From Catenovulum agarivorans DS-2 (GTDB taxonomy: Bacteria > Pseudomonadota > Gammaproteobacteria > Enterobacterales > Alteromonadaceae), in assembly GCF_000568405.1 (NCBI RefSeq), contig NZ_ARZY01000005.1, positions 62,001-126,000 of the forward strand: a DNA stretch of 64,000 bases, written 5' to 3'. Made by a program: the position numbers and the translations under genes. Shown in pieces: positions 1 through 64,000 of the stretch (position 1 is the first letter of the stretch; each line of letters begins with the position of its first letter). Under the pieces are notes generated by a model. It had not been told where the DNA came from and searched no databases. It saw only the letters and a program-made list of their open reading frames with translations.

Positions 1-760
1 CTTTAAACTTTACCTCATCGAGCACTTGCTCTGTGGTTATTGCATCTTCAGCGGCAATTTCTAAGCCTTGGATATAAGGTAACACACCAATAACAGGTTT
101 GTTGGTTTTATGCTCCAACCAAGTTAGACCTGATTCAAGTAATTTTATATCACCACGAAACTTATTAATGATAAAGCCTTTTACTCGATTGCGTTCAGAT
201 TCAGATAACAATTCTAGCGTGCCAACTAACTGCGCGAATACGCCACCTTTGTCGATATCGGCGACCAAAATAACCGGACAATCTGCCGCTTCGGCAAAGC
301 CCATGTTAGCTATGTCGCCTTCGCGTAAATTAATTTCAGCTGGGGAGCCTGCGCCTTCAACTATAATTGCTTGATATTTTTGTTTGAGCCGCTGATGTGA
401 TTCTAATACCGCATCCATCGCAACTTTTTTATAATCGTGATATTGCTGCGCCTGCATTTGCGATATAGCTTTGCCGTGAATTATAACTTGTGCGCCAGTA
501 TCTGAACTTGGCTTCAATAAAATTGGGTTAAAGTCGACGTCTAACTCAACACCTGCAGCCAAAGCCTGAACCGCTTGCGCTCGGCCGATTTCACCACCAT
601 CAGGCGTGACTGCACTATTAAGCGCCATATTTTGTGGTTTAAATGGAGCGGTTTTGATCCGTCGGCGCTTTAATATTCGGCAAATAGCCGCAACAATTGT
701 ACTTTTACCCGCATCGGAAGCCGTTCCTTGAATCATCAAGGTTTTGTTGGGTTTATCCAT
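1..760 (-). CDS. cobQ: Cobyric acid synthase, N-terminal part (runs off the left edge)
   Basis: CobQ uses glutamine and ATP to amidate adenosylcobyrinic acid a,c-diamide to adenosylcobyric acid in the cytoplasm. About 253 codons are visible. They include the dethiobiotin-synthetase-like P-loop [10 protein letters not shown] at residues 12-21, the [10 protein letters not shown] stretch near residue 40 and VEGAGSP near residue 130, all typical of CobQ. The glutaminase half must lie beyond position 1. The ATG at 760 abuts the stop codon of the upstream phosphatase gene, so the two are probably translationally coupled. It is the last visible gene of the riboswitch-led cobalamin operon. The family is clear; only completeness cannot be judged. 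Confidence 0.93.
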
Positions 761-1405
761 TTATTTGGTTGGCGCACAATTTGGTTTACAACCAATTGTT
801 TTGACAATGGGCATCGCTTTCGAGTAAGCCGCTAATTCAACTTTTGTAAAACTGGCATAGTCGACTTTTAATTGACTAAACCACAATGCATTGCGCCAAT
901 CGATATCTAACATAATCGCCAGCATCATCTTAATCACACCTGCATGACACACCAGCAAATAATGTTGGCCTTGATTGTGCTCAGCCAATTCTCTCCATAA
1001 ACTTTTAACTCTAATACCGAATTGTTTAAGCGTTTCACCTTGTGGTGGCGTGTTGCGGTATGGGTTTTCCCAAAAAGCTTCTAGCTTAGACCAGTGTGCG
1101 CGTAAGCGGTCAAATGGAATACCATCCCAACGGCCAAAATCCATTTCTGATAAACGTGAATCTAAAATAATTTCTTTACCTGAAGTTTCAGCGTACTCTT
1201 CAGCAAACATGGCACAACGCAATAGTGGTGAAGAAACAATGCGATCGATTGGCTCACATTTGTCAATATAATCGACACTTGCCTGCATATCTGCTAACCC
1301 TTGTTCAGACAAGGTTACATTTGAATGTCCGTACAAAGCTGGGCGTCCTGCCACAGCCCCATGCCGTAATAAAGTAAATTTCGCAGCGGTTTTATTGTCA
1401 GTCAT
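761..1405 (-). CDS. cobC: Histidine phosphatase, probable alpha-ribazole-5'-phosphate phosphatase
   Basis: A 214-residue member of the phosphoglycerate-mutase-like histidine phosphatase family. The phosphate-accepting RHG is at residues 14-16, and the second catalytic histidine is probably in VCHAGVIK near residue 155. The family's cobalamin member removes phosphate from alpha-ribazole phosphate (or adenosylcobalamin phosphate) late in nucleotide-loop assembly. The assignment to that substrate is inferred from context: the gene sits 10 bases after cobU and touches cobQ, inside a cobalamin operon. A general phosphoglycerate-mutase-like activity cannot be excluded from the sequence alone. Confidence 0.85.
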   Translation of the reverse strand: MTDNKTAAKFTLLRHGAVAGRPALYGHSNVTLSEQGLADMQASVDYIDKCEPIDRIVSSPLLRCAMFAEEYAETSGKEIILDSRLSEMDFGRWDGIPFDRLRAHWSKLEAFWENPYRNTPPQGETLKQFGIRVKSLWRELAEHNQGQHYLLVCHAGVIKMMLAIMLDIDWRNALWFSQLKVDYASFTKVELAAYSKAMPIVKTIGCKPNCAPTK

Positions 1406-1415
1406 ATAATACTCC

Positions 1416-1970
1416 TTAATCGCTTTGCGAGTTTAATGCTGGATTAGCATAGTTAAACATTGGCAAACCTGCCGCCATAAAAGTGACTTTATGCGCTATT
1501 TGTGCCAATGTTTGATTTAAGCGCCCCGCCTCATCAACAAATTCTCGGCATATTGCCGTTGCGGGTACCACCCCTAATCCAACTTCATTTGCCACTACTA
1601 TAATATCAACTTTGAGTGACTGTATGGTTGCAGCTAGTTGTGCAAATTCCATTGGCCAATTAGGCTGCTGTTGCTCAAACATTATGTTGTTAATCCATAA
1701 AGTTAAACAATCTAATAAAATAACATCGGCTTGTTGTTCTGCTTGTTTAATAGCACCCACAAGGTTAACCGGTGCTTCAAGCAACAACCAATTTTCTGGT
1801 CGTCGCGCTTGATGATGTTGAATACGTGAATCCATTTCGCTATCAAAACGAGTTGCGGTGGCAATATAACAGACCTGCCGGTATTGAGATGCCAACTGCT
1901 CAGCAAATTTAGACTTTCCCGAACGAGCGCCGCCAATTACAAAATGAAATTTAGCCAATGATACCACCAA
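1416..1970 (-). CDS. cobU: Bifunctional adenosylcobinamide kinase / adenosylcobinamide-phosphate guanylyltransferase
   Basis: CobU phosphorylates adenosylcobinamide and then transfers GMP to give adenosylcobinamide-GDP, the partner that CobS condenses with alpha-ribazole. At 184 residues it has the usual family length. The P-loop GGARSGKSK is at residues 13-21 and ATATRFDSEMDSRI follows the second strand. HHQARRPENW near residue 53 probably carries the histidine that is guanylylated in characterised CobU. NEVGLGVVP is the conserved late motif. The start overlaps the end of cobS by 20 bases, which supports co-translation. All catalytic motifs look intact. Confidence 0.95.
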   Translation of the reverse strand: MVVSLAKFHFVIGGARSGKSKFAEQLASQYRQVCYIATATRFDSEMDSRIQHHQARRPENWLLLEAPVNLVGAIKQAEQQADVILLDCLTLWINNIMFEQQQPNWPMEFAQLAATIQSLKVDIIVVANEVGLGVVPATAICREFVDEAGRLNQTLAQIAHKVTFMAAGLPMFNYANPALNSQSD

Positions 1971-2745
1971 AAATCGCTAACTGATTGTGAACAAATGTAA
2001 CACAGACTAAATAAATTAAGATTTCAGAAATCTGTTGAGCACCACCTAAGGTGTCACCTGTAAACCCGCCAATTTGTTTTATCAGGAATACACGATAAAC
2101 CAACAAAAACAGTAATATGCTAACTGAGAGCGCAATCAGCAACTGCCAAGTTAAAATTAAGCACACAGGTAAAACGCAGGCTAAATTTATCAGTTGTTCA
2201 CGGCTTGTTTGATTTTCAGCCAATGGTTTAGATTTACTTTGTTGTTCTGAAACGTAAGGCACTAAGGTCAGTAGCTGCGCCGCTGTAGCACGCGACAATG
2301 CATAGGTTATTGGAATTAACCAGACTAGCAATTCATTTAGATGTTGCCATAACATTAGCTTAGCAAATAGAGCCAGCATTAAAGCAGACGAGCCATAAGT
2401 GCCCAGACGACTATCTTTCATTATACGCAGTTTATCGGCTTTGCTAAAACCACCACCAAAACCGTCAGCCATATCAGCTAATCCGTCTTCATGAAATACC
2501 CCTGTTAACAACAAGCTGATTACCAATAAACACCATACCGCAACATCAGTTGGAAATATTTGCGATAAACCGACAAAACATACGGCTAATATGCCACCGA
2601 TAAACCAGCCAACCAAACAGAAATATCGGTTGCTTTTGTTTAAATTCTGCTGGCTATACTCTACCCAACTTGTCACAGGTAGGCGGGTAAAAAAGCTCAA
2701 CGCCAATAAAAATAAATTAAGTTGCGTGCACAAGCTCCTATACAA
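1951..2745 (-). CDS. cobS: Adenosylcobinamide-GDP ribazoletransferase (cobalamin synthase)
   Basis: An integral membrane enzyme of 264 residues that joins adenosylcobinamide-GDP to alpha-ribazole (or its phosphate) to make cobalamin. The family signature HEDGLADMADGFGGG lies at residues 85-99 between hydrophobic helices, and KDSRLGTYG follows at about residue 110, both expected for magnesium and substrate binding. FTGDTLGGAQQ is the conserved late motif. Several membrane segments are evident through the protein. It overlaps cobT by 8 bases and cobU by 20, so the order cobT-cobS-cobU is tightly coupled. Function is secure. Confidence 0.95.
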   Translation of the reverse strand: MYRSLCTQLNLFLLALSFFTRLPVTSWVEYSQQNLNKSNRYFCLVGWFIGGILAVCFVGLSQIFPTDVAVWCLLVISLLLTGVFHEDGLADMADGFGGGFSKADKLRIMKDSRLGTYGSSALMLALFAKLMLWQHLNELLVWLIPITYALSRATAAQLLTLVPYVSEQQSKSKPLAENQTSREQLINLACVLPVCLILTWQLLIALSVSILLFLLVYRVFLIKQIGGFTGDTLGGAQQISEILIYLVCVTFVHNQLAIFGGIIG

Positions 2746-3832
2746 CTTTAGTCACCTCAGCATCGGCAAAACTCGCCATACAATTATAAAATTGAGCGGC
2801 GCTACGAATCAGCGGTACAGACAAAGCCGCACCAGTACCTTCGCCCAAACGCATATTAATATCCAACAAAGGCTTAGCACTCAGCTCAGCTAACAATAAC
2901 TTATGGCCATATTCTTCACTTTTATGCGCAAAAACCATGTAGTCACGACAATTAGGGTTAATCCGACAAGCAAGTAGAGCGGCAGCACTCGAAATAAAGC
3001 CATCTACAACAACAATCTTGCTGGCTTGGGCACACGCTAACATAGCCCCTGCTATTTGACCGATTTCAAATCCACCAACCTCAGCTAAACACTCAATAGG
3101 ATTCGGCTGCTTGTGTTGATACGCTTTATGAACACGCTCAATGCTCTGTTTAATTAACTTTAGTTTTAATCGATACTGCTCATCACTGATACCTGTTCCA
3201 TGGCCTACGGTTAATTCAGCAGCTTGTGAAGTTAACAAACTGGTTAAAGCTGATGCGCTAGAAGTGTTGCCTATGCCCATTTCACCAAAACCAATCACAG
3301 AATATTGATTAAAATAAGCTTTGATTAATTCAGCACCTTGATTGATACAAGCTTGTGCATGCTCAATTGTCATTGCACTGGTTTGCGAAAAATCGTTTGT
3401 ACCGGCTGCAATGCGCGATTCGATATAGCTGCCGTTTTGTAAATAAGCCGATTTTTTTGGATGTTGCAGTGGCGTTAAAACACCTGTATCCACCACATGT
3501 AATTGCACTTGATTCGCTGCGCAAAAACAATTGATTGCTGCGCCTCCATTTAAAAAATTAGCCACCATTTGTTGTGTAACTTCACTCGGCGCAATACTAA
3601 TACCTTGGGCGGCAATCCCATGATCACCAGCAAATACGAATACTGCGGCGCTTGTTACATCAAGCGGTTGTTCGATATCCTGTTGTTGCTGAATTAAAGC
3701 AATTTGAAATGCTAAGTCTTCCAGCTGACCTAATGCACCCAAAGGTTTGGTTTTACCATCAATTTTAGCTTTAACTTGTTCGATAAATTCTGGCGTGTTC
3801 AATTGCGCCAAACTATTGATATTAAACTGCAT
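2738..3832 (-). CDS. cobT: Nicotinate-nucleotide-dimethylbenzimidazole phosphoribosyltransferase
   Basis: CobT activates the lower ligand by making alpha-ribazole phosphate from dimethylbenzimidazole and nicotinate mononucleotide. The 364-residue length is normal. Recognisable motifs are KTKPLGALGQLE near residue 30, FAGDHGIAAQGIS near residue 70, GFGEMGIGNTS near residue 180 and MRLGEGTGAAL near residue 327, the last holding the probable catalytic glutamate. It starts 2 bases after the stop of the permease gene, so it belongs to the same transcript. No pathway for making dimethylbenzimidazole is visible here, so the cell may salvage the ligand or encode it elsewhere. Confidence 0.96.
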   Translation of the reverse strand: MQFNINSLAQLNTPEFIEQVKAKIDGKTKPLGALGQLEDLAFQIALIQQQQDIEQPLDVTSAAVFVFAGDHGIAAQGISIAPSEVTQQMVANFLNGGAAINCFCAANQVQLHVVDTGVLTPLQHPKKSAYLQNGSYIESRIAAGTNDFSQTSAMTIEHAQACINQGAELIKAYFNQYSVIGFGEMGIGNTSSASALTSLLTSQAAELTVGHGTGISDEQYRLKLKLIKQSIERVHKAYQHKQPNPIECLAEVGGFEIGQIAGAMLACAQASKIVVVDGFISSAAALLACRINPNCRDYMVFAHKSEEYGHKLLLAELSAKPLLDINMRLGEGTGAALSVPLIRSAAQFYNCMASFADAEVTKVV

Positions 3833-3834
3833 GG

Positions 3835-4839
3835 TTAAACCTTTTTATGCATTAGAGTTAAAAAGAATAAACTACCGATAATAGATGTTATGACACCTAT
3901 TGGTATCTCTTGCCCATCGACCGCGGTGCGCGCGAGTACATCAACCCACAGCATAAAAATAGCGCCAATGAATGCACTACCACAGACTAAAATTAAACTG
4001 GTTGAAGCAAATAGGCGCCGGACAATATGTGGGATCATCAAACCAACAAAACCAATACCGCCGCAATAAGCAACTATAGTTGCAGTAATCGCCGCACAGA
4101 CCATTAATAAGATTACCCGCACCAAAGTTACGTTGATACCCAAAGTAGCTGCGCTTTCGTCACCTAATAAAATTGCATCCAGCTGCCGATGAAACAGCAT
4201 TACTAAGCCTAAGCCTGTCAGCAATACTGGCACTATCCAATATAAATGGGCCATTTCCACTCGCGCCAGCGACCCCATCAACCAAAACATCACACGATTA
4301 GCTGCAAACGGGTCGCCCATATACAAAATAAATTGACTTAAAGCACTAAGCATAAAAGATACAGCGACACCTGCTAATAACAAAGACTCTATTTTGCGGC
4401 TATGTTTACCAACAACAGCAACCGCCATAACAATAAAAATGGCTAAAATGGCCCCTAAAAAAGCAGCTATAGGTAAATAGACGGCGCTAGCTTGCTCGAA
4501 TACAACCGTCACGATGGTTGCGCCTAACCCTGCCCCAGAGACAACGCCGAACAAATATGGCTCAGCCAATGGATTCCGAGTGGTATTTTGTAATACAGCC
4601 CCCGCGACTGCTAAACCCGCACCACAAAGTGCACCGACAATAACCCGGGGCAAACGAATTTGCCAAATAAGCGTTTCTGTTAAAGAGTCAGCACAGGTGG
4701 CAAATACACAGGCATAAACATCACCAACGGTTAGCTCTGCAGCCCCCATAGACAAAACAGCAAAAAAACTAATCACTAACACGACAGCCGCTACAACAAA
4801 TTTAAGCCAAACTTTGGGGTTAGCATGGTAACTATTCAT
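3835..4839 (-). CDS. btuC: FecCD-family ABC transporter permease, probable cobalamin/corrinoid importer
   Basis: A 334-residue permease of the BtuC/FhuB/FecCD type with about ten hydrophobic segments. RLPRVIVGALCGAGLAVAG is the classic family stretch, and GFVGLMIPHIVRR near the C-terminus matches the loop that contacts the ATPase. An upstream in-frame start at 4893 exists, but it would overlap the ATPase gene heavily and add a cysteine-rich, unlikely N-terminus, so the ATG at 4839 is chosen (8-base overlap). The substrate is inferred from its place between a cobalamin riboswitch and cobT. The binding protein BtuF is not in this cluster. Confidence 0.88.
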   Translation of the reverse strand: MNSYHANPKVWLKFVVAAVVLVISFFAVLSMGAAELTVGDVYACVFATCADSLTETLIWQIRLPRVIVGALCGAGLAVAGAVLQNTTRNPLAEPYLFGVVSGAGLGATIVTVVFEQASAVYLPIAAFLGAILAIFIVMAVAVVGKHSRKIESLLLAGVAVSFMLSALSQFILYMGDPFAANRVMFWLMGSLARVEMAHLYWIVPVLLTGLGLVMLFHRQLDAILLGDESAATLGINVTLVRVILLMVCAAITATIVAYCGGIGFVGLMIPHIVRRLFASTSLILVCGSAFIGAIFMLWVDVLARTAVDGQEIPIGVITSIIGSLFFLTLMHKKV

Positions 4840-5635
4840 AAGTGTGTGTCTGCAACTGTTGCTGTTGTGGCCAGTGGTAAAACATGTGCACACTGTTGTC
4901 TAATGGATTTACACCTTTATGTACGGGTAAATTGAAAATGTTGCTGATTGATGCTTCATCAAGAATATCACCAGGTTTTCCACATTTGACCAGTTTACCT
5001 TGATGCATAACCAGTAAGTTATCACTGTATTGAGCGGCCAAATTCAAATCATGCACTGTCATTAGCACAGTTATGCCAAGCCCAGTTAACAGCGACAATA
5101 TTTGATGTTGAAAGTGAACATCTAAATGATTAGTTGGCTCGTCTAAAATAAGTAAACGTGGTTTCTGAGCTAAAGCTTTGCCAATTAATACCCTTTGCTG
5201 CTCACCACCTGACAGTTGATCAAAAAATTTATCTAATAATGCTGACAAGTTTAATTGTTGAATGATGTTATCGATATGCAGCATTTGATTTTTGCTACTG
5301 AAACCAAACCATTTGAGATGGGGCAATAGACCTAACTTAATTAAATCTATAACTTTTAGATGGCAGACAGCGTCATGCTGCTGGGTAACTACCGCTATTT
5401 TTTGTGCTATTTGTTGGCGATTCAATAAAGATAAACAAACTTGATCTAACTTAATTTGTCCAGTTTGATTGGCAAGGCCTAAATAAATACTGCGCAGCAA
5501 AGAAGTTTTCCCAGCGCCATTTGGGCCGACTACTGCTGTTACACTATTGGCGATTAACTCAAAGCTGATGTCAGTGAGTATCTGCTGTTGCTCAGTTGAC
5601 CAACTTAAATTAGAAACTTGTAGACTTGCTGCCAT
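4832..5635 (-). CDS. btuD: ABC transporter ATP-binding protein, probable cobalamin/corrinoid importer
   Basis: A 267-residue ATPase of the iron/B12 import class. Walker A GPNGAGKTS is at residues 38-46, the Q-loop VTQQHDAV near residue 88, the signature LSGGEQQRV near residue 142, Walker B LLILDEPTNHLD near residue 160 and the switch histidine in TVHDLNLAAQY near residue 193. It is the first gene after the cobalamin riboswitch and overlaps its permease by 8 bases. Energising uptake of cobalamin or its precursors is therefore the likely role, though hemin and siderophore systems use the same domain type. Confidence 0.88.
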   Translation of the reverse strand: MAASLQVSNLSWSTEQQQILTDISFELIANSVTAVVGPNGAGKTSLLRSIYLGLANQTGQIKLDQVCLSLLNRQQIAQKIAVVTQQHDAVCHLKVIDLIKLGLLPHLKWFGFSSKNQMLHIDNIIQQLNLSALLDKFFDQLSGGEQQRVLIGKALAQKPRLLILDEPTNHLDVHFQHQILSLLTGLGITVLMTVHDLNLAAQYSDNLLVMHQGKLVKCGKPGDILDEASISNIFNLPVHKGVNPLDNSVHMFYHWPQQQQLQTHTYE

Positions 5636-5664
5636 TAAATTTGCTGCTCATATCGAGTTTAACG

Positions 5665-5734
5665 CAAACCTTAGTGCATAATTTTCGCAAACCGCTGTAA
5701 ATACACTTTCGATAAATCATTGCTCTAAGGTTCG
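5665..5734 (-). promoter_or_regulatory. Hairpin in the leader between riboswitch and first gene
   Basis: On the transcribed (minus) strand CGAACCTTAG (5734-5725) can pair with CTAAGGTTTG (5674-5665) with one G-U pair, enclosing about 50 bases. It lies between the riboswitch aptamer and the ATPase start at 5635, where an expression platform could act. The opening of the reading frame follows about 30 bases later, so the stem could serve as, or compete with, a regulatory structure. This is inference from pairing only. Confidence 0.4.
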
Positions 5735-5884
5735 CACAAGCATGGGTGTTGCATGCTAGATAATTTAGCTAAGGTGTTTACACACCAAACACAATGGAAA
5801 AACAAGCTAGCAGCAATTAGCAAAGCCACGCAAAAAACAGCATGGAAGAAGACAGGTAAATTAGCCACTTTCGTGTTTTCCCGC

Positions 5885-6000
5885 ACGAAACTTACAAATT
5901 GGTATCTGACTTATGCTTGCTGAAACGACTTAACAAACAATATACAGTTGCGGGTACAGTTGCAGATTCTCACTGCATTCCCAATAGCGGCGCATTGTAA
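5885..6000 (-). ncRNA. Cobalamin riboswitch aptamer
   Basis: Read on the minus strand, the leader has the ordered conserved pieces of the cobalamin riboswitch: TTGGGAATGCAGTGAGAATC, then GCAACTGTACCCGCAACTGTA, and after a variable stretch AAGTCAGATACC. A hairpin TTTCGTG/CACGAAA follows the last box around 5870-5890. The element sits about 250 bases upstream of the transporter ATPase gene and heads the whole cobalamin operon, exactly where cobalamin would repress expression. Boundaries are approximate because the outermost stem was not resolved. Confidence 0.88.
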
Positions 6001-6034
6001 CAGTAAACAAGCGAAATTCAATTTATATACCAAA

Positions 6035-6058
6035 ACAGCCAATCATGTGATTGGCTGT
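6035..6058 (-). terminator. Terminator after the PhzF-like gene
   Basis: A perfect 11-base inverted repeat, ACAGCCAATCA/TGATTGGCTGT with a 2-base loop, lies 14 bases after the stop codon of the leftward PhzF-like gene. On the minus strand it is followed by a short T-run. It separates that gene from the riboswitch leader that begins immediately beyond. Confidence 0.65.
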
Positions 6059-6071
6059 AGGTTGTGGATGA

Positions 6072-6977
6072 CTAGATTAACAATTGTCCTTCTGTCGCCA
6101 ATACGGCACTACCTCCAATATTGACCGTTAATTCATTGTCTGTTTTGGAAACCATATCAACATGCAAAAAACTGCGACGGCCTTGATGCGCACCACGCTC
6201 AGCAACAAAATTTGACGGTAACTCAGAATAAACAGGGAATTGATTCAAATAACCTGCAAATGCAGGGATAGATGCACCAATTGGTGGATCTTCATGAATG
6301 CCAAATACTGGCCCGACCAATCGACAATGAAAATCTGAGGTTGAGAATGCACTCTTGCCACTAAACAACAAAATTGCATTAGCACAAGTAGCTGGCGCAG
6401 CTGAGCGAGCCCACGCATCATAATTAAAGCGTGCAGCTTTTAAAGATTCAAAGCTATCAACAGGCACGATTAAATATGGAATATGAGTTGCCACTAACAA
6501 AGGCGTAAAACCATTTACATTAAAGTGGTAACTTTCCAACGACAACATATCGCCTAGCTCTTCTGCGCTTGGGGTAAAGCGGTCGAATTCTAAGTTAGCG
6601 GTTGTAGTAAATTGATTAAATACAGGTTCACCCTTTTCCATAGTGACTTTACAACTAACGCAACCATGAGTTTCTTCAAGGCTAAATTGGTTTTCACCTT
6701 CTTTCAGCGATATTTCCCCGGTTTTCGCTAACGCATAAATTGCTGCAATGGTTGGATGACCACCAAATTCAAATTCGCGCTTACCATTAAAAATTCTAAT
6801 TTTCTTTTGCGCTTTGTCACTCGGCAGAATGAACACTGTTCGCCACAAGTTGAACTCTGCAGCAATGCTTAACATTTGCTGTTCAGTTAGGCCTGTAGCG
6901 TCTGGTACGACCGCAATTTGCGCGCCATCAAAACGTTTTTTGGTAAACACGTCAACCGTATAAAATTTAATAGCCAT
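6072..6977 (-). CDS. PhzF-family isomerase-like protein lacking the usual catalytic glutamate
   Basis: A 301-residue protein of the PhzF (diaminopimelate-epimerase fold) family. GGHP at residues 72-75 and the EDP near residue 205 are retained, matching the second histidine and aspartate sites of PhzF. The motif that normally reads N-L-S-E-T is here NLWRT at residues 43-47, so the position of the catalytic glutamate is arginine; the later ATGS motif reads PIGAS. The ATG at 6977 is chosen because GGAGT precedes it, rather than the upstream start at 7031. It stands alone between queE and the B12 operon. Substrate unknown. Confidence 0.8.
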   Translation of the reverse strand: MAIKFYTVDVFTKKRFDGAQIAVVPDATGLTEQQMLSIAAEFNLWRTVFILPSDKAQKKIRIFNGKREFEFGGHPTIAAIYALAKTGEISLKEGENQFSLEETHGCVSCKVTMEKGEPVFNQFTTTANLEFDRFTPSAEELGDMLSLESYHFNVNGFTPLLVATHIPYLIVPVDSFESLKAARFNYDAWARSAAPATCANAILLFSGKSAFSTSDFHCRLVGPVFGIHEDPPIGASIPAFAGYLNQFPVYSELPSNFVAERGAHQGRRSFLHVDMVSKTDNELTVNIGGSAVLATEGQLLI

Positions 6978-7104
6978 AGATACTCCGTCAAATCTGTCTT
7001 TATGCTGGTTTGTTGCCACATAACCATGCACATTAGCGCTATTTTTATAATAGTCTTATTAAAAAAAATTGCTTTGAAAATTAAGACTTTTTACTCATTT
7101 TGTT

Positions 7105-7770
7105 TTAATCGATCATCAAGTATTTATGCATTTGCACAGATAATCGCCAATTATGTTTAATGCACTCAGCGATCGCCAACTCTGTCGCACGCTTTTTTTG
7201 GCTAATCGGTTGCAAACAAACCTCAACAAACTGATTGTGTGATATTTTTGCCAACAAAGCCTGTAAGTCTCGAATATGTTGTTCGGTTGCCACTGGATGT
7301 TTAATTTCATTCGCGCGATTAAGCGCAGACACTAACACCGAGTAACCACCTTTCATACCCACTTTTGGCGATACAGTTACATACGTGTTTTCGTGCGTAT
7401 AAATTTCGAACGTACCACTGGTTTCAATTTGTGTCGTAAAACCATTTTGGTGCAAAAGTGCTGTTAATGGCCGCAAGTCGTACATACATGGCTCACCGCC
7501 TGTTATAACAATATGCTTTGCAGAATATTTTTGCAATCGGCTTAGCAGCATATTTTCATCTAAATCAGCCCAACAGTCAGAAGTATTTGATACATCCACA
7601 ACATTTTCAATTGATGTTAACTTTGTTTTATCAACTTCCCAAGTATGTTTGGTATCACACCAAGAACAACCTACTGGGCAACCTTGCAAGCGTAAAAAAA
7701 CAGATGGCACCCCTGTTTTAGCGCCCTCGCCCTGTATAGTTTCAAAAATTTCGTTTACCGGATAATTCAT
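7105..7770 (-). CDS. queE: 7-carboxy-7-deazaguanine synthase
   Basis: A 221-residue radical SAM enzyme that converts 6-carboxytetrahydropterin to 7-carboxy-7-deazaguanine, a queuosine precursor. The iron-sulfur cysteines are C31, C35 and C38 in the C-x3-C-x2-C spacing typical of many QueE enzymes, preceded by IFETIQGEGAKTG and followed by WCDTKHTW. GGEPC near residue 95 is the SAM-binding glycine-rich motif. It is divergent from queC, 90 bases away, so the two queuosine genes probably share a control region. The downstream space to the PhzF-like gene has no strong terminator. Confidence 0.95.
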   Translation of the reverse strand: MNYPVNEIFETIQGEGAKTGVPSVFLRLQGCPVGCSWCDTKHTWEVDKTKLTSIENVVDVSNTSDCWADLDENMLLSRLQKYSAKHIVITGGEPCMYDLRPLTALLHQNGFTTQIETSGTFEIYTHENTYVTVSPKVGMKGGYSVLVSALNRANEIKHPVATEQHIRDLQALLAKISHNQFVEVCLQPISQKKRATELAIAECIKHNWRLSVQMHKYLMID

Positions 7771-7860
7771 ATTGGGCTTGTAACCTGCCTTTTACTGAGT
7801 ACACTTATCGCCGCATTATAGGCTAAATTGGCACAAGTCTGGTAAATTTGAGAGGAAAAT

Positions 7861-8520
7861 ATGTCTGAAAAAGTTGTTGTTATCTATTCTGGTGGTATGG
7901 ACTCATTTACTGTACTCAATTTGGCAATACAACAAGGCTTTGATGTATATGCACTCTCTTTTAATTATGGCCAACGCCATATAAAAGAATTAGAGTTTGC
8001 CAAGTCAGTATGCAACAAACTAAATGTCCCACACAAAATTGTCGATATTTCAGCAATTAATCAGCTATTAGCAGGCAGCTCATTAACCGATGACATTGAA
8101 ATTCCTGAAGGCCACTACGAAGAAGAAAATATGAAATCAACTGTGGTACCAAACCGCAACATGATTCTATTGTCGCTCGCGGTTGGTTATGCGGTTTCGA
8201 TAAAAGCCAATAAAGTATTTTATGGCGCACATGCGGGCGACCATGCCATTTACCCTGACTGCCGCCCTGAATTTGTGGAAAAAATGAAAGCGGTTTGCGC
8301 AATAGCCGACTACCAACCTATTAGCATTGAAACCCCCTTTTTAAACGACAGTAAAATAGACATTTTAGCTCAAGGGTTAAAAATGGGATTAGACTATAGC
8401 CAAACATGGACCTGTTATAACGGCCGCGAACACGCCTGTGGTAAATGTGGTGCCTGCACAGAACGTTTAGAAGCATTTAAACTGAACAATGCAGTTGATC
8501 CACTTATTTACGAGAGTTAA
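7861..8520 (+). CDS. queC: 7-cyano-7-deazaguanine synthase (preQ0 synthase)
   Basis: QueC turns 7-carboxy-7-deazaguanine into preQ0 using ATP and ammonia. At 219 residues it is normal in size. The ATP PP-loop SGGMDS is at residues 10-15, and the zinc ligands C185, C193, C196 and C199 form the expected C-terminal cluster. A good ribosome site, GAGAGGA, precedes the ATG. Its stop overlaps by 4 bases the convergent stop of the GNAT gene. No preQ1 riboswitch was recognised in the short intergenic region. Confidence 0.96.
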
Positions 8521-9161
8521 TTAGTAGCACTATCAACATACTTAAACATTAGCTTTGCGTTAATTTCGCCAACGTTTAACTCTGTAATTGGTTGATAGTC
8601 TGCGTGTTGAAAAAAGCCGATGTAACTATCAACCGTTACGAGTACACCAGCGCCTTGGCTGTTTTTGTCTTCAGCTAACATAGTATCGATTGCATCTAAC
8701 AAATAATGGCCAACGCCGTGATGTTGATGATTTGGGTGAACCGCGATAAAGGCAATTAAATGATATTGCTCTGCCGGAATGGCTTCACGTACTTTTTGTT
8801 CTTTTTCAATCATAGCTTTGGTTGAAACAACCCCAGCGGTTAACATCATTTTTAATCGCCAATGCCAAAAACGTTTTGAACCAAAGTTACTATTCGGCTC
8901 AATCAAACACGCGACGGCCAGCAAATGGTCTGCTTCGTCATAAACACCAACCATGGGTTGATTTTGTTCCCAAAAAACCAATAGCTCTTCTCTAATGGCC
9001 GCTCTTAGTTTTTGTTCGTAACCTTGCTCTTTACTATTGAAACATTCCATAAAAAACGGATCTTTATGGTATGCCTGGTACAATAAAGAACTTGCTATGT
9101 TGATGTCTTCACCTGATAGATACGCTGCATTTAACAACGGAGTTGCACTTTCCATAAGCAT
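8517..9161 (-). CDS. GNAT-family N-acetyltransferase
   Basis: A 214-residue protein with the GNAT acetyl-CoA fold. The core strand and pyrophosphate loop read [18 protein letters not shown] near residues 142-159, with the expected HxxHGxG spacing. The N-terminal half is helical and carries no export signal. Substrate cannot be told from sequence. It is 36 bases downstream of the coiled-coil membrane protein gene on the same strand, separated by a hairpin, and converges on queC with a 4-base overlap. Confidence 0.8.
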
Positions 9162-9183
9162 TTATAATTTTTTAGTTGAACAC

Positions 9184-9204
9184 AAAATAAGCATCGCTTA
9201 TTTT
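9184..9204 (-). terminator. Hairpin overlapping a stop codon
   Basis: AAAATAAGC/GCTTATTTT is a perfect 9-base inverted repeat with a 3-base loop. On the minus strand it contains the TAA stop of the coiled-coil membrane gene and lies just ahead of the GNAT gene. It may attenuate read-through between the two genes. The following sequence is only weakly T-rich, so full termination is uncertain. Confidence 0.4.
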
Positions 9205-10343
9205 GCTGTTTTTTCAACCTGAATTCGCAAATTTTCTAGCAATTTATTTAAAGTGCAAAGCAACCTGTTTTGATACGCTCCAAATACCGCCAATATCGCT
9301 ATCACCCATAAGGCTAATTTGCTTGAGGGTTGAACATTCATTTGATTAATTAAGTGGGCGGTTAATCGCCCTTCTATCAATTTGGCTTGCTCAACCAAAT
9401 TAACAAATTGCCCAACAAGTTGCGCTTTTGCTTGAGTTAATTCCAACTGACTGACAAGTTCTACTTCTACCTGTTGGACATCAGGCAATGAATCAATATT
9501 ACTTTCCAACCATCTTTTTAATGCGAGCTTGGTTGGTATATCTGCAAAGTTGTGCTGCAGTGCGCTAAAGTGCTGGTACAGGTTTGGATAATCTTTTAGC
9601 TGTTGAGTTAATTCCTGTTTTGTCTGGGCGTAAAACAGTGCCTCATACCCTTGCATGAGCCTGTCAGCTGCCACTTGAAGGTTATCTAACTTTTCTTCAC
9701 CCTGTTTATAGTTGAGGGCATTAAATAACTCTGTCTGATTGGCATTGGCAGTTAGCTGTTCAAATTTCGCTTCTGATTTATAATCCTTCATTCTAGTAAG
9801 CGTTGGTTCAATTGCCTTTGAGTAATTAGCCTTAGCTGCTGACAGTTGTTGCAAACTATTTTGAGTGAATTTTTCTATAAGAGATAACTGACCAATTTGT
9901 GCGCCTAATTGTTCGCTTTGCTGGGAGATCTGTTCTGCGTCAACCAATAGCTGCGCGAAATTGCTCTGCGCCATAGGGTGCGGCAAGGTTTGTTCAATAG
10001 CTTGTTTTATTGGCTTTATGTATTGCTGTACCTGTGCAACTGACATTTGTGTTGTATTAAATTTATCAACTGGAATATCAGTTAAAACGTCTCTTAATTG
10101 CTGGCTATTGGTTAAATAGTCAGTTGTTCGATTATTATCAAACATACTAAAAACCATGGCTAACAGTGCCACACACAATATAAGCATAAATATGTGTTTG
10201 GCATCTGCCAACCAATTCAATACAGCTTGTTTGATTGGCTGCTTAACCACTGGTTTTACCGATTTTGAATCCGTGTTGCTGCTTTTCGGTTTAGCTTTTT
10301 GCTGCGGCTGGCTGACATCCAGCTCTAAATTTTCTTGTTTCAT
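9198..10343 (-). CDS. Hypothetical inner-membrane protein with long coiled-coil region
   Basis: I do not recognise this 381-residue protein. The first 40 residues are lysine-, glutamine- and proline-rich. A membrane helix follows at about 49-67 (HIFMLILCVALLAMVFSMF), then a long glutamine-, leucine- and alanine-rich helical region of nearly 280 residues that looks like coiled coil, and a second membrane helix near 343-362. Both ends would then be cytoplasmic, with the helical domain periplasmic. The layout recalls envelope-spanning scaffold proteins, but no function is claimed. It is divergent from gshB and followed by a GNAT gene. Confidence 0.7.
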   Translation of the reverse strand: MKQENLELDVSQPQQKAKPKSSNTDSKSVKPVVKQPIKQAVLNWLADAKHIFMLILCVALLAMVFSMFDNNRTTDYLTNSQQLRDVLTDIPVDKFNTTQMSVAQVQQYIKPIKQAIEQTLPHPMAQSNFAQLLVDAEQISQQSEQLGAQIGQLSLIEKFTQNSLQQLSAAKANYSKAIEPTLTRMKDYKSEAKFEQLTANANQTELFNALNYKQGEEKLDNLQVAADRLMQGYEALFYAQTKQELTQQLKDYPNLYQHFSALQHNFADIPTKLALKRWLESNIDSLPDVQQVEVELVSQLELTQAKAQLVGQFVNLVEQAKLIEGRLTAHLINQMNVQPSSKLALWVIAILAVFGAYQNRLLCTLNKLLENLRIQVEKTAK

Positions 10344-10479
10344 AAAAGATATCTGATTGGCTAGCGCTACAACAATTTAGCGTTAAACCATAGCAATTGG
10401 CAAATTAAACTTGAATATAAGCGGTCTAGTACCAATATCTTGGAAAAGTAACTTCCGTATTCAATTATTTGGTAAGCAT

Positions 10480-11430
10480 ATGAGTTTAAAAATTGGCATA
10501 GTGATGGATCCCATCGAAAAAATTAATATTAAAAAAGATTCAAGTTTTGCAATGTTGCTTGAAGCGCAAGCGCGTGGCCATGAAATTTATTACATGGAAA
10601 TGAAAGACTTGTATTTAATGGATGGTGAAAGTTATGCCAACACACGCAAACTCAAAGTAGAACACAACCCTGATCAATGGTTTGAATTTTTATCAGAAAG
10701 TGAAACAACACCACTTGCAGACTTAGACGCCATTTTAATGCGTAAAGATCCGCCTTTTGACACTGAGTATATTTATGCAACTTATATGCTTGAGCGCGCC
10801 GAAGAAAAAGGTACTTTAATTGTAAATAAGCCACAAAGTCTGCGTGATGCTAACGAAAAATTATTTACCGCTTGGTTTAGTGATTTAACGCCAACAACTC
10901 TGGTCTCGCGTGATAAAAACCAGATAAAAGCTTTCCATGCTCAACACAAAGACATCATTTTAAAACCGCTTGATGGCATGGGTGGCGCGTCAATCTTTCG
11001 CGTAACGGAAAACGATAAGAACCTTGGGGTAATTATTGAGACCTTAACTGAACATCAAACCCGCTATGCTATGGCACAAACCTATATTCCAGAGATTACC
11101 GAGGGCGATAAACGCATTTTGGTAGTAGATGGTGAGCCTGTTGAATATTGTTTAGCGCGTATTCCAGCACAAGGTGAAACGCGTGGCAACTTAGCTGCCG
11201 GCGGTCGAGGCGAAGCAAGGCCACTCTCCGACAGTGATTGGCAAATAGCTAAAACGGTTGCGCCTAAACTAAAAGAAAAAGGCCTGATATTTGTTGGTTT
11301 AGATGTAATTGGTAACAAGTTAACTGAAATTAATGTAACCAGCCCAACTTGCATTCGTGAAATTGAAACTGCTTTTGGCATTAATATTTGTGCGCGTTTG
11401 TTTGAAGCTATAGAGAAGCGCTGCCAATAA
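10480..11430 (+). CDS. gshB: Glutathione synthetase
   Basis: GshB ligates gamma-glutamylcysteine and glycine with ATP to form glutathione in the cytoplasm. The 316-residue ATP-grasp enzyme begins MSLKIGIVMDP at the ATG at 10480; a longer open frame starts at 10411 but adds a stretch absent from the family. KPLDGMGGASIF near residue 160 and LAAGGRGEARPL near residue 238 match the ATP and substrate loops, and EINVTSPTCIREIE near residue 285 is the metal-binding end. The gene stands alone, facing yehS across a double hairpin. Identity is secure. Confidence 0.95.
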   Translation: MSLKIGIVMDPIEKINIKKDSSFAMLLEAQARGHEIYYMEMKDLYLMDGESYANTRKLKVEHNPDQWFEFLSESETTPLADLDAILMRKDPPFDTEYIYATYMLERAEEKGTLIVNKPQSLRDANEKLFTAWFSDLTPTTLVSRDKNQIKAFHAQHKDIILKPLDGMGGASIFRVTENDKNLGVIIETLTEHQTRYAMAQTYIPEITEGDKRILVVDGEPVEYCLARIPAQGETRGNLAAGGRGEARPLSDSDWQIAKTVAPKLKEKGLIFVGLDVIGNKLTEINVTSPTCIREIETAFGINICARLFEAIEKRCQ

Positions 11431-11436
11431 TAAACA

Positions 11437-11477
11437 GGCATTCATGCCAAATGGTGGCTAGCTGTTGTTAGCCACCA
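11437..11477. terminator. Two adjacent hairpins between convergent gshB and yehS
   Basis: GGCAT/ATGCC (11437-11448) is followed at once by the stronger stem TGGTGGCTA/TAGCCACCA (11452-11477) with an 8-base loop. They lie in the 77-base gap between two convergent genes and could stop transcription from either side, although neither has a strong T-run. Confidence 0.55.
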
Positions 11478-11507
11478 ACATATGCCGCCAGTTTCAATTC
11501 GAGCCGA

Positions 11508-11981
11508 TTACTTTGTGCCTTTTCCTTCAGCATATTTTAATTGCAGCCCCATCAAAAAGCGGCGTAAAACTTGGTCTTTACACTCACGGTAGTGATTGTG
11601 GGTGCTTCTGCGGAAAAACGCACTGAGTTCATGTTTACTTAAATCAAACTCGGCCAATTTTAAAATCGCCAATATATCTTCAGCTTGCAAATTAAGCGCG
11701 ATTTTCAGCTTCATAAAAATAATATTGTTGTTTAAATGATCTTCTGGTTTAACCGTTGGGCCTTCGCGTTTACCGCGTTTTAAATTAATAAAGCCATTTA
11801 AAAACGTCGAAAATTCTCTGTCGCTACAGCGCACATAATAAGCATCGTCGTCCTTTTTTAACCATTGGCTAATTAACTCTGGTGCAGCTGCCGTACCTGC
11901 AGTTTCCATCATTTGTGACATTTGTGCTTCGTTTAAACTAAAGGTATAACGCAAGCGGCGTAAAATATCGTTGTTGGTCAT
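11508..11981 (-). CDS. yehS: DUF1456 family protein (YehS-like)
   Basis: A 157-residue soluble protein of the DUF1456/YehS family. It is built of two similar halves, each opening with a segment like NDILRRLRYTFSLNE or NIIFMKLKIALNLQ and ending in an acidic, lysine-containing stretch; both repeats are clearly visible here at residues 3-20 and about 87-105. The family's biochemical role is not established. The start codon overlaps by one base the stop of the helicase gene upstream, so the two are co-transcribed and the protein may have an RNA-related role, which is inference from position only. Confidence 0.85.
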   Translation of the reverse strand: MTNNDILRRLRYTFSLNEAQMSQMMETAGTAAAPELISQWLKKDDDAYYVRCSDREFSTFLNGFINLKRGKREGPTVKPEDHLNNNIIFMKLKIALNLQAEDILAILKLAEFDLSKHELSAFFRRSTHNHYRECKDQVLRRFLMGLQLKYAEGKGTK

Positions 11982-13234
11982 TAAAATTTTCTCGTTTTAG
12001 ATTTGTTGCCATTGCGTTTCTTTGGCATGGCGCGTTGTTTTGCTCGCCGTTTTTCAGCAGCTCGGCTATTTTTTCGCTTATTAGTATTTTTAGTTGGATC
12101 GGGTTCATAGCCTGCAAGCCATTGTGGTGCTAACCTTTGATCTAACAAAACTTCAATATCTTCTAATAGATAATTTTCATCTTCGCTGACTAAAGTAATC
12201 GCTATACCAGTATTACCTGCACGACCTGTTCGACCAATGCGATGAATATAATCCTCTGCCGCATAGGGTAACTCATAGTTAATCACATATTGTAGCTGCT
12301 GAATGTCTATCCCACGTGCCGCCACATCTGTAGCCACTAACGCCCTAACCTCACCAGATTTAAAATCAGCCAGGGCTGCGTCGCGCCGGCCTTGCGTTTT
12401 ATCACCATGAATCACTTGAGTTTTAATACCATCTTTAATCATTTCTTTGGCAAGGTTATCCGCACCTTGTTTTGTACGGGTAAATATTAATACCTGCTGC
12501 CAGTTTTTAGAGCCGATTAAATATGAGGTCAGCTCACGTTTTCTGTCTTCATCTACTTGATAAACAATTTGCTCAACATTGGTTGCTGCGGTATTTCTAT
12601 CATCAACTTCAATCAATTTTGCCTCAGTTAATAAGCTTTTACTTAAACTAAAAATACTTTGGTCGAAGGTGGCTGAAAACAACATGGTCTGTCGCTGTTC
12701 AGGTACATATTTTAAAATACGTTGTATATCATTAATAAAACCCATATCTAACATACGGTCAGCTTCATCAAAAACTAAAAACTCAAGCTTGGCTAAATCA
12801 ACCACACCTTTAAACATTAAGTCGATTAACCGCCCAGGTGTCGCTACCAATATATCAGCGCCATCTTTTAAGCGATTAATCTGCGGCGTTAAACTTGCTC
12901 CACCATAAGCAATTTCAATTTTAAGCTGGGTGTTATCCGCGTATTGGCAAAAATTGTTGTAAACCTGCTGTGCAAGCTCCCGCGTTGGGGTTAATACTAG
13001 AGCGGCTAGTTGTTTTTTATCTGATGGGTTAGCGGGTTTTGCTATTAATTTATCTATTATTGGCAGCGCAAATGCAGCGGTTTTACCCGTGCCTGTTTGT
13101 GCACCAGCCATAATGTCTATACCTTGTAAAATCACAGGTATAGCTTGTGCTTGAATGGGTGTTGGTTGCTCATATCTTAGTTGGTTGAGCGTTTGTAAAA
13201 GTGTGGAATTTAACCCAAGGGCAGCAAAAGACAT
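11981..13234 (-). CDS. rhlE: DEAD-box ATP-dependent RNA helicase, RhlE type
   Basis: A 417-residue RNA helicase with the complete motif series: the Q motif region PTPIQAQAIP, AQTGTGKT (motif I) near residue 44, PTRELAQQ, DEAD (VFDEADRM) near residue 155, SAT near residue 187, TRTKQGADNL, ATDVAARGID and HRIGRTGR. The tail from about residue 375 is short and strongly basic (KRKNSRAAEKRRAKQR), typical for RNA-binding extensions of this group. It probably acts in ribosome assembly or RNA decay at low temperature. RhlE is a family-level name; paralogues are common in these bacteria. Confidence 0.9.
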   Translation of the reverse strand: MSFAALGLNSTLLQTLNQLRYEQPTPIQAQAIPVILQGIDIMAGAQTGTGKTAAFALPIIDKLIAKPANPSDKKQLAALVLTPTRELAQQVYNNFCQYADNTQLKIEIAYGGASLTPQINRLKDGADILVATPGRLIDLMFKGVVDLAKLEFLVFDEADRMLDMGFINDIQRILKYVPEQRQTMLFSATFDQSIFSLSKSLLTEAKLIEVDDRNTAATNVEQIVYQVDEDRKRELTSYLIGSKNWQQVLIFTRTKQGADNLAKEMIKDGIKTQVIHGDKTQGRRDAALADFKSGEVRALVATDVAARGIDIQQLQYVINYELPYAAEDYIHRIGRTGRAGNTGIAITLVSEDENYLLEDIEVLLDQRLAPQWLAGYEPDPTKNTNKRKNSRAAEKRRAKQRAMPKKRNGNKSKTRKF

Positions 13235-13274
13235 AAATCACCAGTAACATTGCAAGTAGCGGGCGATTATAGCT

Positions 13275-13318
13275 ACAATCATTGATTGTTGCGAACCAAA
13301 TTGGCTTTAAATAGCCAA
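13275..13318. promoter_or_regulatory. Divergent control region with two small dyads
   Basis: The 115-base gap between the divergent helicase and recQ genes holds two inverted repeats: ACAATC/GATTGT (13275-13289) and TTGGCT/AGCCAA (13301-13318). They may be operators or leader hairpins. No clear -35/-10 pair was assigned. Confidence 0.3.
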
Positions 13319-13349
13319 ACAAATAAAACAAAGGACTGTTGGAATAATC

Positions 13350-15329
13350 ATGCAATCACAACCACAATTACCACCTGAAGTACAAAACACCCTAGAACAA
13401 ACATTTGGCTTTAGTCAGTTGCGCAGCGGCCAAGCTGAGGTGATACATAACCTGTTGGCTGGACACTCGTCACTAGCGGTTTTTCCGACTGGTTCGGGGA
13501 AATCTTTGTGTTATCAACTGACCGCCCTGCACTTGCCTAATTTAACTTTAGTGGTATCTCCTCTGCTTGCATTGATGAAAGATCAATTGGATTTTTTAAC
13601 TAACAAAGGAATAGCCGCTGCGAGCTTAGATTCAAGCTTAAGTTACGATGAATACCAACAGGTTTGTGCCGATATTAAACAAAACAAATTGAAAGTATTA
13701 ATGGTGTCGGTTGAACGTTTTAAAAACGAACGGTTTCGCCAACTCATTAATTCTGTACCAATTTCAATGTTAGTGGTAGACGAAGCCCACTGTATATCAG
13801 AGTGGGGACATAATTTTCGCCCGGATTATTTAAAATTGCCAGCCTATAAAAATGAACTGAACATTCCACAAGTATTGCTATTAACTGCCACAGCGACTAA
13901 CAAAGTAAAGCTAGATATGGCGAGTAAATTTGCGATAGACAAACAGCATATTGTGCAAACTGGCTTTTATCGACCAAATTTACATTTAGACATTGAAGCT
14001 GTGACTGAACAAGATAAAAACAACACATTGCTTAATATTGTTCAGCCTAAAGTAACTAACCAACAAGCCGGCATTGTTTATGTGACGCTGCAAAACACCG
14101 CAGAGCAAGTTGCCGAGTTTTTAAGGGCTAATGATATAAATGCCCGAGCCTACCACGCGGGTTTAGATAATGACCTGCGACAAAACATTCAGTTAGATTT
14201 TATGAACAACCAAATTGATGTAGTGGTAGCGACCATTGCATTTGGTATGGGTGTTGATAAAAATAACATTCGTTTTATCATTCATTACGACTTACCAAAA
14301 TCGATAGAAAACTACAGCCAGGAAATAGGCCGAGCTGGACGTGACGGCCAAAATGCTCACTGTATAACCCTAGCTAATTTAGACAGCTTAACCACTTTGG
14401 AAAACTTTGTTTATGGTGACACGCCAGAGCTACACGGTATTCAAATATTACTTTCACTAATAACAGAGCAGAGTTACCAAGGCACGGCACAAAGCGAGCA
14501 ATGGGATTTATTAATTCACGAACTGTCTAATCAAACCAATATTCGCCAACTCCCGCTTAAAACTTTATTGGTACAGTTAGAGCTTATGGGTGTCCTCAAG
14601 CCCATGTATAGTTATTTTGCAGAATACAAAATTAAACTATTGACTGATCAACAACAAATTTTGGCAAAATTTAATGAGCAACGCCAAGCCTTTTTACAGC
14701 AAATATTTGCCCATACAAGTTTTAAGCGCACTTGGGGTACGGTTAATTTTGATGCTTTGCAACAAGTATTGCCAAACGAGCGCAGCCGTATAATTGCTGC
14801 TTTAGAGTATTTATCAGAGCAAGGTTTATTAGAATTGCAAAACAGGCTAATGACAGAAGTTTATCAAATAGATAAACAAGTGCTAGCAAATGAAAATTTA
14901 GCCAACGAATTGCATCATTATTTTTCCGACAAAGAGCACAAAGAAATTAATCGAATCGGCGCTTTAGTGCGCTTTTTTGAGTTAGACAAGTGTTTAAGTT
15001 ACAACCTAGCTGCCTACTTTGGTGATAAAAACGCGCCAATAAACTGCGGTCATTGCTCAGTTTGCCAAGGGCAAGTTGCAAAACTAACCTATTCAACTCA
15101 AGCAAAATGGCCAGAGGATGACCACATAAAATCCGTTGTAACTGAATTAACAACTTATCTAGCCAGTAAAGCAGAACAACCATCGCCAACCACAATTACC
15201 CGTTTTTTAACTGGCATTAGCACTCCGATGTTCGCAAGGCACAAAGTAAAAGCGAATGTTAAAGGATTTGGCATGTGTGCACATTTGAGATATGCAGAAG
15301 TTAAACTGAAAGTCATTGATTTAAACTGA
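13350..15329 (+). CDS. recQ: RecQ-family ATP-dependent DNA helicase
   Basis: A 659-residue 3'-5' DNA helicase. FPTGSGKSL near residue 46 is motif I, DEAHCISEWGHNFRPDY near residue 145 holds motif II and the aromatic-rich loop, and IGRAGRDGQ near residue 330 is motif VI. The zinc-binding domain is visible as cysteines in CLSYNLAAYF and INCGHCSVCQ at about residues 548-572. The C-terminus lacks an obvious HRDC domain, so it belongs to the shorter-ended RecQ subclass; a second RecQ could exist elsewhere. It is a single gene, divergent from the helicase gene. Confidence 0.88.
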   Translation: MQSQPQLPPEVQNTLEQTFGFSQLRSGQAEVIHNLLAGHSSLAVFPTGSGKSLCYQLTALHLPNLTLVVSPLLALMKDQLDFLTNKGIAAASLDSSLSYDEYQQVCADIKQNKLKVLMVSVERFKNERFRQLINSVPISMLVVDEAHCISEWGHNFRPDYLKLPAYKNELNIPQVLLLTATATNKVKLDMASKFAIDKQHIVQTGFYRPNLHLDIEAVTEQDKNNTLLNIVQPKVTNQQAGIVYVTLQNTAEQVAEFLRANDINARAYHAGLDNDLRQNIQLDFMNNQIDVVVATIAFGMGVDKNNIRFIIHYDLPKSIENYSQEIGRAGRDGQNAHCITLANLDSLTTLENFVYGDTPELHGIQILLSLITEQSYQGTAQSEQWDLLIHELSNQTNIRQLPLKTLLVQLELMGVLKPMYSYFAEYKIKLLTDQQQILAKFNEQRQAFLQQIFAHTSFKRTWGTVNFDALQQVLPNERSRIIAALEYLSEQGLLELQNRLMTEVYQIDKQVLANENLANELHHYFSDKEHKEINRIGALVRFFELDKCLSYNLAAYFGDKNAPINCGHCSVCQGQVAKLTYSTQAKWPEDDHIKSVVTELTTYLASKAEQPSPTTITRFLTGISTPMFARHKVKANVKGFGMCAHLRYAEVKLKVIDLN

Positions 15330-15339
15330 GAGCTTGAAC

Positions 15340-15581
15340 TTACTTTATCGGCTTTCTAACTGTGCACCTTTTGCAAAAATCATCATCTAATTCGGGAATG
15401 TCGCTCAGATCAATTTGTTCATCAGGCATATTACTCAGACGTTCCCAATCAGTTTTGAATTGCAAGCAATTGTACTGACTTTGTCGAACTTGGTTACTCT
15501 GCTAGGTGACATTTTACCTTTGATGATTTGCTCTGCCTGTTTGAGGCTTTTAACAAGCAATGCGAAGTTTTTATTGTCCAT
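15340..15581 (-). pseudogene. Frameshifted antitoxin remnant
   Basis: Two overlapping reading frames on the minus strand join to one antitoxin-like protein. The first (15581-15435, 48 codons) begins MDNKNFALLVKSLKQAEQII and contains KMSPSRVTKF, as seen at the start of XRE-type antitoxins. It stops early, while the next frame continues TDWERLSNMPDEQIDLSDI and ends about 20 residues later at 15340, close to BrnA-type antitoxins. The shift falls around 15455-15465. The DNA-binding part is missing. It follows the 91-residue gene by 4 bases. Family names are from recalled similarity, not a search. Confidence 0.5.
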
Positions 15582-15585
15582 AGTG

Positions 15586-15861
15586 TTAATATCGATTATC
15601 GCAACTTAAACCGAGTTGTCGTTCAACATCAGCTTGTGTGTGGCGCTTAGTTGGATGATTTAATCTAAACTGAGCAATTTTAACGTCTATTAGCTGGTCA
15701 ATGTGTTCATATAAACTTTCTAGGTCATGCTCATCTTGCAAACTTGATAAACCAACACGAAACTCGCGAATAATATCAAGTAATAATGGTTTGAATTGCT
15801 CGTCTACTAAATCGACCTGTTGGTGTAACAACGCGGCATAATCGACTGAATTTTCTTTCAT
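15586..15861 (-). CDS. Small hypothetical acidic protein
   Basis: A 91-residue soluble protein, helical and acidic through most of its length (for example DEHDLESLYEHIDQLIDVK), with a more basic segment near residues 66-75 containing NHPTKRHTQ. I do not recognise a family. GGAGT upstream gives a reasonable ribosome site for the ATG at 15861. It lies between two broken small genes on the same strand, in a patch of toxin-antitoxin debris, so it may be an accessory or orphan member of such a module. No active-site pattern can be named. Confidence 0.55.
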   Translation of the reverse strand: MKENSVDYAALLHQQVDLVDEQFKPLLLDIIREFRVGLSSLQDEHDLESLYEHIDQLIDVKIAQFRLNHPTKRHTQADVERQLGLSCDNRY

Positions 15862-15881
15862 GGCAACTCCTTACATTCGCC

Positions 15882-16058
15882 CTAATTATCTAACCAGCCC
15901 ATAACTGATTTATCACAAATAAAGACCCCATTTCCTTTATACGCATCCCAACGAACAAGGGTTTCTCTGTCTATCAGTTTTTTCGATTATTGCTGTTCGC
16001 TAGAACACGTTAAAGCTTTAAAATCAAACTCTAATTCCGTTAAGTTCATCGTATTCAT
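15882..16058 (-). pseudogene. Small gene interrupted by an in-frame stop
   Basis: From the ATG at 16058 the minus strand reads MNTMNLTELEFDFKALTCSS and then meets TAA at 15989-15987. The same frame reopens as SKKLIDRETLVRWDAYKGN and continues for about 16 more codons to a TAG at 15882. The sustained protein-like composition on both sides of one stop suggests a recently disabled gene. The family is not recognised. It is immediately followed by the 91-residue hypothetical gene. Alternatively both parts could be chance frames. Confidence 0.35.
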
Positions 16059-16127
16059 CAGCCTCTTAAAGCTATCGCCCGACACATTGATTTAAGCACT
16101 ATTTAATAATTATTCTTAAACACGCTA

Positions 16128-16406
16128 CTACGCAAATGACATGTTTACATGCAAAGTTTTCATAACACGTACTATGGTGTCCCACTTAGGTTGAGTTTTA
16201 CCATTAAAGGTTTTGTACATACTTTCGCGATTTAACCCCGACTTCTCGGCAACGCTAGAAACACCATGCAGTTTAACTAATTGCCCAAGTGCTGTTACAA
16301 AGGTGTTTGGGTCATCATCTTGGTAACACTCCAATAGAAATTTATTAATTTCTTCTTGAGTTTCCATAAATTCAAATGGATTAAATTCTGTTAATTGCTC
16401 AGCCAT
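16128..16406 (-). CDS. Addiction-module antitoxin, HigA/HTH type
   Basis: A 92-residue antitoxin. An acidic N-terminal region is followed by a helix-turn-helix near residues 48-75 (GVSSVAEKSGLNRESMYKTF) with the family ending TKTQP-like KTQPKWDTIVRVMKTL. This matches the family described as probable addiction module antidote protein. The ATG at 16406 has GGAGG eight bases upstream, so it is preferred to the TTG at 16412. It begins 2 bases after the toxin stop, the toxin-first order typical of HigBA-like systems. It should neutralise the toxin and repress the shared promoter. Confidence 0.88.
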   Translation of the reverse strand: MAEQLTEFNPFEFMETQEEINKFLLECYQDDDPNTFVTALGQLVKLHGVSSVAEKSGLNRESMYKTFNGKTQPKWDTIVRVMKTLHVNMSFA

Positions 16407-16408
16407 AA

Positions 16409-16708
16409 TCAATCCTCCAATTCAGTTAACAACTTTTTCGCTTTTTCAATATCTCTGCTTTGGCTAGATTTATCACCACCACAAAGCAAAATAACAACTT
16501 GTCCATTTTTAACCGTGAAGTACAAACGATAGCCCTTGCCTACAAAAATCCGCATTTCGCTCAAATTGCCGCCAAGTGACTTAACATCACCCAAATTACC
16601 GTTAACAACTCTAGTTAACCTTAACGCGATCATTCTCAACGCTTGCCTGTCTTTTAGCTTTTTCAGCCAAGCTTTAAAAATTGAGGTTTGTTTTACTTCA
16701 TATTTCAT
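16409..16708 (-). CDS. Addiction-module toxin, RelE/HigB type
   Basis: A 99-residue basic protein of the RelE-superfamily killer group. It starts MKYEVKQTSIFKAWLKKLKD and contains LGGNLSEMRIFVGKGYRLYF followed by a hydrophobic strand and LCGGDKSSQSRDI, the ordered motifs of ribosome-dependent or free mRNA endonuclease toxins of this family. Upstream in-frame GTG at 16726 is possible, but the ATG at 16708 gives the usual family start. It is directly followed by its antitoxin. No damage is visible, so the pair is probably functional. Confidence 0.88.
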   Translation of the reverse strand: MKYEVKQTSIFKAWLKKLKDRQALRMIALRLTRVVNGNLGDVKSLGGNLSEMRIFVGKGYRLYFTVKNGQVVILLCGGDKSSQSRDIEKAKKLLTELED

Positions 16709-16729
16709 TATTAAATTGTAGCCCACAAA

Positions 16730-16951
16730 CTACATACTTACCATGCAAATTTTAGTTAAATAATTGAATGTGTGTTCCCGATTACTATCAACCGTTTTCT
16801 TAGCTTTACCTATAAAAGTTGGCTTATCACTCATCCCCTCAACAATGCTATTCCCCAACGCATTGCCAAAAGTATACGCTTGCGCATCATACCTATATAA
16901 ATACAGCTGCTTACAACCAAACTTGTTCAACTTAATGCTTCCCTGCGTTAA
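16730..16951 (-). pseudogene. Possible C-terminal scrap of a larger protein
   Basis: An open stretch on the minus strand encodes about 70 residues with no convincing start of its own; the first ATG is at 16930 without a ribosome site. It contains AYTFGNALGNSIVEGM, a pattern I associate with C-terminal parts of large repeat-containing secreted proteins, followed by a lysine-rich tail. An opposing frame of similar length exists on the plus strand, so coding status is doubtful. It sits just upstream of the toxin gene and may be a relic left by insertion of the module. Confidence 0.25.
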
Positions 16952-16978
16952 TCATAAATGTATTCACCCTAATTAAGA

Positions 16979-17557
16979 TTAAGCCGTCGGAAAAGTAGCT
17001 TTCACCAACTCAACTTCATCATGTTGTTGTTTTGCAGCTATTAATGCTGGGAAGTCGCTGAAGTCGTATAACTGACGGAATTCAGCCCAGTCGATTAAAC
17101 CGATTAAACACATGGTTGGATAGTTTAGCTGGTCGAACGCCCCAAGTTTAGCTTGTTCTTCTAACCACATTAAACAGGTTGGAACGCGATCCATTTGTAA
17201 TGAGAAAATTAATCGCTCGTTTGATACTTCAAGCTCTGAACGCATGCCCATAAATAAAATAACTAACGAGTCTGTTACCGCGTCTATTGCACTAATTAAA
17301 TTAAGTTCGCCTAGAGTTAGCGCTGGCATTTTTTTTAGTTCAAATAAATATTGCGCAATTACGTGTGAATCAAAAATTGATTGGTCATCTACCACAAGAG
17401 TCGGTAGTTTTTTAATTGGGGTAATGCTGGTATATATTTTACGAAATTCAGGATCGTATACGTTTACGTTGTGAAAAGTGTAGTCTAAACCATCTAACAA
17501 CATTCGAATGCGACGAACATAAGGAGATGGATTTGAGCCGTATAATTCTAGTGCCAT
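16979..17557 (-). CDS. Glutathione S-transferase family protein
   Basis: A 192-residue protein with an N-terminal thioredoxin-like GST domain: it begins MALELYGSNPSPYVRRIRML, where S and P of SNPSPY are the glutathione-site residues, and continues with KKLPTLVVDD and the conserved I-F-D-S-H segment that replaces E-S. The remaining two-thirds is the helical domain. The ATG at 17557 is preferred over 17581 because it removes an atypical basic extension. It may detoxify or isomerise small molecules; the substrate is unknown. Neighbour gshB lies 6 kb away and makes its cofactor. Confidence 0.85.
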   Translation of the reverse strand: MALELYGSNPSPYVRRIRMLLDGLDYTFHNVNVYDPEFRKIYTSITPIKKLPTLVVDDQSIFDSHVIAQYLFELKKMPALTLGELNLISAIDAVTDSLVILFMGMRSELEVSNERLIFSLQMDRVPTCLMWLEEQAKLGAFDQLNYPTMCLIGLIDWAEFRQLYDFSDFPALIAAKQQHDEVELVKATFPTA

Positions 17558-17656
17558 TTTATTCTTCCTAAGCAAAAACAAACTTAAACAGAATCATAAG
17601 CGCAAACCCATCTTATGTCAGGTATCTTGCTAAGATATTTTTAAATTATAAACTCA

Positions 17657-19723
17657 TTAAAATCGATAGCTTGCACTTAATCGAGCGCTAAACGGTAAAG
17701 CTGGATGATAGTGAATATCTTCTACTCCTTCGTCGGCTTCAGCTGTTAAACGTGACGGATAAAAATATTCGATATCACGTGCTGATGAATCAGTTAAATT
17801 AATAAGATCTAAATGATATTGCCAGTGGTTAGTTTCATAGCCCAAGCGCATATTTAGCGTTGTACTAGCATCGGCATTTACATCTCCTTGCTCCTCCAAA
17901 GGTCGCTTGCCAAAATATCTAACACGTAAGCTACCAAACCACCCCTGCGCTGTTTTGGTTGTTATACCCGCTTGCACCACGTGTTTAATTGCTCCTGGTA
18001 CATATTGGTTTGAACCTTGAAATCGTGCGTCGGTATAGGCGTACTCAACATCAAACTGCCAATTAGGATTAATTTGATAGTAACTGGTGATCTCTAACCC
18101 GTTACGCTTACTTGCGTCACTTACCTCTGTATTACCAGCGTCACCAACAAACAAGAGTTCGCTATCTAATTGTAGCGCCCAAACAGCGGCGGATACATGC
18201 CAGCCTGATAGTTTTTCTGGCAATATAAATCCACTGAAACTAGCTTCCCAGCCGACTGAGCGCACAAGTGGGTCTACTTGGTCAATTTGTTCGCCTGATT
18301 GTGGATCAATTTTAATTGTTGTACCTCTGGCATCATTTGAGTGAAAACCTTGGCCAATTGCCATGTACCAATTTAAAAACTCAGACTGTTGATAGTTTAA
18401 GCTGGTTTTCAGCGACCATATGTCATCTGAATTTTTGCCGCTGTTTGCCGATAAGTCATAGTTAAATCGATTGACACCAGCTAGATCTGCCACTTCAAAC
18501 TGCTGGTTATCATATCGTACCGCTAAATGGCTGGTTAATTTGCGCGTAAGCGCGAGTTTATTTTTCCAATACAAACTGGCACTAGCTTGTTTTACCGCAT
18601 CACTTCGGGTTACACCCAGTCTTTTTCGTTGCTGGGTGTGGTATAAACCTACTTCGTCTATGTCATCGTAACGCCATTGCGCGCCAAAGGTTTGTTCGCT
18701 GGCAAAACCGAATAAGTCGAACGCTTCAGTATAGGTTAAATTACCACCAAAAATATCACGTTTGTCTACCTGTTCAAATTGGTCGCCATTTACCGGATCA
18801 TCTAAAAAATATGTAAAATTTGACCATAAATTAAGCTCTGAACGAACCCAATACTGGTTAAATTTAATATGCTCGTTTTGCCATACCAAGTTAATACTTG
18901 TTCGTTTGCTCTTTCCGCCCACACTTGGATCAATTGAGCCATATTTATCGATTAAACCATTCGCCACTGCGCGCTGTGGTATTTGGTCTGCACTATTCCA
19001 ACTGTTGTCGTAATGCATCAAACTCACATCAAGTTGGCTATCGGCCAATTGGCTAGTCAATTTTGCAAATAAATTAGTTTTTTGTGTATCTTCATCAACA
19101 TCTGTCCAGGGGCCTGCAAATTTCTGGTGCTCTGCGGCAGCGACTAATACTGAATTATCGCTAACTTGCACAGGATGGACCGCTAAAAATCGTTGATATT
19201 GGTCTTGGCCCAATGTCAGTTTAATTTGCGAATTAGCATTATTTAATGTGGTGAACTCGCTCGCACCAGCACCGCTAAAATCACCAATTTCGCCATAATA
19301 GTTACCTTTTTTAAAGGTCATTGTTGCTATGGTTTCAGGAATAATAAAGTTTAAGTCTGTATAACCCTGGCCGTGACCATGCGTCACCATATTAACTGGC
19401 ATACCATCAATTGAAGTCGCGAAGTCGGTTCCGTGGTCTAAATTGAATCCGCGTAAAAAGTATTGATTTGCTTTACCTGAGCCAGAATGCTGGGTAACAA
19501 CCATGCCGGGGACAAATTCAAGAATGTCACCGGTACGAGATAAGGGTCTTAGTTCAAACTCTTGTTTACTGACCACGCCTTGCGACGAAGAAATATTGTC
19601 AGGTGACAAAATAACTTGCCGCCCTACTACGTTTATAGATTCTATTTGAGACGAACTTTGGTGGGCATAAACACTGGTGGGTAAGGCCAATGCGAAAGCG
19701 ATTGATGCAGCTAAATACTTCAC
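17657..19723 (-). CDS. TonB-dependent outer-membrane receptor
   Basis: A 688-residue receptor with a signal peptide (about residues 1-20, ending VYAHQ), a TonB-box-like ESINVVG near residue 28, a plug domain with ILEFVPGMVV and YFLRGFNLDHGTDF near residue 110, and a long beta-barrel ending in the aromatic YRF. A histidine-containing THGHGQGYTD in the plug is notable. The start codon is GTG at 19723 with AGGAA upstream. It is divergent from a BlaI-like repressor, with a dyad between them, so regulated uptake is likely. The substrate cannot be told; metals or a small complex are possible. Confidence 0.9.
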   Translation of the reverse strand: MKYLAASIAFALALPTSVYAHQSSSQIESINVVGRQVILSPDNISSSQGVVSKQEFELRPLSRTGDILEFVPGMVVTQHSGSGKANQYFLRGFNLDHGTDFATSIDGMPVNMVTHGHGQGYTDLNFIIPETIATMTFKKGNYYGEIGDFSGAGASEFTTLNNANSQIKLTLGQDQYQRFLAVHPVQVSDNSVLVAAAEHQKFAGPWTDVDEDTQKTNLFAKLTSQLADSQLDVSLMHYDNSWNSADQIPQRAVANGLIDKYGSIDPSVGGKSKRTSINLVWQNEHIKFNQYWVRSELNLWSNFTYFLDDPVNGDQFEQVDKRDIFGGNLTYTEAFDLFGFASEQTFGAQWRYDDIDEVGLYHTQQRKRLGVTRSDAVKQASASLYWKNKLALTRKLTSHLAVRYDNQQFEVADLAGVNRFNYDLSANSGKNSDDIWSLKTSLNYQQSEFLNWYMAIGQGFHSNDARGTTIKIDPQSGEQIDQVDPLVRSVGWEASFSGFILPEKLSGWHVSAAVWALQLDSELLFVGDAGNTEVSDASKRNGLEITSYYQINPNWQFDVEYAYTDARFQGSNQYVPGAIKHVVQAGITTKTAQGWFGSLRVRYFGKRPLEEQGDVNADASTTLNMRLGYETNHWQYHLDLINLTDSSARDIEYFYPSRLTAEADEGVEDIHYHPALPFSARLSASYRF

Positions 19724-19757
19724 GTGTTGTTCCTATGCTAAATACATTTTTATCTAA

Positions 19758-19775
19758 TTGATTGACTAATCAATG
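19758..19775. promoter_or_regulatory. Candidate operator between receptor and BlaI-like gene
   Basis: ATTGATT-GACT-AATCAAT is a perfect 7-base inverted repeat with a 4-base spacer in the gap between the divergent TonB receptor and repressor genes. Its position 35 bases from the receptor start and 70 from the repressor start suits a shared operator. It does not match the known TACA/TGTA BlaI box, so the match to this protein is inferred from location. Confidence 0.5.
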
Positions 19776-19845
19776 GGTTTATGGACAATTCTTTGGCAAT
19801 ATTATCTTTTTGAAATGGAAAACCGATAAGCAGTCGGTATTAACA

Positions 19846-20244
19846 ATGTTTTTTAGCAAAAGTTTGTCAAATTGGCTTAATCAGCATAGAAACAAACCGA
19901 GTTTACCGGCTTTAGGCGCTCGGGAAATTCAGGTTCTTAAATTGTTTTGGACGCGCGAATCTGCTAACGCTCAACAAATACTTGCAGCAGTCGGCCAAAA
20001 TGATACGAGCTTATCAACCATTCAAAGCACACTTGAGCGTTTATATCGAAAAGAGTTACTTAATCGAGAAAAAATTGGCCGCAGCTATCATTATTCAGCC
20101 AATATTTCCCAGCAACAAGTGGTCCATCAACTATTAAAAGACATTTCACATGAAATAAGTGATGGCAATTTAGCCCCCATGATTTCAGGGTTTATGGACT
20201 TTATAGCTGAGCAAGACGACCAGCATAACTCACGCAAAAAATAG
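19846..20244 (+). CDS. BlaI/MecI/CopY-family transcriptional repressor
   Basis: A 132-residue winged-helix repressor. After a short N-terminus comes LPALGAREIQVLKLFWTRES, then the recognition helix in SLSTIQSTLERLYRKELLNR near residues 58-77, and a helical dimerisation tail. The ATG at 19846 is chosen; the longer frame from 19762 would start inside the dyad at 19758-19775. It is followed after one base by an M56 peptidase gene, the BlaI-BlaR1 arrangement. By analogy the peptidase triggers loss of the repressor and thereby expression of targets, here probably the divergent TonB receptor. Confidence 0.88.
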   Translation: MFFSKSLSNWLNQHRNKPSLPALGAREIQVLKLFWTRESANAQQILAAVGQNDTSLSTIQSTLERLYRKELLNREKIGRSYHYSANISQQQVVHQLLKDISHEISDGNLAPMISGFMDFIAEQDDQHNSRKK

Positions 20245-20245
20245 C

Positions 20246-21184
20246 ATGCTGGATATCGCCCAAGCAATTGGTCAAATTATTTTGTTATTTGCATTGTCTT
20301 TTACCATTAGCGCATTGGTACAAGCTGGTTTTTATCAATTTTTACTGCGTAAAATCACTAATTTAACCAGCACGTGGCGTAATTTACCGTCCAATATTTA
20401 CTTATTACTGTCGGCCTTGCCTTTATGTATTGCGCTGTTAACTGTGCTGGTTTTGTTTAACCCTAACCTGTTTCCAAATATTGTGCTCCCACACTGCCAT
20501 GGAAATAACTGCCAGCCACATGCGATGACGTTGCCAGAAAACCATGCACCTCTTCACTATTTAACCGCCCTACTGCTAATGATTTTATTCGTTATATTCA
20601 CTTTGGTTATTCGCCAAGTGAGATTGGCAAAGTCTTACCTTTTAGCCTTGAGAAATTTTTCTAAAGAAACCCAACAAGGCTTTAAAGTAATAGACTCCAA
20701 TAAACCGTTAGCCTGGTGTGCAGGGGTACTAAAGCCTGAAATATTCGTATCAAGCCAACTTATAAAAACTCTTAGTCAACAACAATTGTCGCTGGTGCTG
20801 GCACATGAGCTTGCACATAAGCTACACAAAGATAATTTAAGGAAGTTGTTGGTTAGCTGGTTAACTAAAGTTTGGCCAAAACAAATTGCAGCTAACTTTT
20901 ATCGGCGCTTTTCGAATACGCTCGAAATTGAAGCGGATGTGCGTGCATTGCAACAGATTGAAGCAACAGATTTAAACACTTACTGTCAAACGATTGAAGC
21001 TTGCTGCCAATGTTCAAGCCAATCGCAACGCAGTACTTTAGCTCAACTACAACTAACACAGCAATTTAATACCCGCCGGTTAGTATTTCGATTAACTATA
21101 AGCATTGTTGCGCTTGCAGGTGCATTGCTATTACTTATCTACCTAGCTAGATTTTTACACCCAATTATTGAGTGGCTAGGTTGA
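20246..21184 (+). CDS. M56-family membrane metallopeptidase (BlaR1/MecR1-like)
   Basis: A 312-residue membrane peptidase. Hydrophobic segments lie near 5-32, 50-72 and 105-125, followed by a cytoplasmic catalytic part with HELAHKLHKDN near residue 190 (zinc HExxH) and a downstream E in EIEADVRALQQ near residue 230; a last membrane helix is near 285-305. There is no extracellular penicillin-binding sensor domain as in BlaR1, so it is a core peptidase. A histidine- and cysteine-containing loop (LPHCHGNNCQPHAM) near residues 84-97 is exposed and could sense metal, which is inference. Confidence 0.86.
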   Translation: MLDIAQAIGQIILLFALSFTISALVQAGFYQFLLRKITNLTSTWRNLPSNIYLLLSALPLCIALLTVLVLFNPNLFPNIVLPHCHGNNCQPHAMTLPENHAPLHYLTALLLMILFVIFTLVIRQVRLAKSYLLALRNFSKETQQGFKVIDSNKPLAWCAGVLKPEIFVSSQLIKTLSQQQLSLVLAHELAHKLHKDNLRKLLVSWLTKVWPKQIAANFYRRFSNTLEIEADVRALQQIEATDLNTYCQTIEACCQCSSQSQRSTLAQLQLTQQFNTRRLVFRLTISIVALAGALLLLIYLARFLHPIIEWLG

Positions 21185-21198
21185 ATTTCATGCACAAA

Positions 21199-21241
21199 AA
21201 AGCCGTAATACATTAAGCAGGCAAGCAAGTATTACGGCTTT
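21199..21241. terminator. Bidirectional terminator
   Basis: AAAGCCGTAATAC/GTATTACGGCTTT is a perfect 13-base stem enclosing 17 bases, with A-runs upstream and T on both flanks. It lies between the convergent M56 peptidase and gnd genes and can serve both. Confidence 0.85.
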
Positions 21242-21267
21242 AAGATTACTTAGCGGTATAAATTAAT

Positions 21268-22737
21268 TTATACGTTGTAAGTTGTAGAAGCAGTGTCACC
21301 GCCACGACCAGTCCAGTTAGTATGGAAGAATTCACCACGTGGACGATCTGTTCTTTCATAAGTGTGCGCACCGAAGTAATCGCGTTGAGCTTGCAATAAG
21401 TTTGCAGGTAAACGCTCAGTACGGTAGCCATCGAAATAAGTTAATGCAGCACTTAAACATGGTGCTGGAATACCATTTGCGATAGCGGTACCCACTACAC
21501 GTCGCCAACCAGCTTGTGCACTCACGACTGTGTCTTTGAAGTATGGGTCTAACAATAAGTTAGATAACTCTGGGTTGTTATCGTAAGCTTCTTTAATTTT
21601 ACCTAAGAATGCAGAACGGATAATACAACCACCACGCCACATTAATGCAATGCCACCGTAGTTAAGATCCCAGCCAAACTCTTTTGCAGCTTCACGCATA
21701 AGTACATAACCTTGTGCGTAAGAAACCATCTTAGATGCTAACAATGCTTGACGTAAATCTTCGATAAAGGCTTCTTTGTCGCCTGTGAAAGAAACAGCTG
21801 GGCCTTCAATTTCTTTAGATGCAATTACACGTTCTTCTTTTTGTGCAGAAATACAACGAGCAAATACTGATTCAGCAATCAAAGTAAGTGGTACACCAAG
21901 GTCAAGCGCTACAACACCTGTCCATTTACCAGTACCCTTTTGACCAGCAGTATCTAAAATCTTTTCTACTAATGGCTCGCCGTTTTCATCTTTATAAGCA
22001 AAAATGTCACGGGTAATCTCAACTAAGTAGCTGTCTAACTCAGTTTCGTTCCACTTAGCAAACACTTCATGAATTTCGTCAGCTGTTAAGCCTAATACGT
22101 TTTTCATCAGTTGGTAAGCTTCACAGATTAACTGCATGTCACCATATTCAATACCATTGTGAACCATTTTCACAAAGTGGCCTGCACCTGCATCGCCTAC
22201 CCAGTCGCAACATGGTACGGTTAAATCGCCATTTTCGTCAGCTACTTTTGCAGAAATACCTTGGAAGATATCTTTTACATATGGCCATGCTTCTTTAGCA
22301 CCACCAGGCATGATTGAAGGACCTTTTAACGCACCTTCTTCACCACCTGATACACCACTACCTATGTAGTGTAGGCCTTTGCTTGCTAAATACTCAGTTC
22401 TGCGGTTTGAATCAGGGAAGTGAGTATTACCACCATCGATAATAATATCGCCAGCATCTAAATGAGGAATTAACTGCTCAATGAAATCATCGACAACTTG
22501 ACCAGCTTTAACCATCAACATGATTTTGCGTGGCTTTTCTAAAGAGTTAACTAACTCTTCAACGTTTTTAGCACCACGAATCGTTTTACCTGCTGCTCGG
22601 CCATTCAAAAATTTTTCAACTTTGTCATAGCTACGGTTATATGCAGTAACAGTAAAACCTTTGCTCGCCATATTTAAGACAAGGTTTTCACCCATTACAG
22701 CCAAACCTACTAGGCCGATATCAGACTTATCTTTCAT
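21268..22737 (-). CDS. gnd: 6-phosphogluconate dehydrogenase, decarboxylating
   Basis: The oxidative pentose-phosphate enzyme that converts 6-phosphogluconate to ribulose-5-phosphate with NADP. At 489 residues it is full length. GLAVMGENLVLNM near the start binds NADP, GGNTHFPDSNRR and GSGVSGGEEGA follow, KMVHNGIEYGDMQ near residue 187 carries the catalytic lysine region, and FHTNWTGRGG closes the protein. The ATG at 22737 has GGAGA upstream; a longer frame to 22848 is not supported. It is a single gene between two hairpin-bounded regions, without zwf nearby. Confidence 0.97.
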   Translation of the reverse strand: MKDKSDIGLVGLAVMGENLVLNMASKGFTVTAYNRSYDKVEKFLNGRAAGKTIRGAKNVEELVNSLEKPRKIMLMVKAGQVVDDFIEQLIPHLDAGDIIIDGGNTHFPDSNRRTEYLASKGLHYIGSGVSGGEEGALKGPSIMPGGAKEAWPYVKDIFQGISAKVADENGDLTVPCCDWVGDAGAGHFVKMVHNGIEYGDMQLICEAYQLMKNVLGLTADEIHEVFAKWNETELDSYLVEITRDIFAYKDENGEPLVEKILDTAGQKGTGKWTGVVALDLGVPLTLIAESVFARCISAQKEERVIASKEIEGPAVSFTGDKEAFIEDLRQALLASKMVSYAQGYVLMREAAKEFGWDLNYGGIALMWRGGCIIRSAFLGKIKEAYDNNPELSNLLLDPYFKDTVVSAQAGWRRVVGTAIANGIPAPCLSAALTYFDGYRTERLPANLLQAQRDYFGAHTYERTDRPRGEFFHTNWTGRGGDTASTTYNV

Positions 22738-22931
22738 TTCTATCTCCCATGTGTTCAGTACAGCTTTGTTGCACTGAATTCTATCTTGTTGTTTGCGCAC
22801 CAGAAGTGTACCACAAATTGGTGCACCGCACTTACTAAGTGCATACAATTTTCAATAATCATAGGAAAATTTTCAGATATGATACAAACCTTCAACCACA
22901 TAGAGTTCGATCAAGAAGAAATGAATAAAAT

Positions 22932-23912
22932 TCAATCGATTTCTAGCTCAGAATAATGGTGAGCAGCTTCTAACATTACGCGACTTTCTTTTAAAAAGTG
23001 TTCGGCATAATCGCCAAACCAGCGGCGTACATCTGCGAATTCTTGTTTAAATAACGCTTTATCACCACTTTCTAATAACTGAATACCCTCATTAAAGCGC
23101 TCTGCAAATCGTTTTAATAACTGAAAGTTTGCTGGATTTGAGTATATGATGTCTGCGTATAATTGTGAGTCTTGTGCAAACAAGCGACCGACCATGGCAA
23201 GTTCAAGGCGATAAATCGGCGAACTTAAACTAATTAAATCGGTAATTTTTGGGTTTTCTTGTTGTAGGTGTAAGCCATAAACAAAAGTGGAAAAGTGGCG
23301 CATCACCTGAATAAATGCCATCGATTTATCATGCGACTCGGCCGTTACTTTGGTTAATTTAGCGCCAAGTAATGCCAATGAATCGAGTAACCATTGATAT
23401 TGTTGCGGCGTGCGACCATCGCAATAAGCGACTACCTGATCATGAATATCCGGCACATCTGGGCCAAACATAGGATGCAAACCAACAACAGGTCCCGCAT
23501 GATATTCAAGCATATCAGCTAATGGCTGAGCTTTGACACTGGTTAAATCGGCCAATATGGTCTCGGCGGAAAGATAGCCTACCAATTGTTTGATAACCGA
23601 TGAGGTTAAATTGATTGGTACAGACACAACAACCAGATCTGCGTGCTCAACAATTTGTTGAGCATTGTTCCAATCTTGTTGTTCAAATACACTAACCGAG
23701 TGACCTAACTCAGTAAACAAACGTACAAACAATGAACCTAATTTGCCACGACCACCAACAACAACAATACGTTTATTGCTGTTAGTAGTCTGCTGGGCGT
23801 GCTGTAAGTTAGCTTGTTTAATTTTTTGTTCAAGCTCTGCTTTTTGTTTTAGCAGATCTTCAATTTGAGTTTCTACCTGCGTTAACTGCTCAGTCAGTGT
23901 AGTCTCGCTCAT
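22932..23912 (-). CDS. tyrA: Prephenate dehydrogenase (T-protein lineage, chorismate mutase domain missing)
   Basis: The enzyme oxidises prephenate toward tyrosine. [10 protein letters not shown] near residue 50 binds [13 protein letters not shown] near 145, and the block [18 protein letters not shown] near 230 is almost the same as in the bifunctional enterobacterial T-protein. That protein has about 95 residues before the NAD motif. Here only about 47 precede it, as one glutamine-, lysine- and glutamate-rich helix with no room for the three-helix mutase domain. It starts 11 bases after aroF's stop, so no lost upstream portion is possible. Regulation by tyrosine is likely but no site is seen. 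Confidence 0.93.
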
Positions 23913-23923
23913 TCAGTATTGGC

Positions 23924-24991
23924 CTATTGACGCGCTGCTAATGGGCCGACTAACTTATCAGCCATTTCGCGTAACAAATCTTCGGTTGTATCCCAATTAA
24001 TACATGCATCAGTAATCGAAACGCCATACTTCATGTCACATAAATTCAAATCTGCAGACTGATTGCCTTCGTTTAAGTGACTTTCAAGCATAATACCAAT
24101 AATAGACTGATTCCCATCTACAATTTGTTGCATGATATCGCGCGCCACAATAGGTTGACGACTGTAGTCTTTGTTTGAGTTGCCATGGCTACAATCAACC
24201 ATTAATGCATCGTTCAAACCGGCTTTTTTAAGTTTTTCTTCACACTCTGCAATACTCGCAGCATCATAATTTGGTGTTTTACCGCCACGTAGAATGACAT
24301 GCCCATCAGGATTGCCACTGGTAGAAATGACCGCAACCTGACCTTGCTGATTTATACCCATAAAGTTATGCGGTGAAGCAGCTGACTTAAGAGCATTGAT
24401 CGCAGTGTCTAAACTTCCATCCGTGCCATTTTTAAATCCAACCGGCATAGATAAACCACTAGCCATTTCACGGTGCGTTTGTGATTCAGTTGTACGAGCG
24501 CCAATGGCAGACCAACTGAACATTTCGGCCAAATATTGAGGGCTGATAGGATCGAGCGCTTCGGTTGCCATTGGAATTTCTAATTCAGCTAAATCAATAA
24601 GTAGCTTGCGTGCTTTGTGCAAACCAGCCTCGATATTGAAGCTTCCGTCGATGTTAGGATCATTGATCAAACCTTTCCAACCAACCGTTGTACGAGGTTT
24701 CTCAAAATAGACACGCATAACAACATATAGGCTATCACCTAATTCATCATGAAGTTTTTTCAGCTTCTTGGCATATGCCATAGCTGCATCAACATCATGA
24801 ATTGAACAAGGGCCACTGATAACAATTAATCTTTTGTCTTTACCGTGAATAATGTTTGATAAGGTTTCACGAGCTTGGGCAATATAATTTAATGCTTTTT
24901 CCGAAACCGGTAAGTTTTGTTTTAGTTTTTCAGGCGTAATTAATACGGTTTCGTCGTTCACATGAACGTTATTTAAACTATCTTTTAGCAT
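23924..24991 (-). CDS. aroF: 3-deoxy-7-phosphoheptulonate synthase (DAHP synthase, type I)
   Basis: First enzyme of the shikimate pathway, condensing phosphoenolpyruvate and erythrose-4-phosphate. The 355-residue protein has ISGPCSIHD near residue 60, the EKPRTTVGWKGL loop near residue 95, GARTTESQTHRE near residue 165 and MVDCSHGNSNKD near residue 265, all standard for the AroF/G/H class. Being directly upstream of and co-transcribed with tyrA, it is most likely the tyrosine-regulated isoenzyme, as in enterobacterial aroF-tyrA operons. No TyrR box was recognised upstream. Confidence 0.93.
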   Translation of the reverse strand: MLKDSLNNVHVNDETVLITPEKLKQNLPVSEKALNYIAQARETLSNIIHGKDKRLIVISGPCSIHDVDAAMAYAKKLKKLHDELGDSLYVVMRVYFEKPRTTVGWKGLINDPNIDGSFNIEAGLHKARKLLIDLAELEIPMATEALDPISPQYLAEMFSWSAIGARTTESQTHREMASGLSMPVGFKNGTDGSLDTAINALKSAASPHNFMGINQQGQVAVISTSGNPDGHVILRGGKTPNYDAASIAECEEKLKKAGLNDALMVDCSHGNSNKDYSRQPIVARDIMQQIVDGNQSIIGIMLESHLNEGNQSADLNLCDMKYGVSITDACINWDTTEDLLREMADKLVGPLAARQ

Positions 24992-25185
24992 TCAGTTTTA
25001 TCCAATCAGATCGGGTTGCGTGATGAGGTACACAATAAAAAATCATGCTATTGTATCGAAAAACATCTGCCATATCAGCATTATTTGCCCATAAATACTA
25101 AAAAATAGTTAAAATATTCGCCTACGAAAGCAATGCAAAATCGAGTATTATAGCGGCCTCTTTGTTACCTGTAGTCATTATTAGA

Positions 25186-25599
25186 ATGTTAGACTTTGTT
25201 CGGCAGCCCCTATTTGTAAAATTTGTTACCGTCTGTACTTTTGTTTACGCGAGTTATTTGTTTTTTGCACCAGTAGATCCAAACAGTACCAACCTGTTCC
25301 CACACTTTGATAAAGTTGCCCATTTTATTGTATTTGCAACCTTAACGGGTTTAAGTTGTTTAAGCTTTAGTCAACAACTTACAGATCAAACTAAACCTCA
25401 TTTGAAGTTTAATATCGTAATGATAGTGGTATTTTTTGCCATTTATGGCGCGTCTATCGAGTGTTTACAAGGCAGCTTTTTTGCACGTGAAGCGAGTATA
25501 GCCGACTGGATGGCGGATATGGCTGGCACTACAACATGTTTGCTTTTATTATTTAAAACAAGATTATCATGCTTACTATATTGGGTTGCGGCGCGATAG
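25186..25599 (+). CDS. VanZ-like membrane protein
   Basis: A 137-residue small membrane protein with about four hydrophobic segments and the VanZ-type motif DKVAHFIVFATLTGLS near residue 45, where the D-K-x-x-H-F pattern is characteristic. Homologues occur in teicoplanin-resistance clusters but most are of unknown function. The ATG at 25186 is preferred; a longer frame starts with TTG at 25162. Its last 31 bases overlap the beginning of panE, so the two are transcribed together. Divergent from aroF across about 190 bases. Confidence 0.75.
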   Translation: MLDFVRQPLFVKFVTVCTFVYASYLFFAPVDPNSTNLFPHFDKVAHFIVFATLTGLSCLSFSQQLTDQTKPHLKFNIVMIVVFFAIYGASIECLQGSFFAREASIADWMADMAGTTTCLLLLFKTRLSCLLYWVAAR

Positions 25600-26453
25600 G
25601 CGCAACCATAGCCCATCATTGTTATACAAACGCCTTACCGTTTAATACGGTTATTCGCGGTGTTTCTGCGTCTTTTTCGCAAAACTCCAGGCTAAAATTT
25701 ACCGATATTAATCAGCGTGAGTTTAACTTGAGTTTGCCACCAGCTAACTCACCGATAACTAACTTATTAATCACAGTTAAAGCTTATCAGGTAGAAGACG
25801 CAATTAAGCAATTACTAAAGCAACAAACCATAGTAGACAACGCCAGTATTGTATTGCTGCACAACGGCATGGGCACCAAACATATTGTGCAATCGCTACT
25901 ACCAAACGCTAAGGTGTTATCTGCCACCACAACTTACGCGGCATTCGCGAGAAATAAACTAGACGTCATTCAAACTGGAATCGGTGAGGTTTTACTCGAG
26001 TGCAACAATGCTAAATCAGATAGCCTAGCTCAGTTAGTTGAAAGTTGGCCGCAAGCCAGTTGGCAACCAAATATACAAACAATATTGTGGCAAAAGCTTT
26101 TTATTAACTGCGCTATTAACCCACTGACTGCTATTTATCAAATTCAAAATGGTCGATTAACAGAACAGTTTTTCACCGGCAAAGTGAAAGCTTTATTGGA
26201 TGAAATTAATTTGGTGGCTCAATTGGTTTGCCCACAATTAACGATAGATAAAATTGAACAAGCGGTTTTTGATATTATCAATAAAACCGCTGATAATTTT
26301 TCATCTATGAATCGAGATGTGGCAAGTAAGCGCCAGACAGAAATCGACTTTATTACTGGCCACTTATTAAACATTGCAGCTAGATATGCGCTTAAACTAC
26401 CAGTCAACCAAGCGCTTTACCAGCAGGTAAAGCAGCTGGAAGCACAGTATTAA
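25569..26453 (+). CDS. panE: 2-dehydropantoate 2-reductase
   Basis: A 294-residue NADPH-dependent ketopantoate reductase in pantothenate synthesis. The NADP motif ILGCGAIGATIA is at residues 4-15, LLITVKAYQV near residue 70 holds a conserved lysine, LLHNGMGTKHIV near 98 is the hinge region, and KLFINCAINPLTA near 180 has the catalytic lysine and asparagine. It overlaps the VanZ-like gene by 31 bases and converges on thiI with a 4-base overlap. The family has relatives acting on other keto acids, but the motifs fit PanE well. Confidence 0.88.
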   Translation: MLTILGCGAIGATIAHHCYTNALPFNTVIRGVSASFSQNSRLKFTDINQREFNLSLPPANSPITNLLITVKAYQVEDAIKQLLKQQTIVDNASIVLLHNGMGTKHIVQSLLPNAKVLSATTTYAAFARNKLDVIQTGIGEVLLECNNAKSDSLAQLVESWPQASWQPNIQTILWQKLFINCAINPLTAIYQIQNGRLTEQFFTGKVKALLDEINLVAQLVCPQLTIDKIEQAVFDIINKTADNFSSMNRDVASKRQTEIDFITGHLLNIAARYALKLPVNQALYQQVKQLEAQY

Positions 26454-27904
26454 AGTAGATTAAATAACTTAACGTTTTGATACCCTTGCTCTTGCAAATA
26501 CAACGCCTGCAAACGACTCATTACGCCTTTTTTGCAATACAATAAATACTCTTTTGATTGATCAAGTTTTTCATACTGGGTTGCAAGCTTAAAAAATGGA
26601 ATATGAACCACCTCAACATCTTCTGCAAGTTCCAACGGTTCAAGTTCTTCCTCTTCAACTGAGCGTATATCAATTACAACCTGATTGGCTTGAATTTCAG
26701 TTACGCTTGCAACTTCGGTGACCGTTTGCTCAGTTTCAGTTTTTAACTCTTTGATATCATACAATTTAGCGTTATCAACAACTTGCTCTATGAGTGGCAT
26801 GTAGAAGTTTTCTTCAGCTGCGATTACCTTGTCTTCTGGTGCCGCAATATTTGGTCGCTGAGAAATAACGCCGCAATACTCTGGCATTGTTTTAGCAAAA
26901 TCTTCGGTACCAATTTTACGGGCGACATCAATAATATCCTGTTTGTCCATGGTTACGAGCGGACGCACGACTAGTGTGTCAGTTACTTTATCAATTACCG
27001 CTAAATTAGCTAAAGTTTGGCTCGAGACCTGCCCTAACGCTTCACCTGTCACTAACGCTTTAATGCCCATACGTTTTGCGGCTAAACTTGCAGCTCTAAG
27101 CATCATACGTTTGAGCACAACCCCCATCAGACCATTGTCGATATTCTCTAAAATTTCCGCAACGACCGGTTGAAAATCGACTGAAACAAATTTAACTCGA
27201 TGAGAAACTCCATATTTGGCCCACAAATAATATGAAACTTGCTTTACACCAATCTCGTGTGCTGAGCCACCTAAGTTAAAAAAGATAAAATGTGTTTTGA
27301 TTCCACGGCGCATTGTTTCGTAGGTTGCAACACCTGAATCAAATCCACCAGAAATCAAACTTAAAATTTCGTCTTGTGTTGCAATTGGAAAACCACCCAA
27401 TCCTTTATATTTATCTCCCATGACGAACAATTGGTCGTTTGCAACTTCTAGCATCACAGTCACATCAGGGTTTTTAAGCTTAACTTTTGCAGAAGCTATC
27501 GTTTGGTTTAAGTATCCACCTACGTATTGTTCTAAATCTTTTGATTTAAAATCGTGGCTACCACGGCGCTTTACCCGCACACAAAAGCTTTTATTTTCAA
27601 GCTGGCTCTGGCAATGCGGCAATACAATGTCACATGTATCATCAAACGATTTAAATGGATATTGCTTCACCTCAGAAAAGTTTGTAACACCCGGTATACA
27701 CTGCAAGCGCTCAATTAAAATATCGCGTTTATCGTCACTCCCTCTAACTTCAACACAATCCCACTGGCGTTGAACCCAAGCTTTTTCGTCTACTTTACGC
27801 AAAACGTTTTTAATATTGCTTTCTAAAATTTTGGTAAAACGTTGACGCACCGAGCGACTCTTGATTGAAATTTCAGGGTGCATTTTGACAATAAACTTGA
27901 TCAT
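26450..27904 (-). CDS. thiI: tRNA 4-thiouridine synthase with rhodanese domain
   Basis: ThiI puts sulfur on U8 of tRNA and, in many bacteria, supplies sulfur for thiamine thiazole. The 484-residue protein has the ferredoxin-like/THUMP region (about 1-165), the PP-loop SGGFDSGVA near 187, and a C-terminal rhodanese domain from about 395. The persulfide cysteine is in YCKKGVMSR near residue 456, so the protein is of the enterobacterial long type. The + strand frames inside it are shadows. It converges with panE by 4 bases. Confidence 0.95.
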   Translation of the reverse strand: MIKFIVKMHPEISIKSRSVRQRFTKILESNIKNVLRKVDEKAWVQRQWDCVEVRGSDDKRDILIERLQCIPGVTNFSEVKQYPFKSFDDTCDIVLPHCQSQLENKSFCVRVKRRGSHDFKSKDLEQYVGGYLNQTIASAKVKLKNPDVTVMLEVANDQLFVMGDKYKGLGGFPIATQDEILSLISGGFDSGVATYETMRRGIKTHFIFFNLGGSAHEIGVKQVSYYLWAKYGVSHRVKFVSVDFQPVVAEILENIDNGLMGVVLKRMMLRAASLAAKRMGIKALVTGEALGQVSSQTLANLAVIDKVTDTLVVRPLVTMDKQDIIDVARKIGTEDFAKTMPEYCGVISQRPNIAAPEDKVIAAEENFYMPLIEQVVDNAKLYDIKELKTETEQTVTEVASVTEIQANQVVIDIRSVEEEELEPLELAEDVEVVHIPFFKLATQYEKLDQSKEYLLYCKKGVMSRLQALYLQEQGYQNVKLFNLL

Positions 27905-27974
27905 GACAGATTACTTGTAGCGACTAAAAAGGCTGGCGATTATACAGCTTTTAACCTGCAGATTGAATAGAAAA

Positions 27975-27998
27975 TGCAGCCTCATTAGAGAGGCTGCA
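27975..27998 (-). terminator. Terminator of the pomAB operon
   Basis: TGCAGCCTC/GAGGCTGCA is a perfect 9-base stem with a 6-base loop, 10 bases past the stop codon of pomB and followed on the minus strand by ATTTTCT. It is a convincing rho-independent terminator. Confidence 0.85.
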
Positions 27999-28007
27999 AC
28001 CAACAAA

Positions 28008-28937
28008 CTATGGAGATACTGTGATCGGATCTGACTCTTTTGCTTTACCTTGCATAATAGCAATTTCAACCCGTCGATTACGCCGACGATTGTCAAGCGT
28101 ATTATTTGGCACGAGCGGCCGAGTATCCGCATGGCCAACAACAATTAATCGATTTGGGTCGAACCCAGGTGTACGCACCATTTCGTGTGCAACTGCGACG
28201 GCACGTTTAGAAGATAACTCCCAGTTAGATGCATATAGCTCTGAGGTCACAGTCTGATTATCTGTGTGTCCGGATACGGTAATTTCGCCAGGAACTTGCG
28301 TTAAAAGTTTCGCAACCTGCTGAATGATAGGTTTAAATTGAGATTGAAGAAACGCTGATCCAGAAGGGAACGCACCATTTTCACGGATTCTTATAATAAT
28401 TTGTTGACCTAGGCTTTCTAACTCAATTGCGCCATCGACAATTTGTTCTTCTAGCTGTTGCGCTATTTTTTTAACTAACTCGCTTATTTCTTCAGCACTG
28501 GCAGTTGATTCAGCTGTCGATGACTGCTGGTTTGCCGTATCGGACGCTGTGCCACCACGCTGGTCACCACGTTGTTTTTGACGTCCCCCGGAAGAATCTT
28601 CGTCACCGGCTTCAAACTCGAGTGTTTGTTGGGTCATTTCGACAGTTTGCTGTTGGATAGTCTCAATCGGAGTTGGATCCGGTCGACCTGGTCGGAATTC
28701 CTGGGCAATAACAGAGGTACCTTTTGGAATATCTTTGATTTCTAGCTTATTTTGTACACCAAATGCAAACTTCATTGAACCGGCAATTTGCTTAAACTTG
28801 AGTACATCCATTTCAGAAAAAGCCAACAACAGTACGAAAAAGCACATTAATAGCGACATTAAATCTGCAAATGTGCCCATCCACGCAGGTAAACCTTCGG
28901 GAGGGCATTTTTTACAGGGAGGACAATCATCCGCCAT
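28008..28937 (-). CDS. pomB: Sodium-driven flagellar stator protein PomB
   Basis: A 309-residue stator subunit. After a short cysteine-containing N-terminus comes one membrane helix with the ion-binding aspartate D25 in GTFADLMSLLMCFFV, then a low-complexity linker rich in Q, S and G (about 120-160), and an OmpA-like peptidoglycan-binding domain from about 185 with VSGHTDNQTV and RRNRRVEIAI. The membrane segment and following QIAGSMKFAFGVQN are nearly identical to Vibrio PomB, so sodium is the likely ion. It starts where pomA ends (one shared base). Confidence 0.94.
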   Translation of the reverse strand: MADDCPPCKKCPPEGLPAWMGTFADLMSLLMCFFVLLLAFSEMDVLKFKQIAGSMKFAFGVQNKLEIKDIPKGTSVIAQEFRPGRPDPTPIETIQQQTVEMTQQTLEFEAGDEDSSGGRQKQRGDQRGGTASDTANQQSSTAESTASAEEISELVKKIAQQLEEQIVDGAIELESLGQQIIIRIRENGAFPSGSAFLQSQFKPIIQQVAKLLTQVPGEITVSGHTDNQTVTSELYASNWELSSKRAVAVAHEMVRTPGFDPNRLIVVGHADTRPLVPNNTLDNRRRNRRVEIAIMQGKAKESDPITVSP

Positions 28938-29698
28938 TAGGCGTCCTCCCCTACGGCTCGTTTAGATTCAGCAATATAGTTTTTAAGCACTCCTTCAATC
29001 ACTCTGGGGTTTTGACCGTCCTGAATACCCAATATTGCATCTAAAATTAATAATTGATTGAGTTTTTCTTCTTCGGTTCGCAGCTTTAACTTAGCGGCTA
29101 ATGGCAGCGCGATAACATTAGATAAGAATGCACCATATAAAGTTGTCAATAACGCAACCGCCATGGCTGGGCCGATAGCTTTTGGATCATCCATATTTGA
29201 CAACATTGCAACCAAACCAATAAGTGTACCTATCATCCCCATGGCAGGAGCAACATCACCTAAAGCTTTTAACAAACCAACACCAGCTTCATGTCGTTCA
29301 GTTGTCAATTCAATATCTTTCGATAGCGTAGCTTTTACGACGTCTCCATCATGACCATCAACCAACATATCGACCCCTTTACGCATAAAAGGATTGTCAA
29401 TCTGCGCCTCTTCCAACGCTAAAAAGCCACCTTTACGGGCGGCATCGGCCATTTCGACTGATTTTTGAATCAGTTCTTCTGGGGTTTCAATTTTAAACAT
29501 AAAGGCTTTGCCCATGACTTTGCCAATGCCAAAAAACTGCCCCATGGTAAAATTAGACAATACAACGAATAATGAACCACAAAAAACGATGAGTACAGAC
29601 GGCACATCAACGAACATACCGAGGTCGCCACCTAGCATCATCGCCATAACAATAAAGCCAACCGCCCCAATTATTCCAATGACCGTTGCTAAATCCAC
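28937..29698 (-). CDS. pomA: Sodium-driven flagellar stator protein PomA
   Basis: A 253-residue protein with four membrane helices (about 3-23, 30-48, 150-170, 180-200) and the cytoplasmic loop that touches the rotor. LLKALGDVAPAMGMIGTLIGLVAML is split across the third helix and GAFLSNVIALPLAAKL across the fourth, as in PomA. Start is GTG at 29698 with GGAGG nine bases upstream. It partners PomB in a sodium-driven stator; no other flagellar genes are in the window, so they lie elsewhere. Divergent from xseB. Confidence 0.93.
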   Translation of the reverse strand: MDLATVIGIIGAVGFIVMAMMLGGDLGMFVDVPSVLIVFCGSLFVVLSNFTMGQFFGIGKVMGKAFMFKIETPEELIQKSVEMADAARKGGFLALEEAQIDNPFMRKGVDMLVDGHDGDVVKATLSKDIELTTERHEAGVGLLKALGDVAPAMGMIGTLIGLVAMLSNMDDPKAIGPAMAVALLTTLYGAFLSNVIALPLAAKLKLRTEEEKLNQLLILDAILGIQDGQNPRVIEGVLKNYIAESKRAVGEDA

Positions 29699-29825
29699 TA
29701 TACGCCTCCAAGAAAAACCAATGATTTATATTTATTTTAACTCAATTATCGACAATACCAGCAAAATATTTAGCTTTTTCATTCAGTTAATACTAGCTTA
29801 AGTAAATTATTTTTCGCTAAGTGTT

Positions 29826-29884
29826 TTTTTGTCACTACTATTCGCCCTATATTGTTCAAATATAATACAATCAAGTGACAAAAA
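29826..29884. promoter_or_regulatory. Inverted repeat around a TATAAT box between pomA and xseB
   Basis: TTTTTGTCACT (29826-29836) and AGTGACAAAAA (29874-29884) are perfect 11-base inverted copies 37 bases apart. Between them is TATAAT at 29861-29866. The pair lies in the 272-base divergent gap, about 87 bases before xseB. It could be a repressor or activator site for both directions, or a stem in a leader. No regulator is identified. Confidence 0.45.
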
Positions 29885-29970
29885 GTGAATTGGTGCTTTG
29901 GCATTCAGCCAATTAAGGCTAAAATTGCTGCCTTTAAAATAACAGCACTGCAGTTAATTAAGAGCATACT

Positions 29971-30216
29971 ATGGCGATGAAAAAACCAGAAAATATGTCT
30001 CTCGAAGAGAGCATTCAAGAATTAGAACAATTGGTTGAACGAATGGACAGCGGCCAGCAAACCATTGAAGATGCTCTAAAGCAATATGAGCGTGGCGTTG
30101 CGCTAGTTAGAGCTAGCCAGCAAAAACTCCAACAAGCTGAACAAAAAATAAGAATACTCCAGCAAAAAGACGAGCACATCGAGCTGATACAATGCAACCC
30201 TGAAGATTTGAAATAA
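29971..30216 (+). CDS. xseB: Exodeoxyribonuclease VII small subunit
   Basis: An 81-residue subunit of exonuclease VII, which degrades single-stranded DNA with XseA. It is helical and acidic/glutamine-rich with the family core LEESIQELEQLVERMDSGQ at residues 10-28 and LKQYERGVALVR near residue 41. Its stop overlaps the start of ispA by one base, the well-known xseB-ispA-dxs arrangement. The unusually common pairing with isoprenoid genes has no accepted biochemical reason. The large subunit is not in the window. Confidence 0.95.
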   Translation: MAMKKPENMSLEESIQELEQLVERMDSGQQTIEDALKQYERGVALVRASQQKLQQAEQKIRILQQKDEHIELIQCNPEDLK

Positions 30217-31100
30217 TGAGCATTGTTACCGAACTACGAAACTTCCAAGATTGGTTTAACCAACAAATCGATAGTGCGTTTGCCCAGATTGACGACCAAG
30301 TCGCTAATGAGCTCCACCAAGCCATGCGCTATAGCGTAAGTAATGGTGGTAAACGTATTCGCCCTTTTTTAATGTACACTGTCGGCCGAATGCTCAATAT
30401 TGAAGACAAAACCATGTTGCCTGCGGCTTTAGCACTAGAATGCATCCATAGTTATTCATTAGTACATGATGATTTACCCGCAATGGATGATGACGAATTA
30501 CGCCGAGGAAAACCAACTTGTCACATTCAATTTAACGAAGCGACTGCCATTTTGGCTGGCGACAGTTTACAAACACTTGCATTTGAACTAATTGCTAATG
30601 CCAACGTCAGTGCTGAAATTAAAGTTGCTTGGATGAAAGAACTGTCTAAGCACTCTGGCTACCTAGGTATGTGTGGTGGACAAGCTCTAGATCTAGCTGG
30701 TGAAAATCGTCAACTGACCGTAAGTGAACTTGAGAATATTCACTTACTTAAAACAGCCGCCTTGTTGAAAGCCGCGGTTAATATGGCAACTGCTTGCAGC
30801 CCAAACATTGATGAGACATCTAAAACAAAACTCGACGAGTTTGCCGGACTTATTGGTTTAGCATTTCAAATCCAAGATGATATTTTAGATGTGACCTCAA
30901 CGACTGAAATGCTGGGCAAGCCGCAAGGTTCAGACGAAAAACTCAATAAAAGTACCTATCCGGGAATCCTTGGTTTAGAGTCAGCTATAGAAAAAGCCAA
31001 CCAAGTATTTCAGAATGCACTAGAGCAATTGGACAATCTTCCCTACAATACTCAAGCATTATTTGAATTTGCTCAATTTATAGTTCAACGCAAACATTAA
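30216..31100 (+). CDS. ispA: Farnesyl diphosphate synthase (polyprenyl synthetase)
   Basis: A 294-residue all-helical prenyltransferase that adds isopentenyl units to make geranyl and farnesyl diphosphate for quinones and undecaprenyl carriers. The first aspartate-rich motif is in [19 protein letters not shown] near residue 84, the second in [12 protein letters not shown] near residue 220. GGKRIRPFL near residue 44 and GGQALDLAG near residue 150 are the expected substrate loops. Middle gene of the xseB-ispA-dxs operon; 8 bases separate it from dxs. Confidence 0.96.
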
Positions 31101-31108
31101 CGGCGCTC

Positions 31109-32974
31109 ATGACAATTAATATTAACAAATACCCACTGCTTAGGCTTATTAACGAACCGGAAGACTTGCGTAGCATGCCGGTAGCTGAATTGCCTGCAGT
31201 CGCACACGAATTAAGACAATATTTATTAGCCTGTGTCAGCCAAAGCAGTGGCCATTTTGCTTCGGGTTTAGGCGCTGTTGAATTAACAGTTGCACTGCAT
31301 TATGTGTACAACACGCCGTTTGATCAAATTATTTGGGATGTTGGTCATCAAGCCTATCCACATAAAATACTGACAGGCCGTCGCGAACAAATTCATACCA
31401 TTCGACAACTTAACGGCTTGCACCCTTTCCCTTGGCGTGAAGAAAGTGAATACGATACTTTGAGTGTTGGTCACTCCTCCACTTCTATAAGTGCAGCGTT
31501 AGGCATTGCTATTGCTGCTGAACAAGAAAAGAAAAATCGCCAAGCTGTAGCTATTATTGGGGATGGTGCCATTACTGCAGGTATGGCGTTTGAAGCGTTA
31601 AATCATGCAGGCGATTTAAAGAAAAACATGTTGGTTATATTAAATGATAACGATATGTCAATTTCAGAAAATGTCGGTGCGTTAAATCAACACCTAGCCA
31701 AGTTATTATCTGGTTCAGTGTATACCTCATTTCGAGAGGGCGGCAAAAAAATCTTAAGTGGTTTACCACCCATTAAAGAACTGGCAAGCAAAGCCGAAGA
31801 ACATTTAAAAGGTATGATAGCGCCTGGCACCATTTTTGAAGAACTAGGCTTTAATTATATTGGCCCAATTGATGGACATGATGTGCAAGGTTTGGTGGAA
31901 ACATTAAAAAACATGCGCAGCCTTAAAGGACCGCAGTTTTTACATATAATCACCAAAAAAGGAAAAGGCTACCACCCTGCTGAACAAGACCCAATTGGAT
32001 ATCATGCTGTACCAAAGTTCGATTTAACCAAATCAGAATTACCCAGTAAAAAACCTCAGTCACCGACCTATTCACAAATATTTGGTCAATGGTTGTGTGA
32101 CATCGCCAAACAAGACCCGAAGCTAATGGCCATAACACCTGCCATGCGTGAAGGCTCTGGGATGGTCAAGTTTTCTCGTGAATATCCAAAGCAATATTTT
32201 GACACTGCAATTGCTGAGCAACATGCAGTTACATTAGCAGCAGGAATGGCAATTCAGGGTTTAAAACCTGTTGTTGCAATATATTCAACCTTTTTACAGC
32301 GTGGCTATGACCAACTAATTCATGATGTCGCATTGCAAAATCTACCTGTATTGTTTGCGGTTGACCGTGCGGGCATCGTCGGTGCTGATGGCCCAACTCA
32401 TCAAGGCACATTCGATATCAGTTATTTACGCTGTATACCAAATCTAATTATTATGACGCCTAGTGACGAGAATGAATGTCGTCAAATGCTCAACACTGGC
32501 TATCAAGCAAATCAACCTGCTGTTGTGCGTTATCCGCGAGGACAAGGCCCACAAGCGACTATCGATTCAAATATGGCGGTGTTGCCAATTGGTCAAGCGA
32601 ACAAAAAAATGACGGGTGAGCATATTGCTCTACTCAATTTTGGTCACCTTGGTCAATTCGCAGAGCGTGCAGCTCAAACCCTAAATGCTAGTTATTGGGA
32701 TATGCGTTTTGTAAAACCGATTGATGAGCAAGCAATTATTGAAGCTGCATCGCAACACAAAGTGATTGTTACCATTGAAGATAACTGCGTGCAAGGTGGG
32801 GCTGGTAGCGCAGTACTTGAAGTATTGGCTAAAAATAAACTAGCCTGCCAAGTACTGCAGATTGGCGTACCAGATGAATTCGTCAAACACGGTACGCAAG
32901 CTGAACTTTATCAAATCTTACAATTAGATGAAGCTGGGATCATTCAGCAAATCAATCGATTTATCCAAGCATAA
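31109..32974 (+). CDS. dxs: 1-deoxy-D-xylulose-5-phosphate synthase
   Basis: A 621-residue thiamine diphosphate enzyme that condenses pyruvate and glyceraldehyde-3-phosphate, the entry to the MEP isoprenoid pathway. [11 protein letters not shown] near residue 40, the ThDP motif [15 protein letters not shown] near residue 150, IGPIDGHD near residue 250, and the transketolase region with [17 protein letters not shown] near residue 365 are intact. It supplies IspA, encoded just upstream. A MarR-type gene follows after 16 bases and may share the transcript. Confidence 0.96.
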
Positions 32975-32990
32975 GTCTCGGGGCGAATAA

Positions 32991-33449
32991 ATGGATAAGC
33001 CAGTCGATATTGAAAAAACGCTCGGTTACCAAATTCACCAGCTCGCTTTTAACATGAAAGGCATGTTAAAAGCAGTGTTTAAACAAACGGGTTATGAAAT
33101 TACCCCGGAGGCTTACTTTTTACTCAACTTAATTCCTGAATCGGGTATTGAGCAAGGTGCTCTAGTAAAAAAAACCGGTAAAGACAAAGCTGCGATTACT
33201 CGCCTACTCGACTGGCTCAGCGGCAAAAATTGGATAATTCGTCGTGTCGTACCAGACAACAAACGTAAAGCCATCATTAAAATATCCCCACAAGGCAAAG
33301 AAGTCTTAGTTGCACTAAACAAAGCCCTGAGCAATATCAGCCAACCTATGATGAAAGGCATTAGCAAAAACGAACACATGGTTTTGATGAATGCTATTAA
33401 ACAGCTAGACGATAATTTGCTTAGAATTGTTGAAAAGATAAATGGGTAG
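32991..33449 (+). CDS. MarR-family transcriptional regulator
   Basis: A 152-residue winged-helix regulator. The DNA-binding region reads GALVKKTGKDKAAITRLLDW near residues 56-75, followed by the wing RRVVPDNKRKAIIKISPQG near residue 85, and long helices at both ends for dimerisation. Ligand and targets are unknown. It is 16 bases after dxs on the same strand. Its own control by itself or by a signal from isoprenoid metabolism would be speculation. The structured non-coding element follows directly. Confidence 0.85.
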   Translation: MDKPVDIEKTLGYQIHQLAFNMKGMLKAVFKQTGYEITPEAYFLLNLIPESGIEQGALVKKTGKDKAAITRLLDWLSGKNWIIRRVVPDNKRKAIIKISPQGKEVLVALNKALSNISQPMMKGISKNEHMVLMNAIKQLDDNLLRIVEKING

Positions 33450-33480
33450 GGGGTCTAAACTGGCGACGGAAGAGCTATGA

Positions 33481-33658
33481 AAGTTGGTTGGGTGTGTTTT
33501 TGCAAAACGTCCAATCGGTAGGGCGAAACAGAACCGAAGCAACGCTTCGCAGTCTGTTGAGGTGGAGTCATGGATGACGACAGGAATTAGCCTTCAAGGA
33601 CGAATATCCCTTGAAAGCTAGATTAAGACAAATTTTGCAAAAATATCCCAACCGACTT
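33481..33658. repeat. Folded non-coding element: long outer stem with three inner hairpins
   Basis: AAGTTGGTTGGG (33481-33492) pairs with CCCAACCGACTT (33647-33658) with one G-U, and TTTTTGCAAAA (33497-33507) pairs with TTTTGCAAAAA (33633-33643), giving an outer stem of about 23 pairs. Inside are three hairpins: AACAGA-AC-CGAAGC/GCTTCG-CAG-TCTGTT (33527-33558), GTCAT/ATGAC (33567-33578) and TTCAAGG/CCTTGAA (33593-33615). The element fills the 281-base gap between marR and the convergent nqrM and holds no open frame. It may be a small mobile palindromic repeat, a structured RNA or a double terminator. See findings. Confidence 0.7.
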
Positions 33659-33730
33659 GAACTTCTATGCCACTGTGCCTGCAGCAACTTTCAGTTAATA
33701 CACACTCGCAGATAGAAGTAAGTTGTAAGA

Positions 33731-33943
33731 CTAAATAATGCGGTTCTCATTTAACATTTGATCACGCTTCATTTTAGCTTTACGTTTATCACACGGATCA
33801 TCACAATCACAAACTTTATCAATGCCAACCGAACCTAAGCCGCCACAACTACCAGAGATTGATTTTTTTTGAAAAATATAACCTACTGCCATAGCAGAAA
33901 CAATAATCAAAAATGCAGCGAAAACTAATAAAAAAGTTGTCAT
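33731..33943 (-). CDS. nqrM: Na+-NQR maturation protein NqrM
   Basis: A 70-residue protein with one N-terminal membrane helix (about 4-24) and four conserved cysteines in GSCGGLG and VCDCDDPCDKR at residues 33-51. The family (formerly DUF539) is required for assembly of Na+-NQR, thought to deliver the iron centre between NqrD and NqrE. It lies at the end of the nqr operon, 11 bases after apbE, exactly where it is found in Vibrio and relatives. Family assignment is secure from the cysteine pattern and location. Confidence 0.92.
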   Translation of the reverse strand: MTTFLLVFAAFLIIVSAMAVGYIFQKKSISGSCGGLGSVGIDKVCDCDDPCDKRKAKMKRDQMLNENRII

Positions 33944-33954
33944 TTAATTACCCA

Positions 33955-34974
33955 CTAAAATTGCACTAAATACGGCTCAAATGCTTTGGTGTACTTTACT
34001 TCAAAGCCTTCATCAGATTTTATCACTAAATAAACCGCAAGTCCCAATTCAGACGCCAACTTATAACCTTTTTCTGGCCCTAATACATTTAACGCTGTTG
34101 CCCAACCATCTGCCAATGTACAGTTTTCTGCAACAACTGACACAGAAGCTAACTTATGCCTAATTGGTTTGGCTGTTATAGGGTCAATAGTATGTGAATA
34201 GCGAATGCCATCTTGCTCAAAATAATTGCGATAATCACCGGACGTAGCCAAGGCGTTGTTACCCACATTCAAAACTTGTTGAACACTTCGCTCTAATGAC
34301 TGAGGTTTTTCGATTGCAACTAACCAAGATTGCTTTTGTGGTTTGTGTCCTTTAAGGCGCATCTCTCCACCAATTTCAACTAGGTAGTTGTCAATTTCGA
34401 AAGACTCAAGCACCTCTGCGACAACATCAACACCATAACCTTTGGCGATCGCTGATAAATCTATTGTGACCCTAGGATCAGTCTTAGACAACTGATTGCC
34501 ATCCAATAATAATTTATTGATGCCAACATAATCGTCAATTTGACCAAGTTGTTGATCTGACGGTAATTGTGTCGGCTTTTTATCAGGTCCAAAACCCCAT
34601 AAATTGACCAACGGGCCAACCGTGATATCCAAAGCACCTTGGCTTAATTTAGCAAGCTCAATTGCTTGGTCAACAACATAAGCAAAACCATCATCGATTT
34701 GCATCGGCTCAGTTGACTGCATCTTATTAAATTGGCTAATTTGTGAGTCTGGAATGTAGGTCGACATTTGCTGATTTAATTGCAGCAAGCTCAAATCAAT
34801 TTTATCTTGAACTAGTTTAGAATCTATAGGCTGTTGAGGATAATAACGCACATTGTAAGTAGTACCCATGGTTCTACCTTGTAAATGTGCCCCTTGCTCT
34901 TTATTTTGTTCACTACATGAAACAAAAAAGGCCAGCCCTATAAGGGCTAGCCATATCTTTAAAATCATTTTCAT
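33955..34974 (-). CDS. apbE: FAD:protein FMN transferase
   Basis: A 339-residue lipoprotein (signal peptide with FVSC, lipid cysteine C20) on the periplasmic side of the membrane. It attaches FMN covalently to threonines of NqrB and NqrC using FAD. GRTMGTTYNVRYY near residue 34, DLSAIAKGYGVD near residue 175 and GGEMRLKG near residue 203 are the FAD/metal motifs, and SHTIDPITAKP near residue 265 the C-terminal one. It is placed between nqrF and nqrM in the operon and its targets with SGAT sites are encoded upstream. Confidence 0.94.
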   Translation of the reverse strand: MKMILKIWLALIGLAFFVSCSEQNKEQGAHLQGRTMGTTYNVRYYPQQPIDSKLVQDKIDLSLLQLNQQMSTYIPDSQISQFNKMQSTEPMQIDDGFAYVVDQAIELAKLSQGALDITVGPLVNLWGFGPDKKPTQLPSDQQLGQIDDYVGINKLLLDGNQLSKTDPRVTIDLSAIAKGYGVDVVAEVLESFEIDNYLVEIGGEMRLKGHKPQKQSWLVAIEKPQSLERSVQQVLNVGNNALATSGDYRNYFEQDGIRYSHTIDPITAKPIRHKLASVSVVAENCTLADGWATALNVLGPEKGYKLASELGLAVYLVIKSDEGFEVKYTKAFEPYLVQF

Positions 34975-34989
34975 TAATAATGAATCCGA

Positions 34990-36222
34990 TTAACCACCGA
35001 AGTCGTCCAACAAGATGTTTTCATCTTCAACACCTAGGTCTTTCAACATGCCGATAACTGCGGCATTCATCATTGGTGGACCACACATGTAGAATTCGCA
35101 ATCCTCTGGTGCTTCATGATCTTTCAAGTAGTTTTCATAAAGTACGTTATGGATAAACCCTGTGTAACCTGTCCAATTATCTTCTGGTTGTGGGTCTGAT
35201 AATGCAACATGCCATTCAAAGTTGTCATTTTCTTCCGCAAGCATGTCGAAATCTTCAACATAGAACATCTCACGCTTAGAACGCGCACCATACCAGAACG
35301 ACATTTTACGCTTAGACTTGATACGACGTAATTGGTCAAAAATGTGTGAACGCATCGGCGCCATACCAGCACCACCACCTACGAAGACCATTTCAGCATC
35401 AGTGTCTTTCGCGAAGAACTCACCAAATGGACCAGAAATAGTGACTTTATCACCTTCTTTTAAGCTCCAGATGTACGAAGACATCTTACCACAAGGTAAT
35501 GACAAGTTGTTTGGCGGCGGCGTAGCAATACGCACGTTCAACATAATAATACCGAATTCTTCCGGGTAGTTCGCCATTGAATAAGCGCGGATTGTCTCTT
35601 CATCAACTTTAGACTCAAGTTTAAAGAAGCCAAAACGTTCCCAATCTGGACGATACTCTTCAGGAATATCGAAGTCTGCATATTTCACATGGTGAGCTGG
35701 CGCTTCAATTTGAATGTAACCACCGGCGCGGAAAGGTACAACCTCACCTTCAGGGATTTTAAGCTTAAGTTCTTTAATGAAAGTTGCTTTGTTATCGTTA
35801 GAAATAACTTCACATTCCCATTTCTTAATACCAAAAATCTCTTCTTCAAGTTCGATTTTCATGTCATTTTTAATCGAAACCTGACACGATAAACGACAAC
35901 CTTGGCGTGCTTCACCTTTAGTAATGTGGTCAAGCTCGGTTGGTAAAATCTCACCACCACCTTCTTTAACGTCTACACGACACTGGCCACAAGAGCCACC
36001 ACCGCCACACGCAGAAGATACGAAGATACCAGCATCAGCTAATGCACCAAGTAATTTAGTACCAGGTTTAGTTGTGATGGCTTTATCTGGATCATCGTTA
36101 ATTAAAATAGTGACATCGCCACTACTGACTAATTTTGATTTTGCAAACAAGATTATTGCTACTAGTACAAGTACCATAGCAATAAACATTGCAACGCCTA
36201 AATAAATATCTGTTAAATTCAC
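34990..36222 (-). CDS. nqrF: Na+-translocating NADH:quinone reductase subunit F
   Basis: The electron-entry subunit, 410 residues. An N-terminal membrane helix (5-26) is followed by a plant-type 2Fe-2S domain with cysteines in [12 protein letters not shown] near residues 69-80 and a fourth near residue 112, then an FAD domain with RAYSMANYP near 210 and an NAD domain with [14 protein letters not shown] near 275. The C-terminus ends FGG as in other NqrF. It takes electrons from NADH to the rest of the pump. 25 bases after nqrE. Confidence 0.97.
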
Positions 36223-36247
36223 GGTTTATTCCTCTACTTGCTCTGGA

Positions 36248-36856
36248 TTATAAAGACACGCCAGAGAATGACATAAAGCCTAAACCAATCAGGCCTACCG
36301 TAATAAATGTAATACCTAAGCCTTTCAAACCGTCAGGAATGTCAGAGTATTTCATTTTTTCACGTACAGCAGCTAATGCAGTAATTGCTAATGCCCAACC
36401 AACACCACTACCGATACCAAATACAACACTTTCTGTTAGGTTGTAGTTTTTCTCTACCATGAAAGCTACACCACCGAAAATAGCGCAGTTAACAGTAATT
36501 AGCGGTAAGAAAATACCTAACGCGTTGTATAAAGCAGGGAAATACTTGTCTAGAGACATTTCTAGAATTTGTACTAAAGCCGCGATAACACCGATGAAAG
36601 TTAAGAATTTCAAGAAACTTAAGTCTGCTTCAGGGAAACCAGCCCAAGCTAAAGCACCCGGTGCTAACAAGTTAGAATAAATAATTTGGTTAACAGGTAC
36701 TGAAATACCCAATACCACAATTACCGCAACACCTAGACCAAAAGCTGTGGTTACTTTCTTAGAAACAGCCAAGAAAGTACACATACCTAGGAAGAAAGCT
36801 AACGCAAGATTTTCAATGAAAACTGCGCGAACGAATAAACTTATATAATGTTCCAT
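36248..36856 (-). CDS. nqrE: Na+-translocating NADH:quinone reductase subunit E
   Basis: A 202-residue integral membrane subunit with six helices. With NqrD it forms the membrane core around an iron centre; the cysteine within [12 protein letters not shown] near residue 26 and that in TVNCAIFGG near residue 120 are the known ligand positions on this subunit. The sequence [14 protein letters not shown] near the start is standard. It is placed between nqrD and nqrF with gaps of 9 and 25 bases. Confidence 0.96.
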
Positions 36857-36865
36857 CTTAGCCTC

Positions 36866-37492
36866 TTATTTTTCTACCTGTTCTTTACGGAAAGTACGTA
36901 AAACCCAGATGAATAAACCAATGATGAAGAAAGCGCTAGGTGGCATTAATAATAAGCCCATAGGTTGATACCAACCACCGTTAGAAACAAGTGGTAAAAT
37001 TTCAACGCCAAATAAGCTACCAGAACCAAATAGTTCACGGATAACACCAACAGTGATTAATACAACACTATAACCTAAGCCATTACCAATACCGTCTAAG
37101 AAACTCATAAACGGTGGACTCTTCATCGCATACGCTTCTGCACGACCCATTACGATACAGTTAGTAATGATCAAACCAACGAATACAGATAATTGCTTAG
37201 CAATATCGTAAGCGTATGCTTTTAATAGCTGGTCTACCAAGATTACTAATGACGCGATAATCGTCATCTGTACGATAATACGTACGCTTGATGGAATGTG
37301 GTTACGAATAATTGAAATAAACAAGCTTGAGAACGCAGTAACAAATGTTAACGCGATACACATAACAATGGTTGTTTCCATTTTGCTTGTTACAGCTAAC
37401 GCAGAACAGATACCCAATACTTGCAACGCAATTGGGTTGTTCGCAAAAATCGGTCCAAACAGAACCTTTTGAGCTTCGCTACTTTTAGCCAT
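36866..37492 (-). CDS. nqrD: Na+-translocating NADH:quinone reductase subunit D
   Basis: A 208-residue membrane subunit, homologous to NqrE in inverted topology. It keeps the paired cysteines expected for the intramembrane iron centre, in [12 protein letters not shown] near residue 29 and [11 protein letters not shown] near residue 112. About six helices are evident. It is 3 bases after nqrC and 9 before nqrE. No deviation from the family is visible. Confidence 0.96.
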
Positions 37493-37495
37493 GAA

Positions 37496-38275
37496 TTATG
37501 CTCCTTGACGCTGTTTATCTAGGTATTGTTTGAAACCTAGCTCGCCTAACCAGAAGTCGAATGTATATTGAACACCATTACTAGTTAGAGTCGCACCTGA
37601 TAAGCCATCGATTTTGTGCTCAGAACCTTTTGGCGCTTCACCTTTAACAATCTCGATAGACATTTCGCCTTGGTCGTCGTAAATTTTCTTACCAACCCAA
37701 ATTGATTTCCATTTAGGATTTTCAATTTCAGCACCTAAGCCAGGTGTTTCACCTTGCTCATAGTAGTTAAGGTTGATAATGGTATTTGCATCTGGCTTAA
37801 CCGCAACAAACGCATACATAGTTGACCATAAGCCGTAACCATGAACAGGTAATACATAGCTTAAAAACTCACCTTGTTCATTGCTTGCTAAATAAACAAC
37901 CGCCTTATTTGAACGACGCTTGATACTTGCAACATCTTGCTCTTGAGTTAAATCAATAGACGAGCTTGGATCTTTAGCAGAAGCACGTTGGTCGAAAGTG
38001 TCAGCGTCAATGCTTTCAACATATTCGCCAGTATCTAAATCAACTACTTTTGCTGTAATTAAATTTTTATAGCGCTCTTTAATATCGGCGGCAGTTGCAC
38101 CTGCTGGTAATAAATCAGCTGCTAAAAGAATATTTTTTTGTTTATCTAATGCTTTGTTTTCTTCTTGTTGAGGGCGCAATGCAACAGCAGAACCCGCAAC
38201 AATAATCGCACAGACCAAACAAAGTGAAATTACAACCGTCAGCGTTTTGCTGATTGAATCATTTCCTTTAGACAT
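37496..38275 (-). CDS. nqrC: Na+-translocating NADH:quinone reductase subunit C
   Basis: A 259-residue periplasm-facing subunit with an N-terminal membrane helix and a flavin domain. Covalent FMN is attached to the threonine of SGAT in [12 protein letters not shown] near residue 224, and [15 protein letters not shown] near residue 175 is the conserved loop of FMN-binding domains. It overlaps nqrB by 8 bases. The required FMN transferase, ApbE, is encoded in the same operon. Confidence 0.96.
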
Positions 38276-39467
38276 TACGTGCTAACCTCCGCTTGATGTT
38301 TGCAGATACAACGAAGTGGTCGAATAATGGCGCGAAAACATTCGCAAATAAGATAGCCAACATCATACCCTCTGGGTATGCAGGGTTAACTACACGGATC
38401 ATAACCACCATGAAACCAATCAAAATACCGTATGCCCATTTACCTTGATTAGTAAACGAGGCCGATACTGGATCAGTTGCCATAAACATCATACCGAAAG
38501 CAAAACCACCAATAACTAAATGCCAGTACCAAGGCATAGCAAATAATGGGTTTGTATCGCTACCAATTAGGTTGAACATGGTAGAGAAAATAGCCATACC
38601 CGCAAATGTACCTAGAACAATGCGCCATGAAGCAATTCGGAAGTAAATTAACGCGATACCGCCAATTAAGATTGCTAAGGTAGAAACTTCACCCATAGAG
38701 CCTGCGATGTTACCGTAGAATGCATCCCACCATTGGCCAGTTAATGCATAGTCTAATTGACCTTGCGCAGCTTGGCTTAATAAAGTTGCACCAGAGAAAC
38801 CATCAGCAGCAACCCATACAGCGTCACCTGAAATTTGAGCAGGATATGCGAAGAATAAAAATGCACGACCCGCTAAAGCTGGATTTAAGAAGTTACGGCC
38901 AGTACCACCAAATACTTCTTTACCAATCACCACACCGAAAGTGATACCTAAAGCAACCTGCCATAAAGGAATTGTTGCTGGCAAAATCAATGCGAATAAT
39001 ACAGAGGTTACGAAGAAACCTTCATTTACTTCATGTTTGCGGATTGAAGCAAATAATACTTCCCAGAAACCACCAACCGCGAAAGTAACCGCATAAATAG
39101 GTAAGAAGAACATGGCACCGTAGAACATTTTACCGCCCCACCCGCTGCCTTCTAGCGTTCCGCCTAATGCAGTGAATAAATCAACTTGCCAAGTTTGCGG
39201 TAATCCAGCACCTGCAGCAATAGCCGCTTCAGCTTGCAAACCAATGTTGTACATACCGTAAAACATTGCAGGGAAAGTCATCATCCAAACAAGGATCATA
39301 ATACGTTTAAGGTCGATACTATCACGAACGTGAGTTCTACCTTTAGTTACCATGCCTGGGGTATAAAAAATGGTCGCAGCCGCTTCATACAACGCATACC
39401 ATTTTTCATATTTGCCGCCTTTTTCAAATAGCGGCTCTATTTCTTCTAAATAGGACTTTAAACCCAT
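38268..39467 (-). CDS. nqrB: Na+-translocating NADH:quinone reductase subunit B
   Basis: A 399-residue membrane subunit of about ten helices, the main sodium-conducting and riboflavin-binding part of the pump. The covalent FMN site is the SGAT threonine in [11 protein letters not shown] near residue 223. [20 protein letters not shown] lies shortly before it and is a family hallmark. nqrB follows nqrA after one base and overlaps nqrC by 8 bases. Confidence 0.97.
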
Positions 39468-39468
39468 C

Positions 39469-40809
39469 TTAGCCCTCCTTCTCGATTTGCGTTAAGCGTG
39501 AACGCAAAATCGAACCATAATCGTATTTGCCTGGACAAACGAAAGTACAAAGTGCTAAATCTTCTTCGTCTAATTCCAAACAACCCAATGCTTGAGCTGA
39601 GTCGACGTCGCCAGAAATTAAATCACGCAACAATAAAGTTGGGATAATATCTAATGGCATAACACGCTCGTAGTTTCCAATTGGAACCATAGCTCGGCTC
39701 GAACCACGTGTCGTTGTCGTAAAGTTAAATAACTTACTTGGAGACAAATGAGATAAATAAGCGCGGGTGATTGAATACATATTTGCACCAGGTGCAATCC
39801 AACCAAATAATTCTTTCTCACGACCTTCTGCCAATACAGAAACTTGCGTAGCATAACGGCCTAAATAACCATGTACACCACCAGCATCGTGTCCAGCCAA
39901 TACAGAGCCAGAGATTACGCGTAATTCACCGTCAGCAACTTCACCATCGGTTAATTGGTCTAAGCTTGCACCGATAAGGGTTTTAACCAAACGAGGGTTT
40001 TTAACCGCAGGGCCAGCTAACGAAACAACACGAGTACTAGGCAATTCACCAGTTGTAAACAACTGACCAACCGCTACCACGTCTTGATAGTTAATATGCC
40101 AAACTTGTTTGTCCATGCTAACAGGGTCTAAGTGATGGATATGTGTACCCACTAAACCAGCTGGATGAACACCACCAAACTCTTCAACCTGAACACCATC
40201 AGTGCTTGGAATCTCTGCACCTGGCGCTTTACATAAGAAAGTTTTAGGCGCTAATTTAGCTAATAACGCTAAACCATTTTTGAAGTCTTCTTCTTGACCT
40301 TTTAATACAACAGCAGGATCAGCTGCTAATGGATTTGTATCAATTGCGGTAACAAATAATGAAGAAGGAGTGGCATCTATTGCAGGGATCTTGCTAAATG
40401 GACGCGTTCTTAATGCTGTCCACAAACCAGATTCTACTAAAGTATCAACAATTTGTTGACGCTCTAATGAACCAAGTTGATCCGCTGCTGTTTTGGCGAA
40501 CTCTACTTTGTCGTCGCCTTGAACTTCAATGACGACAGACTGTAAAACACGCTTAGCACCACGATTGATTTCTTTAACTACCCCTGCTGCTGGCGCAGTG
40601 AATTGTACACCGGGGTTCTTTTTGTCAGCAAAAAGAACCTGTCCTTTTTTTACTACGTCGTCAACGCGGACGTGCATAGTAGGACGCATGCCAATGTATT
40701 CTTCACCAAGGATAGCAACTTTTGTGACGGCGTTACCGTCAGATATTGCTTGTTGTGGAGCCCCTGAAACAGGAACATCCAAGCCTTTCTTGATAGTTAT
40801 CATACTCAT
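39469..40809 (-). CDS. nqrA: Na+-translocating NADH:quinone reductase subunit A
   Basis: A 446-residue cytoplasmic subunit associated with quinone reduction. The start [16 protein letters not shown] is followed by a biotinyl-like domain and the [18 protein letters not shown] stretch near residue 70. [10 protein letters not shown] near residue 155 and [14 protein letters not shown] near the C-terminus are conserved. It is the first gene of nqrABCDEF-apbE-nqrM. An in-frame ATG two codons later is possible; neither has a strong ribosome site. Confidence 0.96.
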
Positions 40810-41058
40810 TGCACTTGTTTTTAAGGTTTAAAACGAAATTTGGAATATGGTTCGCTTTAGCGCTGTCGAGCTAATTTCAATTGATTAGCTTCATTGCTAT
40901 TGTTAGCTATATATAAAACCCGCGGATTTTAACATTGTTTTACACCATGTATCCACGAAAAATATTGATTTGATTGAGATTAGGTTAAAATTTTCGAATT
41001 GACAATTTGAAAAGGGTTTGATTTGGTTGTTTTTTGTACTTTTTGTTTTATATAAAAA
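40810..41058 (-). promoter_or_regulatory. Leader and promoter region of the nqr operon
   Basis: About 250 bases between the nqrA start and the fabV terminator carry no open frame of note. The stretch is AT-rich on the minus strand, with TTAAAAT near 40930 as a possible -10 box; no -35 partner was assigned with confidence. No riboswitch or strong hairpin is seen. Confidence 0.35.
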
Positions 41059-41083
41059 TAAAGGGCGTATTTAGCGCCCTTTA
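41059..41083 (-). terminator. Terminator after fabV
   Basis: TAAAGGGCG/CGCCCTTTA forms a 9-base stem, followed on the minus strand by TTTTT. It is 34 bases past the fabV stop codon and separates fabV from the nqr leader. Confidence 0.85.
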
Positions 41084-41116
41084 TCAAAACCATCAGAATA
41101 ATTGACAGGCAGTCAA

Positions 41117-42301
41117 TTATTCAACTTCTAACTCAACTAATGGACTAACATCCGCATCATAGTCGACGTTGTCATATTCGAAGCCGAATAAGTGTAAAAA
41201 CTCTTTGTTATAACCAATATAATCGGTTAAATCGTCGATGGTTTCAGTTGTGACAGAATCCCATATAACTTGAACCGCATCTTGCACTTTATCTTCAAGC
41301 TCTTTGTAGTTTTGGCTTAATCGACCAGCTTCATCAAATCGTGGGTTTTCACCATATAAGTTTTCAGAGAATAAAGCTTGAATTTGTTCGATAACACCTT
41401 CGTATGTTCCCTGCTCTTTCATTACTTTGAATAAAGCAGAAATATACAATGGCATAATAGGAATAGCCGAACTAGCTTGCGTAACCACAGCATTCAATGA
41501 AGTGACATAAGCTTCACCACTAATTGAGTCTGTCGATTGCTTAATCGCTTTAGCCGCGCGATCTAAGTCTTCTTTCGCTTTACCAATAGTCGCGTGACCA
41601 TAAATTGGCCATGTTAGTTTTTTACCAATATATGTGTATGCTGTTGTTTTAAAACCTTCAGCTAACACGTCAGCTTCTTGTAAAGCTTTAATCCATAATT
41701 CCCAATCAGCACCGCCCATTACATCTATAGTGCCTTGAATTTCTGCTTCGTTTGCAGCTTCAACAGTCACTTCATCAATAACACGTTTTGATGTATTTAA
41801 GTTTTTAGTCGTAACCGTTTCACCAATTGGCTTTAATGTAGACGAATAAACTTCACCTGTATCTGGGTCAGTTCGGCGAGGAGATGCCAAACTATAGATG
41901 ACTAAATCAACTTTACCCAATTCTTGTTTGATGATATCGATTGCTTTTGCTTTAATCTCGTGCGAAAAAGCATCGCCATTAATATTTTTTGCCCATAAAC
42001 CAGCTTCTTTAGCATACTTAGTAAAAGCAGCCGTATTATACCAACCTGCACTTGCACATTTTTTCTCAGTTGGTTCTTTTTCAAAAAACACACCTAAAGT
42101 TTTTGCACCACTACCAAAAGCAGCAGTAATACGAGAAGCTAAACCGTAACCAGTTGAAGAACCGATCACCAATACATTTTTTGGCCCTTGCGCATTAGTT
42201 TTGCTTTTAACATACTCGATTTGGCGCTTTACTGACTCTTCACAGCCAACTGGATGAGCATTTGTACAAATAAAACCACGTACTTTTGGTTTGATAACCA
42301 T
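41117..42301 (-). CDS. fabV: Trans-2-enoyl-ACP reductase, FabV type
   Basis: A 394-residue enoyl reductase completing each fatty-acid elongation cycle with NADH, of the long FabV class resistant to triclosan. [14 protein letters not shown] near residue 46 binds the cofactor, [13 protein letters not shown] near residue 137 is conserved, and the catalytic Y-x8-K is in [20 protein letters not shown] near residues 225-245. The C-terminal [14 protein letters not shown] is also typical. Single gene between a TRAP gene and the nqr leader. Confidence 0.95.
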
Positions 42302-42332
42302 ATGTATAATCCTATTCTTTTATCTTGCTAAT

Positions 42333-43451
42333 TTATTCTTGCACAGGTTGAGCTTTCGCCCAATCAATGCCACTTCTGTTGTGATAGTAATCTTGTTCAG
42401 TTAGTGCGTGATATTCGGAAGATTGCGCTAAAAATTTTTGATAAGAATTAAAAATTTTCTCAGCCATCTTGTCACTCGCGACTAAATTTTTAACTGATTG
42501 TAAACTCGATGATTTAAGCGCTTCAATTACATCTTTTGGAAACTTTCTAATTTTCACACCTTTTTCTTTTAAACTTTGTAAGGCTTCGTTATTTTTTGCT
42601 GTATACAAAGCTAACATGTTAGCGTTTGCCGCTTCAGTTGCAATTTCAACGATCGCTTGTAAATCTGACGGCAGTTGTTCAAAAGCTTGTTTATTAATAA
42701 TAAACTCAAGCGCAGCACCAGGCTCTTGCCAACCAGTCACATAATAATATGGGGCTGTTTTATATAAACCAAAGGCCAAATCATTATAGGGGCCAACCCA
42801 ATCGGTCGCGTCGAGTGCGCCGCTTTGCATCGCGCTGAATAACTCTCCACCTGGCATTTGCACTGGAATGCCACCTAAATCAGCAACAACTTCGCCCGCC
42901 AAACCAGGAATTCGAATTTTTAAGCCTTGAAAATCGGCTAGACTATTAATTTCTTTCTGAAACCAACCTGCCATTTGCACACCAGTGTTACCACCAGGAA
43001 ATGGAATTATACCAAATGGCTCGTATGCCTCTTGCCATAACTCATTACCACCACCATGGTAAAACCACCCATTCGTTTCTTGAGCGTTCATACCAAAAGG
43101 TATGGTTGTAAAAAATTGCGCAGCTGGGATTTTTCCTTTCCAGTAATATGCTGCCCCATGTCCCATTTGTGCAGCACCACTTTTAACGGCGTCAAATGTT
43201 TGAAGCGCAGGCACCATTTCACCAGCGCCATACACTTTAATTTTTAGGCGACCACCTGACATTTTTTCAACATTATCGGCAAAGTCTTGTGGGATAGTGC
43301 CTAGACCAGGAAAGTTTTTTGGCCAAGTTGTAACCATTTTCCATTTAAAACTTTGTTGAGTGGCAGCACCAGCTGAGGCCCCATCATCATTTGAACAAGC
43401 CGATAGTAAAGTTGCTAGTGCTACAACAAGGCCGATTGTTATTTTTTTCAT
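42333..43451 (-). CDS. TRAP transporter substrate-binding protein (DctP/TakP type)
   Basis: A 372-residue periplasmic binding lipoprotein: signal with LLSAC, lipid cysteine C19. The mature part has TTWPKNFPGLGTIPQDFAD near residue 42, GAAYYWKGKIPAAQFFTTIP near residue 100 and ALDATDWVGPYNDLAFG near residue 205, resembling TakP-type proteins that bind 2-oxo or hydroxy monocarboxylates. The substrate is only inferred. Last gene of the dctQ-dctM-dctP cluster, 20 bases after the large permease. Confidence 0.88.
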   Translation of the reverse strand: MKKITIGLVVALATLLSACSNDDGASAGAATQQSFKWKMVTTWPKNFPGLGTIPQDFADNVEKMSGGRLKIKVYGAGEMVPALQTFDAVKSGAAQMGHGAAYYWKGKIPAAQFFTTIPFGMNAQETNGWFYHGGGNELWQEAYEPFGIIPFPGGNTGVQMAGWFQKEINSLADFQGLKIRIPGLAGEVVADLGGIPVQMPGGELFSAMQSGALDATDWVGPYNDLAFGLYKTAPYYYVTGWQEPGAALEFIINKQAFEQLPSDLQAIVEIATEAANANMLALYTAKNNEALQSLKEKGVKIRKFPKDVIEALKSSSLQSVKNLVASDKMAEKIFNSYQKFLAQSSEYHALTEQDYYHNRSGIDWAKAQPVQE

Positions 43452-43471
43452 TATTTCCTACCTGTTATAAA

Positions 43472-44845
43472 TTAATAACCTTCTGAATAAACGACAGAAG
43501 GTAACCAAATTGCCAACTCTGGCCAAAGTGCCAACGCAACCAGTACAAACAATTGAATCACAATAAAAGGCATCACCCCTTTATATATTTGGGCGGTTCT
43601 TATGCTAGCATCAGCGACACCACGCAAATAAAACAGCGCAAAGCCAAATGGCGGTGTTAAAAACGATGTTTGCAAATTGATTGCTATCATAATGCCTAAC
43701 CAAATGGGATCAAGCCCCATAGACAGCAATACAGGTGCAACAATAGGCACAACTACAAAGGTAATTTCAATAAAGTCTAGAATAAAACCCAATAAAAACA
43801 GAATCACCATCACCAATAACATAGCGGTAAACACACCACCAGGCAGGCTCTCAAATATCGACTCTATTAACTCCTCTCCCCCGAGGCCACGGAATACTAA
43901 CGAAAAAACAGACGCCCCAATCAAGATTAAGAACACCATGCTAGTACAGGTCAGAGTTGCTTTATTAACTGAGGCAAGCATATTAAAACTGAGCTGCCCT
44001 TTGAACAGTGCCAGTAATAATGCTCCAAAAGCGCCGATAGCCGCTGCTTCTGTTGGTGTCGCAAAGCCAGCGAGGATAGAACCTAAAACAACAAATATAA
44101 GGAGTACAGGTGGGACAACAGCTTTAATTAACGCGCCAACAGCCACTTTTTCTCTGTTGTCGAAAGCGGGTAAATACTCAGGCTTGAACCAAGCAATTGC
44201 CAATAAGTACACTAAATAGAGTGCTACTAACAACACACCGGGTACAATTGCGCCAACAAACAAGTCGCCTACTGACACTGTTTCCGGCGAAAAAATCCCC
44301 ATGTCTAGCTGAGACTGTTGAAATGCATTAGAAATAACATCCCCCAACAAAACTAGAGCAATTGAAGGTGGAATAATTTGCCCTAAGGTACCAACCGCAC
44401 AAATGCTGCCGCAGGCAATTGATGGATTATATTTTTGCTTGAGCATCGCAGGCAGAGATAACAACCCCATAGTCACTACAGTCGCCCCAACTATCCCAGT
44501 ACTCGCTGCTAATAACGCACCGACTAAAACTACGGCAATCGCTAAACCGCCTCTAAAGCGAGAAAAAAGTTGAGAAATGGAAACAAGCAATGATTCAGCT
44601 ATTTTAGATTTTTCTAATACCACCCCCATAAATACAAACAAAGGGACAGCCAACAGAGTTTGATTATTCATAATGCCGAAGATGCGGCTAGGTAAAGCAT
44701 GTAAGAATGCGCTGTCAAAAACACCAAACAAAGATGCAATGAATGCAAACAGCAAAGATGTACCCGCCAGCGCAAAAGCAACGGGATAACCCGTTAATAA
44801 AACACAACAAACAACAACGAAAAGGACTAACGACAAATATTCCAT
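43472..44845 (-). CDS. TRAP transporter large permease (DctM)
   Basis: A 457-residue membrane protein of the DctM/ion-transporter superfamily with about 12 helices. The early GYPVAFALAGTSLLFA and SCGSICAVG-like ACGSICAVGTLGQIIPPSI near residue 140 are family landmarks, as is FATPTEAAAIGAFGALLLAL near residue 260 and LTPPFGFALFYLRG near residue 410. It uses a sodium or proton gradient to import the substrate delivered by the binding protein. Shares one base with the small permease gene. Confidence 0.92.
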   Translation of the reverse strand: MEYLSLVLFVVVCCVLLTGYPVAFALAGTSLLFAFIASLFGVFDSAFLHALPSRIFGIMNNQTLLAVPLFVFMGVVLEKSKIAESLLVSISQLFSRFRGGLAIAVVLVGALLAASTGIVGATVVTMGLLSLPAMLKQKYNPSIACGSICAVGTLGQIIPPSIALVLLGDVISNAFQQSQLDMGIFSPETVSVGDLFVGAIVPGVLLVALYLVYLLAIAWFKPEYLPAFDNREKVAVGALIKAVVPPVLLIFVVLGSILAGFATPTEAAAIGAFGALLLALFKGQLSFNMLASVNKATLTCTSMVFLILIGASVFSLVFRGLGGEELIESIFESLPGGVFTAMLLVMVILFLLGFILDFIEITFVVVPIVAPVLLSMGLDPIWLGIMIAINLQTSFLTPPFGFALFYLRGVADASIRTAQIYKGVMPFIVIQLFVLVALALWPELAIWLPSVVYSEGY

Positions 44846-45351
44846 TATGCTCTTCCCTCGCGCAGAATTTTTATGTTTTTAATGACTTCGCTCAAACCTT
44901 GAACCAACAATAGCAAGCAAAAAATCAGAATGAAACTTTTAAGAATATACACAAAGGGCAAGCCGCCTGCATCGACTGACGTTTCCATTATACGCCAGCT
45001 GTCACCAACATATTGCCAGCTATAAATAGCAATGGTAACAACAACAGGCCAAAGCAATAACACGGTACCGCACAAGTTAACTAGCGCTTGTTTTGACGTA
45101 CTCAGTTTACTATAAAACACGTCAACTCGAACGTGTTCATTGCACTTTAAAGTGTAGGCTGCGCCCAACAAAAAGATCGCAGAGTGCAAATACAATACAG
45201 CTTCTTGTGCGGCAATAGAACCGATAGATAATCCATAACGCAGAAACACAATTCCCGCCATCAACAGCACAATTATTGTCGCTAACCAGGCGACGATGTT
45301 GCCGCAAGCTTCTGAAAAAGCGTCGAGTTTATCGCTTATTTGCACTAGCAT
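44845..45351 (-). CDS. TRAP transporter small permease (DctQ)
   Basis: A 168-residue protein with four hydrophobic segments (about 17-38, 50-65, 92-112, 130-152). The loop NEHVRVDVFYSKLS near residue 70 matches the DctQ consensus. It forms the membrane unit with DctM. The first gene of the TRAP cluster; a gap of 66 bases to bolA upstream may hold its promoter. Confidence 0.88.
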   Translation of the reverse strand: MLVQISDKLDAFSEACGNIVAWLATIIVLLMAGIVFLRYGLSIGSIAAQEAVLYLHSAIFLLGAAYTLKCNEHVRVDVFYSKLSTSKQALVNLCGTVLLLWPVVVTIAIYSWQYVGDSWRIMETSVDAGGLPFVYILKSFILIFCLLLLVQGLSEVIKNIKILREGRA

Positions 45352-45417
45352 TTCTAATCCGTATTATTTTTTGCGCGCATTATACCTCAGGTTAAGTAAA
45401 TTGCGAGTTTGTAAACA

Positions 45418-45732
45418 CTAGTCAGACTTGCTGCCTCCTAAGCACTTCGGAGAAAGGGGGACATTAACGTCGCCGTTCTGCCATTCTTTAACAGAATAAG
45501 TATGAATGGATAACGCATGAACAGGACCTGCGAGTTCTTCGGCCAAACATTCATTGATAGCTCGATGACGCTGAATTAACCGCAACCCATCAAAGATTTC
45601 ACTGACTACAATAACTTTGTAATGAGAATCTGTCGCGGGTCCCGAATGCATATGGCTTTCATTTTGAACATCTAATTCAACTGGGTTGAACTTGCCCTTC
45701 AACTTATCAAAAATTACCTCATCTATCGTCAT
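45418..45732 (-). CDS. bolA: BolA-family protein
   Basis: A 104-residue protein with the BolA fold: SHMHSGPATDSHYKVIVVSE at residues 25-44 and the helix-turn LIQRHRAINECLAEEL near residue 52, followed by VHALSIHTYSVKEW. The invariant histidine in this last segment is the iron-sulfur ligand used with monothiol glutaredoxins. BolA links stress, morphology and Fe-S handling. It is 26 bases after the AlkB-like gene on the same strand. Confidence 0.93.
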   Translation of the reverse strand: MTIDEVIFDKLKGKFNPVELDVQNESHMHSGPATDSHYKVIVVSEIFDGLRLIQRHRAINECLAEELAGPVHALSIHTYSVKEWQNGDVNVPLSPKCLGGSKSD

Positions 45733-45758
45733 TTAAACTGTACCTTTAGTCATACTGG

Positions 45759-46373
45759 TTATTGATGTATATATCTGAATGTTAAATTGATTCGCCCACT
45801 GGTTATGCGGGTGCGCTTAGGTAAACAATGATACCAAAATTCCTGAGTGCTACCGGCCATAATGAGTAAACTGCCATGCGCTAGTTGTAATTTATGCTGC
45901 TCGCCTGTTAGACGATGCTTAAAAAAGAAATCACGTTCAACACCAAAACTAAACGAAGCTATTACGGGTGTCTTACCTAGTTCAGCTTCATCATCTGCAT
46001 GCCACCCCATAGTATCTTGGCCATTCCTGTAGTAGTTTGCCAACACACAATTAAATTTAGCCTGACAAATTGATTCTGCTAAATCTTTTAGCTGCTCGAG
46101 TTCCTTTGGCCATATATCAGCAGTAAATGTCTCACCTGAATATTTATACTTTAGTGGTTTTGCGGCGTAAAAGGCCTGTAACCGTGGGATCGGATGTGTT
46201 TTACCGTACACAGTAATCTGCGCTTGTTGCCAGTCAAGTTGATTTGCTAAACAGTCCATCCATAAGTCAGCAACCTTGGGATCAATTAGGTTTGGGTAAT
46301 AATTGACATCCGCATTGCGCATCTTGAGTTTTTGCGGGTGTATGACTTGTTCAGTTGTTGTGCCTTGATACAA
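45759..46373 (-). CDS. AlkB-like 2-oxoglutarate/Fe(II) dioxygenase
   Basis: A 204-residue non-heme iron dioxygenase of the AlkB (ALKBH2/3-like) group. The iron ligands are in MGWHADDEAELG near residue 118 and a histidine near residue 180 (FWYHCLPKRT), and the 2-oxoglutarate arginine is in GRINLTFR near residue 193. PRLQAFYAAKP near residue 63 and LANYYRNGQDT near 107 fit nucleic-acid-repair members. It probably removes alkyl groups from DNA or RNA bases. Divergent from rlmG with only 26 bases between starts. Confidence 0.9.
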   Translation of the reverse strand: MYQGTTTEQVIHPQKLKMRNADVNYYPNLIDPKVADLWMDCLANQLDWQQAQITVYGKTHPIPRLQAFYAAKPLKYKYSGETFTADIWPKELEQLKDLAESICQAKFNCVLANYYRNGQDTMGWHADDEAELGKTPVIASFSFGVERDFFFKHRLTGEQHKLQLAHGSLLIMAGSTQEFWYHCLPKRTRITSGRINLTFRYIHQ

Positions 46374-46399
46374 TAGAGTTAACTCACTAGTCTACAGTC

Positions 46400-47611
46400 A
46401 TGTCTAATTCGTCTATGCTGCAAAATAACCACGTTTATCCCGTTGAAGATTGTCCATTAACACTTTGGCGCTTTCCCAAACAATCCGAGACATCACCATT
46501 ACAAGCATGGGATAGTGCTGACATTTTATTGGCAAATACAGCTGAACAGATTATATCACAAACCAGCGCTAGCACATTAGTGATAAACGACCAGTTTGGT
46601 GCCATTACACTGCATTTGCAAAGCTTAACGTCAGCGCCAATTAGCTTTTATAGCGACTCAAAAATCGCCCATTTGGCTTACCAACAAAATTTGACGTTGA
46701 ATTCAGAAAACTCACCAAAAGCAGATCTAATATTCAAGCCACTCAATAACAGCATAAATGATTTAAACAAGATATCGGCGGAGCAAGTTTATCTAATAAA
46801 AATTCCAAAGAACTTAGATTTCCTAGAAGCAATTTTGGCGCAAATACATCAAGTGGCGCCCGAAGATGCACAGATAATCGCATCGGCTAAAGCGAGCGAT
46901 ATAAACAACAAAGTGGTTAAACTATTTAATCGCTACTTTAAACAAGTGGATGTCAGTTTAGCTACAAAAAAATCACGAACAATTCATGCCACTGGTAAAC
47001 AAGCATCACCCTACTCGTCTTATTCATATTGGAAAACCTGGCAATTAGATAATGGTTTAACTATTTATAACGCGCCAAATGTATTCTCACGCAACAGCTT
47101 AGATATCGGCGCCGCATTTTTTCTGCCTCACCTACCAGCAAAACCTAACGACTTTAATTCAACAAAAACAGATGTGTTTGATTTAGCTTGCGGCAACGGC
47201 ATCTTATCCGCTTACATTGCTAGTTCTTTTCAGCAAAACAACTGCGCTGGTGAGTTAGTGTTACATTTGTTTGATGAATCTTATATGGCAATTGAATCGG
47301 CCGTTAAAACAATAGAGGCGAACGACTTGAGCTATGTACAAATCAAGCCTAATTGGAATGATTGCTTAAGCGACGTTAAAGATAAAGCAGACTGGATTGT
47401 CTGCAACCCACCTTTCCACCAACAAAAAACCATTACCGACCATATCGCGATGCAAATGTTTAATGATAGCCAGCGTTGTTTAGCAAAGGGGGGAAAATTG
47501 ATAATCGTGGGCAACGCGCATTTGGGTTATAGCAAACGGCTAAAAGATATTTTTGCTGACTGCGAGCTAGTGGCACAAGATAAAAGGTTTGTTGTATTAA
47601 AGGCGGAATAA
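46400..47611 (+). CDS. rlmG: 23S rRNA (guanine-1835-N2)-methyltransferase
   Basis: A 403-residue methyltransferase with the RlmG/RsmC two-domain design: an N-terminal, degenerate domain opening with LTLWRFPKQ and SPLQAWDSADI, and a C-terminal SAM domain with FDLACGNGILSAYI near residue 261 and the catalytic NPPFHQQKTITDH near residue 337. NAPNVFSRNSLDIGAAFFL near residue 231 precedes it, as in E. coli RlmG. About 25 residues longer than E. coli. A terminator hairpin follows. Confidence 0.92.
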   Translation: MSNSSMLQNNHVYPVEDCPLTLWRFPKQSETSPLQAWDSADILLANTAEQIISQTSASTLVINDQFGAITLHLQSLTSAPISFYSDSKIAHLAYQQNLTLNSENSPKADLIFKPLNNSINDLNKISAEQVYLIKIPKNLDFLEAILAQIHQVAPEDAQIIASAKASDINNKVVKLFNRYFKQVDVSLATKKSRTIHATGKQASPYSSYSYWKTWQLDNGLTIYNAPNVFSRNSLDIGAAFFLPHLPAKPNDFNSTKTDVFDLACGNGILSAYIASSFQQNNCAGELVLHLFDESYMAIESAVKTIEANDLSYVQIKPNWNDCLSDVKDKADWIVCNPPFHQQKTITDHIAMQMFNDSQRCLAKGGKLIIVGNAHLGYSKRLKDIFADCELVAQDKRFVVLKAE

Positions 47612-47641
47612 TGTCCTGGAGACAGATATCTTTTGTTTTAA

Positions 47642-47669
47642 AAAAAGGCAGAAAACTTTCTGCCTTTTT
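47642..47669. terminator. Terminator between rlmG and purB
   Basis: AAAAAGGCAGAAA/TTTCTGCCTTTTT forms a strong stem with a 2-base loop and with A- and T-runs on the two sides, so it can terminate the rightward rlmG and the leftward purB transcript. Confidence 0.88.
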
Positions 47670-47692
47670 ACCGCTTCAAATGTGATTGACTA

Positions 47693-49072
<1,380 letters not shown>

Positions 49073-49708
49073 TTAAATATTGGATATTTGTTGAAGCGCG
49101 TGCGCTGAAAAACGCACCCATTTTTGTCTTCTAAATAAAATATTACGTCGTTTACCGCCTAACTGACGCCAAAGCACAGCTGAGCGCAACGCAGCAAGCA
49201 ACAGTGCTCGTACTTTATTTTGTACTAAACGCTGTTGTAATAAATTAGGGTTACCCATTACACGAATTTTAGGGCCTAACGGGCTGATCACATCTTTATA
49301 AATACCAGCAAATCCTTCTACCACAACATCATGCAATAAATCATAATGTGCTAGTTTGGTTTCCATCGCATCAATTTGCTGACCCAGTTTACGCAATGAT
49401 TGCGGGTTTTTCGCCAGTTTGCGTTCAAGGGTTAATACACTTAACACATAGCGAGTCAGCTCAGCATCTTTCACTTGCGCCTGATGGCCTAACTGGTTGT
49501 GAATATTAGTCAAACCAGGTTGTAAATTGACTAGTTCGCCATACACATCAACCGTGTCTGCTGGGTTGGTGTTTAACACACTTTTAAGCATTGTTGCGAA
49601 TTGTTCGTCATCCATTTCACCCTTTCGTGCAACACTCTGCACTAAAGCACATGCTTGGCAAACCCCTGCCAAAGCTAAAGTTTGTTCGTAAGATACATCT
49701 GACATCAA
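49073..49708 (-). CDS. hflD: High frequency lysogenization protein HflD homologue
   Basis: A 211-residue, mostly helical, membrane-associated protein. YEQTLALAGVCQACALVQSV near residue 7 (written short here) and GNPNLLQQRLVQNKVRALLL near residue 155 are the recognised family segments, as is the arginine-rich C-terminal region WRQLGGKRRNILFRRQKW. In E. coli it influences the phage lambda CII decision; its cellular job is unclear. Its placement between mnmA and purB is the standard gammaproteobacterial arrangement. Confidence 0.9.
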   Translation of the reverse strand: MMSDVSYEQTLALAGVCQACALVQSVARKGEMDDEQFATMLKSVLNTNPADTVDVYGELVNLQPGLTNIHNQLGHQAQVKDAELTRYVLSVLTLERKLAKNPQSLRKLGQQIDAMETKLAHYDLLHDVVVEGFAGIYKDVISPLGPKIRVMGNPNLLQQRLVQNKVRALLLAALRSAVLWRQLGGKRRNILFRRQKWVRFSAHALQQISNI

Positions 49709-49722
49709 AGTTACCGAATTAG

Positions 49723-50826
49723 CTACCGAATTAAACTGTCAATAATTGCGCCGCCCAAACAGACTTCTTGCGCATAAAATACCGCTGACTGCCCAGGCGT
49801 TACCGCAGCCACTGGCTCATCAAAGATGACTTGATAATTTTGTTCATCTAATTTTTTAACCGAACAGGCTATATCTTGTTGGCGATAGCGAGTTTTAACA
49901 GTACAGTTAAATTCTTGACCCGGACCGACTCTGTCAACCCAATGGCTTTGATTAACAATCATGCCATTTGAGAATAATCTTGGGTGTTTACTGCCTTGTG
50001 CGACAATCAATACATTGCGTTCAAGATCTTTGTCGACCGTGTACCAAGGCTCATCACCTGAGTTTTTCATACCACCAATACCTAAACCTTTTCGCTGGCC
50101 TAGCGTGTGGTACATTAAACCTTCGTGGCGACCAATCACTTCGCCATCAACAGTTTCAATATCACCCGGCTGTGCGGGTAAATATTGCTGCAGGAAATCT
50201 TTAAATTTGCGCTCACCAATAAAACAAATACCAGTTGAATCTTTTTTATTGGCTGTGACTAAGTCTTGCTCTTCAGCAATCTTACGTACTTCTGGTTTCT
50301 CTAAACCACCAACTGGAAATAAGGTTTGGGCAACATGCTGCTCTGCTAAAGTATATAAAAAGTAGCTTTGGTCTTTATTATTATCTAAACCACGTAACAT
50401 TTGCCACTTGCCGTTTTCGTCTTGACGACGTTGCACATAGTGACCAGTGGCTATATAGTCAGCCCCTAATGCATCTGCAGCAAATTCTAAAAAGGCTTTA
50501 AACTTTATTTCTTTGTTGCACATAATATCTGGGTTAGGCGTTCTGCCCGCTTTGTATTCTGCTAAAAAGTACTCGAATACATTGTCCCAATATTCTGCGG
50601 CAAAGTTGACAGTGTGCAATTCAATGCCTAACTTGTCGGCAACAGCTTGTGCATCTTCTAAGTCCTGAGCGGCTGCGCAGTACTCATCTGTATCATCTTC
50701 TTCCCAATTCTTCATGAACAAACCTTCAACTTGATATCCTTGTTGAAGTAACAAATAAGCAGACACAGATGAATCAACGCCACCCGACATACCAACAATA
50801 ACTTTTTTGTCTTGATTGCCTGACAT
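49723..50826 (-). CDS. mnmA: tRNA-specific 2-thiouridylase MnmA
   Basis: A 367-residue enzyme that thiolates U34 of tRNAs for Lys, Glu and Gln. The PP-loop [10 protein letters not shown] is at residues 12-21. The first catalytic cysteine is in [13 protein letters not shown] near residue 103 and the second in [14 protein letters not shown] near residue 200. [11 protein letters not shown] near residue 245 and PGQSAVFY near residue 340 are typical. It opens the mnmA-hflD-purB run; nudJ and rluE lie upstream on the same strand. Confidence 0.96.
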
Positions 50827-50882
50827 GAATAAAAATACTCGCAGCTAAAAATGGGGCGCTATTCTATCACCCTTTATCCTTG

Positions 50883-51332
50883 CTATAAATAACTCTTAAC
50901 CGCAGATAGCGGTATTCTTTGCCCTTTTATATAATCATCAAAGCAAATTTGTACCATATGGCTTCTATGTGGTAGCTGTTTTTGCTCGATTTGTTCAATG
51001 CTAAACCAGTGTGCAGCAAGGATATCATCATCTTGTGGTTGCAGAGCTGGCAATTGCTCTGACTCCACTTTGCAGTAATAACAAAAACGTAAATATTGAA
51101 TATCTTTGCCTTGAACTTGGCTTTGATAAATACCTACTAAACCTTGAGGCTCTAGTTCAATGCCCGCTTCTTCAAATAATTCACGTTTAGCGGCTTGCTC
51201 TAAAGATTCATCTTTTTCTAAATGGCCAGCTGGCTGATTAATAACATTAATGCCATTTTCTATTTCTTCAACAACTAAAAACTTATTGTTGCATTCAACT
51301 ATCCAAGCAATAGTTGTATTAGGTTTAAACAT
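50883..51332 (-). CDS. nudJ: NUDIX hydrolase, NudJ type
   Basis: A 149-residue NUDIX hydrolase. The box GHLEKDESLEQAAKRELFEEAG at about residues 36-57 fits G-x5-E-x7-R-E-U-x-E-E-x-G (given here only for position). NQPAGHLE precedes it as in NudJ, a phosphatase for thiamine pyrophosphate precursors and nucleotides. Substrate is family-level inference. Its start shares one base with the rluE stop and mnmA follows, an arrangement also seen in enterobacteria. Confidence 0.87.
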   Translation of the reverse strand: MFKPNTTIAWIVECNNKFLVVEEIENGINVINQPAGHLEKDESLEQAAKRELFEEAGIELEPQGLVGIYQSQVQGKDIQYLRFCYYCKVESEQLPALQPQDDDILAAHWFSIEQIEQKQLPHRSHMVQICFDDYIKGQRIPLSAVKSYL

Positions 51333-52021
51333 TAAATTTGCTCCAAATATTGTTTAAATTCTTCAGTATCGAGTTCACGCCATTCACCTGGTGCTAACCC
51401 ATCAATTGAGAAAGATGAAAACTGATGGCGAATTAAGCGCAAAGTTGGCAAACCAACGTGGGCAGTCATGCGGCGAACTTGTCGATTTTTACCCTCTTGT
51501 AAGCCAATTTCTAGCCATGACGTTGGTATATTTTTGCGTTCTCGAATTGGAGGGTTACGAGGCCAAATCGCTGGCGGTTCAATCAGCCTTACTTTTGCTG
51601 GCTTAGTTTTACCGTCTTTAAGTTCAACGCCCTGACGTAATTGCTGCAGTTGTTGTTGGTTGGGTTCACCTTCTACTTGCACCCAATAGAGTTTGCTTTT
51701 GTCGAATTTAGGATTGGCAAGTACGTTTTGTAACTTGCCGCTATTGGTTAACACCAACAGTCCTTCTGAATCTTTATCTAACCGCCCTGCTGCATAAACA
51801 TTTTCAATAGGAATATAATCTTTTAATGTTTTTCTGTGCTGATCATCGGTAAACTGAGTCAACACATCATATGGTTTATTAAACAACACCACTTTTACCA
51901 CTGCAGGTTCTGGCCTTTTAGTTTTGCGCTTAACACCCTGACGCGAATTCCGCGAGTTTTTTGCCTTATTTATGTGTTTTTTTTGCCCAAAACTTGGCTT
52001 TTTTGTGTTTTGCTGCAACAT
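51332..52021 (-). CDS. rluE: 23S rRNA pseudouridine(2457) synthase
   Basis: A 229-residue pseudouridine synthase without an S4 domain. A very basic tail (residues 1-40, many K, N and R) precedes [17 protein letters not shown]. The catalytic aspartate is in [15 protein letters not shown] near residue 92, and [20 protein letters not shown] near residue 173 is the conserved final motif. The RluE assignment over RluB/F rests on the lack of S4 domain and on the nudJ neighbour. Divergent from icd with a 233-base gap. Confidence 0.9.
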
Positions 52022-52233
52022 TTATTTCCACTATTCAATTATAAAATGACAACTAAAGCGATACCCAAGCTACTTTACTATACTTGCAATCGCTCATTTG
52101 TGGGCTGTACTGTATCTCGTATTATAAAGAAGCCTAGGTATATATCACCAAACTTTATGGTCGACATTGCACCAAAGCGGTGAACATACGCTTGTAGTAA
52201 TTAAGAAGCTTGCTAGAATCATCGGCAGCATAA

Positions 52234-54486
<2,253 letters not shown>

Positions 54487-54531
54487 GTTTTAGTGAATTA
54501 ATTAGCTAAATAGCTGATAGTAATTAAAAAT

Positions 54532-54567
54532 AAATCCCCCGCACTCACTGAGTACGGGGGATTTTTT
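54532..54567 (+). terminator. Terminator of icd
   Basis: AAATCCCCCG/CGGGGGATTT, a 10-base GC-rich stem with a 13-base loop, is followed by TTTT 46 bases after the icd stop codon. A textbook rho-independent terminator. Confidence 0.92.
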
Positions 54568-54632
54568 AATTTTGAATATCCGAAAGTTAAATTTAAAAAA
54601 TCATCTCTCGAAGGTAAGTCAGTTTGTTTGGC

Positions 54633-54824
54633 TTATTGAAGTAGATGGGTTGCAAATGAATGCCTTAGGGTATGTGGGATAATCGATTTTGTTATTTTCA
54701 CTTTCACTACAGCCCTGCTAATCGCTTTGCGTACCAATGAATCTAAAAAGAGCTTCAGTTTCAATTGTTCTGAGCGAGTATTGACGTAATAACATGTACT
54801 CAGCAGTGCTATTTTTTTATTTAA
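54633..54824 (-). pseudogene. Truncated tyrosine recombinase, integron-integrase-like
   Basis: A 63-codon open fragment on the minus strand ends KAISRAVVKVKITK, then SIIPHTLRHSFATHLLQ and TAA. HTLRHSFATHLL is the box II H-x-x-R motif of tyrosine recombinases, and the preceding helix resembles integron integrases. There is no start codon context, box I arginine or catalytic tyrosine, and the frame opens after a TAG, so it is a relic. Its orientation, pointing away from the small genes to the right, is that of an integron integrase next to its cassettes. Family call is recalled similarity only. Confidence 0.6.
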
Positions 54825-54932
54825 CTATGTTTATTTACGGCTATGTTGTGGTTTGGTGTTGGTAACATAAGGCCTCTTTTATCCACGTTTGCTCTAAATG
54901 ATTCGTATTAGTCTCCATAAACCTAAACCAGC

Positions 54933-55019
54933 TCAAAATGTACCTGGCACAATTTGCGCTGAGAAATCGACAGATATGAACTGGTTTTAGTGCGAGTAGT
55001 CTGGCTTGTAGTTGGCCAT
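54933..55019 (-). pseudogene. Decayed N-terminus of an IS1182-like transposase
   Basis: From the ATG at 55019 the minus strand reads MANYKPDYSH, then TAA at 54989-54987, and continues in frame as NQFISVDFSAQIVPGTF up to a TGA at 54933. The pattern D-Y-x(4-6)-I-P-V/I-x-x-x-Q-I/L-x-P-G-T resembles the beginning of IS1182-family transposases. The rest of the element is not recognisable. No terminal repeats were found. Low to moderate confidence. Confidence 0.4.
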
Positions 55020-55167
55020 GATTATGAGGGGTTGGGGAATAAGTGTTATTAGATCATATGGGATCTGGCAACTCAATGTTTCTTTTGGGTAAATTACAGA
55101 TTAAACTTATTTTATTTATTAAAGTTGAGATTGGAGTTTTTCTACAGTCTCGTTATGTGTATCTAGA

Positions 55168-55464
55168 ATGCGGAAGTTAACTCCAAAAGAAGCTGAAATT
55201 ATTAATAAACTAGTTACATTGGCTAAATTAAAAATTGATACTAAAAATTTACTTGTGCGGCCTTTAAACGATGGTGGTATGGGGAGTCTAGCGTTAGGTG
55301 AGAATTATGATAAGCGCATGTTTGGGAAACAAGCGGCAGAGTTTATTTTCAAAGACCTTGACGACACCTTAATATCTGCGGCTCTCAATCTAGACCTTCA
55401 AGGTAACTTGTATGAACTAGACTTATGGAAAGTCGACTTTTCACCAACTCAAGTGTTACAGTAA
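55168..55464 (+). CDS. Small hypothetical protein, DUF6984-like
   Basis: A 98-residue soluble protein. It opens MRKLTPKEAEIINKLVTLAK and contains LNDGGMGSL at residues 33-41, the pattern I associate with the DUF6984 family, whose function is not known but which is often found near toxin/immunity or accessory loci. There is no signal or membrane helix. It is 28 bases ahead of the next small gene and likely co-transcribed. The first gene to the right of the recombinase remnant. Confidence 0.6.
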   Translation: MRKLTPKEAEIINKLVTLAKLKIDTKNLLVRPLNDGGMGSLALGENYDKRMFGKQAAEFIFKDLDDTLISAALNLDLQGNLYELDLWKVDFSPTQVLQ

Positions 55465-55492
55465 ATACGGCGTTATAACTCTTGGAGGTTTT

Positions 55493-55861
55493 GTGGAATT
55501 ATCAAGTATTGTGAATTCATGTGAAAAGCTAATACATGCGCAATCATATAGTTTCAAAGAACTTCCAAATGAAATCGCAGCAATAAAATTAGACTTTGAA
55601 ACGTTTAGTTGCTCTATCAGGTGTATTGAAAATTCTGATGAGCTTGAGCTATCCGATACAAATAAACTTGATGACCTGACTGCAACTAATTATTCACTAT
55701 TACTTCAAAGCTGTTGCGGCTCCAAATTGCGTTGGGCTTGGGTGTTAGTTAATAATCAAGGCTACTCTGATGGTTTAAGATTTGAATTCGATAATAATCA
55801 AATAATTGAGCTCGTTGTTCTTGCATCTTCAATAAAGCAGTTCAGTGTAAACGAGCTATAA
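55493..55861 (+). CDS. Small hypothetical protein, DUF6334-like
   Basis: A 122-residue soluble acidic protein. The central GSKLRWAWVLVNNQGYSDGL near residues 77-96 followed by FEFDNN resembles the DUF6334 family, function unknown, commonly in accessory islands. The start is GTG at 55493 with a strong GGAGG seven bases upstream, confirming translation. It is 28 bases after the DUF6984-like gene. Its TAA stop ends at 55861, where the intron-like sequence on the other strand ends. Confidence 0.6.
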   Translation: MELSSIVNSCEKLIHAQSYSFKELPNEIAAIKLDFETFSCSIRCIENSDELELSDTNKLDDLTATNYSLLLQSCCGSKLRWAWVLVNNQGYSDGLRFEFDNNQIIELVVLASSIKQFSVNEL

Positions 55862-55960
55862 TCGGGTAGCCAAGGGTATCTAATCCTCAAGCCGCCACAA
55901 CACCCTGCATGCTGGTCTACCCCAAGGGCACTTTGTCGCTTCGCTCGGGCGCGAAGGGCG
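55861..55960 (-). mobile_element. Degenerate 3' end of a group II intron (domains V-VI)
   Basis: On the minus strand GTGCCCTTGGGGTAGACC is followed by AGCATGCAGGGTGTTGTGG, then CTTGAGGATTAGATACCC and a terminal TTGGCTACCCGAT. This order resembles the tail of many bacterial group II introns, with a domain V stem (GTGCCCT opposite AGGGTGT), a domain VI stem and the terminal CTACCCGAT. The catalytic triad expected as CGC or AGC would be TGC here, and the reverse transcriptase and 5' parts are absent, so this is a relic. The call is from recalled patterns and a search with Infernal would decide. Confidence 0.5.
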
Positions 55961-55990
55961 TTTCATTTAATAATTATCCATTCGGATAAT
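55939..55990. repeat. Two tight hairpins right of the intron remnant
   Basis: CTTCGC-TCGGGC-GCGAAG (55939-55956) and ATTATCC-ATTC-GGATAAT (55973-55990) are perfect 6- and 7-base inverted repeats separated by 16 bases. The first overlaps the outer part of the intron-like sequence. They resemble small palindromic repeat units. Confidence 0.5.
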
Positions 55991-56078
55991 GCACTTTGAT
56001 CCATCCGTCTCTGAGTGAATATAATCCTTCTGATTTCAGATAATTTAAGTTTAAAGCCTGTTGAATACCCGGTGCCAA

Positions 56079-56099
56079 AGGCTAGCGGTTAACTAGCCT
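56079..56099 (-). terminator. Palindrome overlapping the GNAT toxin stop codon
   Basis: AGGCTAG-CGGTTAA-CTAGCCT is a perfect 7-base inverted repeat whose right arm includes the TAG stop of the toxin gene. It may end or stabilise the toxin-antitoxin transcript. There is no T-run. Confidence 0.4.
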
Positions 56100-56587
56100 A
56101 AGCTTGCTCTCACATCCGCAATGGTGATGAAGAGTTTGTTTTCTGCGTCTTGAAATGCTTGAAAACCATAGCGTTCATAGAAATGTTTTGCTCCGCCTTT
56201 GGCATCAACGATAACAACTGGAAATGCAACGCTATCACTAGCGGCTAATAGCTTTCTGAGTGCGTCGATAAGCAGCCACTCACCAAAGCCTTTCCCTTTA
56301 TATCGGTCATCGACAGCAAGACGGGCAATCAGACCACCAGAGGTGGATGATTGGTGCTTTTTTTGTAACTTATCAGGCAATGCATTTAAGTCAATTGGTG
56401 TCATTGTTAGCGTGTAAAAGCCGATGACATGTGAGTTGTCGCTATCATCTTCCAAAACAAACGTTCTGGTGTTGTCCTTCTTTGCTTGCTGACTCGCCAT
56501 TACTTTTAAGTAATTATTGAGAGCTTCGATGCCACAGTTGAATCGGTTTCTATTGTGTTTAGCTTTATCTAGAAGCACCGTATTCAT
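56093..56587 (-). CDS. GNAT-family toxin of a TacAT/AtaRT-type module
   Basis: A 164-residue acetyltransferase toxin that, in characterised relatives, acetylates the amino group of aminoacyl-tRNA and stops translation. FNCGIEALNNYLKVMASQQAKKD at residues 17-39 is the family N-terminal pattern, RLAVDDRYKGKGFGEWLL near residue 91 contains the acetyl-CoA loop (RxxGxG), and FYERYGFQAF near residue 141 the conserved tyrosine region. Its start overlaps the antitoxin stop by 4 bases. No damage visible. Confidence 0.9.
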   Translation of the reverse strand: MNTVLLDKAKHNRNRFNCGIEALNNYLKVMASQQAKKDNTRTFVLEDDSDNSHVIGFYTLTMTPIDLNALPDKLQKKHQSSTSGGLIARLAVDDRYKGKGFGEWLLIDALRKLLAASDSVAFPVVIVDAKGGAKHFYERYGFQAFQDAENKLFITIADVRASLG

Positions 56588-56859
56588 CTTTGACTTTTGC
56601 TCGAATATCGATCAGCAGCAGATTTTAGTTTTGAGTTCTGTATCGCAGGGCGGTCTAAAGCTTCCATAAGCAACATCGCATCAGCTTGGCTCAGCTTTAA
56701 AGCCTGTTCACGTTCGATAACTTGTTTAGCTTTTTCGATTGCAGCGCTTAAAACAAACGAGTTGATGCTAGACATGCCGGCGATCGCGGCGGCCTTAGTA
56801 AGTAAGTCTTGTGTATCGACATCAACTCTAGCGGTGATGCGAGGCAAAGTCGTAGCCAT
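56584..56859 (-). CDS. DUF1778-family antitoxin (TacA type)
   Basis: A 91-residue ribbon-helix-helix antitoxin. ITARVDVDTQDLLTKAAAIA at residues 8-27 is the DNA-binding part, and the C-terminal half with LSQADAMLLMEALDRPA near 57-73 binds the toxin. GGAGA eight bases upstream marks the ATG. It is the first gene of the pair and should repress the promoter region at 56876-56945. It forms one transcript with the GNAT toxin. Confidence 0.9.
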   Translation of the reverse strand: MATTLPRITARVDVDTQDLLTKAAAIAGMSSINSFVLSAAIEKAKQVIEREQALKLSQADAMLLMEALDRPAIQNSKLKSAADRYSSKSQR

Positions 56860-56875
56860 AATCTTATCTCCTGTC

Positions 56876-56945
56876 GTGTCAAAATGTCACATGTGTATTA
56901 TGGTCTTAAAGTGTGCAATAAGCAATCTCTGTGTCACTTTGGCAC
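56876..56945 (-). promoter_or_regulatory. Promoter/operator region of the toxin-antitoxin pair
   Basis: TGTCA repeats occur at 56877-56881 and 56885-56889, followed by the palindrome CACATGTG (56888-56895), and the dyad GTGTCA-CTT-TGGCAC (56931-56945). This cluster of related half sites directly upstream of the antitoxin gene is what an autoregulated ribbon-helix-helix operator would look like. Confidence 0.45.
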
Positions 56946-56951
56946 GCAAAC

Positions 56952-56976
56952 TAATCGGGTAGCCGAGGGGTTAGGA
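56952..56976 (-). repeat. Second copy of the intron-end sequence
   Basis: The plus strand reads TAATCGGGTAGCCGAGGGG here and TAATCGGGTAGCCAAGGG at 55859-55876, so 17 of 18 bases match. On the minus strand both end in CTACCCGATTA. At this copy the match to an intron domain VI stops after about 25 bases and no domain V follows. The two copies flank the toxin-antitoxin pair, 1.1 kb apart. Confidence 0.6.
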
Positions 56977-57081
56977 GAGTTTATGGCAACGGCACCAAAC
57001 TCAGCGCTTGTTAAAGCGGCAAAGTTTACCGACGAGAGTGACATTTCCCGTTAATCCATAATCCCTTTAGGCGCATCAGCT

Positions 57082-58641
57082 TCATAGCTTTTGCAAAACC
57101 TTATACCGCTCGCGCAAATACCCAATATCTTCAACTGACAACTCGTTGTCCAACACCATTCGTTTATCTTGCTTAAATAGCGGCCAGTTTGGTATATCTA
57201 CCCTATTTGGATTTAGGGTTTTGATAAACTGAATAAAATATTTCTGCATTTGCTCAGATGTTTTATAGTCTGCTGCTTGCCAGTCGTAAACTTTGTTATA
57301 ACGCAAATTACCCAAGGCATATTCTATTTCTGCCGCATGAGCCGCGCCTCTGTCTGTTGACGGGCTTGGGCGAGGTCGTGCATATAAATAGTAATAAACT
57401 TGCTTCGGTTGACGTTGGCTAACAGCATCGGCCCATAACCATGTGCTCATACTTAAATATCTATCACTTGCAAGCTGCTGCGCCATTTCTAAAATTTGCT
57501 CTGGCGTAGATGCTGGATATAAAACTTTCACCTTGTCAGCATTGTCTGGGTATAGTTTTTCTATCGCTGCATGCCAATCCGCTTGAGTTAGCTTTTTCTT
57601 ATCAGCCACCTGCCCTAATACAGCTTTATAGCTAGACTCTTGAGTATTTACGCCGGTTAATAACGGAACTTGGTTGTACTTGCCCTGCGCGTATAGTTTA
57701 TGTGGGTCATCGGTAAAAAACTTACCATCAATTACAGGTTTAAACCAAACAAAGCGTTTTTCCGTCGCCTTTTTTAATAACTGCTCAGCTGATAACTTTC
57801 GCATCGCATCGACACTGGTTGCAGCTATCGCATGCTGTAATGCAACCCCTTCATCTTCACCTTCTGCTAAAGAGCGCGAACTAAAATCTAACCCCAGCAT
57901 AGAGCCGCTTTGTGCCGTCACACCTTTGAGTAAGTTTTTATTGAGTGATGTCAGCATTTGTGCACTAACAGAAATTGAACCTGCTGATTCGCCACCCAAT
58001 ACTATATGTTCAGGGTTACCACCAAACTGCTTTATATTATTTTTTACCCATTGAATCGCTGCTTGTTGATCGTATAAGCCATAGTTGCCTGAGCCTTTGT
58101 AATTGGTTTCTTTAGATAACTCAGGGTGCGACAAAAAACCAAATACACCCAAACGATAATTGACTGATACAAATACTATGCCCTGCTTGGCAAAAGCTTC
58201 ACCATCGTATCTTGCTTCATCACCACTCCCCACTGCGAAGCCACCACCGTGAAAGTAAACATATACAGGTGCATTTTTATTATCGGCTTTGCTCCATATG
58301 TTTAAATACAAACAATCTTCACTATGTTTATTTGAGCGGAATATAATGTCGTTAAATATTCTATTTTGTACACACCTAGCCGCAAACTGATTTGCTTGAT
58401 GGATAACCTCTTTTTTAGAAGCTGATAGCTCTATTGGCTGTGGTAATTTCCAACGCAGCTCACCAACTGGCGGCTTAGCGAAAGGAACGCCTAAATAGCC
58501 TACAACACCTTGCTCTAGCTCTACCCCTTGGTATTGGCCTTGATTTAGCTTAACAATATTAGCTGAAGCGTGTGCTTGCGCCTTGGCACATACAGATATG
58601 GCTAAAGTGCATATTAGAAAGATGATTTTATTTATTTTCAT
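57082..58641 (-). CDS. Exported type-B carboxylesterase/lipase
   Basis: A 519-residue alpha/beta hydrolase with a signal peptide (about 1-24, ending AQAHA). YVYFHGGGFAVGSG near residue 128 forms the oxyanion hole, the nucleophile serine is in GGESAGSISVS near residue 216, and a glutamate and a histidine in AAHAAEIEYALGN near residue 435 supply the rest of the site. It hydrolyses esters in the periplasm; the substrate is unknown. Separated by 145 bases and a terminator from the sugar cluster, so it is probably an independent transcript in the same neighbourhood. Confidence 0.88.
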   Translation of the reverse strand: MKINKIIFLICTLAISVCAKAQAHASANIVKLNQGQYQGVELEQGVVGYLGVPFAKPPVGELRWKLPQPIELSASKKEVIHQANQFAARCVQNRIFNDIIFRSNKHSEDCLYLNIWSKADNKNAPVYVYFHGGGFAVGSGDEARYDGEAFAKQGIVFVSVNYRLGVFGFLSHPELSKETNYKGSGNYGLYDQQAAIQWVKNNIKQFGGNPEHIVLGGESAGSISVSAQMLTSLNKNLLKGVTAQSGSMLGLDFSSRSLAEGEDEGVALQHAIAATSVDAMRKLSAEQLLKKATEKRFVWFKPVIDGKFFTDDPHKLYAQGKYNQVPLLTGVNTQESSYKAVLGQVADKKKLTQADWHAAIEKLYPDNADKVKVLYPASTPEQILEMAQQLASDRYLSMSTWLWADAVSQRQPKQVYYYLYARPRPSPSTDRGAAHAAEIEYALGNLRYNKVYDWQAADYKTSEQMQKYFIQFIKTLNPNRVDIPNWPLFKQDKRMVLDNELSVEDIGYLRERYKVLQKL

Positions 58642-58722
58642 AGATTTATCCGTGTGCAGTATGCTGATTGAAGCATATTAATCGCCGGTTAGTTACATTT
58701 TGGTTAAGCCCATAAAAAGATA

Positions 58723-58766
58723 AAAGCAAGCTTGAGCACACATCCTGTGCACTCGAGCATTGCTTT
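58723..58766 (-). terminator. Terminator of the sugar oxidation cluster
   Basis: AAAGCAA and TTGCTTT form the outer stem of an imperfect hairpin with GCACA/TGTGC inside. It is 20 bases after the stop of the TIM-barrel lipoprotein gene and on the minus strand is followed by TTTTATCTTTTT, a good T-tract. Confidence 0.7.
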
Positions 58767-58786
58767 GACACACAACAAAATCAATA

Positions 58787-59668
58787 TTACAAAAAGCTAT
58801 CTAAACCTTTTTTAGATTCAGCTACAGCTTGTAAAGGTGTTAAGCCATTTGGATATTCTTCTTGCTCAACTACTAACCATAAAGTGCCGCCAACTTCTTT
58901 ATTGGCTTTAATTAAATTTGGCCAATCAATGGTATCTTTGCCGATAATAGGCAACTTACCTTGAGTGCCTTCTGGCAAACGTACTTTATAGTGCGTGGTT
59001 AAAGTTCGGCCTGGATATTTGCGCACATATTCAACTGGATCATTGCCTGAGTACTCTGTCCAACCCACATCCTGCTGCAACACTACATTTTCAGAAGTAT
59101 TTTGCGCCATGTAATCCCAATAGGTAGAATTTTTGTATGCTTCAAATTCTTGCGCATGGTTGTGGTAACCCACTTTCATACCATATGCTGCTAATTTATC
59201 TGATAATCTGTTTAGCTCAGCGACTACCCATTCAATGCCATCTGCACTGAAGGCTCTCTCATCGTAAGGTACTATTAACAGGTTGCAGTCTAGTGTTTTA
59301 TAAAAAGCGACAGTAGATAAGAAGTTTTCATCGTCTAATGCAGAAAATGGCACATGCGCACCACTAGCTTGCAAGTTTAAGCTGGTTAAAAATTGCTTTA
59401 AGCCATGCGGGTTTTGTGCGTATGGGCCAAAGTCTCGCGCAAACTCAACGCCTTGAAAACCCATTTTAGATAATTGAGTTAAAGTACCTTTAAAGTCTTT
59501 TTTTACATCATCTTTAACTGACCAGAGTTGCACACTAATTTTTGGCATTTGTTCTTTGCTGTCCATTGTTTTTGACGTTGAGGTGGATGTTGCGTTGCAG
59601 CCCAGCACCAAAGTGCTTACAGCCGCTACACAAGCTAGTTTTTTAAGGGTGTGTATTATGTTTTTCAT
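58787..59668 (-). CDS. Exported TIM-barrel lipoprotein, sugar isomerase/epimerase-like
   Basis: A 293-residue protein of the xylose-isomerase-like TIM-barrel (AP endonuclease 2) superfamily. The signal peptide ends LVLGC, lipid cysteine C24, so it is anchored on the periplasmic side. SVQLWSVKDDV near residue 46, MGFQGVEFARDF near residue 70, KVGYHNHAQEFE near residue 165 and LQQDVGWTEY near residue 195 supply the acidic and histidine metal-site residues. Related proteins act on keto sugars or inosose. Last gene of the oxidoreductase cluster, 35 bases after the GMC gene. Confidence 0.82.
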   Translation of the reverse strand: MKNIIHTLKKLACVAAVSTLVLGCNATSTSTSKTMDSKEQMPKISVQLWSVKDDVKKDFKGTLTQLSKMGFQGVEFARDFGPYAQNPHGLKQFLTSLNLQASGAHVPFSALDDENFLSTVAFYKTLDCNLLIVPYDERAFSADGIEWVVAELNRLSDKLAAYGMKVGYHNHAQEFEAYKNSTYWDYMAQNTSENVVLQQDVGWTEYSGNDPVEYVRKYPGRTLTTHYKVRLPEGTQGKLPIIGKDTIDWPNLIKANKEVGGTLWLVVEQEEYPNGLTPLQAVAESKKGLDSFL

Positions 59669-59703
59669 GTTTAGAGTCTCTATGTGTTTTATATAATTAA
59701 TTA

Positions 59704-61431
59704 TTAGATTCGACGGTTTTTCATTTCTTTAACGGCATAATCAACTGCACGAGCGGTTAAAGCCATAAAGGTTAATGACGGATTAACAACGGCAGACGAG
59801 CTAAAACTTGCACCATCAGTAACAAACAAGTTTGGAATGTCATGTGCTTGGTTATAGCCATTCAGTACTGAGTCTTTTGGATCGCGTCCCATACGCGCTG
59901 TGCCCACTTCGTGTATCGCGATCCCTGGCGGCCTTTCGGTTGCATAACCTTGAATGTTTTTAAAGCCGGCTTTTTCAAACATTTCGCTTGCAACTTCTAC
60001 TGAGTTTTCCATCATTTTGCGTTCGTTATCCGACCATTCCACATTAAATTCTATTTGCGGTATGCCCCATTTATCTTTTTTAGTTGCATGTAAGGTCATT
60101 TGATTATCAGGATTCGGCAACATCTCTCCTTGTGCTTGCAAGCCTATTTTCCACTTACCAGGATGCTGTAATTTATTTTTAAACGATTCTCCAAAACCAT
60201 CAGCATGGCCAAACGATTGCCAGTCTTCACGGTAAGCACCGCCAGATAACGCATAACCTCGCTTAAAGCCTTTGTGATATTTAGATGGCTCATAATAGAA
60301 ATTGGGTACATATAAACCCGCTGGGCGGCGGCCAATGTAATATTCATCTTCAAAACCATCAATATCCGCACTGGTACGCGAATTGTAGTTGTGATCCATT
60401 AGGTATTTACCCAACACACCCGAGCTATTGGCTAAACCGTTTTTAAATTTATTGGTTTTGCTATTGAGTAATATTTGGGTACTGCCAATGGTTGAGGCAC
60501 ACAAGAACACCAATTTACCGTAGTACTCTCGCTGAGTTAAGTTATCGTTATCGATAACGCGCACGCCTTTTAACCGGTTAGTTGCTTCATCATAAATTAA
60601 ACTTTCAACCACACTGTTTGGCGCAATATATAAATTGCCGGTTCGCGCTGCCGCTGGCAATGTCGCGCTTTGTGTTGAGAAATATGCTCCGAACGAACAC
60701 CCTTTTTGGCATTCGTTACGTGCCATACATTTCATGCGACCAAGCTCAACATGAATTTGTTGAGGTTCAGTTAAATGGGCACACCGGCTAATAATAACGG
60801 GTTTGTCAGGAAAAGTACCCGCCATTTTCTGCCTAAATGATTTTTCAGGGCCATTCATTTCAAACGGTGGTAAAAATTGGCTGTCTGGCAGTTGTGGTAA
60901 GTTATCGTAGTTACCGCTAATACCAACAAATTTTTCTACGTAATCGTACCAAGGCGCTAAGTCTTTATAGCGAATAGGCCAGTCATTGCCAACTCCGTCA
61001 GCTTTATTGGCTTTAAAGTCGTAGTCACTTAAGCGATAGCTTTGCCTATGCCATAATAATGATTTACCACCCAATTGGTTGGCACGGATCCAACTAAATT
61101 CTGTACCATCTTTCGTTGTGTAGGGTAAATCTCGGTCGTTACCAAAAAAATGTTTAGTACCATCATGAAAGGCATAACATTGTTTTTGAATTTTGTATTG
61201 CTGTTCAACTAATAAGTTGTCTACTTTTGTGCGGTTTTCATATTGCCAAGGTGCTTTACCTTCTGCAATGTAGTCTTTGCGGTGTTCAACTACTCTGCCG
61301 CGTTCAACCATTAAGGTTTTAAATCCTTTTTCGCAAAACTCTTTTGCAGCCCAGCCGCCTGTCATGCCCGAGCCTATAACGATAACGTCATAAACCTCGC
61401 TCGATTCATTTATATACTTTGTCTCTTTCAT
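59704..61431 (-). CDS. GMC-family FAD oxidoreductase
   Basis: A 575-residue flavoprotein that oxidises a sugar or polyol. VIVIGSGMTGGWAAKEFCEK near residue 15 binds FAD. The catalytic histidine is likely in IAIHEVGTARMGRDP near residue 510, and LFVTDGASFSSSAVVNPSLT near residue 535 is the closing motif. A cysteine cluster, KCMARNECQKGCSFG near 238, might be structural. It has no signal peptide, and the next upstream gene encodes a Tat-exported small subunit that could carry it across the membrane, as in glucoside-3-dehydrogenases. The substrate is inferred only. Confidence 0.87.
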   Translation of the reverse strand: MKETKYINESSEVYDVIVIGSGMTGGWAAKEFCEKGFKTLMVERGRVVEHRKDYIAEGKAPWQYENRTKVDNLLVEQQYKIQKQCYAFHDGTKHFFGNDRDLPYTTKDGTEFSWIRANQLGGKSLLWHRQSYRLSDYDFKANKADGVGNDWPIRYKDLAPWYDYVEKFVGISGNYDNLPQLPDSQFLPPFEMNGPEKSFRQKMAGTFPDKPVIISRCAHLTEPQQIHVELGRMKCMARNECQKGCSFGAYFSTQSATLPAAARTGNLYIAPNSVVESLIYDEATNRLKGVRVIDNDNLTQREYYGKLVFLCASTIGSTQILLNSKTNKFKNGLANSSGVLGKYLMDHNYNSRTSADIDGFEDEYYIGRRPAGLYVPNFYYEPSKYHKGFKRGYALSGGAYREDWQSFGHADGFGESFKNKLQHPGKWKIGLQAQGEMLPNPDNQMTLHATKKDKWGIPQIEFNVEWSDNERKMMENSVEVASEMFEKAGFKNIQGYATERPPGIAIHEVGTARMGRDPKDSVLNGYNQAHDIPNLFVTDGASFSSSAVVNPSLTFMALTARAVDYAVKEMKNRRI

Positions 61432-61514
61432 GTAATGTGTAGTCCAAGGTTAATGCTGCGCTAAATTATTATTTTTATTGCCGCGAAGCTTATTAAATTT
61501 ATAGTATTTAAATT

Positions 61515-62120
61515 TTAGTAATATGCTTTAGAACTCCACGCCCTACCTATTTGTTCATAGGGGACAGAGCCTTGATAACCACCTGGTACAGGTAAATATT
61601 TCAAAAACTTTAATGCCCCCTCTTCTGAAGTGCAGAAACCAAATACAGTTAGATTTTTAATAAACTTCAAGTTTGCTCTATCCACTTGGTTAAAACCATT
61701 ACGTGCTTGCTCTGCATCTGTTAACAACGCGAGCTGCTGTTGGTCATTACACAAATAGAACTCCAACTGAAAACGTTTTACCGACATCTCATTCATTTTA
61801 TTCACCAGCGACACTGCATTCTTTTGTTCTACAGCTGTATGAACATTCGCAAGCTGATGGTCAATAAAGCCATGGCAATCAACGTCTGTCGCGCCGACAC
61901 TATCCGTAGTAGGAATAATCTGCCCGACTATACTGTGCAATATAATCATTTGATTTTTAGTAAATACACGACCGTCAATTTTGTAACTGTTTACATTTTT
62001 TGTGTAACAAAAAGCAGACTTAATTGCCTGCTCTCCTAACAGCTGGCTTGCGGCAGCTGTGCCAAGCACAGCGCCTAAGCCTTGTAACAGTCGTCGCCTA
62101 TTGGTGACGATTGAACTCAT
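61515..62120 (-). CDS. Tat-exported small subunit, gluconate 2-dehydrogenase subunit 3 family
   Basis: A 201-residue protein with a twin-arginine signal, TNRRRLLQGLGAVLGT at residues 6-21. The mature part is helical. Members of this family pair with GMC oxidoreductases in membrane-bound dehydrogenases, aiding export and folding of the large subunit. The GMC gene follows 83 bases later. The usual third subunit, a cytochrome c, is not present in the window, so electrons may go to another carrier. Start overlaps the MFS stop by 4 bases. Confidence 0.83.
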   Translation of the reverse strand: MSSIVTNRRRLLQGLGAVLGTAAASQLLGEQAIKSAFCYTKNVNSYKIDGRVFTKNQMIILHSIVGQIIPTTDSVGATDVDCHGFIDHQLANVHTAVEQKNAVSLVNKMNEMSVKRFQLEFYLCNDQQQLALLTDAEQARNGFNQVDRANLKFIKNLTVFGFCTSEEGALKFLKYLPVPGGYQGSVPYEQIGRAWSSKAYY

Positions 62121-63355
62121 AGAGCCTCTCCAGTTTGATTGGGGGTAACATCATTTTGTGCTTTATTTTTACGCATAAATAAATATAGCGCAGCGAAAGC
62201 AACTATGAGTATAGTTGGGAATATGGCTAAATTAGATAAAGCGACTTGACCAGCAACTAATTCGGCCTCTGCGCCAGTCAAGTTTTGCGCTTCTGCAGCT
62301 GCACGCGCTGCATCAATCCAACCACCGATAATTGGATTCCACATACTCACTGCAAACATGCCTGCACCACCAATAAGTGACATACCTAAGGCACCTGTTT
62401 TAGGTTGGTATTCTGCAATAAACCCAATCATGGTTGGCCAGAAATAAGTTACGCCTAATGCAAACACAATTGCAGCTACATAAACCATACCACCCGTTAC
62501 AGTGCTCATTAAGTAGATACCTGCTGCAGAGAGCACAGCCGACATCAATAATATTCCAACTGGATTTAGCGTATGTACCAATGGGCCAGCAAAATAACGA
62601 CCAACAGCCATAAGACCAGTAATCATTGCCATAATTAACATTGGAGATGCACCAGTTGCACCTAAAATGCGTTCAATCCATTGTTGTGTACCTAGCTCTG
62701 TGGTTGCAGTTAACGTCATACACAACACCATAAATAAGAACAGCGGTGAGAATAATGCTTTGATATTGGCAGAAGTAGAATTTTCGATATGTACCGCTTC
62801 TGGAAACTTCTGAGTAAACATCATGAAACCATAGATTACTGTTGGAATTAGCATAACTGCAATTTGTAACTCCCAACCTAAGCCCATATCTGTCATAAAT
62901 TTAGAAATTAGTGCGCCAATTACAATACCGCCAGGGAACCACACGTGAAAACGATTCAACATTGTCGTTTTGTTTTTATTGTAAATGTCGGCTATTAGCG
63001 GGTTACACCCTGCTTCAACCGCCCCATTGGCAAAACCAACGAAGAAGCTAGAAACTAACAGCAGCCAGAAACCATCGGCCATTATGGTTAATGCTAACCC
63101 TAATAAATGGCCTATAAACGCAATTAAAATTAACTTACGCGCACCTATCCAATTATAAAGCAACCCACCAAACATGGTTGCGACCGGAAAGCCTAAAAAG
63201 GCCATCGCATTTATCCAACCTAATTGGCTGTCTGTTAAATTAAAACTTTCGCTTAACTGACCCAATATACCTGCGCGAATTGCGAAGGTCATTGCGGTAA
63301 CCGTTAGTGCTATACAGCTTGCAATAAAAAGCCTATTGGCTTGCTGAGTATTCAT
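62117..63355 (-). CDS. MFS sugar transporter
   Basis: A 412-residue permease with twelve membrane segments and the FucP/NupG-like motif arrangement. The loop after helix 2 reads GGLLYNWIGARKL, and FFVGFANGAVEAGCNPLI near residue 105 lies in the fourth helix. The ATG at 63355 has GAGGCG upstream and lies 10 bases after the isomerase stop; the longer frame from 63427 is not credible. It probably imports the sugar or keto sugar formed by the oxidoreductase. Confidence 0.85.
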   Translation of the reverse strand: MNTQQANRLFIASCIALTVTAMTFAIRAGILGQLSESFNLTDSQLGWINAMAFLGFPVATMFGGLLYNWIGARKLILIAFIGHLLGLALTIMADGFWLLLVSSFFVGFANGAVEAGCNPLIADIYNKNKTTMLNRFHVWFPGGIVIGALISKFMTDMGLGWELQIAVMLIPTVIYGFMMFTQKFPEAVHIENSTSANIKALFSPLFLFMVLCMTLTATTELGTQQWIERILGATGASPMLIMAMITGLMAVGRYFAGPLVHTLNPVGILLMSAVLSAAGIYLMSTVTGGMVYVAAIVFALGVTYFWPTMIGFIAEYQPKTGALGMSLIGGAGMFAVSMWNPIIGGWIDAARAAAEAQNLTGAEAELVAGQVALSNLAIFPTILIVAFAALYLFMRKNKAQNDVTPNQTGEAL

Positions 63356-63365
63356 ATTGTTCGCC

Positions 63366-64000
63366 TCACAGTCCAAGTATTTTATTATTAAATTCGCGAT
63401 CTGCTTCGACACCAGCAAAATCATCAAAAGCTTTATCAGTGGTGCGTATTAGGTGTTTAGCAATAAACGGCGCACCTTCTTGAGCACCTTGTTCAGGGTG
63501 CTTCATACAACATTCCCACTCCAACACAGCCCAACCTTTGAATCCGTATTGAGTTAATTTGCTAAAGATACCGCTGAAATCTATTTGACCATCCCCTAAT
63601 GAGCGGAAGCGCCCAGGTCTTTCTTGCCAACCTTGATAACCGCCATAAACACCCGCTTTGCCGTTTGGCAAAAACTCTGCGTCTTTTACATGGAATGCTT
63701 TGATGCGATCGTGGTAAAAATCGATAAACTGTAAATAATCTAACTGCTGTAAAACGAAATGGCTTGGATCATAAAGAATGTTCGCTCTTGCATGATTATT
63801 AGTTGCTTCTAAGAAACGCTCAAAAGTAACACCGTCATGTAAGTCTTCACCTGGGTGAAGTTCGTAACAAACGTCGACACCATTTTCATCAAAGGTATTT
63901 AAGATTGGTAACCAGCGCTCCGCTAAAGCTTCAAAGCCTTGTTCAACTAATCCTGCAGGGCGCTGTGGCCAAGGGTAAACTGTATGCCATAAAAACGAAC
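63366..64000 (-). CDS. Sugar phosphate isomerase/epimerase family protein (start beyond the right edge)
   Basis: About 210 C-terminal codons are visible, reading leftward. The frame contains VCYELHPGEDLHD, ILYDPSHFVLQ and KAFHVKDAEF, which are the metal-binding glutamate, aspartate and histidine segments of TIM-barrel isomerases, and ends NNKILGL. It has no signal in the visible part, so it may be a cytoplasmic partner of the periplasmic lipoprotein relative. The gene lies 10 bases before the MFS start and heads the visible cluster. Confidence 0.85.
   Translation of the reverse strand, partial: SFLWHTVYPWPQRPAGLVEQGFEALAERWLPILNTFDENGVDVCYELHPGEDLHDGVTFERFLEATNNHARANILYDPSHFVLQQLDYLQFIDFYHDRIKAFHVKDAEFLPNGKAGVYGGYQGWQERPGRFRSLGDGQIDFSGIFSKLTQYGFKGWAVLEWECCMKHPEQGAQEGAPFIAKHLIRTTDKAFDDFAGVEADREFNNKILGL

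Follow-up and report, generated by a model that had tools for sequence, protein, structure and literature searches.

A candidate operon for non-hydrolytic glycoside cleavage with a proposed exported lyase in Catenovulum agarivorans

Gene content and layout of the operon

The window (the whole 64,000-nucleotide stretch of Catenovulum agarivorans DS-2 DNA that was analysed, positions 62001-126000 of its contig) ended in five closely spaced genes, all on the minus strand, whose positions were confirmed (Table 1). The last of them was cut by the window edge and was complete (350 aa) in the overlapping 20 kb stretch L003. The sequence-only reading had proposed to extend the sequence to the right, and this extension revealed a Gfo/Idh/MocA reductase gene that would complete a 3-keto-sugar pathway and nothing pointing to an unrelated one. 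A PAS-AraC regulator gene, divergent from the operon, was also located beyond the edge. The listed TTG start of the MFS gene at 63427 fell within the preceding gene, and the ATG at 63355 was the more likely start. The carboxylesterase gene, a possible last member, adjoined the lyase gene in two of the five lyase-bearing loci of other relatives (L026 and L027). Scans of L003 positions 200-9000 gave no excess over shuffles for either promoters (18 vs 25.4, sd 5.4) or terminators (9 vs 9.2, sd 3.3).

Table 1. Genes of the operon and its possible last member, with proposed roles
Feature	Position	Strand	Evidence or remark
Exported carboxylesterase, possible last operon gene	57082..58641	-	COesterase E 3.1e-104; 145 bases downstream
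Exported TIM-barrel lipoprotein, proposed 3-keto-glycoside 1,2-lyase (beta-eliminase)	58787..59668	-	AP_endonuc_2 E 1.9e-11; lipobox
GMC flavoprotein, proposed catalytic subunit of periplasmic glycoside 3-dehydrogenase	59704..61431	-	GMC_oxred C 1.3e-22, N 7.8e-12
Tat-exported small (hitch-hiker) subunit	61515..62120	-	Gluconate_2-dh3 PF13618 E 1e-22; twin-arginine start
MFS permease, proposed elimination-product importer	62117..63355	-	MFS_1 E 2.7e-24
Cytoplasmic TIM barrel, proposed 2-hydroxy-3-keto-glucal hydratase	63366..64418 (L003:5366-6418); window ends 64000	-	AP_endonuc_2 E 4.6e-36
Gfo/Idh/MocA oxidoreductase, operon's first gene	64435-65610 (L003:6435-7610)		Outside window, starts 435 bases past edge

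The two TIM-barrel proteins

The cytoplasmic TIM barrel matched the 2-hydroxy-3-keto-glucal hydratase 8ro4 over its full length (E 3.7e-173). It was a close relative of this enzyme and was best explained as such a hydratase.

The exported barrel had the lipobox LVLGC followed by Asn, as read from the sequence by eye. Its residues H169, H171, D200, H226 and E268 aligned with the metal/catalytic residues His132, His134, Asp163, His189 and Glu233 of AtOGE, and all five were invariant in 12/12 aligned sequences. The AtOGE entry 8bvk was a 259-residue chain and the lipoprotein match began near its first residues. Furthermore, an export signal was seen by eye at the start of all 12 lyase relatives among the matches listed. 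When the lipoprotein model was compared with known folds, the 3-keto-beta-glucopyranoside-1,2-lyases 8tcd, 8tcr and 8tct from Alistipes and Bacteroides were the closest (Z 29.4, 29.4 and 28.3; identity 27-28%). Counting against the assignment, AtOGE scored Z 24.6 in the same comparison, which put it level with the isomerase Art22 (24.1) and close to IolE (23.5), and two unassigned structures outscored it (Z 28.1 and 26.5). Judging from the alignment and the model, a 3-keto-glycoside lyase (beta-eliminase) was probably the best explanation for the lipoprotein.

Since the Gfo gene completed the match to the four-step Agrobacterium tumefaciens pathway, both TIM barrels were probably not isomerases. 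The isomerisation suggested by the sequence-only reading thus gave way to a lyase, pointed to by fold and AtOGE-type residues, and a hydratase, pointed to by 8ro4.

The proposed dehydrogenase pair and its electron acceptor

The small subunit started with MSSIVTNRRRLLQGLG, containing a twin arginine, while the GMC protein had no signal ahead of its FAD-binding fold, both as read from the sequence. Fructose dehydrogenase and FAD-glucose dehydrogenase were the closest solved relatives of the GMC protein. For the small subunit (aligned over 5 sequences), a search of solved sequences with E values up to 1 found nothing. The cysteines C235, C241 and C245 of the GMC protein were invariant in 10/10 aligned sequences, and we take this triad to have a 3Fe-4S role. 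The features of the GMC/PF13618 cytochrome c-linked sugar dehydrogenases were therefore present, namely the Tat small subunit, the signal-less GMC subunit and the cysteine triad. A pair of this kind, which includes glucoside 3-dehydrogenases, had been recognized before from the sequence, and the Pfam families and N-termini agreed with it.

The cytochrome c partner, noted earlier as absent, was indeed absent locally: no CXXCH motif occurred in the unlabelled ORFs of 90-900 aa in L003. In Bacteroidota, a small cytochrome adjoined the hydratase. A search of the C. agarivorans genome with this type of cytochrome gave a sole match, in an 837-aa frame at C3 (our label; 33% identity), and identified no dedicated acceptor; 15 other PF13442 matches were over cut-off in this genome. 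Because of these results, the operon was not filed as LacABC.

Co-occurrence and conservation of the locus

Hydratase-positive genomes, defined by E < 1e-160, comprised 19 of 60, including C. agarivorans itself; G042, G044 and G052, with weak hydratase matches only, were placed among the hydratase-negative ones. According to the search with a profile built from 11 rows, of which 6 came from the 60 genomes, the lyase was found in 15/19 hydratase-positive and 0/41 hydratase-negative genomes. PF13618 was present in 17/19 vs 8/41 and PF06439 was over cut-off in 17/19 vs 4/41, respectively. The 60 genomes were kin, so that p-values overstated the significance of these counts, and figures with one genome per genus were the fairer measure. 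In 9 of the 15 genomes with both genes, the lyase was not linked to the hydratase, lying beyond the region retrieved around it, and in Catenovulum adriaticum the lyase gene stood on its own with no adjoining GMC gene.

The order of the reductase and hydratase genes was kept in all 20 core loci and the MFS gene was beside the hydratase in 17 of them. The locus-profile scores at core loci were partly built in because the profiles had been seeded from some of those loci. Overall, the core (regulator, reductase, hydratase and permease) was steady, whereas the oxidising and cleaving front end was variable. Therefore, one importer and back end serving several front ends was suggested.

Several observations counted against the pathway that we propose below. 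Only 6/20 core loci contained the lyase, leaving 14 stretches without it, and G043 had the hydratase and reductase, yet lacked the lyase, PF13618 and PF06439. In Azospirillum, the hydratase-reductase pair adjoined xylA/xylB. Finally, rhizobial plasmid GMC proteins were only about 30% identical to the window GMC protein, and one rhizobial GMC neighbourhood (GMC 31% identical) contained a TIM barrel along with an ABC transporter, but its annotated part encoded neither a hydratase nor a PF13618 product.

Proposed pathway and comparison with known systems

We consider it likely that the operon brings about the net hydrolysis of a glycoside with no glycoside hydrolase taking part; a glucoside is the most probable substrate. 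Namely, the GMC/Tat pair would carry out periplasmic oxidation of the sugar at C3, with electrons passing from FAD, probably through an iron-sulphur cluster, to a cytochrome c whose gene lies elsewhere. In a metal-assisted beta-elimination, the lipoprotein would then free the aglycone and yield 2-hydroxy-3-keto-glucal, and the MFS permease would bring in this compound or its hydrate. Inside the cell, the second TIM barrel would add water to give 3-keto-glucose, which the Gfo/Idh/MocA enzyme would reduce to glucose. The analysis shows which genes are present and in what order, the families they belong to, the residues of the active sites, the export signals (read by eye) and the genome-wide co-occurrence of lyase and hydratase; the individual catalytic steps, the cargo of the MFS permease, the electron acceptor and the identity of the glucoside are what we infer from these. 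The compartments assigned by the sequence-only reading (lipoprotein outside, second barrel inside and permease between) held in this layout.

As described in the available text of PMC10628242, the Agrobacterium tumefaciens pathway consists of C3 oxidation, beta-elimination, hydration and reduction, and its operon encodes GlycDH with a TAT protein, AtOGE, AtHYD and a Gfo oxidoreductase. The window operon was similar in its GMC dehydrogenase with a Tat partner (the likeness to GlycDH was at the family level), its TIM-barrel lyase with the five residues of AtOGE, its 8ro4-like hydratase and its reductase gene in the same operon. Unlike the operon presented there, it had a lyase that was an exported lipoprotein, and the cluster included MFS and PAS-AraC genes. 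Counting in favour of the proposed pathway, a lyase-like barrel of 252 aa, lacking a signal, was encoded together with an ABC transporter at a homologous rhizobial locus. The Alistipes and Bacteroides lyases belonged to another phylum than the window host, and their systems have a dehydrogenase of the Gfo/Idh type, whereas oxidation in the window would rely on the GMC/Tat pair. In Caulobacter and Pedobacter, according to the available part of PMC9007349, the lactose 3-dehydrogenase LacABC acts together with cleavage by DUF1080 proteins, and there, too, C3 oxidation and then cleavage are both periplasmic. However, the window operon had no DUF1080 gene (ten were over the Pfam cut-off in its own genome) and no cytochrome gene was found in L003.

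The chemistry was already known from other bacteria, and the operon would be a variant of it with what looks like a new layout. Among the matches listed, judged by title and abstract opening, no publication combined an exported 3-keto-glycoside lyase with an MFS importer, and we do not claim absence from print. The proposed pathway would extend the recently described non-hydrolytic breakage of glycosides to probably alga-associated marine bacteria, with cleavage taking place outside the inner membrane and the MFS permease as the candidate for importing a reactive enone sugar. It would also provide testable functions for genes commonly annotated as 'sugar phosphate isomerase/epimerase', 'GMC family oxidoreductase' and 'gluconate 2-dehydrogenase subunit 3', and the hydratase plus the exported lyase could serve as its genome marker.

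Alternative explanations

The same chemistry may act on another sugar, the pair and lyase handling an algal 3-keto pentose, deoxy- or other glycoside with a product other than glucose. The xylA and xylB neighbours in Azospirillum, the probable association of the genus with algae and the sulfatases adjoining some front ends elsewhere fit this reading, but the hydratase was very close to an enzyme named for glucal and the nearest folds of the lipoprotein were glucopyranoside lyases, and we regard it as unlikely. It is also quite improbable that the permease has a different cargo, either bringing in the 3-keto-glycoside or some other sugar or acting as an exporter, and that elimination outside is not the main route. 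The cargo was assigned by inference and most core stretches had no lyase; on the other hand, the relatives of the lyase carried export signals, and lyase and hydratase co-occurred even when unlinked.

A pathway for levoglucosan or another anhydrosugar appears very unlikely. In the available text of PMC10066097, LgdA, LgdB1, LgdB2 and LgdC carry out oxidation, elimination, hydration and reduction through 2-hydroxy-3-keto-glucal, in an order identical to that proposed here, and levoglucosan dehydrogenase (NF052479) was the top NCBIfam model of the Gfo protein. However, its score was 94.2 bits vs a curated cut-off of 650, and LgdA membership was rejected; the levoglucosan pathway described there uses NAD-dependent oxidation and ABC import, whereas the operon has the MFS permease and the GMC/Tat pair, which might nevertheless accept levoglucosan as a substrate. 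Least credible was an inositol pathway with true isomerases, where the barrels would be IolE/IolI-like and act on an inosose. Although TIGR04379 (IolE) was the sole NCBIfam model matched by both barrels, and IolE and isomerase structures were among the fold matches, the scores of 62.1 and 63.6 bits were below the curated cut-off of 290, so membership in the IolE myo-inosose dehydratases was rejected. Far better matches were 8ro4 for one barrel and the 3-keto-lyases for the other.

A possible common currency

A wider and more speculative reading, rather doubtful at present, is that 2-hydroxy-3-keto-glucal serves marine Alteromonadales as a common currency that is moved by transport. In this case, a fixed core of the PAS-AraC regulator, reductase, hydratase and MFS importer would serve interchangeable, scattered periplasmic front ends, such as GMC/Tat with the lyase lipoprotein or GMC/Tat with DUF1080. 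A third front end would be an unrecognised class of sugar C3 oxidases, combining DUF7133 (glucose/sorbosone-dehydrogenase-like) and HEAT repeats with a fused cytochrome c. Enone sugars set free by neighbouring cells might even be taken up. No description of DUF7133 appeared among the literature matches listed, by title and abstract opening, which is not a claim of absence from print.

Taking in only DUF7133 matches down to 90 bits and DUF1080 matches down to 57 bits, and leaving out the 48-61 bit DUF7133 matches over the family cut-off in the hydratase-negative G021, G038, G040 and G041, among others, we observed that DUF7133-cytochrome c proteins adjoined DUF1080 3-ketoglycoside hydrolases.

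Proposed pathway encoded by the operon

The sequence-only reading had proposed periplasmic oxidation and isomerisation by a GMC pair and two TIM-barrel proteins. Gene calls and Pfam searches bore out the five minus-strand genes between 58787 and 64000 together with their named families, and the oxidation step was retained. However, oxidation, elimination, hydration and reduction described the operon better than isomerisation, since it contained all the enzyme families of the A. tumefaciens pathway operon. According to PMC10628242, that operon encodes the glycoside dehydrogenase GlycDH, the lyase AtOGE, the hydratase AtHYD and a Gfo oxidoreductase, and a TAT protein is the partner of GlycDH. 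In the route described there, glucosides are oxidised at C3, beta-elimination gives 2-hydroxy-3-keto-glucal, and hydration and reduction then yield glucose; the evidence for hydration is termed preliminary.

The gene at the right edge was truncated by the window, which covered positions 62001-126000 of a contig of 166,750 bases (G000:C5). Extension to the right, suggested by the earlier reading, yielded the complete TIM barrel of 350 aa and showed that the operon begins with a Gfo/Idh/MocA oxidoreductase gene, with a divergent regulator (PAS and AraC-type domains) upstream of it (L003). The successive gaps between the operon genes were 16, 10, -4, 83 and 35 bases, sizes that would fit a single transcript, and a further 145 bases separated the last gene from an exported carboxylesterase. 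The carboxylesterase, which also followed the lyase gene in two close relatives (identities of 81% and 51%), may be a deacylase of the substrate.

Locations of features in the operon region and at related loci (G000, own genome; G016, a relative's genome; L, stretches around homologous loci)
Feature	Location	Remark
Gfo/Idh/MocA oxidoreductase	window 64435-65610	first gene of the operon; extension L003
Exported carboxylesterase	window 57082-58641	3' of lyase gene
Second lyase homologue	L152:7496-8368	G000:C28
Second GMC + PF13618 pair	L005:6092-11524	G000:C36
Hydratase and reductase genes, then xylA, xylB	L140:9001-14068	Azospirillum brasilense
DUF7133/HEAT/cytochrome c protein	G000:C3:113674-114855	
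DUF7133/HEAT/cytochrome c protein	G016:C5:210744-213206	
DUF7133/HEAT/cytochrome c protein	L153:7536-10928	
DUF7133/HEAT/cytochrome c protein	L155:8200-11586	

Assignment of the enzymes

The two TIM barrels were the proteins for which isomerisation had been proposed. The cytoplasmic one matched PDB 8ro4, deposited as a 2-hydroxy-3-keto-glucal hydratase, over its full length (E 3.7e-173). By sequence, the exported lipoprotein matched 8tcd and 8tct (E 2e-18) and AtOGE (8bvk, 6e-17). Its AlphaFold model had a mean pLDDT of 87.6, with residues 1-38 mostly below 50. In a re-comparison among the 1000 best chains from Foldseek, the model was closest to 3-keto-beta-glucopyranoside-1,2-lyases (Z 29.4, 29.4 and 28.3), followed by two unassigned Parabacteroides proteins (28.1 and 26.5); AtOGE (24.6) was level with the isomerase Art22 (24.1), while IolE scored 23.5-22.7 and epimerases about 20. 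The AtOGE residues named as ligands or catalyst in PMC10628242 (His132, His134, Asp163, His189 and Glu233) aligned with H169, H171, D200, H226 and E268 of the lipoprotein, and these were invariant in all 12 aligned lyases, that of the window included. A second lyase homologue in the same genome (343 bits) had a Sec-like signal and lay near Gfo-like frames of weak score.

The top solved relative of the reductase was 3v5n, an unassigned oxidoreductase (E 1.9e-103). The GMC protein was closest to fructose dehydrogenase and FAD-glucose dehydrogenase among solved structures, and its CX5CX3C triad (C235, C241, C245) aligned with that of fructose dehydrogenase and was invariant in 10/10 aligned sequences. 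We take a triad of this type to hold a 3Fe-4S cluster. The small subunit combined PF13618 with a twin-arginine start.

Compartments, candidate importer and electron acceptor

Judged by eye, all 12 relatives of the window lyase above 300 bits started with a lipoprotein or Sec-like signal, as did five more lyases from separate loci (L151-L155); the L156 lyase was left out of this count because its called frame started too far upstream. A plasmid locus of Rhizobium leguminosarum (L141) encoded a signal-less lyase-like barrel of 252 aa, flanked on one side by an ABC transporter and on the other by the genes for hydratase and reductase. If cleavage occurs outside, the product needs to be carried in. 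The MFS permease, with a predicted cargo, was the natural candidate importer of the elimination product; its gene lay beside the hydratase gene in 17 of the 20 loci compared (the window and 19 from 18 other genomes).

The cytochrome c partner was indeed absent from the operon, as had been noted. Among the best 80 hydratase loci, 21 (within L050-L115) had an adjoining gene for a small cytochrome c protein (CXXCH motif, about 120-190 aa) whose start resembled that of a lipoprotein. By record title or general taxonomy, we take all 21 to be Bacteroidota. This protein is likely the electron acceptor of the local dehydrogenase. These loci support a cytochrome acceptor, and so does PMC9915066, according to which a mono-heme cytochrome of R. 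radiobacter takes electrons from glucoside 3-dehydrogenase. Elsewhere in the genome of C. agarivorans DS-2 there were 15 PF13442 matches over the cut-off, and thus candidate acceptors remain outside the operon.

Distribution, fixed core and varying front ends

The hydratase was strong in 19 of the 60 genomes, including 8/8 of the genus. A lyase profile score above 300 bits was reached by 15 of the 19 and by none of the other 41, whose top score was 37 bits (Fisher p 7e-11; with one genome per genus, 8/12 vs 0/41, p 6e-7). Nine of the 15 carried the lyase outside the hydratase stretch. PF13618 was found in 17/19 hydratase-positive genomes vs 8/41 others, and PF06439 over the cut-off in 17/19 vs 4/41. 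One relative (G043) had the hydratase without lyase, PF13618 or PF06439, which argues against a strict link. The hydratase also occurred in Alphaproteobacteria and Bacteroidota (best 80 of 591 confirmed; 373 plasmid records).

Reductase and hydratase genes were adjacent in 20/20 loci, and the PAS-AraC gene lay beside them in 16/20. The GMC/Tat pair shared the stretch with this core in 11/20 loci and the lyase in 6/20; at other core loci, the companions were DUF1080 proteins (3-keto-disaccharide hydrolases), ThuA, a Tat-type TIM barrel or a second type of GMC/Tat pair. The chemistry was already known; the apparent novelty lies in combining an exported lyase with GMC/Tat and MFS proteins in marine Gammaproteobacteria, and in the shared-core arrangement. 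We found no description of the exported-lyase/GMC/Tat/MFS arrangement in the open literature, to which the search extended, the most relevant papers being under subscription. For the window operon, the sugar, the site of its oxidation and the aglycone are all inferred. In Azospirillum brasilense, the hydratase-reductase pair was preceded by a sugar ABC transporter and adjoined xylA and xylB, a warning that the substrate may differ.

DUF1080 proteins over the Pfam cut-off numbered ten in the genome of C. agarivorans DS-2, spread over several contigs, vs one hydratase. Next to the second GMC + PF13618 pair of this genome were genes for a BNR_4 protein and a sulfatase, and a DUF1080 match lay some 10 kb off; this pair is possibly a further front end for a sulphated algal glycan.

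Unlinked lyases in L153 and L155 had as neighbours large proteins that look exported and combine DUF7133, HEAT repeats and cytochrome c. At 90 bits or more, there were 31 DUF7133 matches in 10 genomes, every one hydratase-positive. A DUF1080 match lay within 6 kb of 16/31 and a lyase within 6 kb of 3/31, vs 0.63 and 0.1 expected under random placement, which disregards the general clustering of sugar genes. As a guess from neighbourhood, these proteins could be another class of periplasmic sugar oxidase. In G016, the DUF7133 and DUF1080 matches fell in one open frame of 1194 aa.
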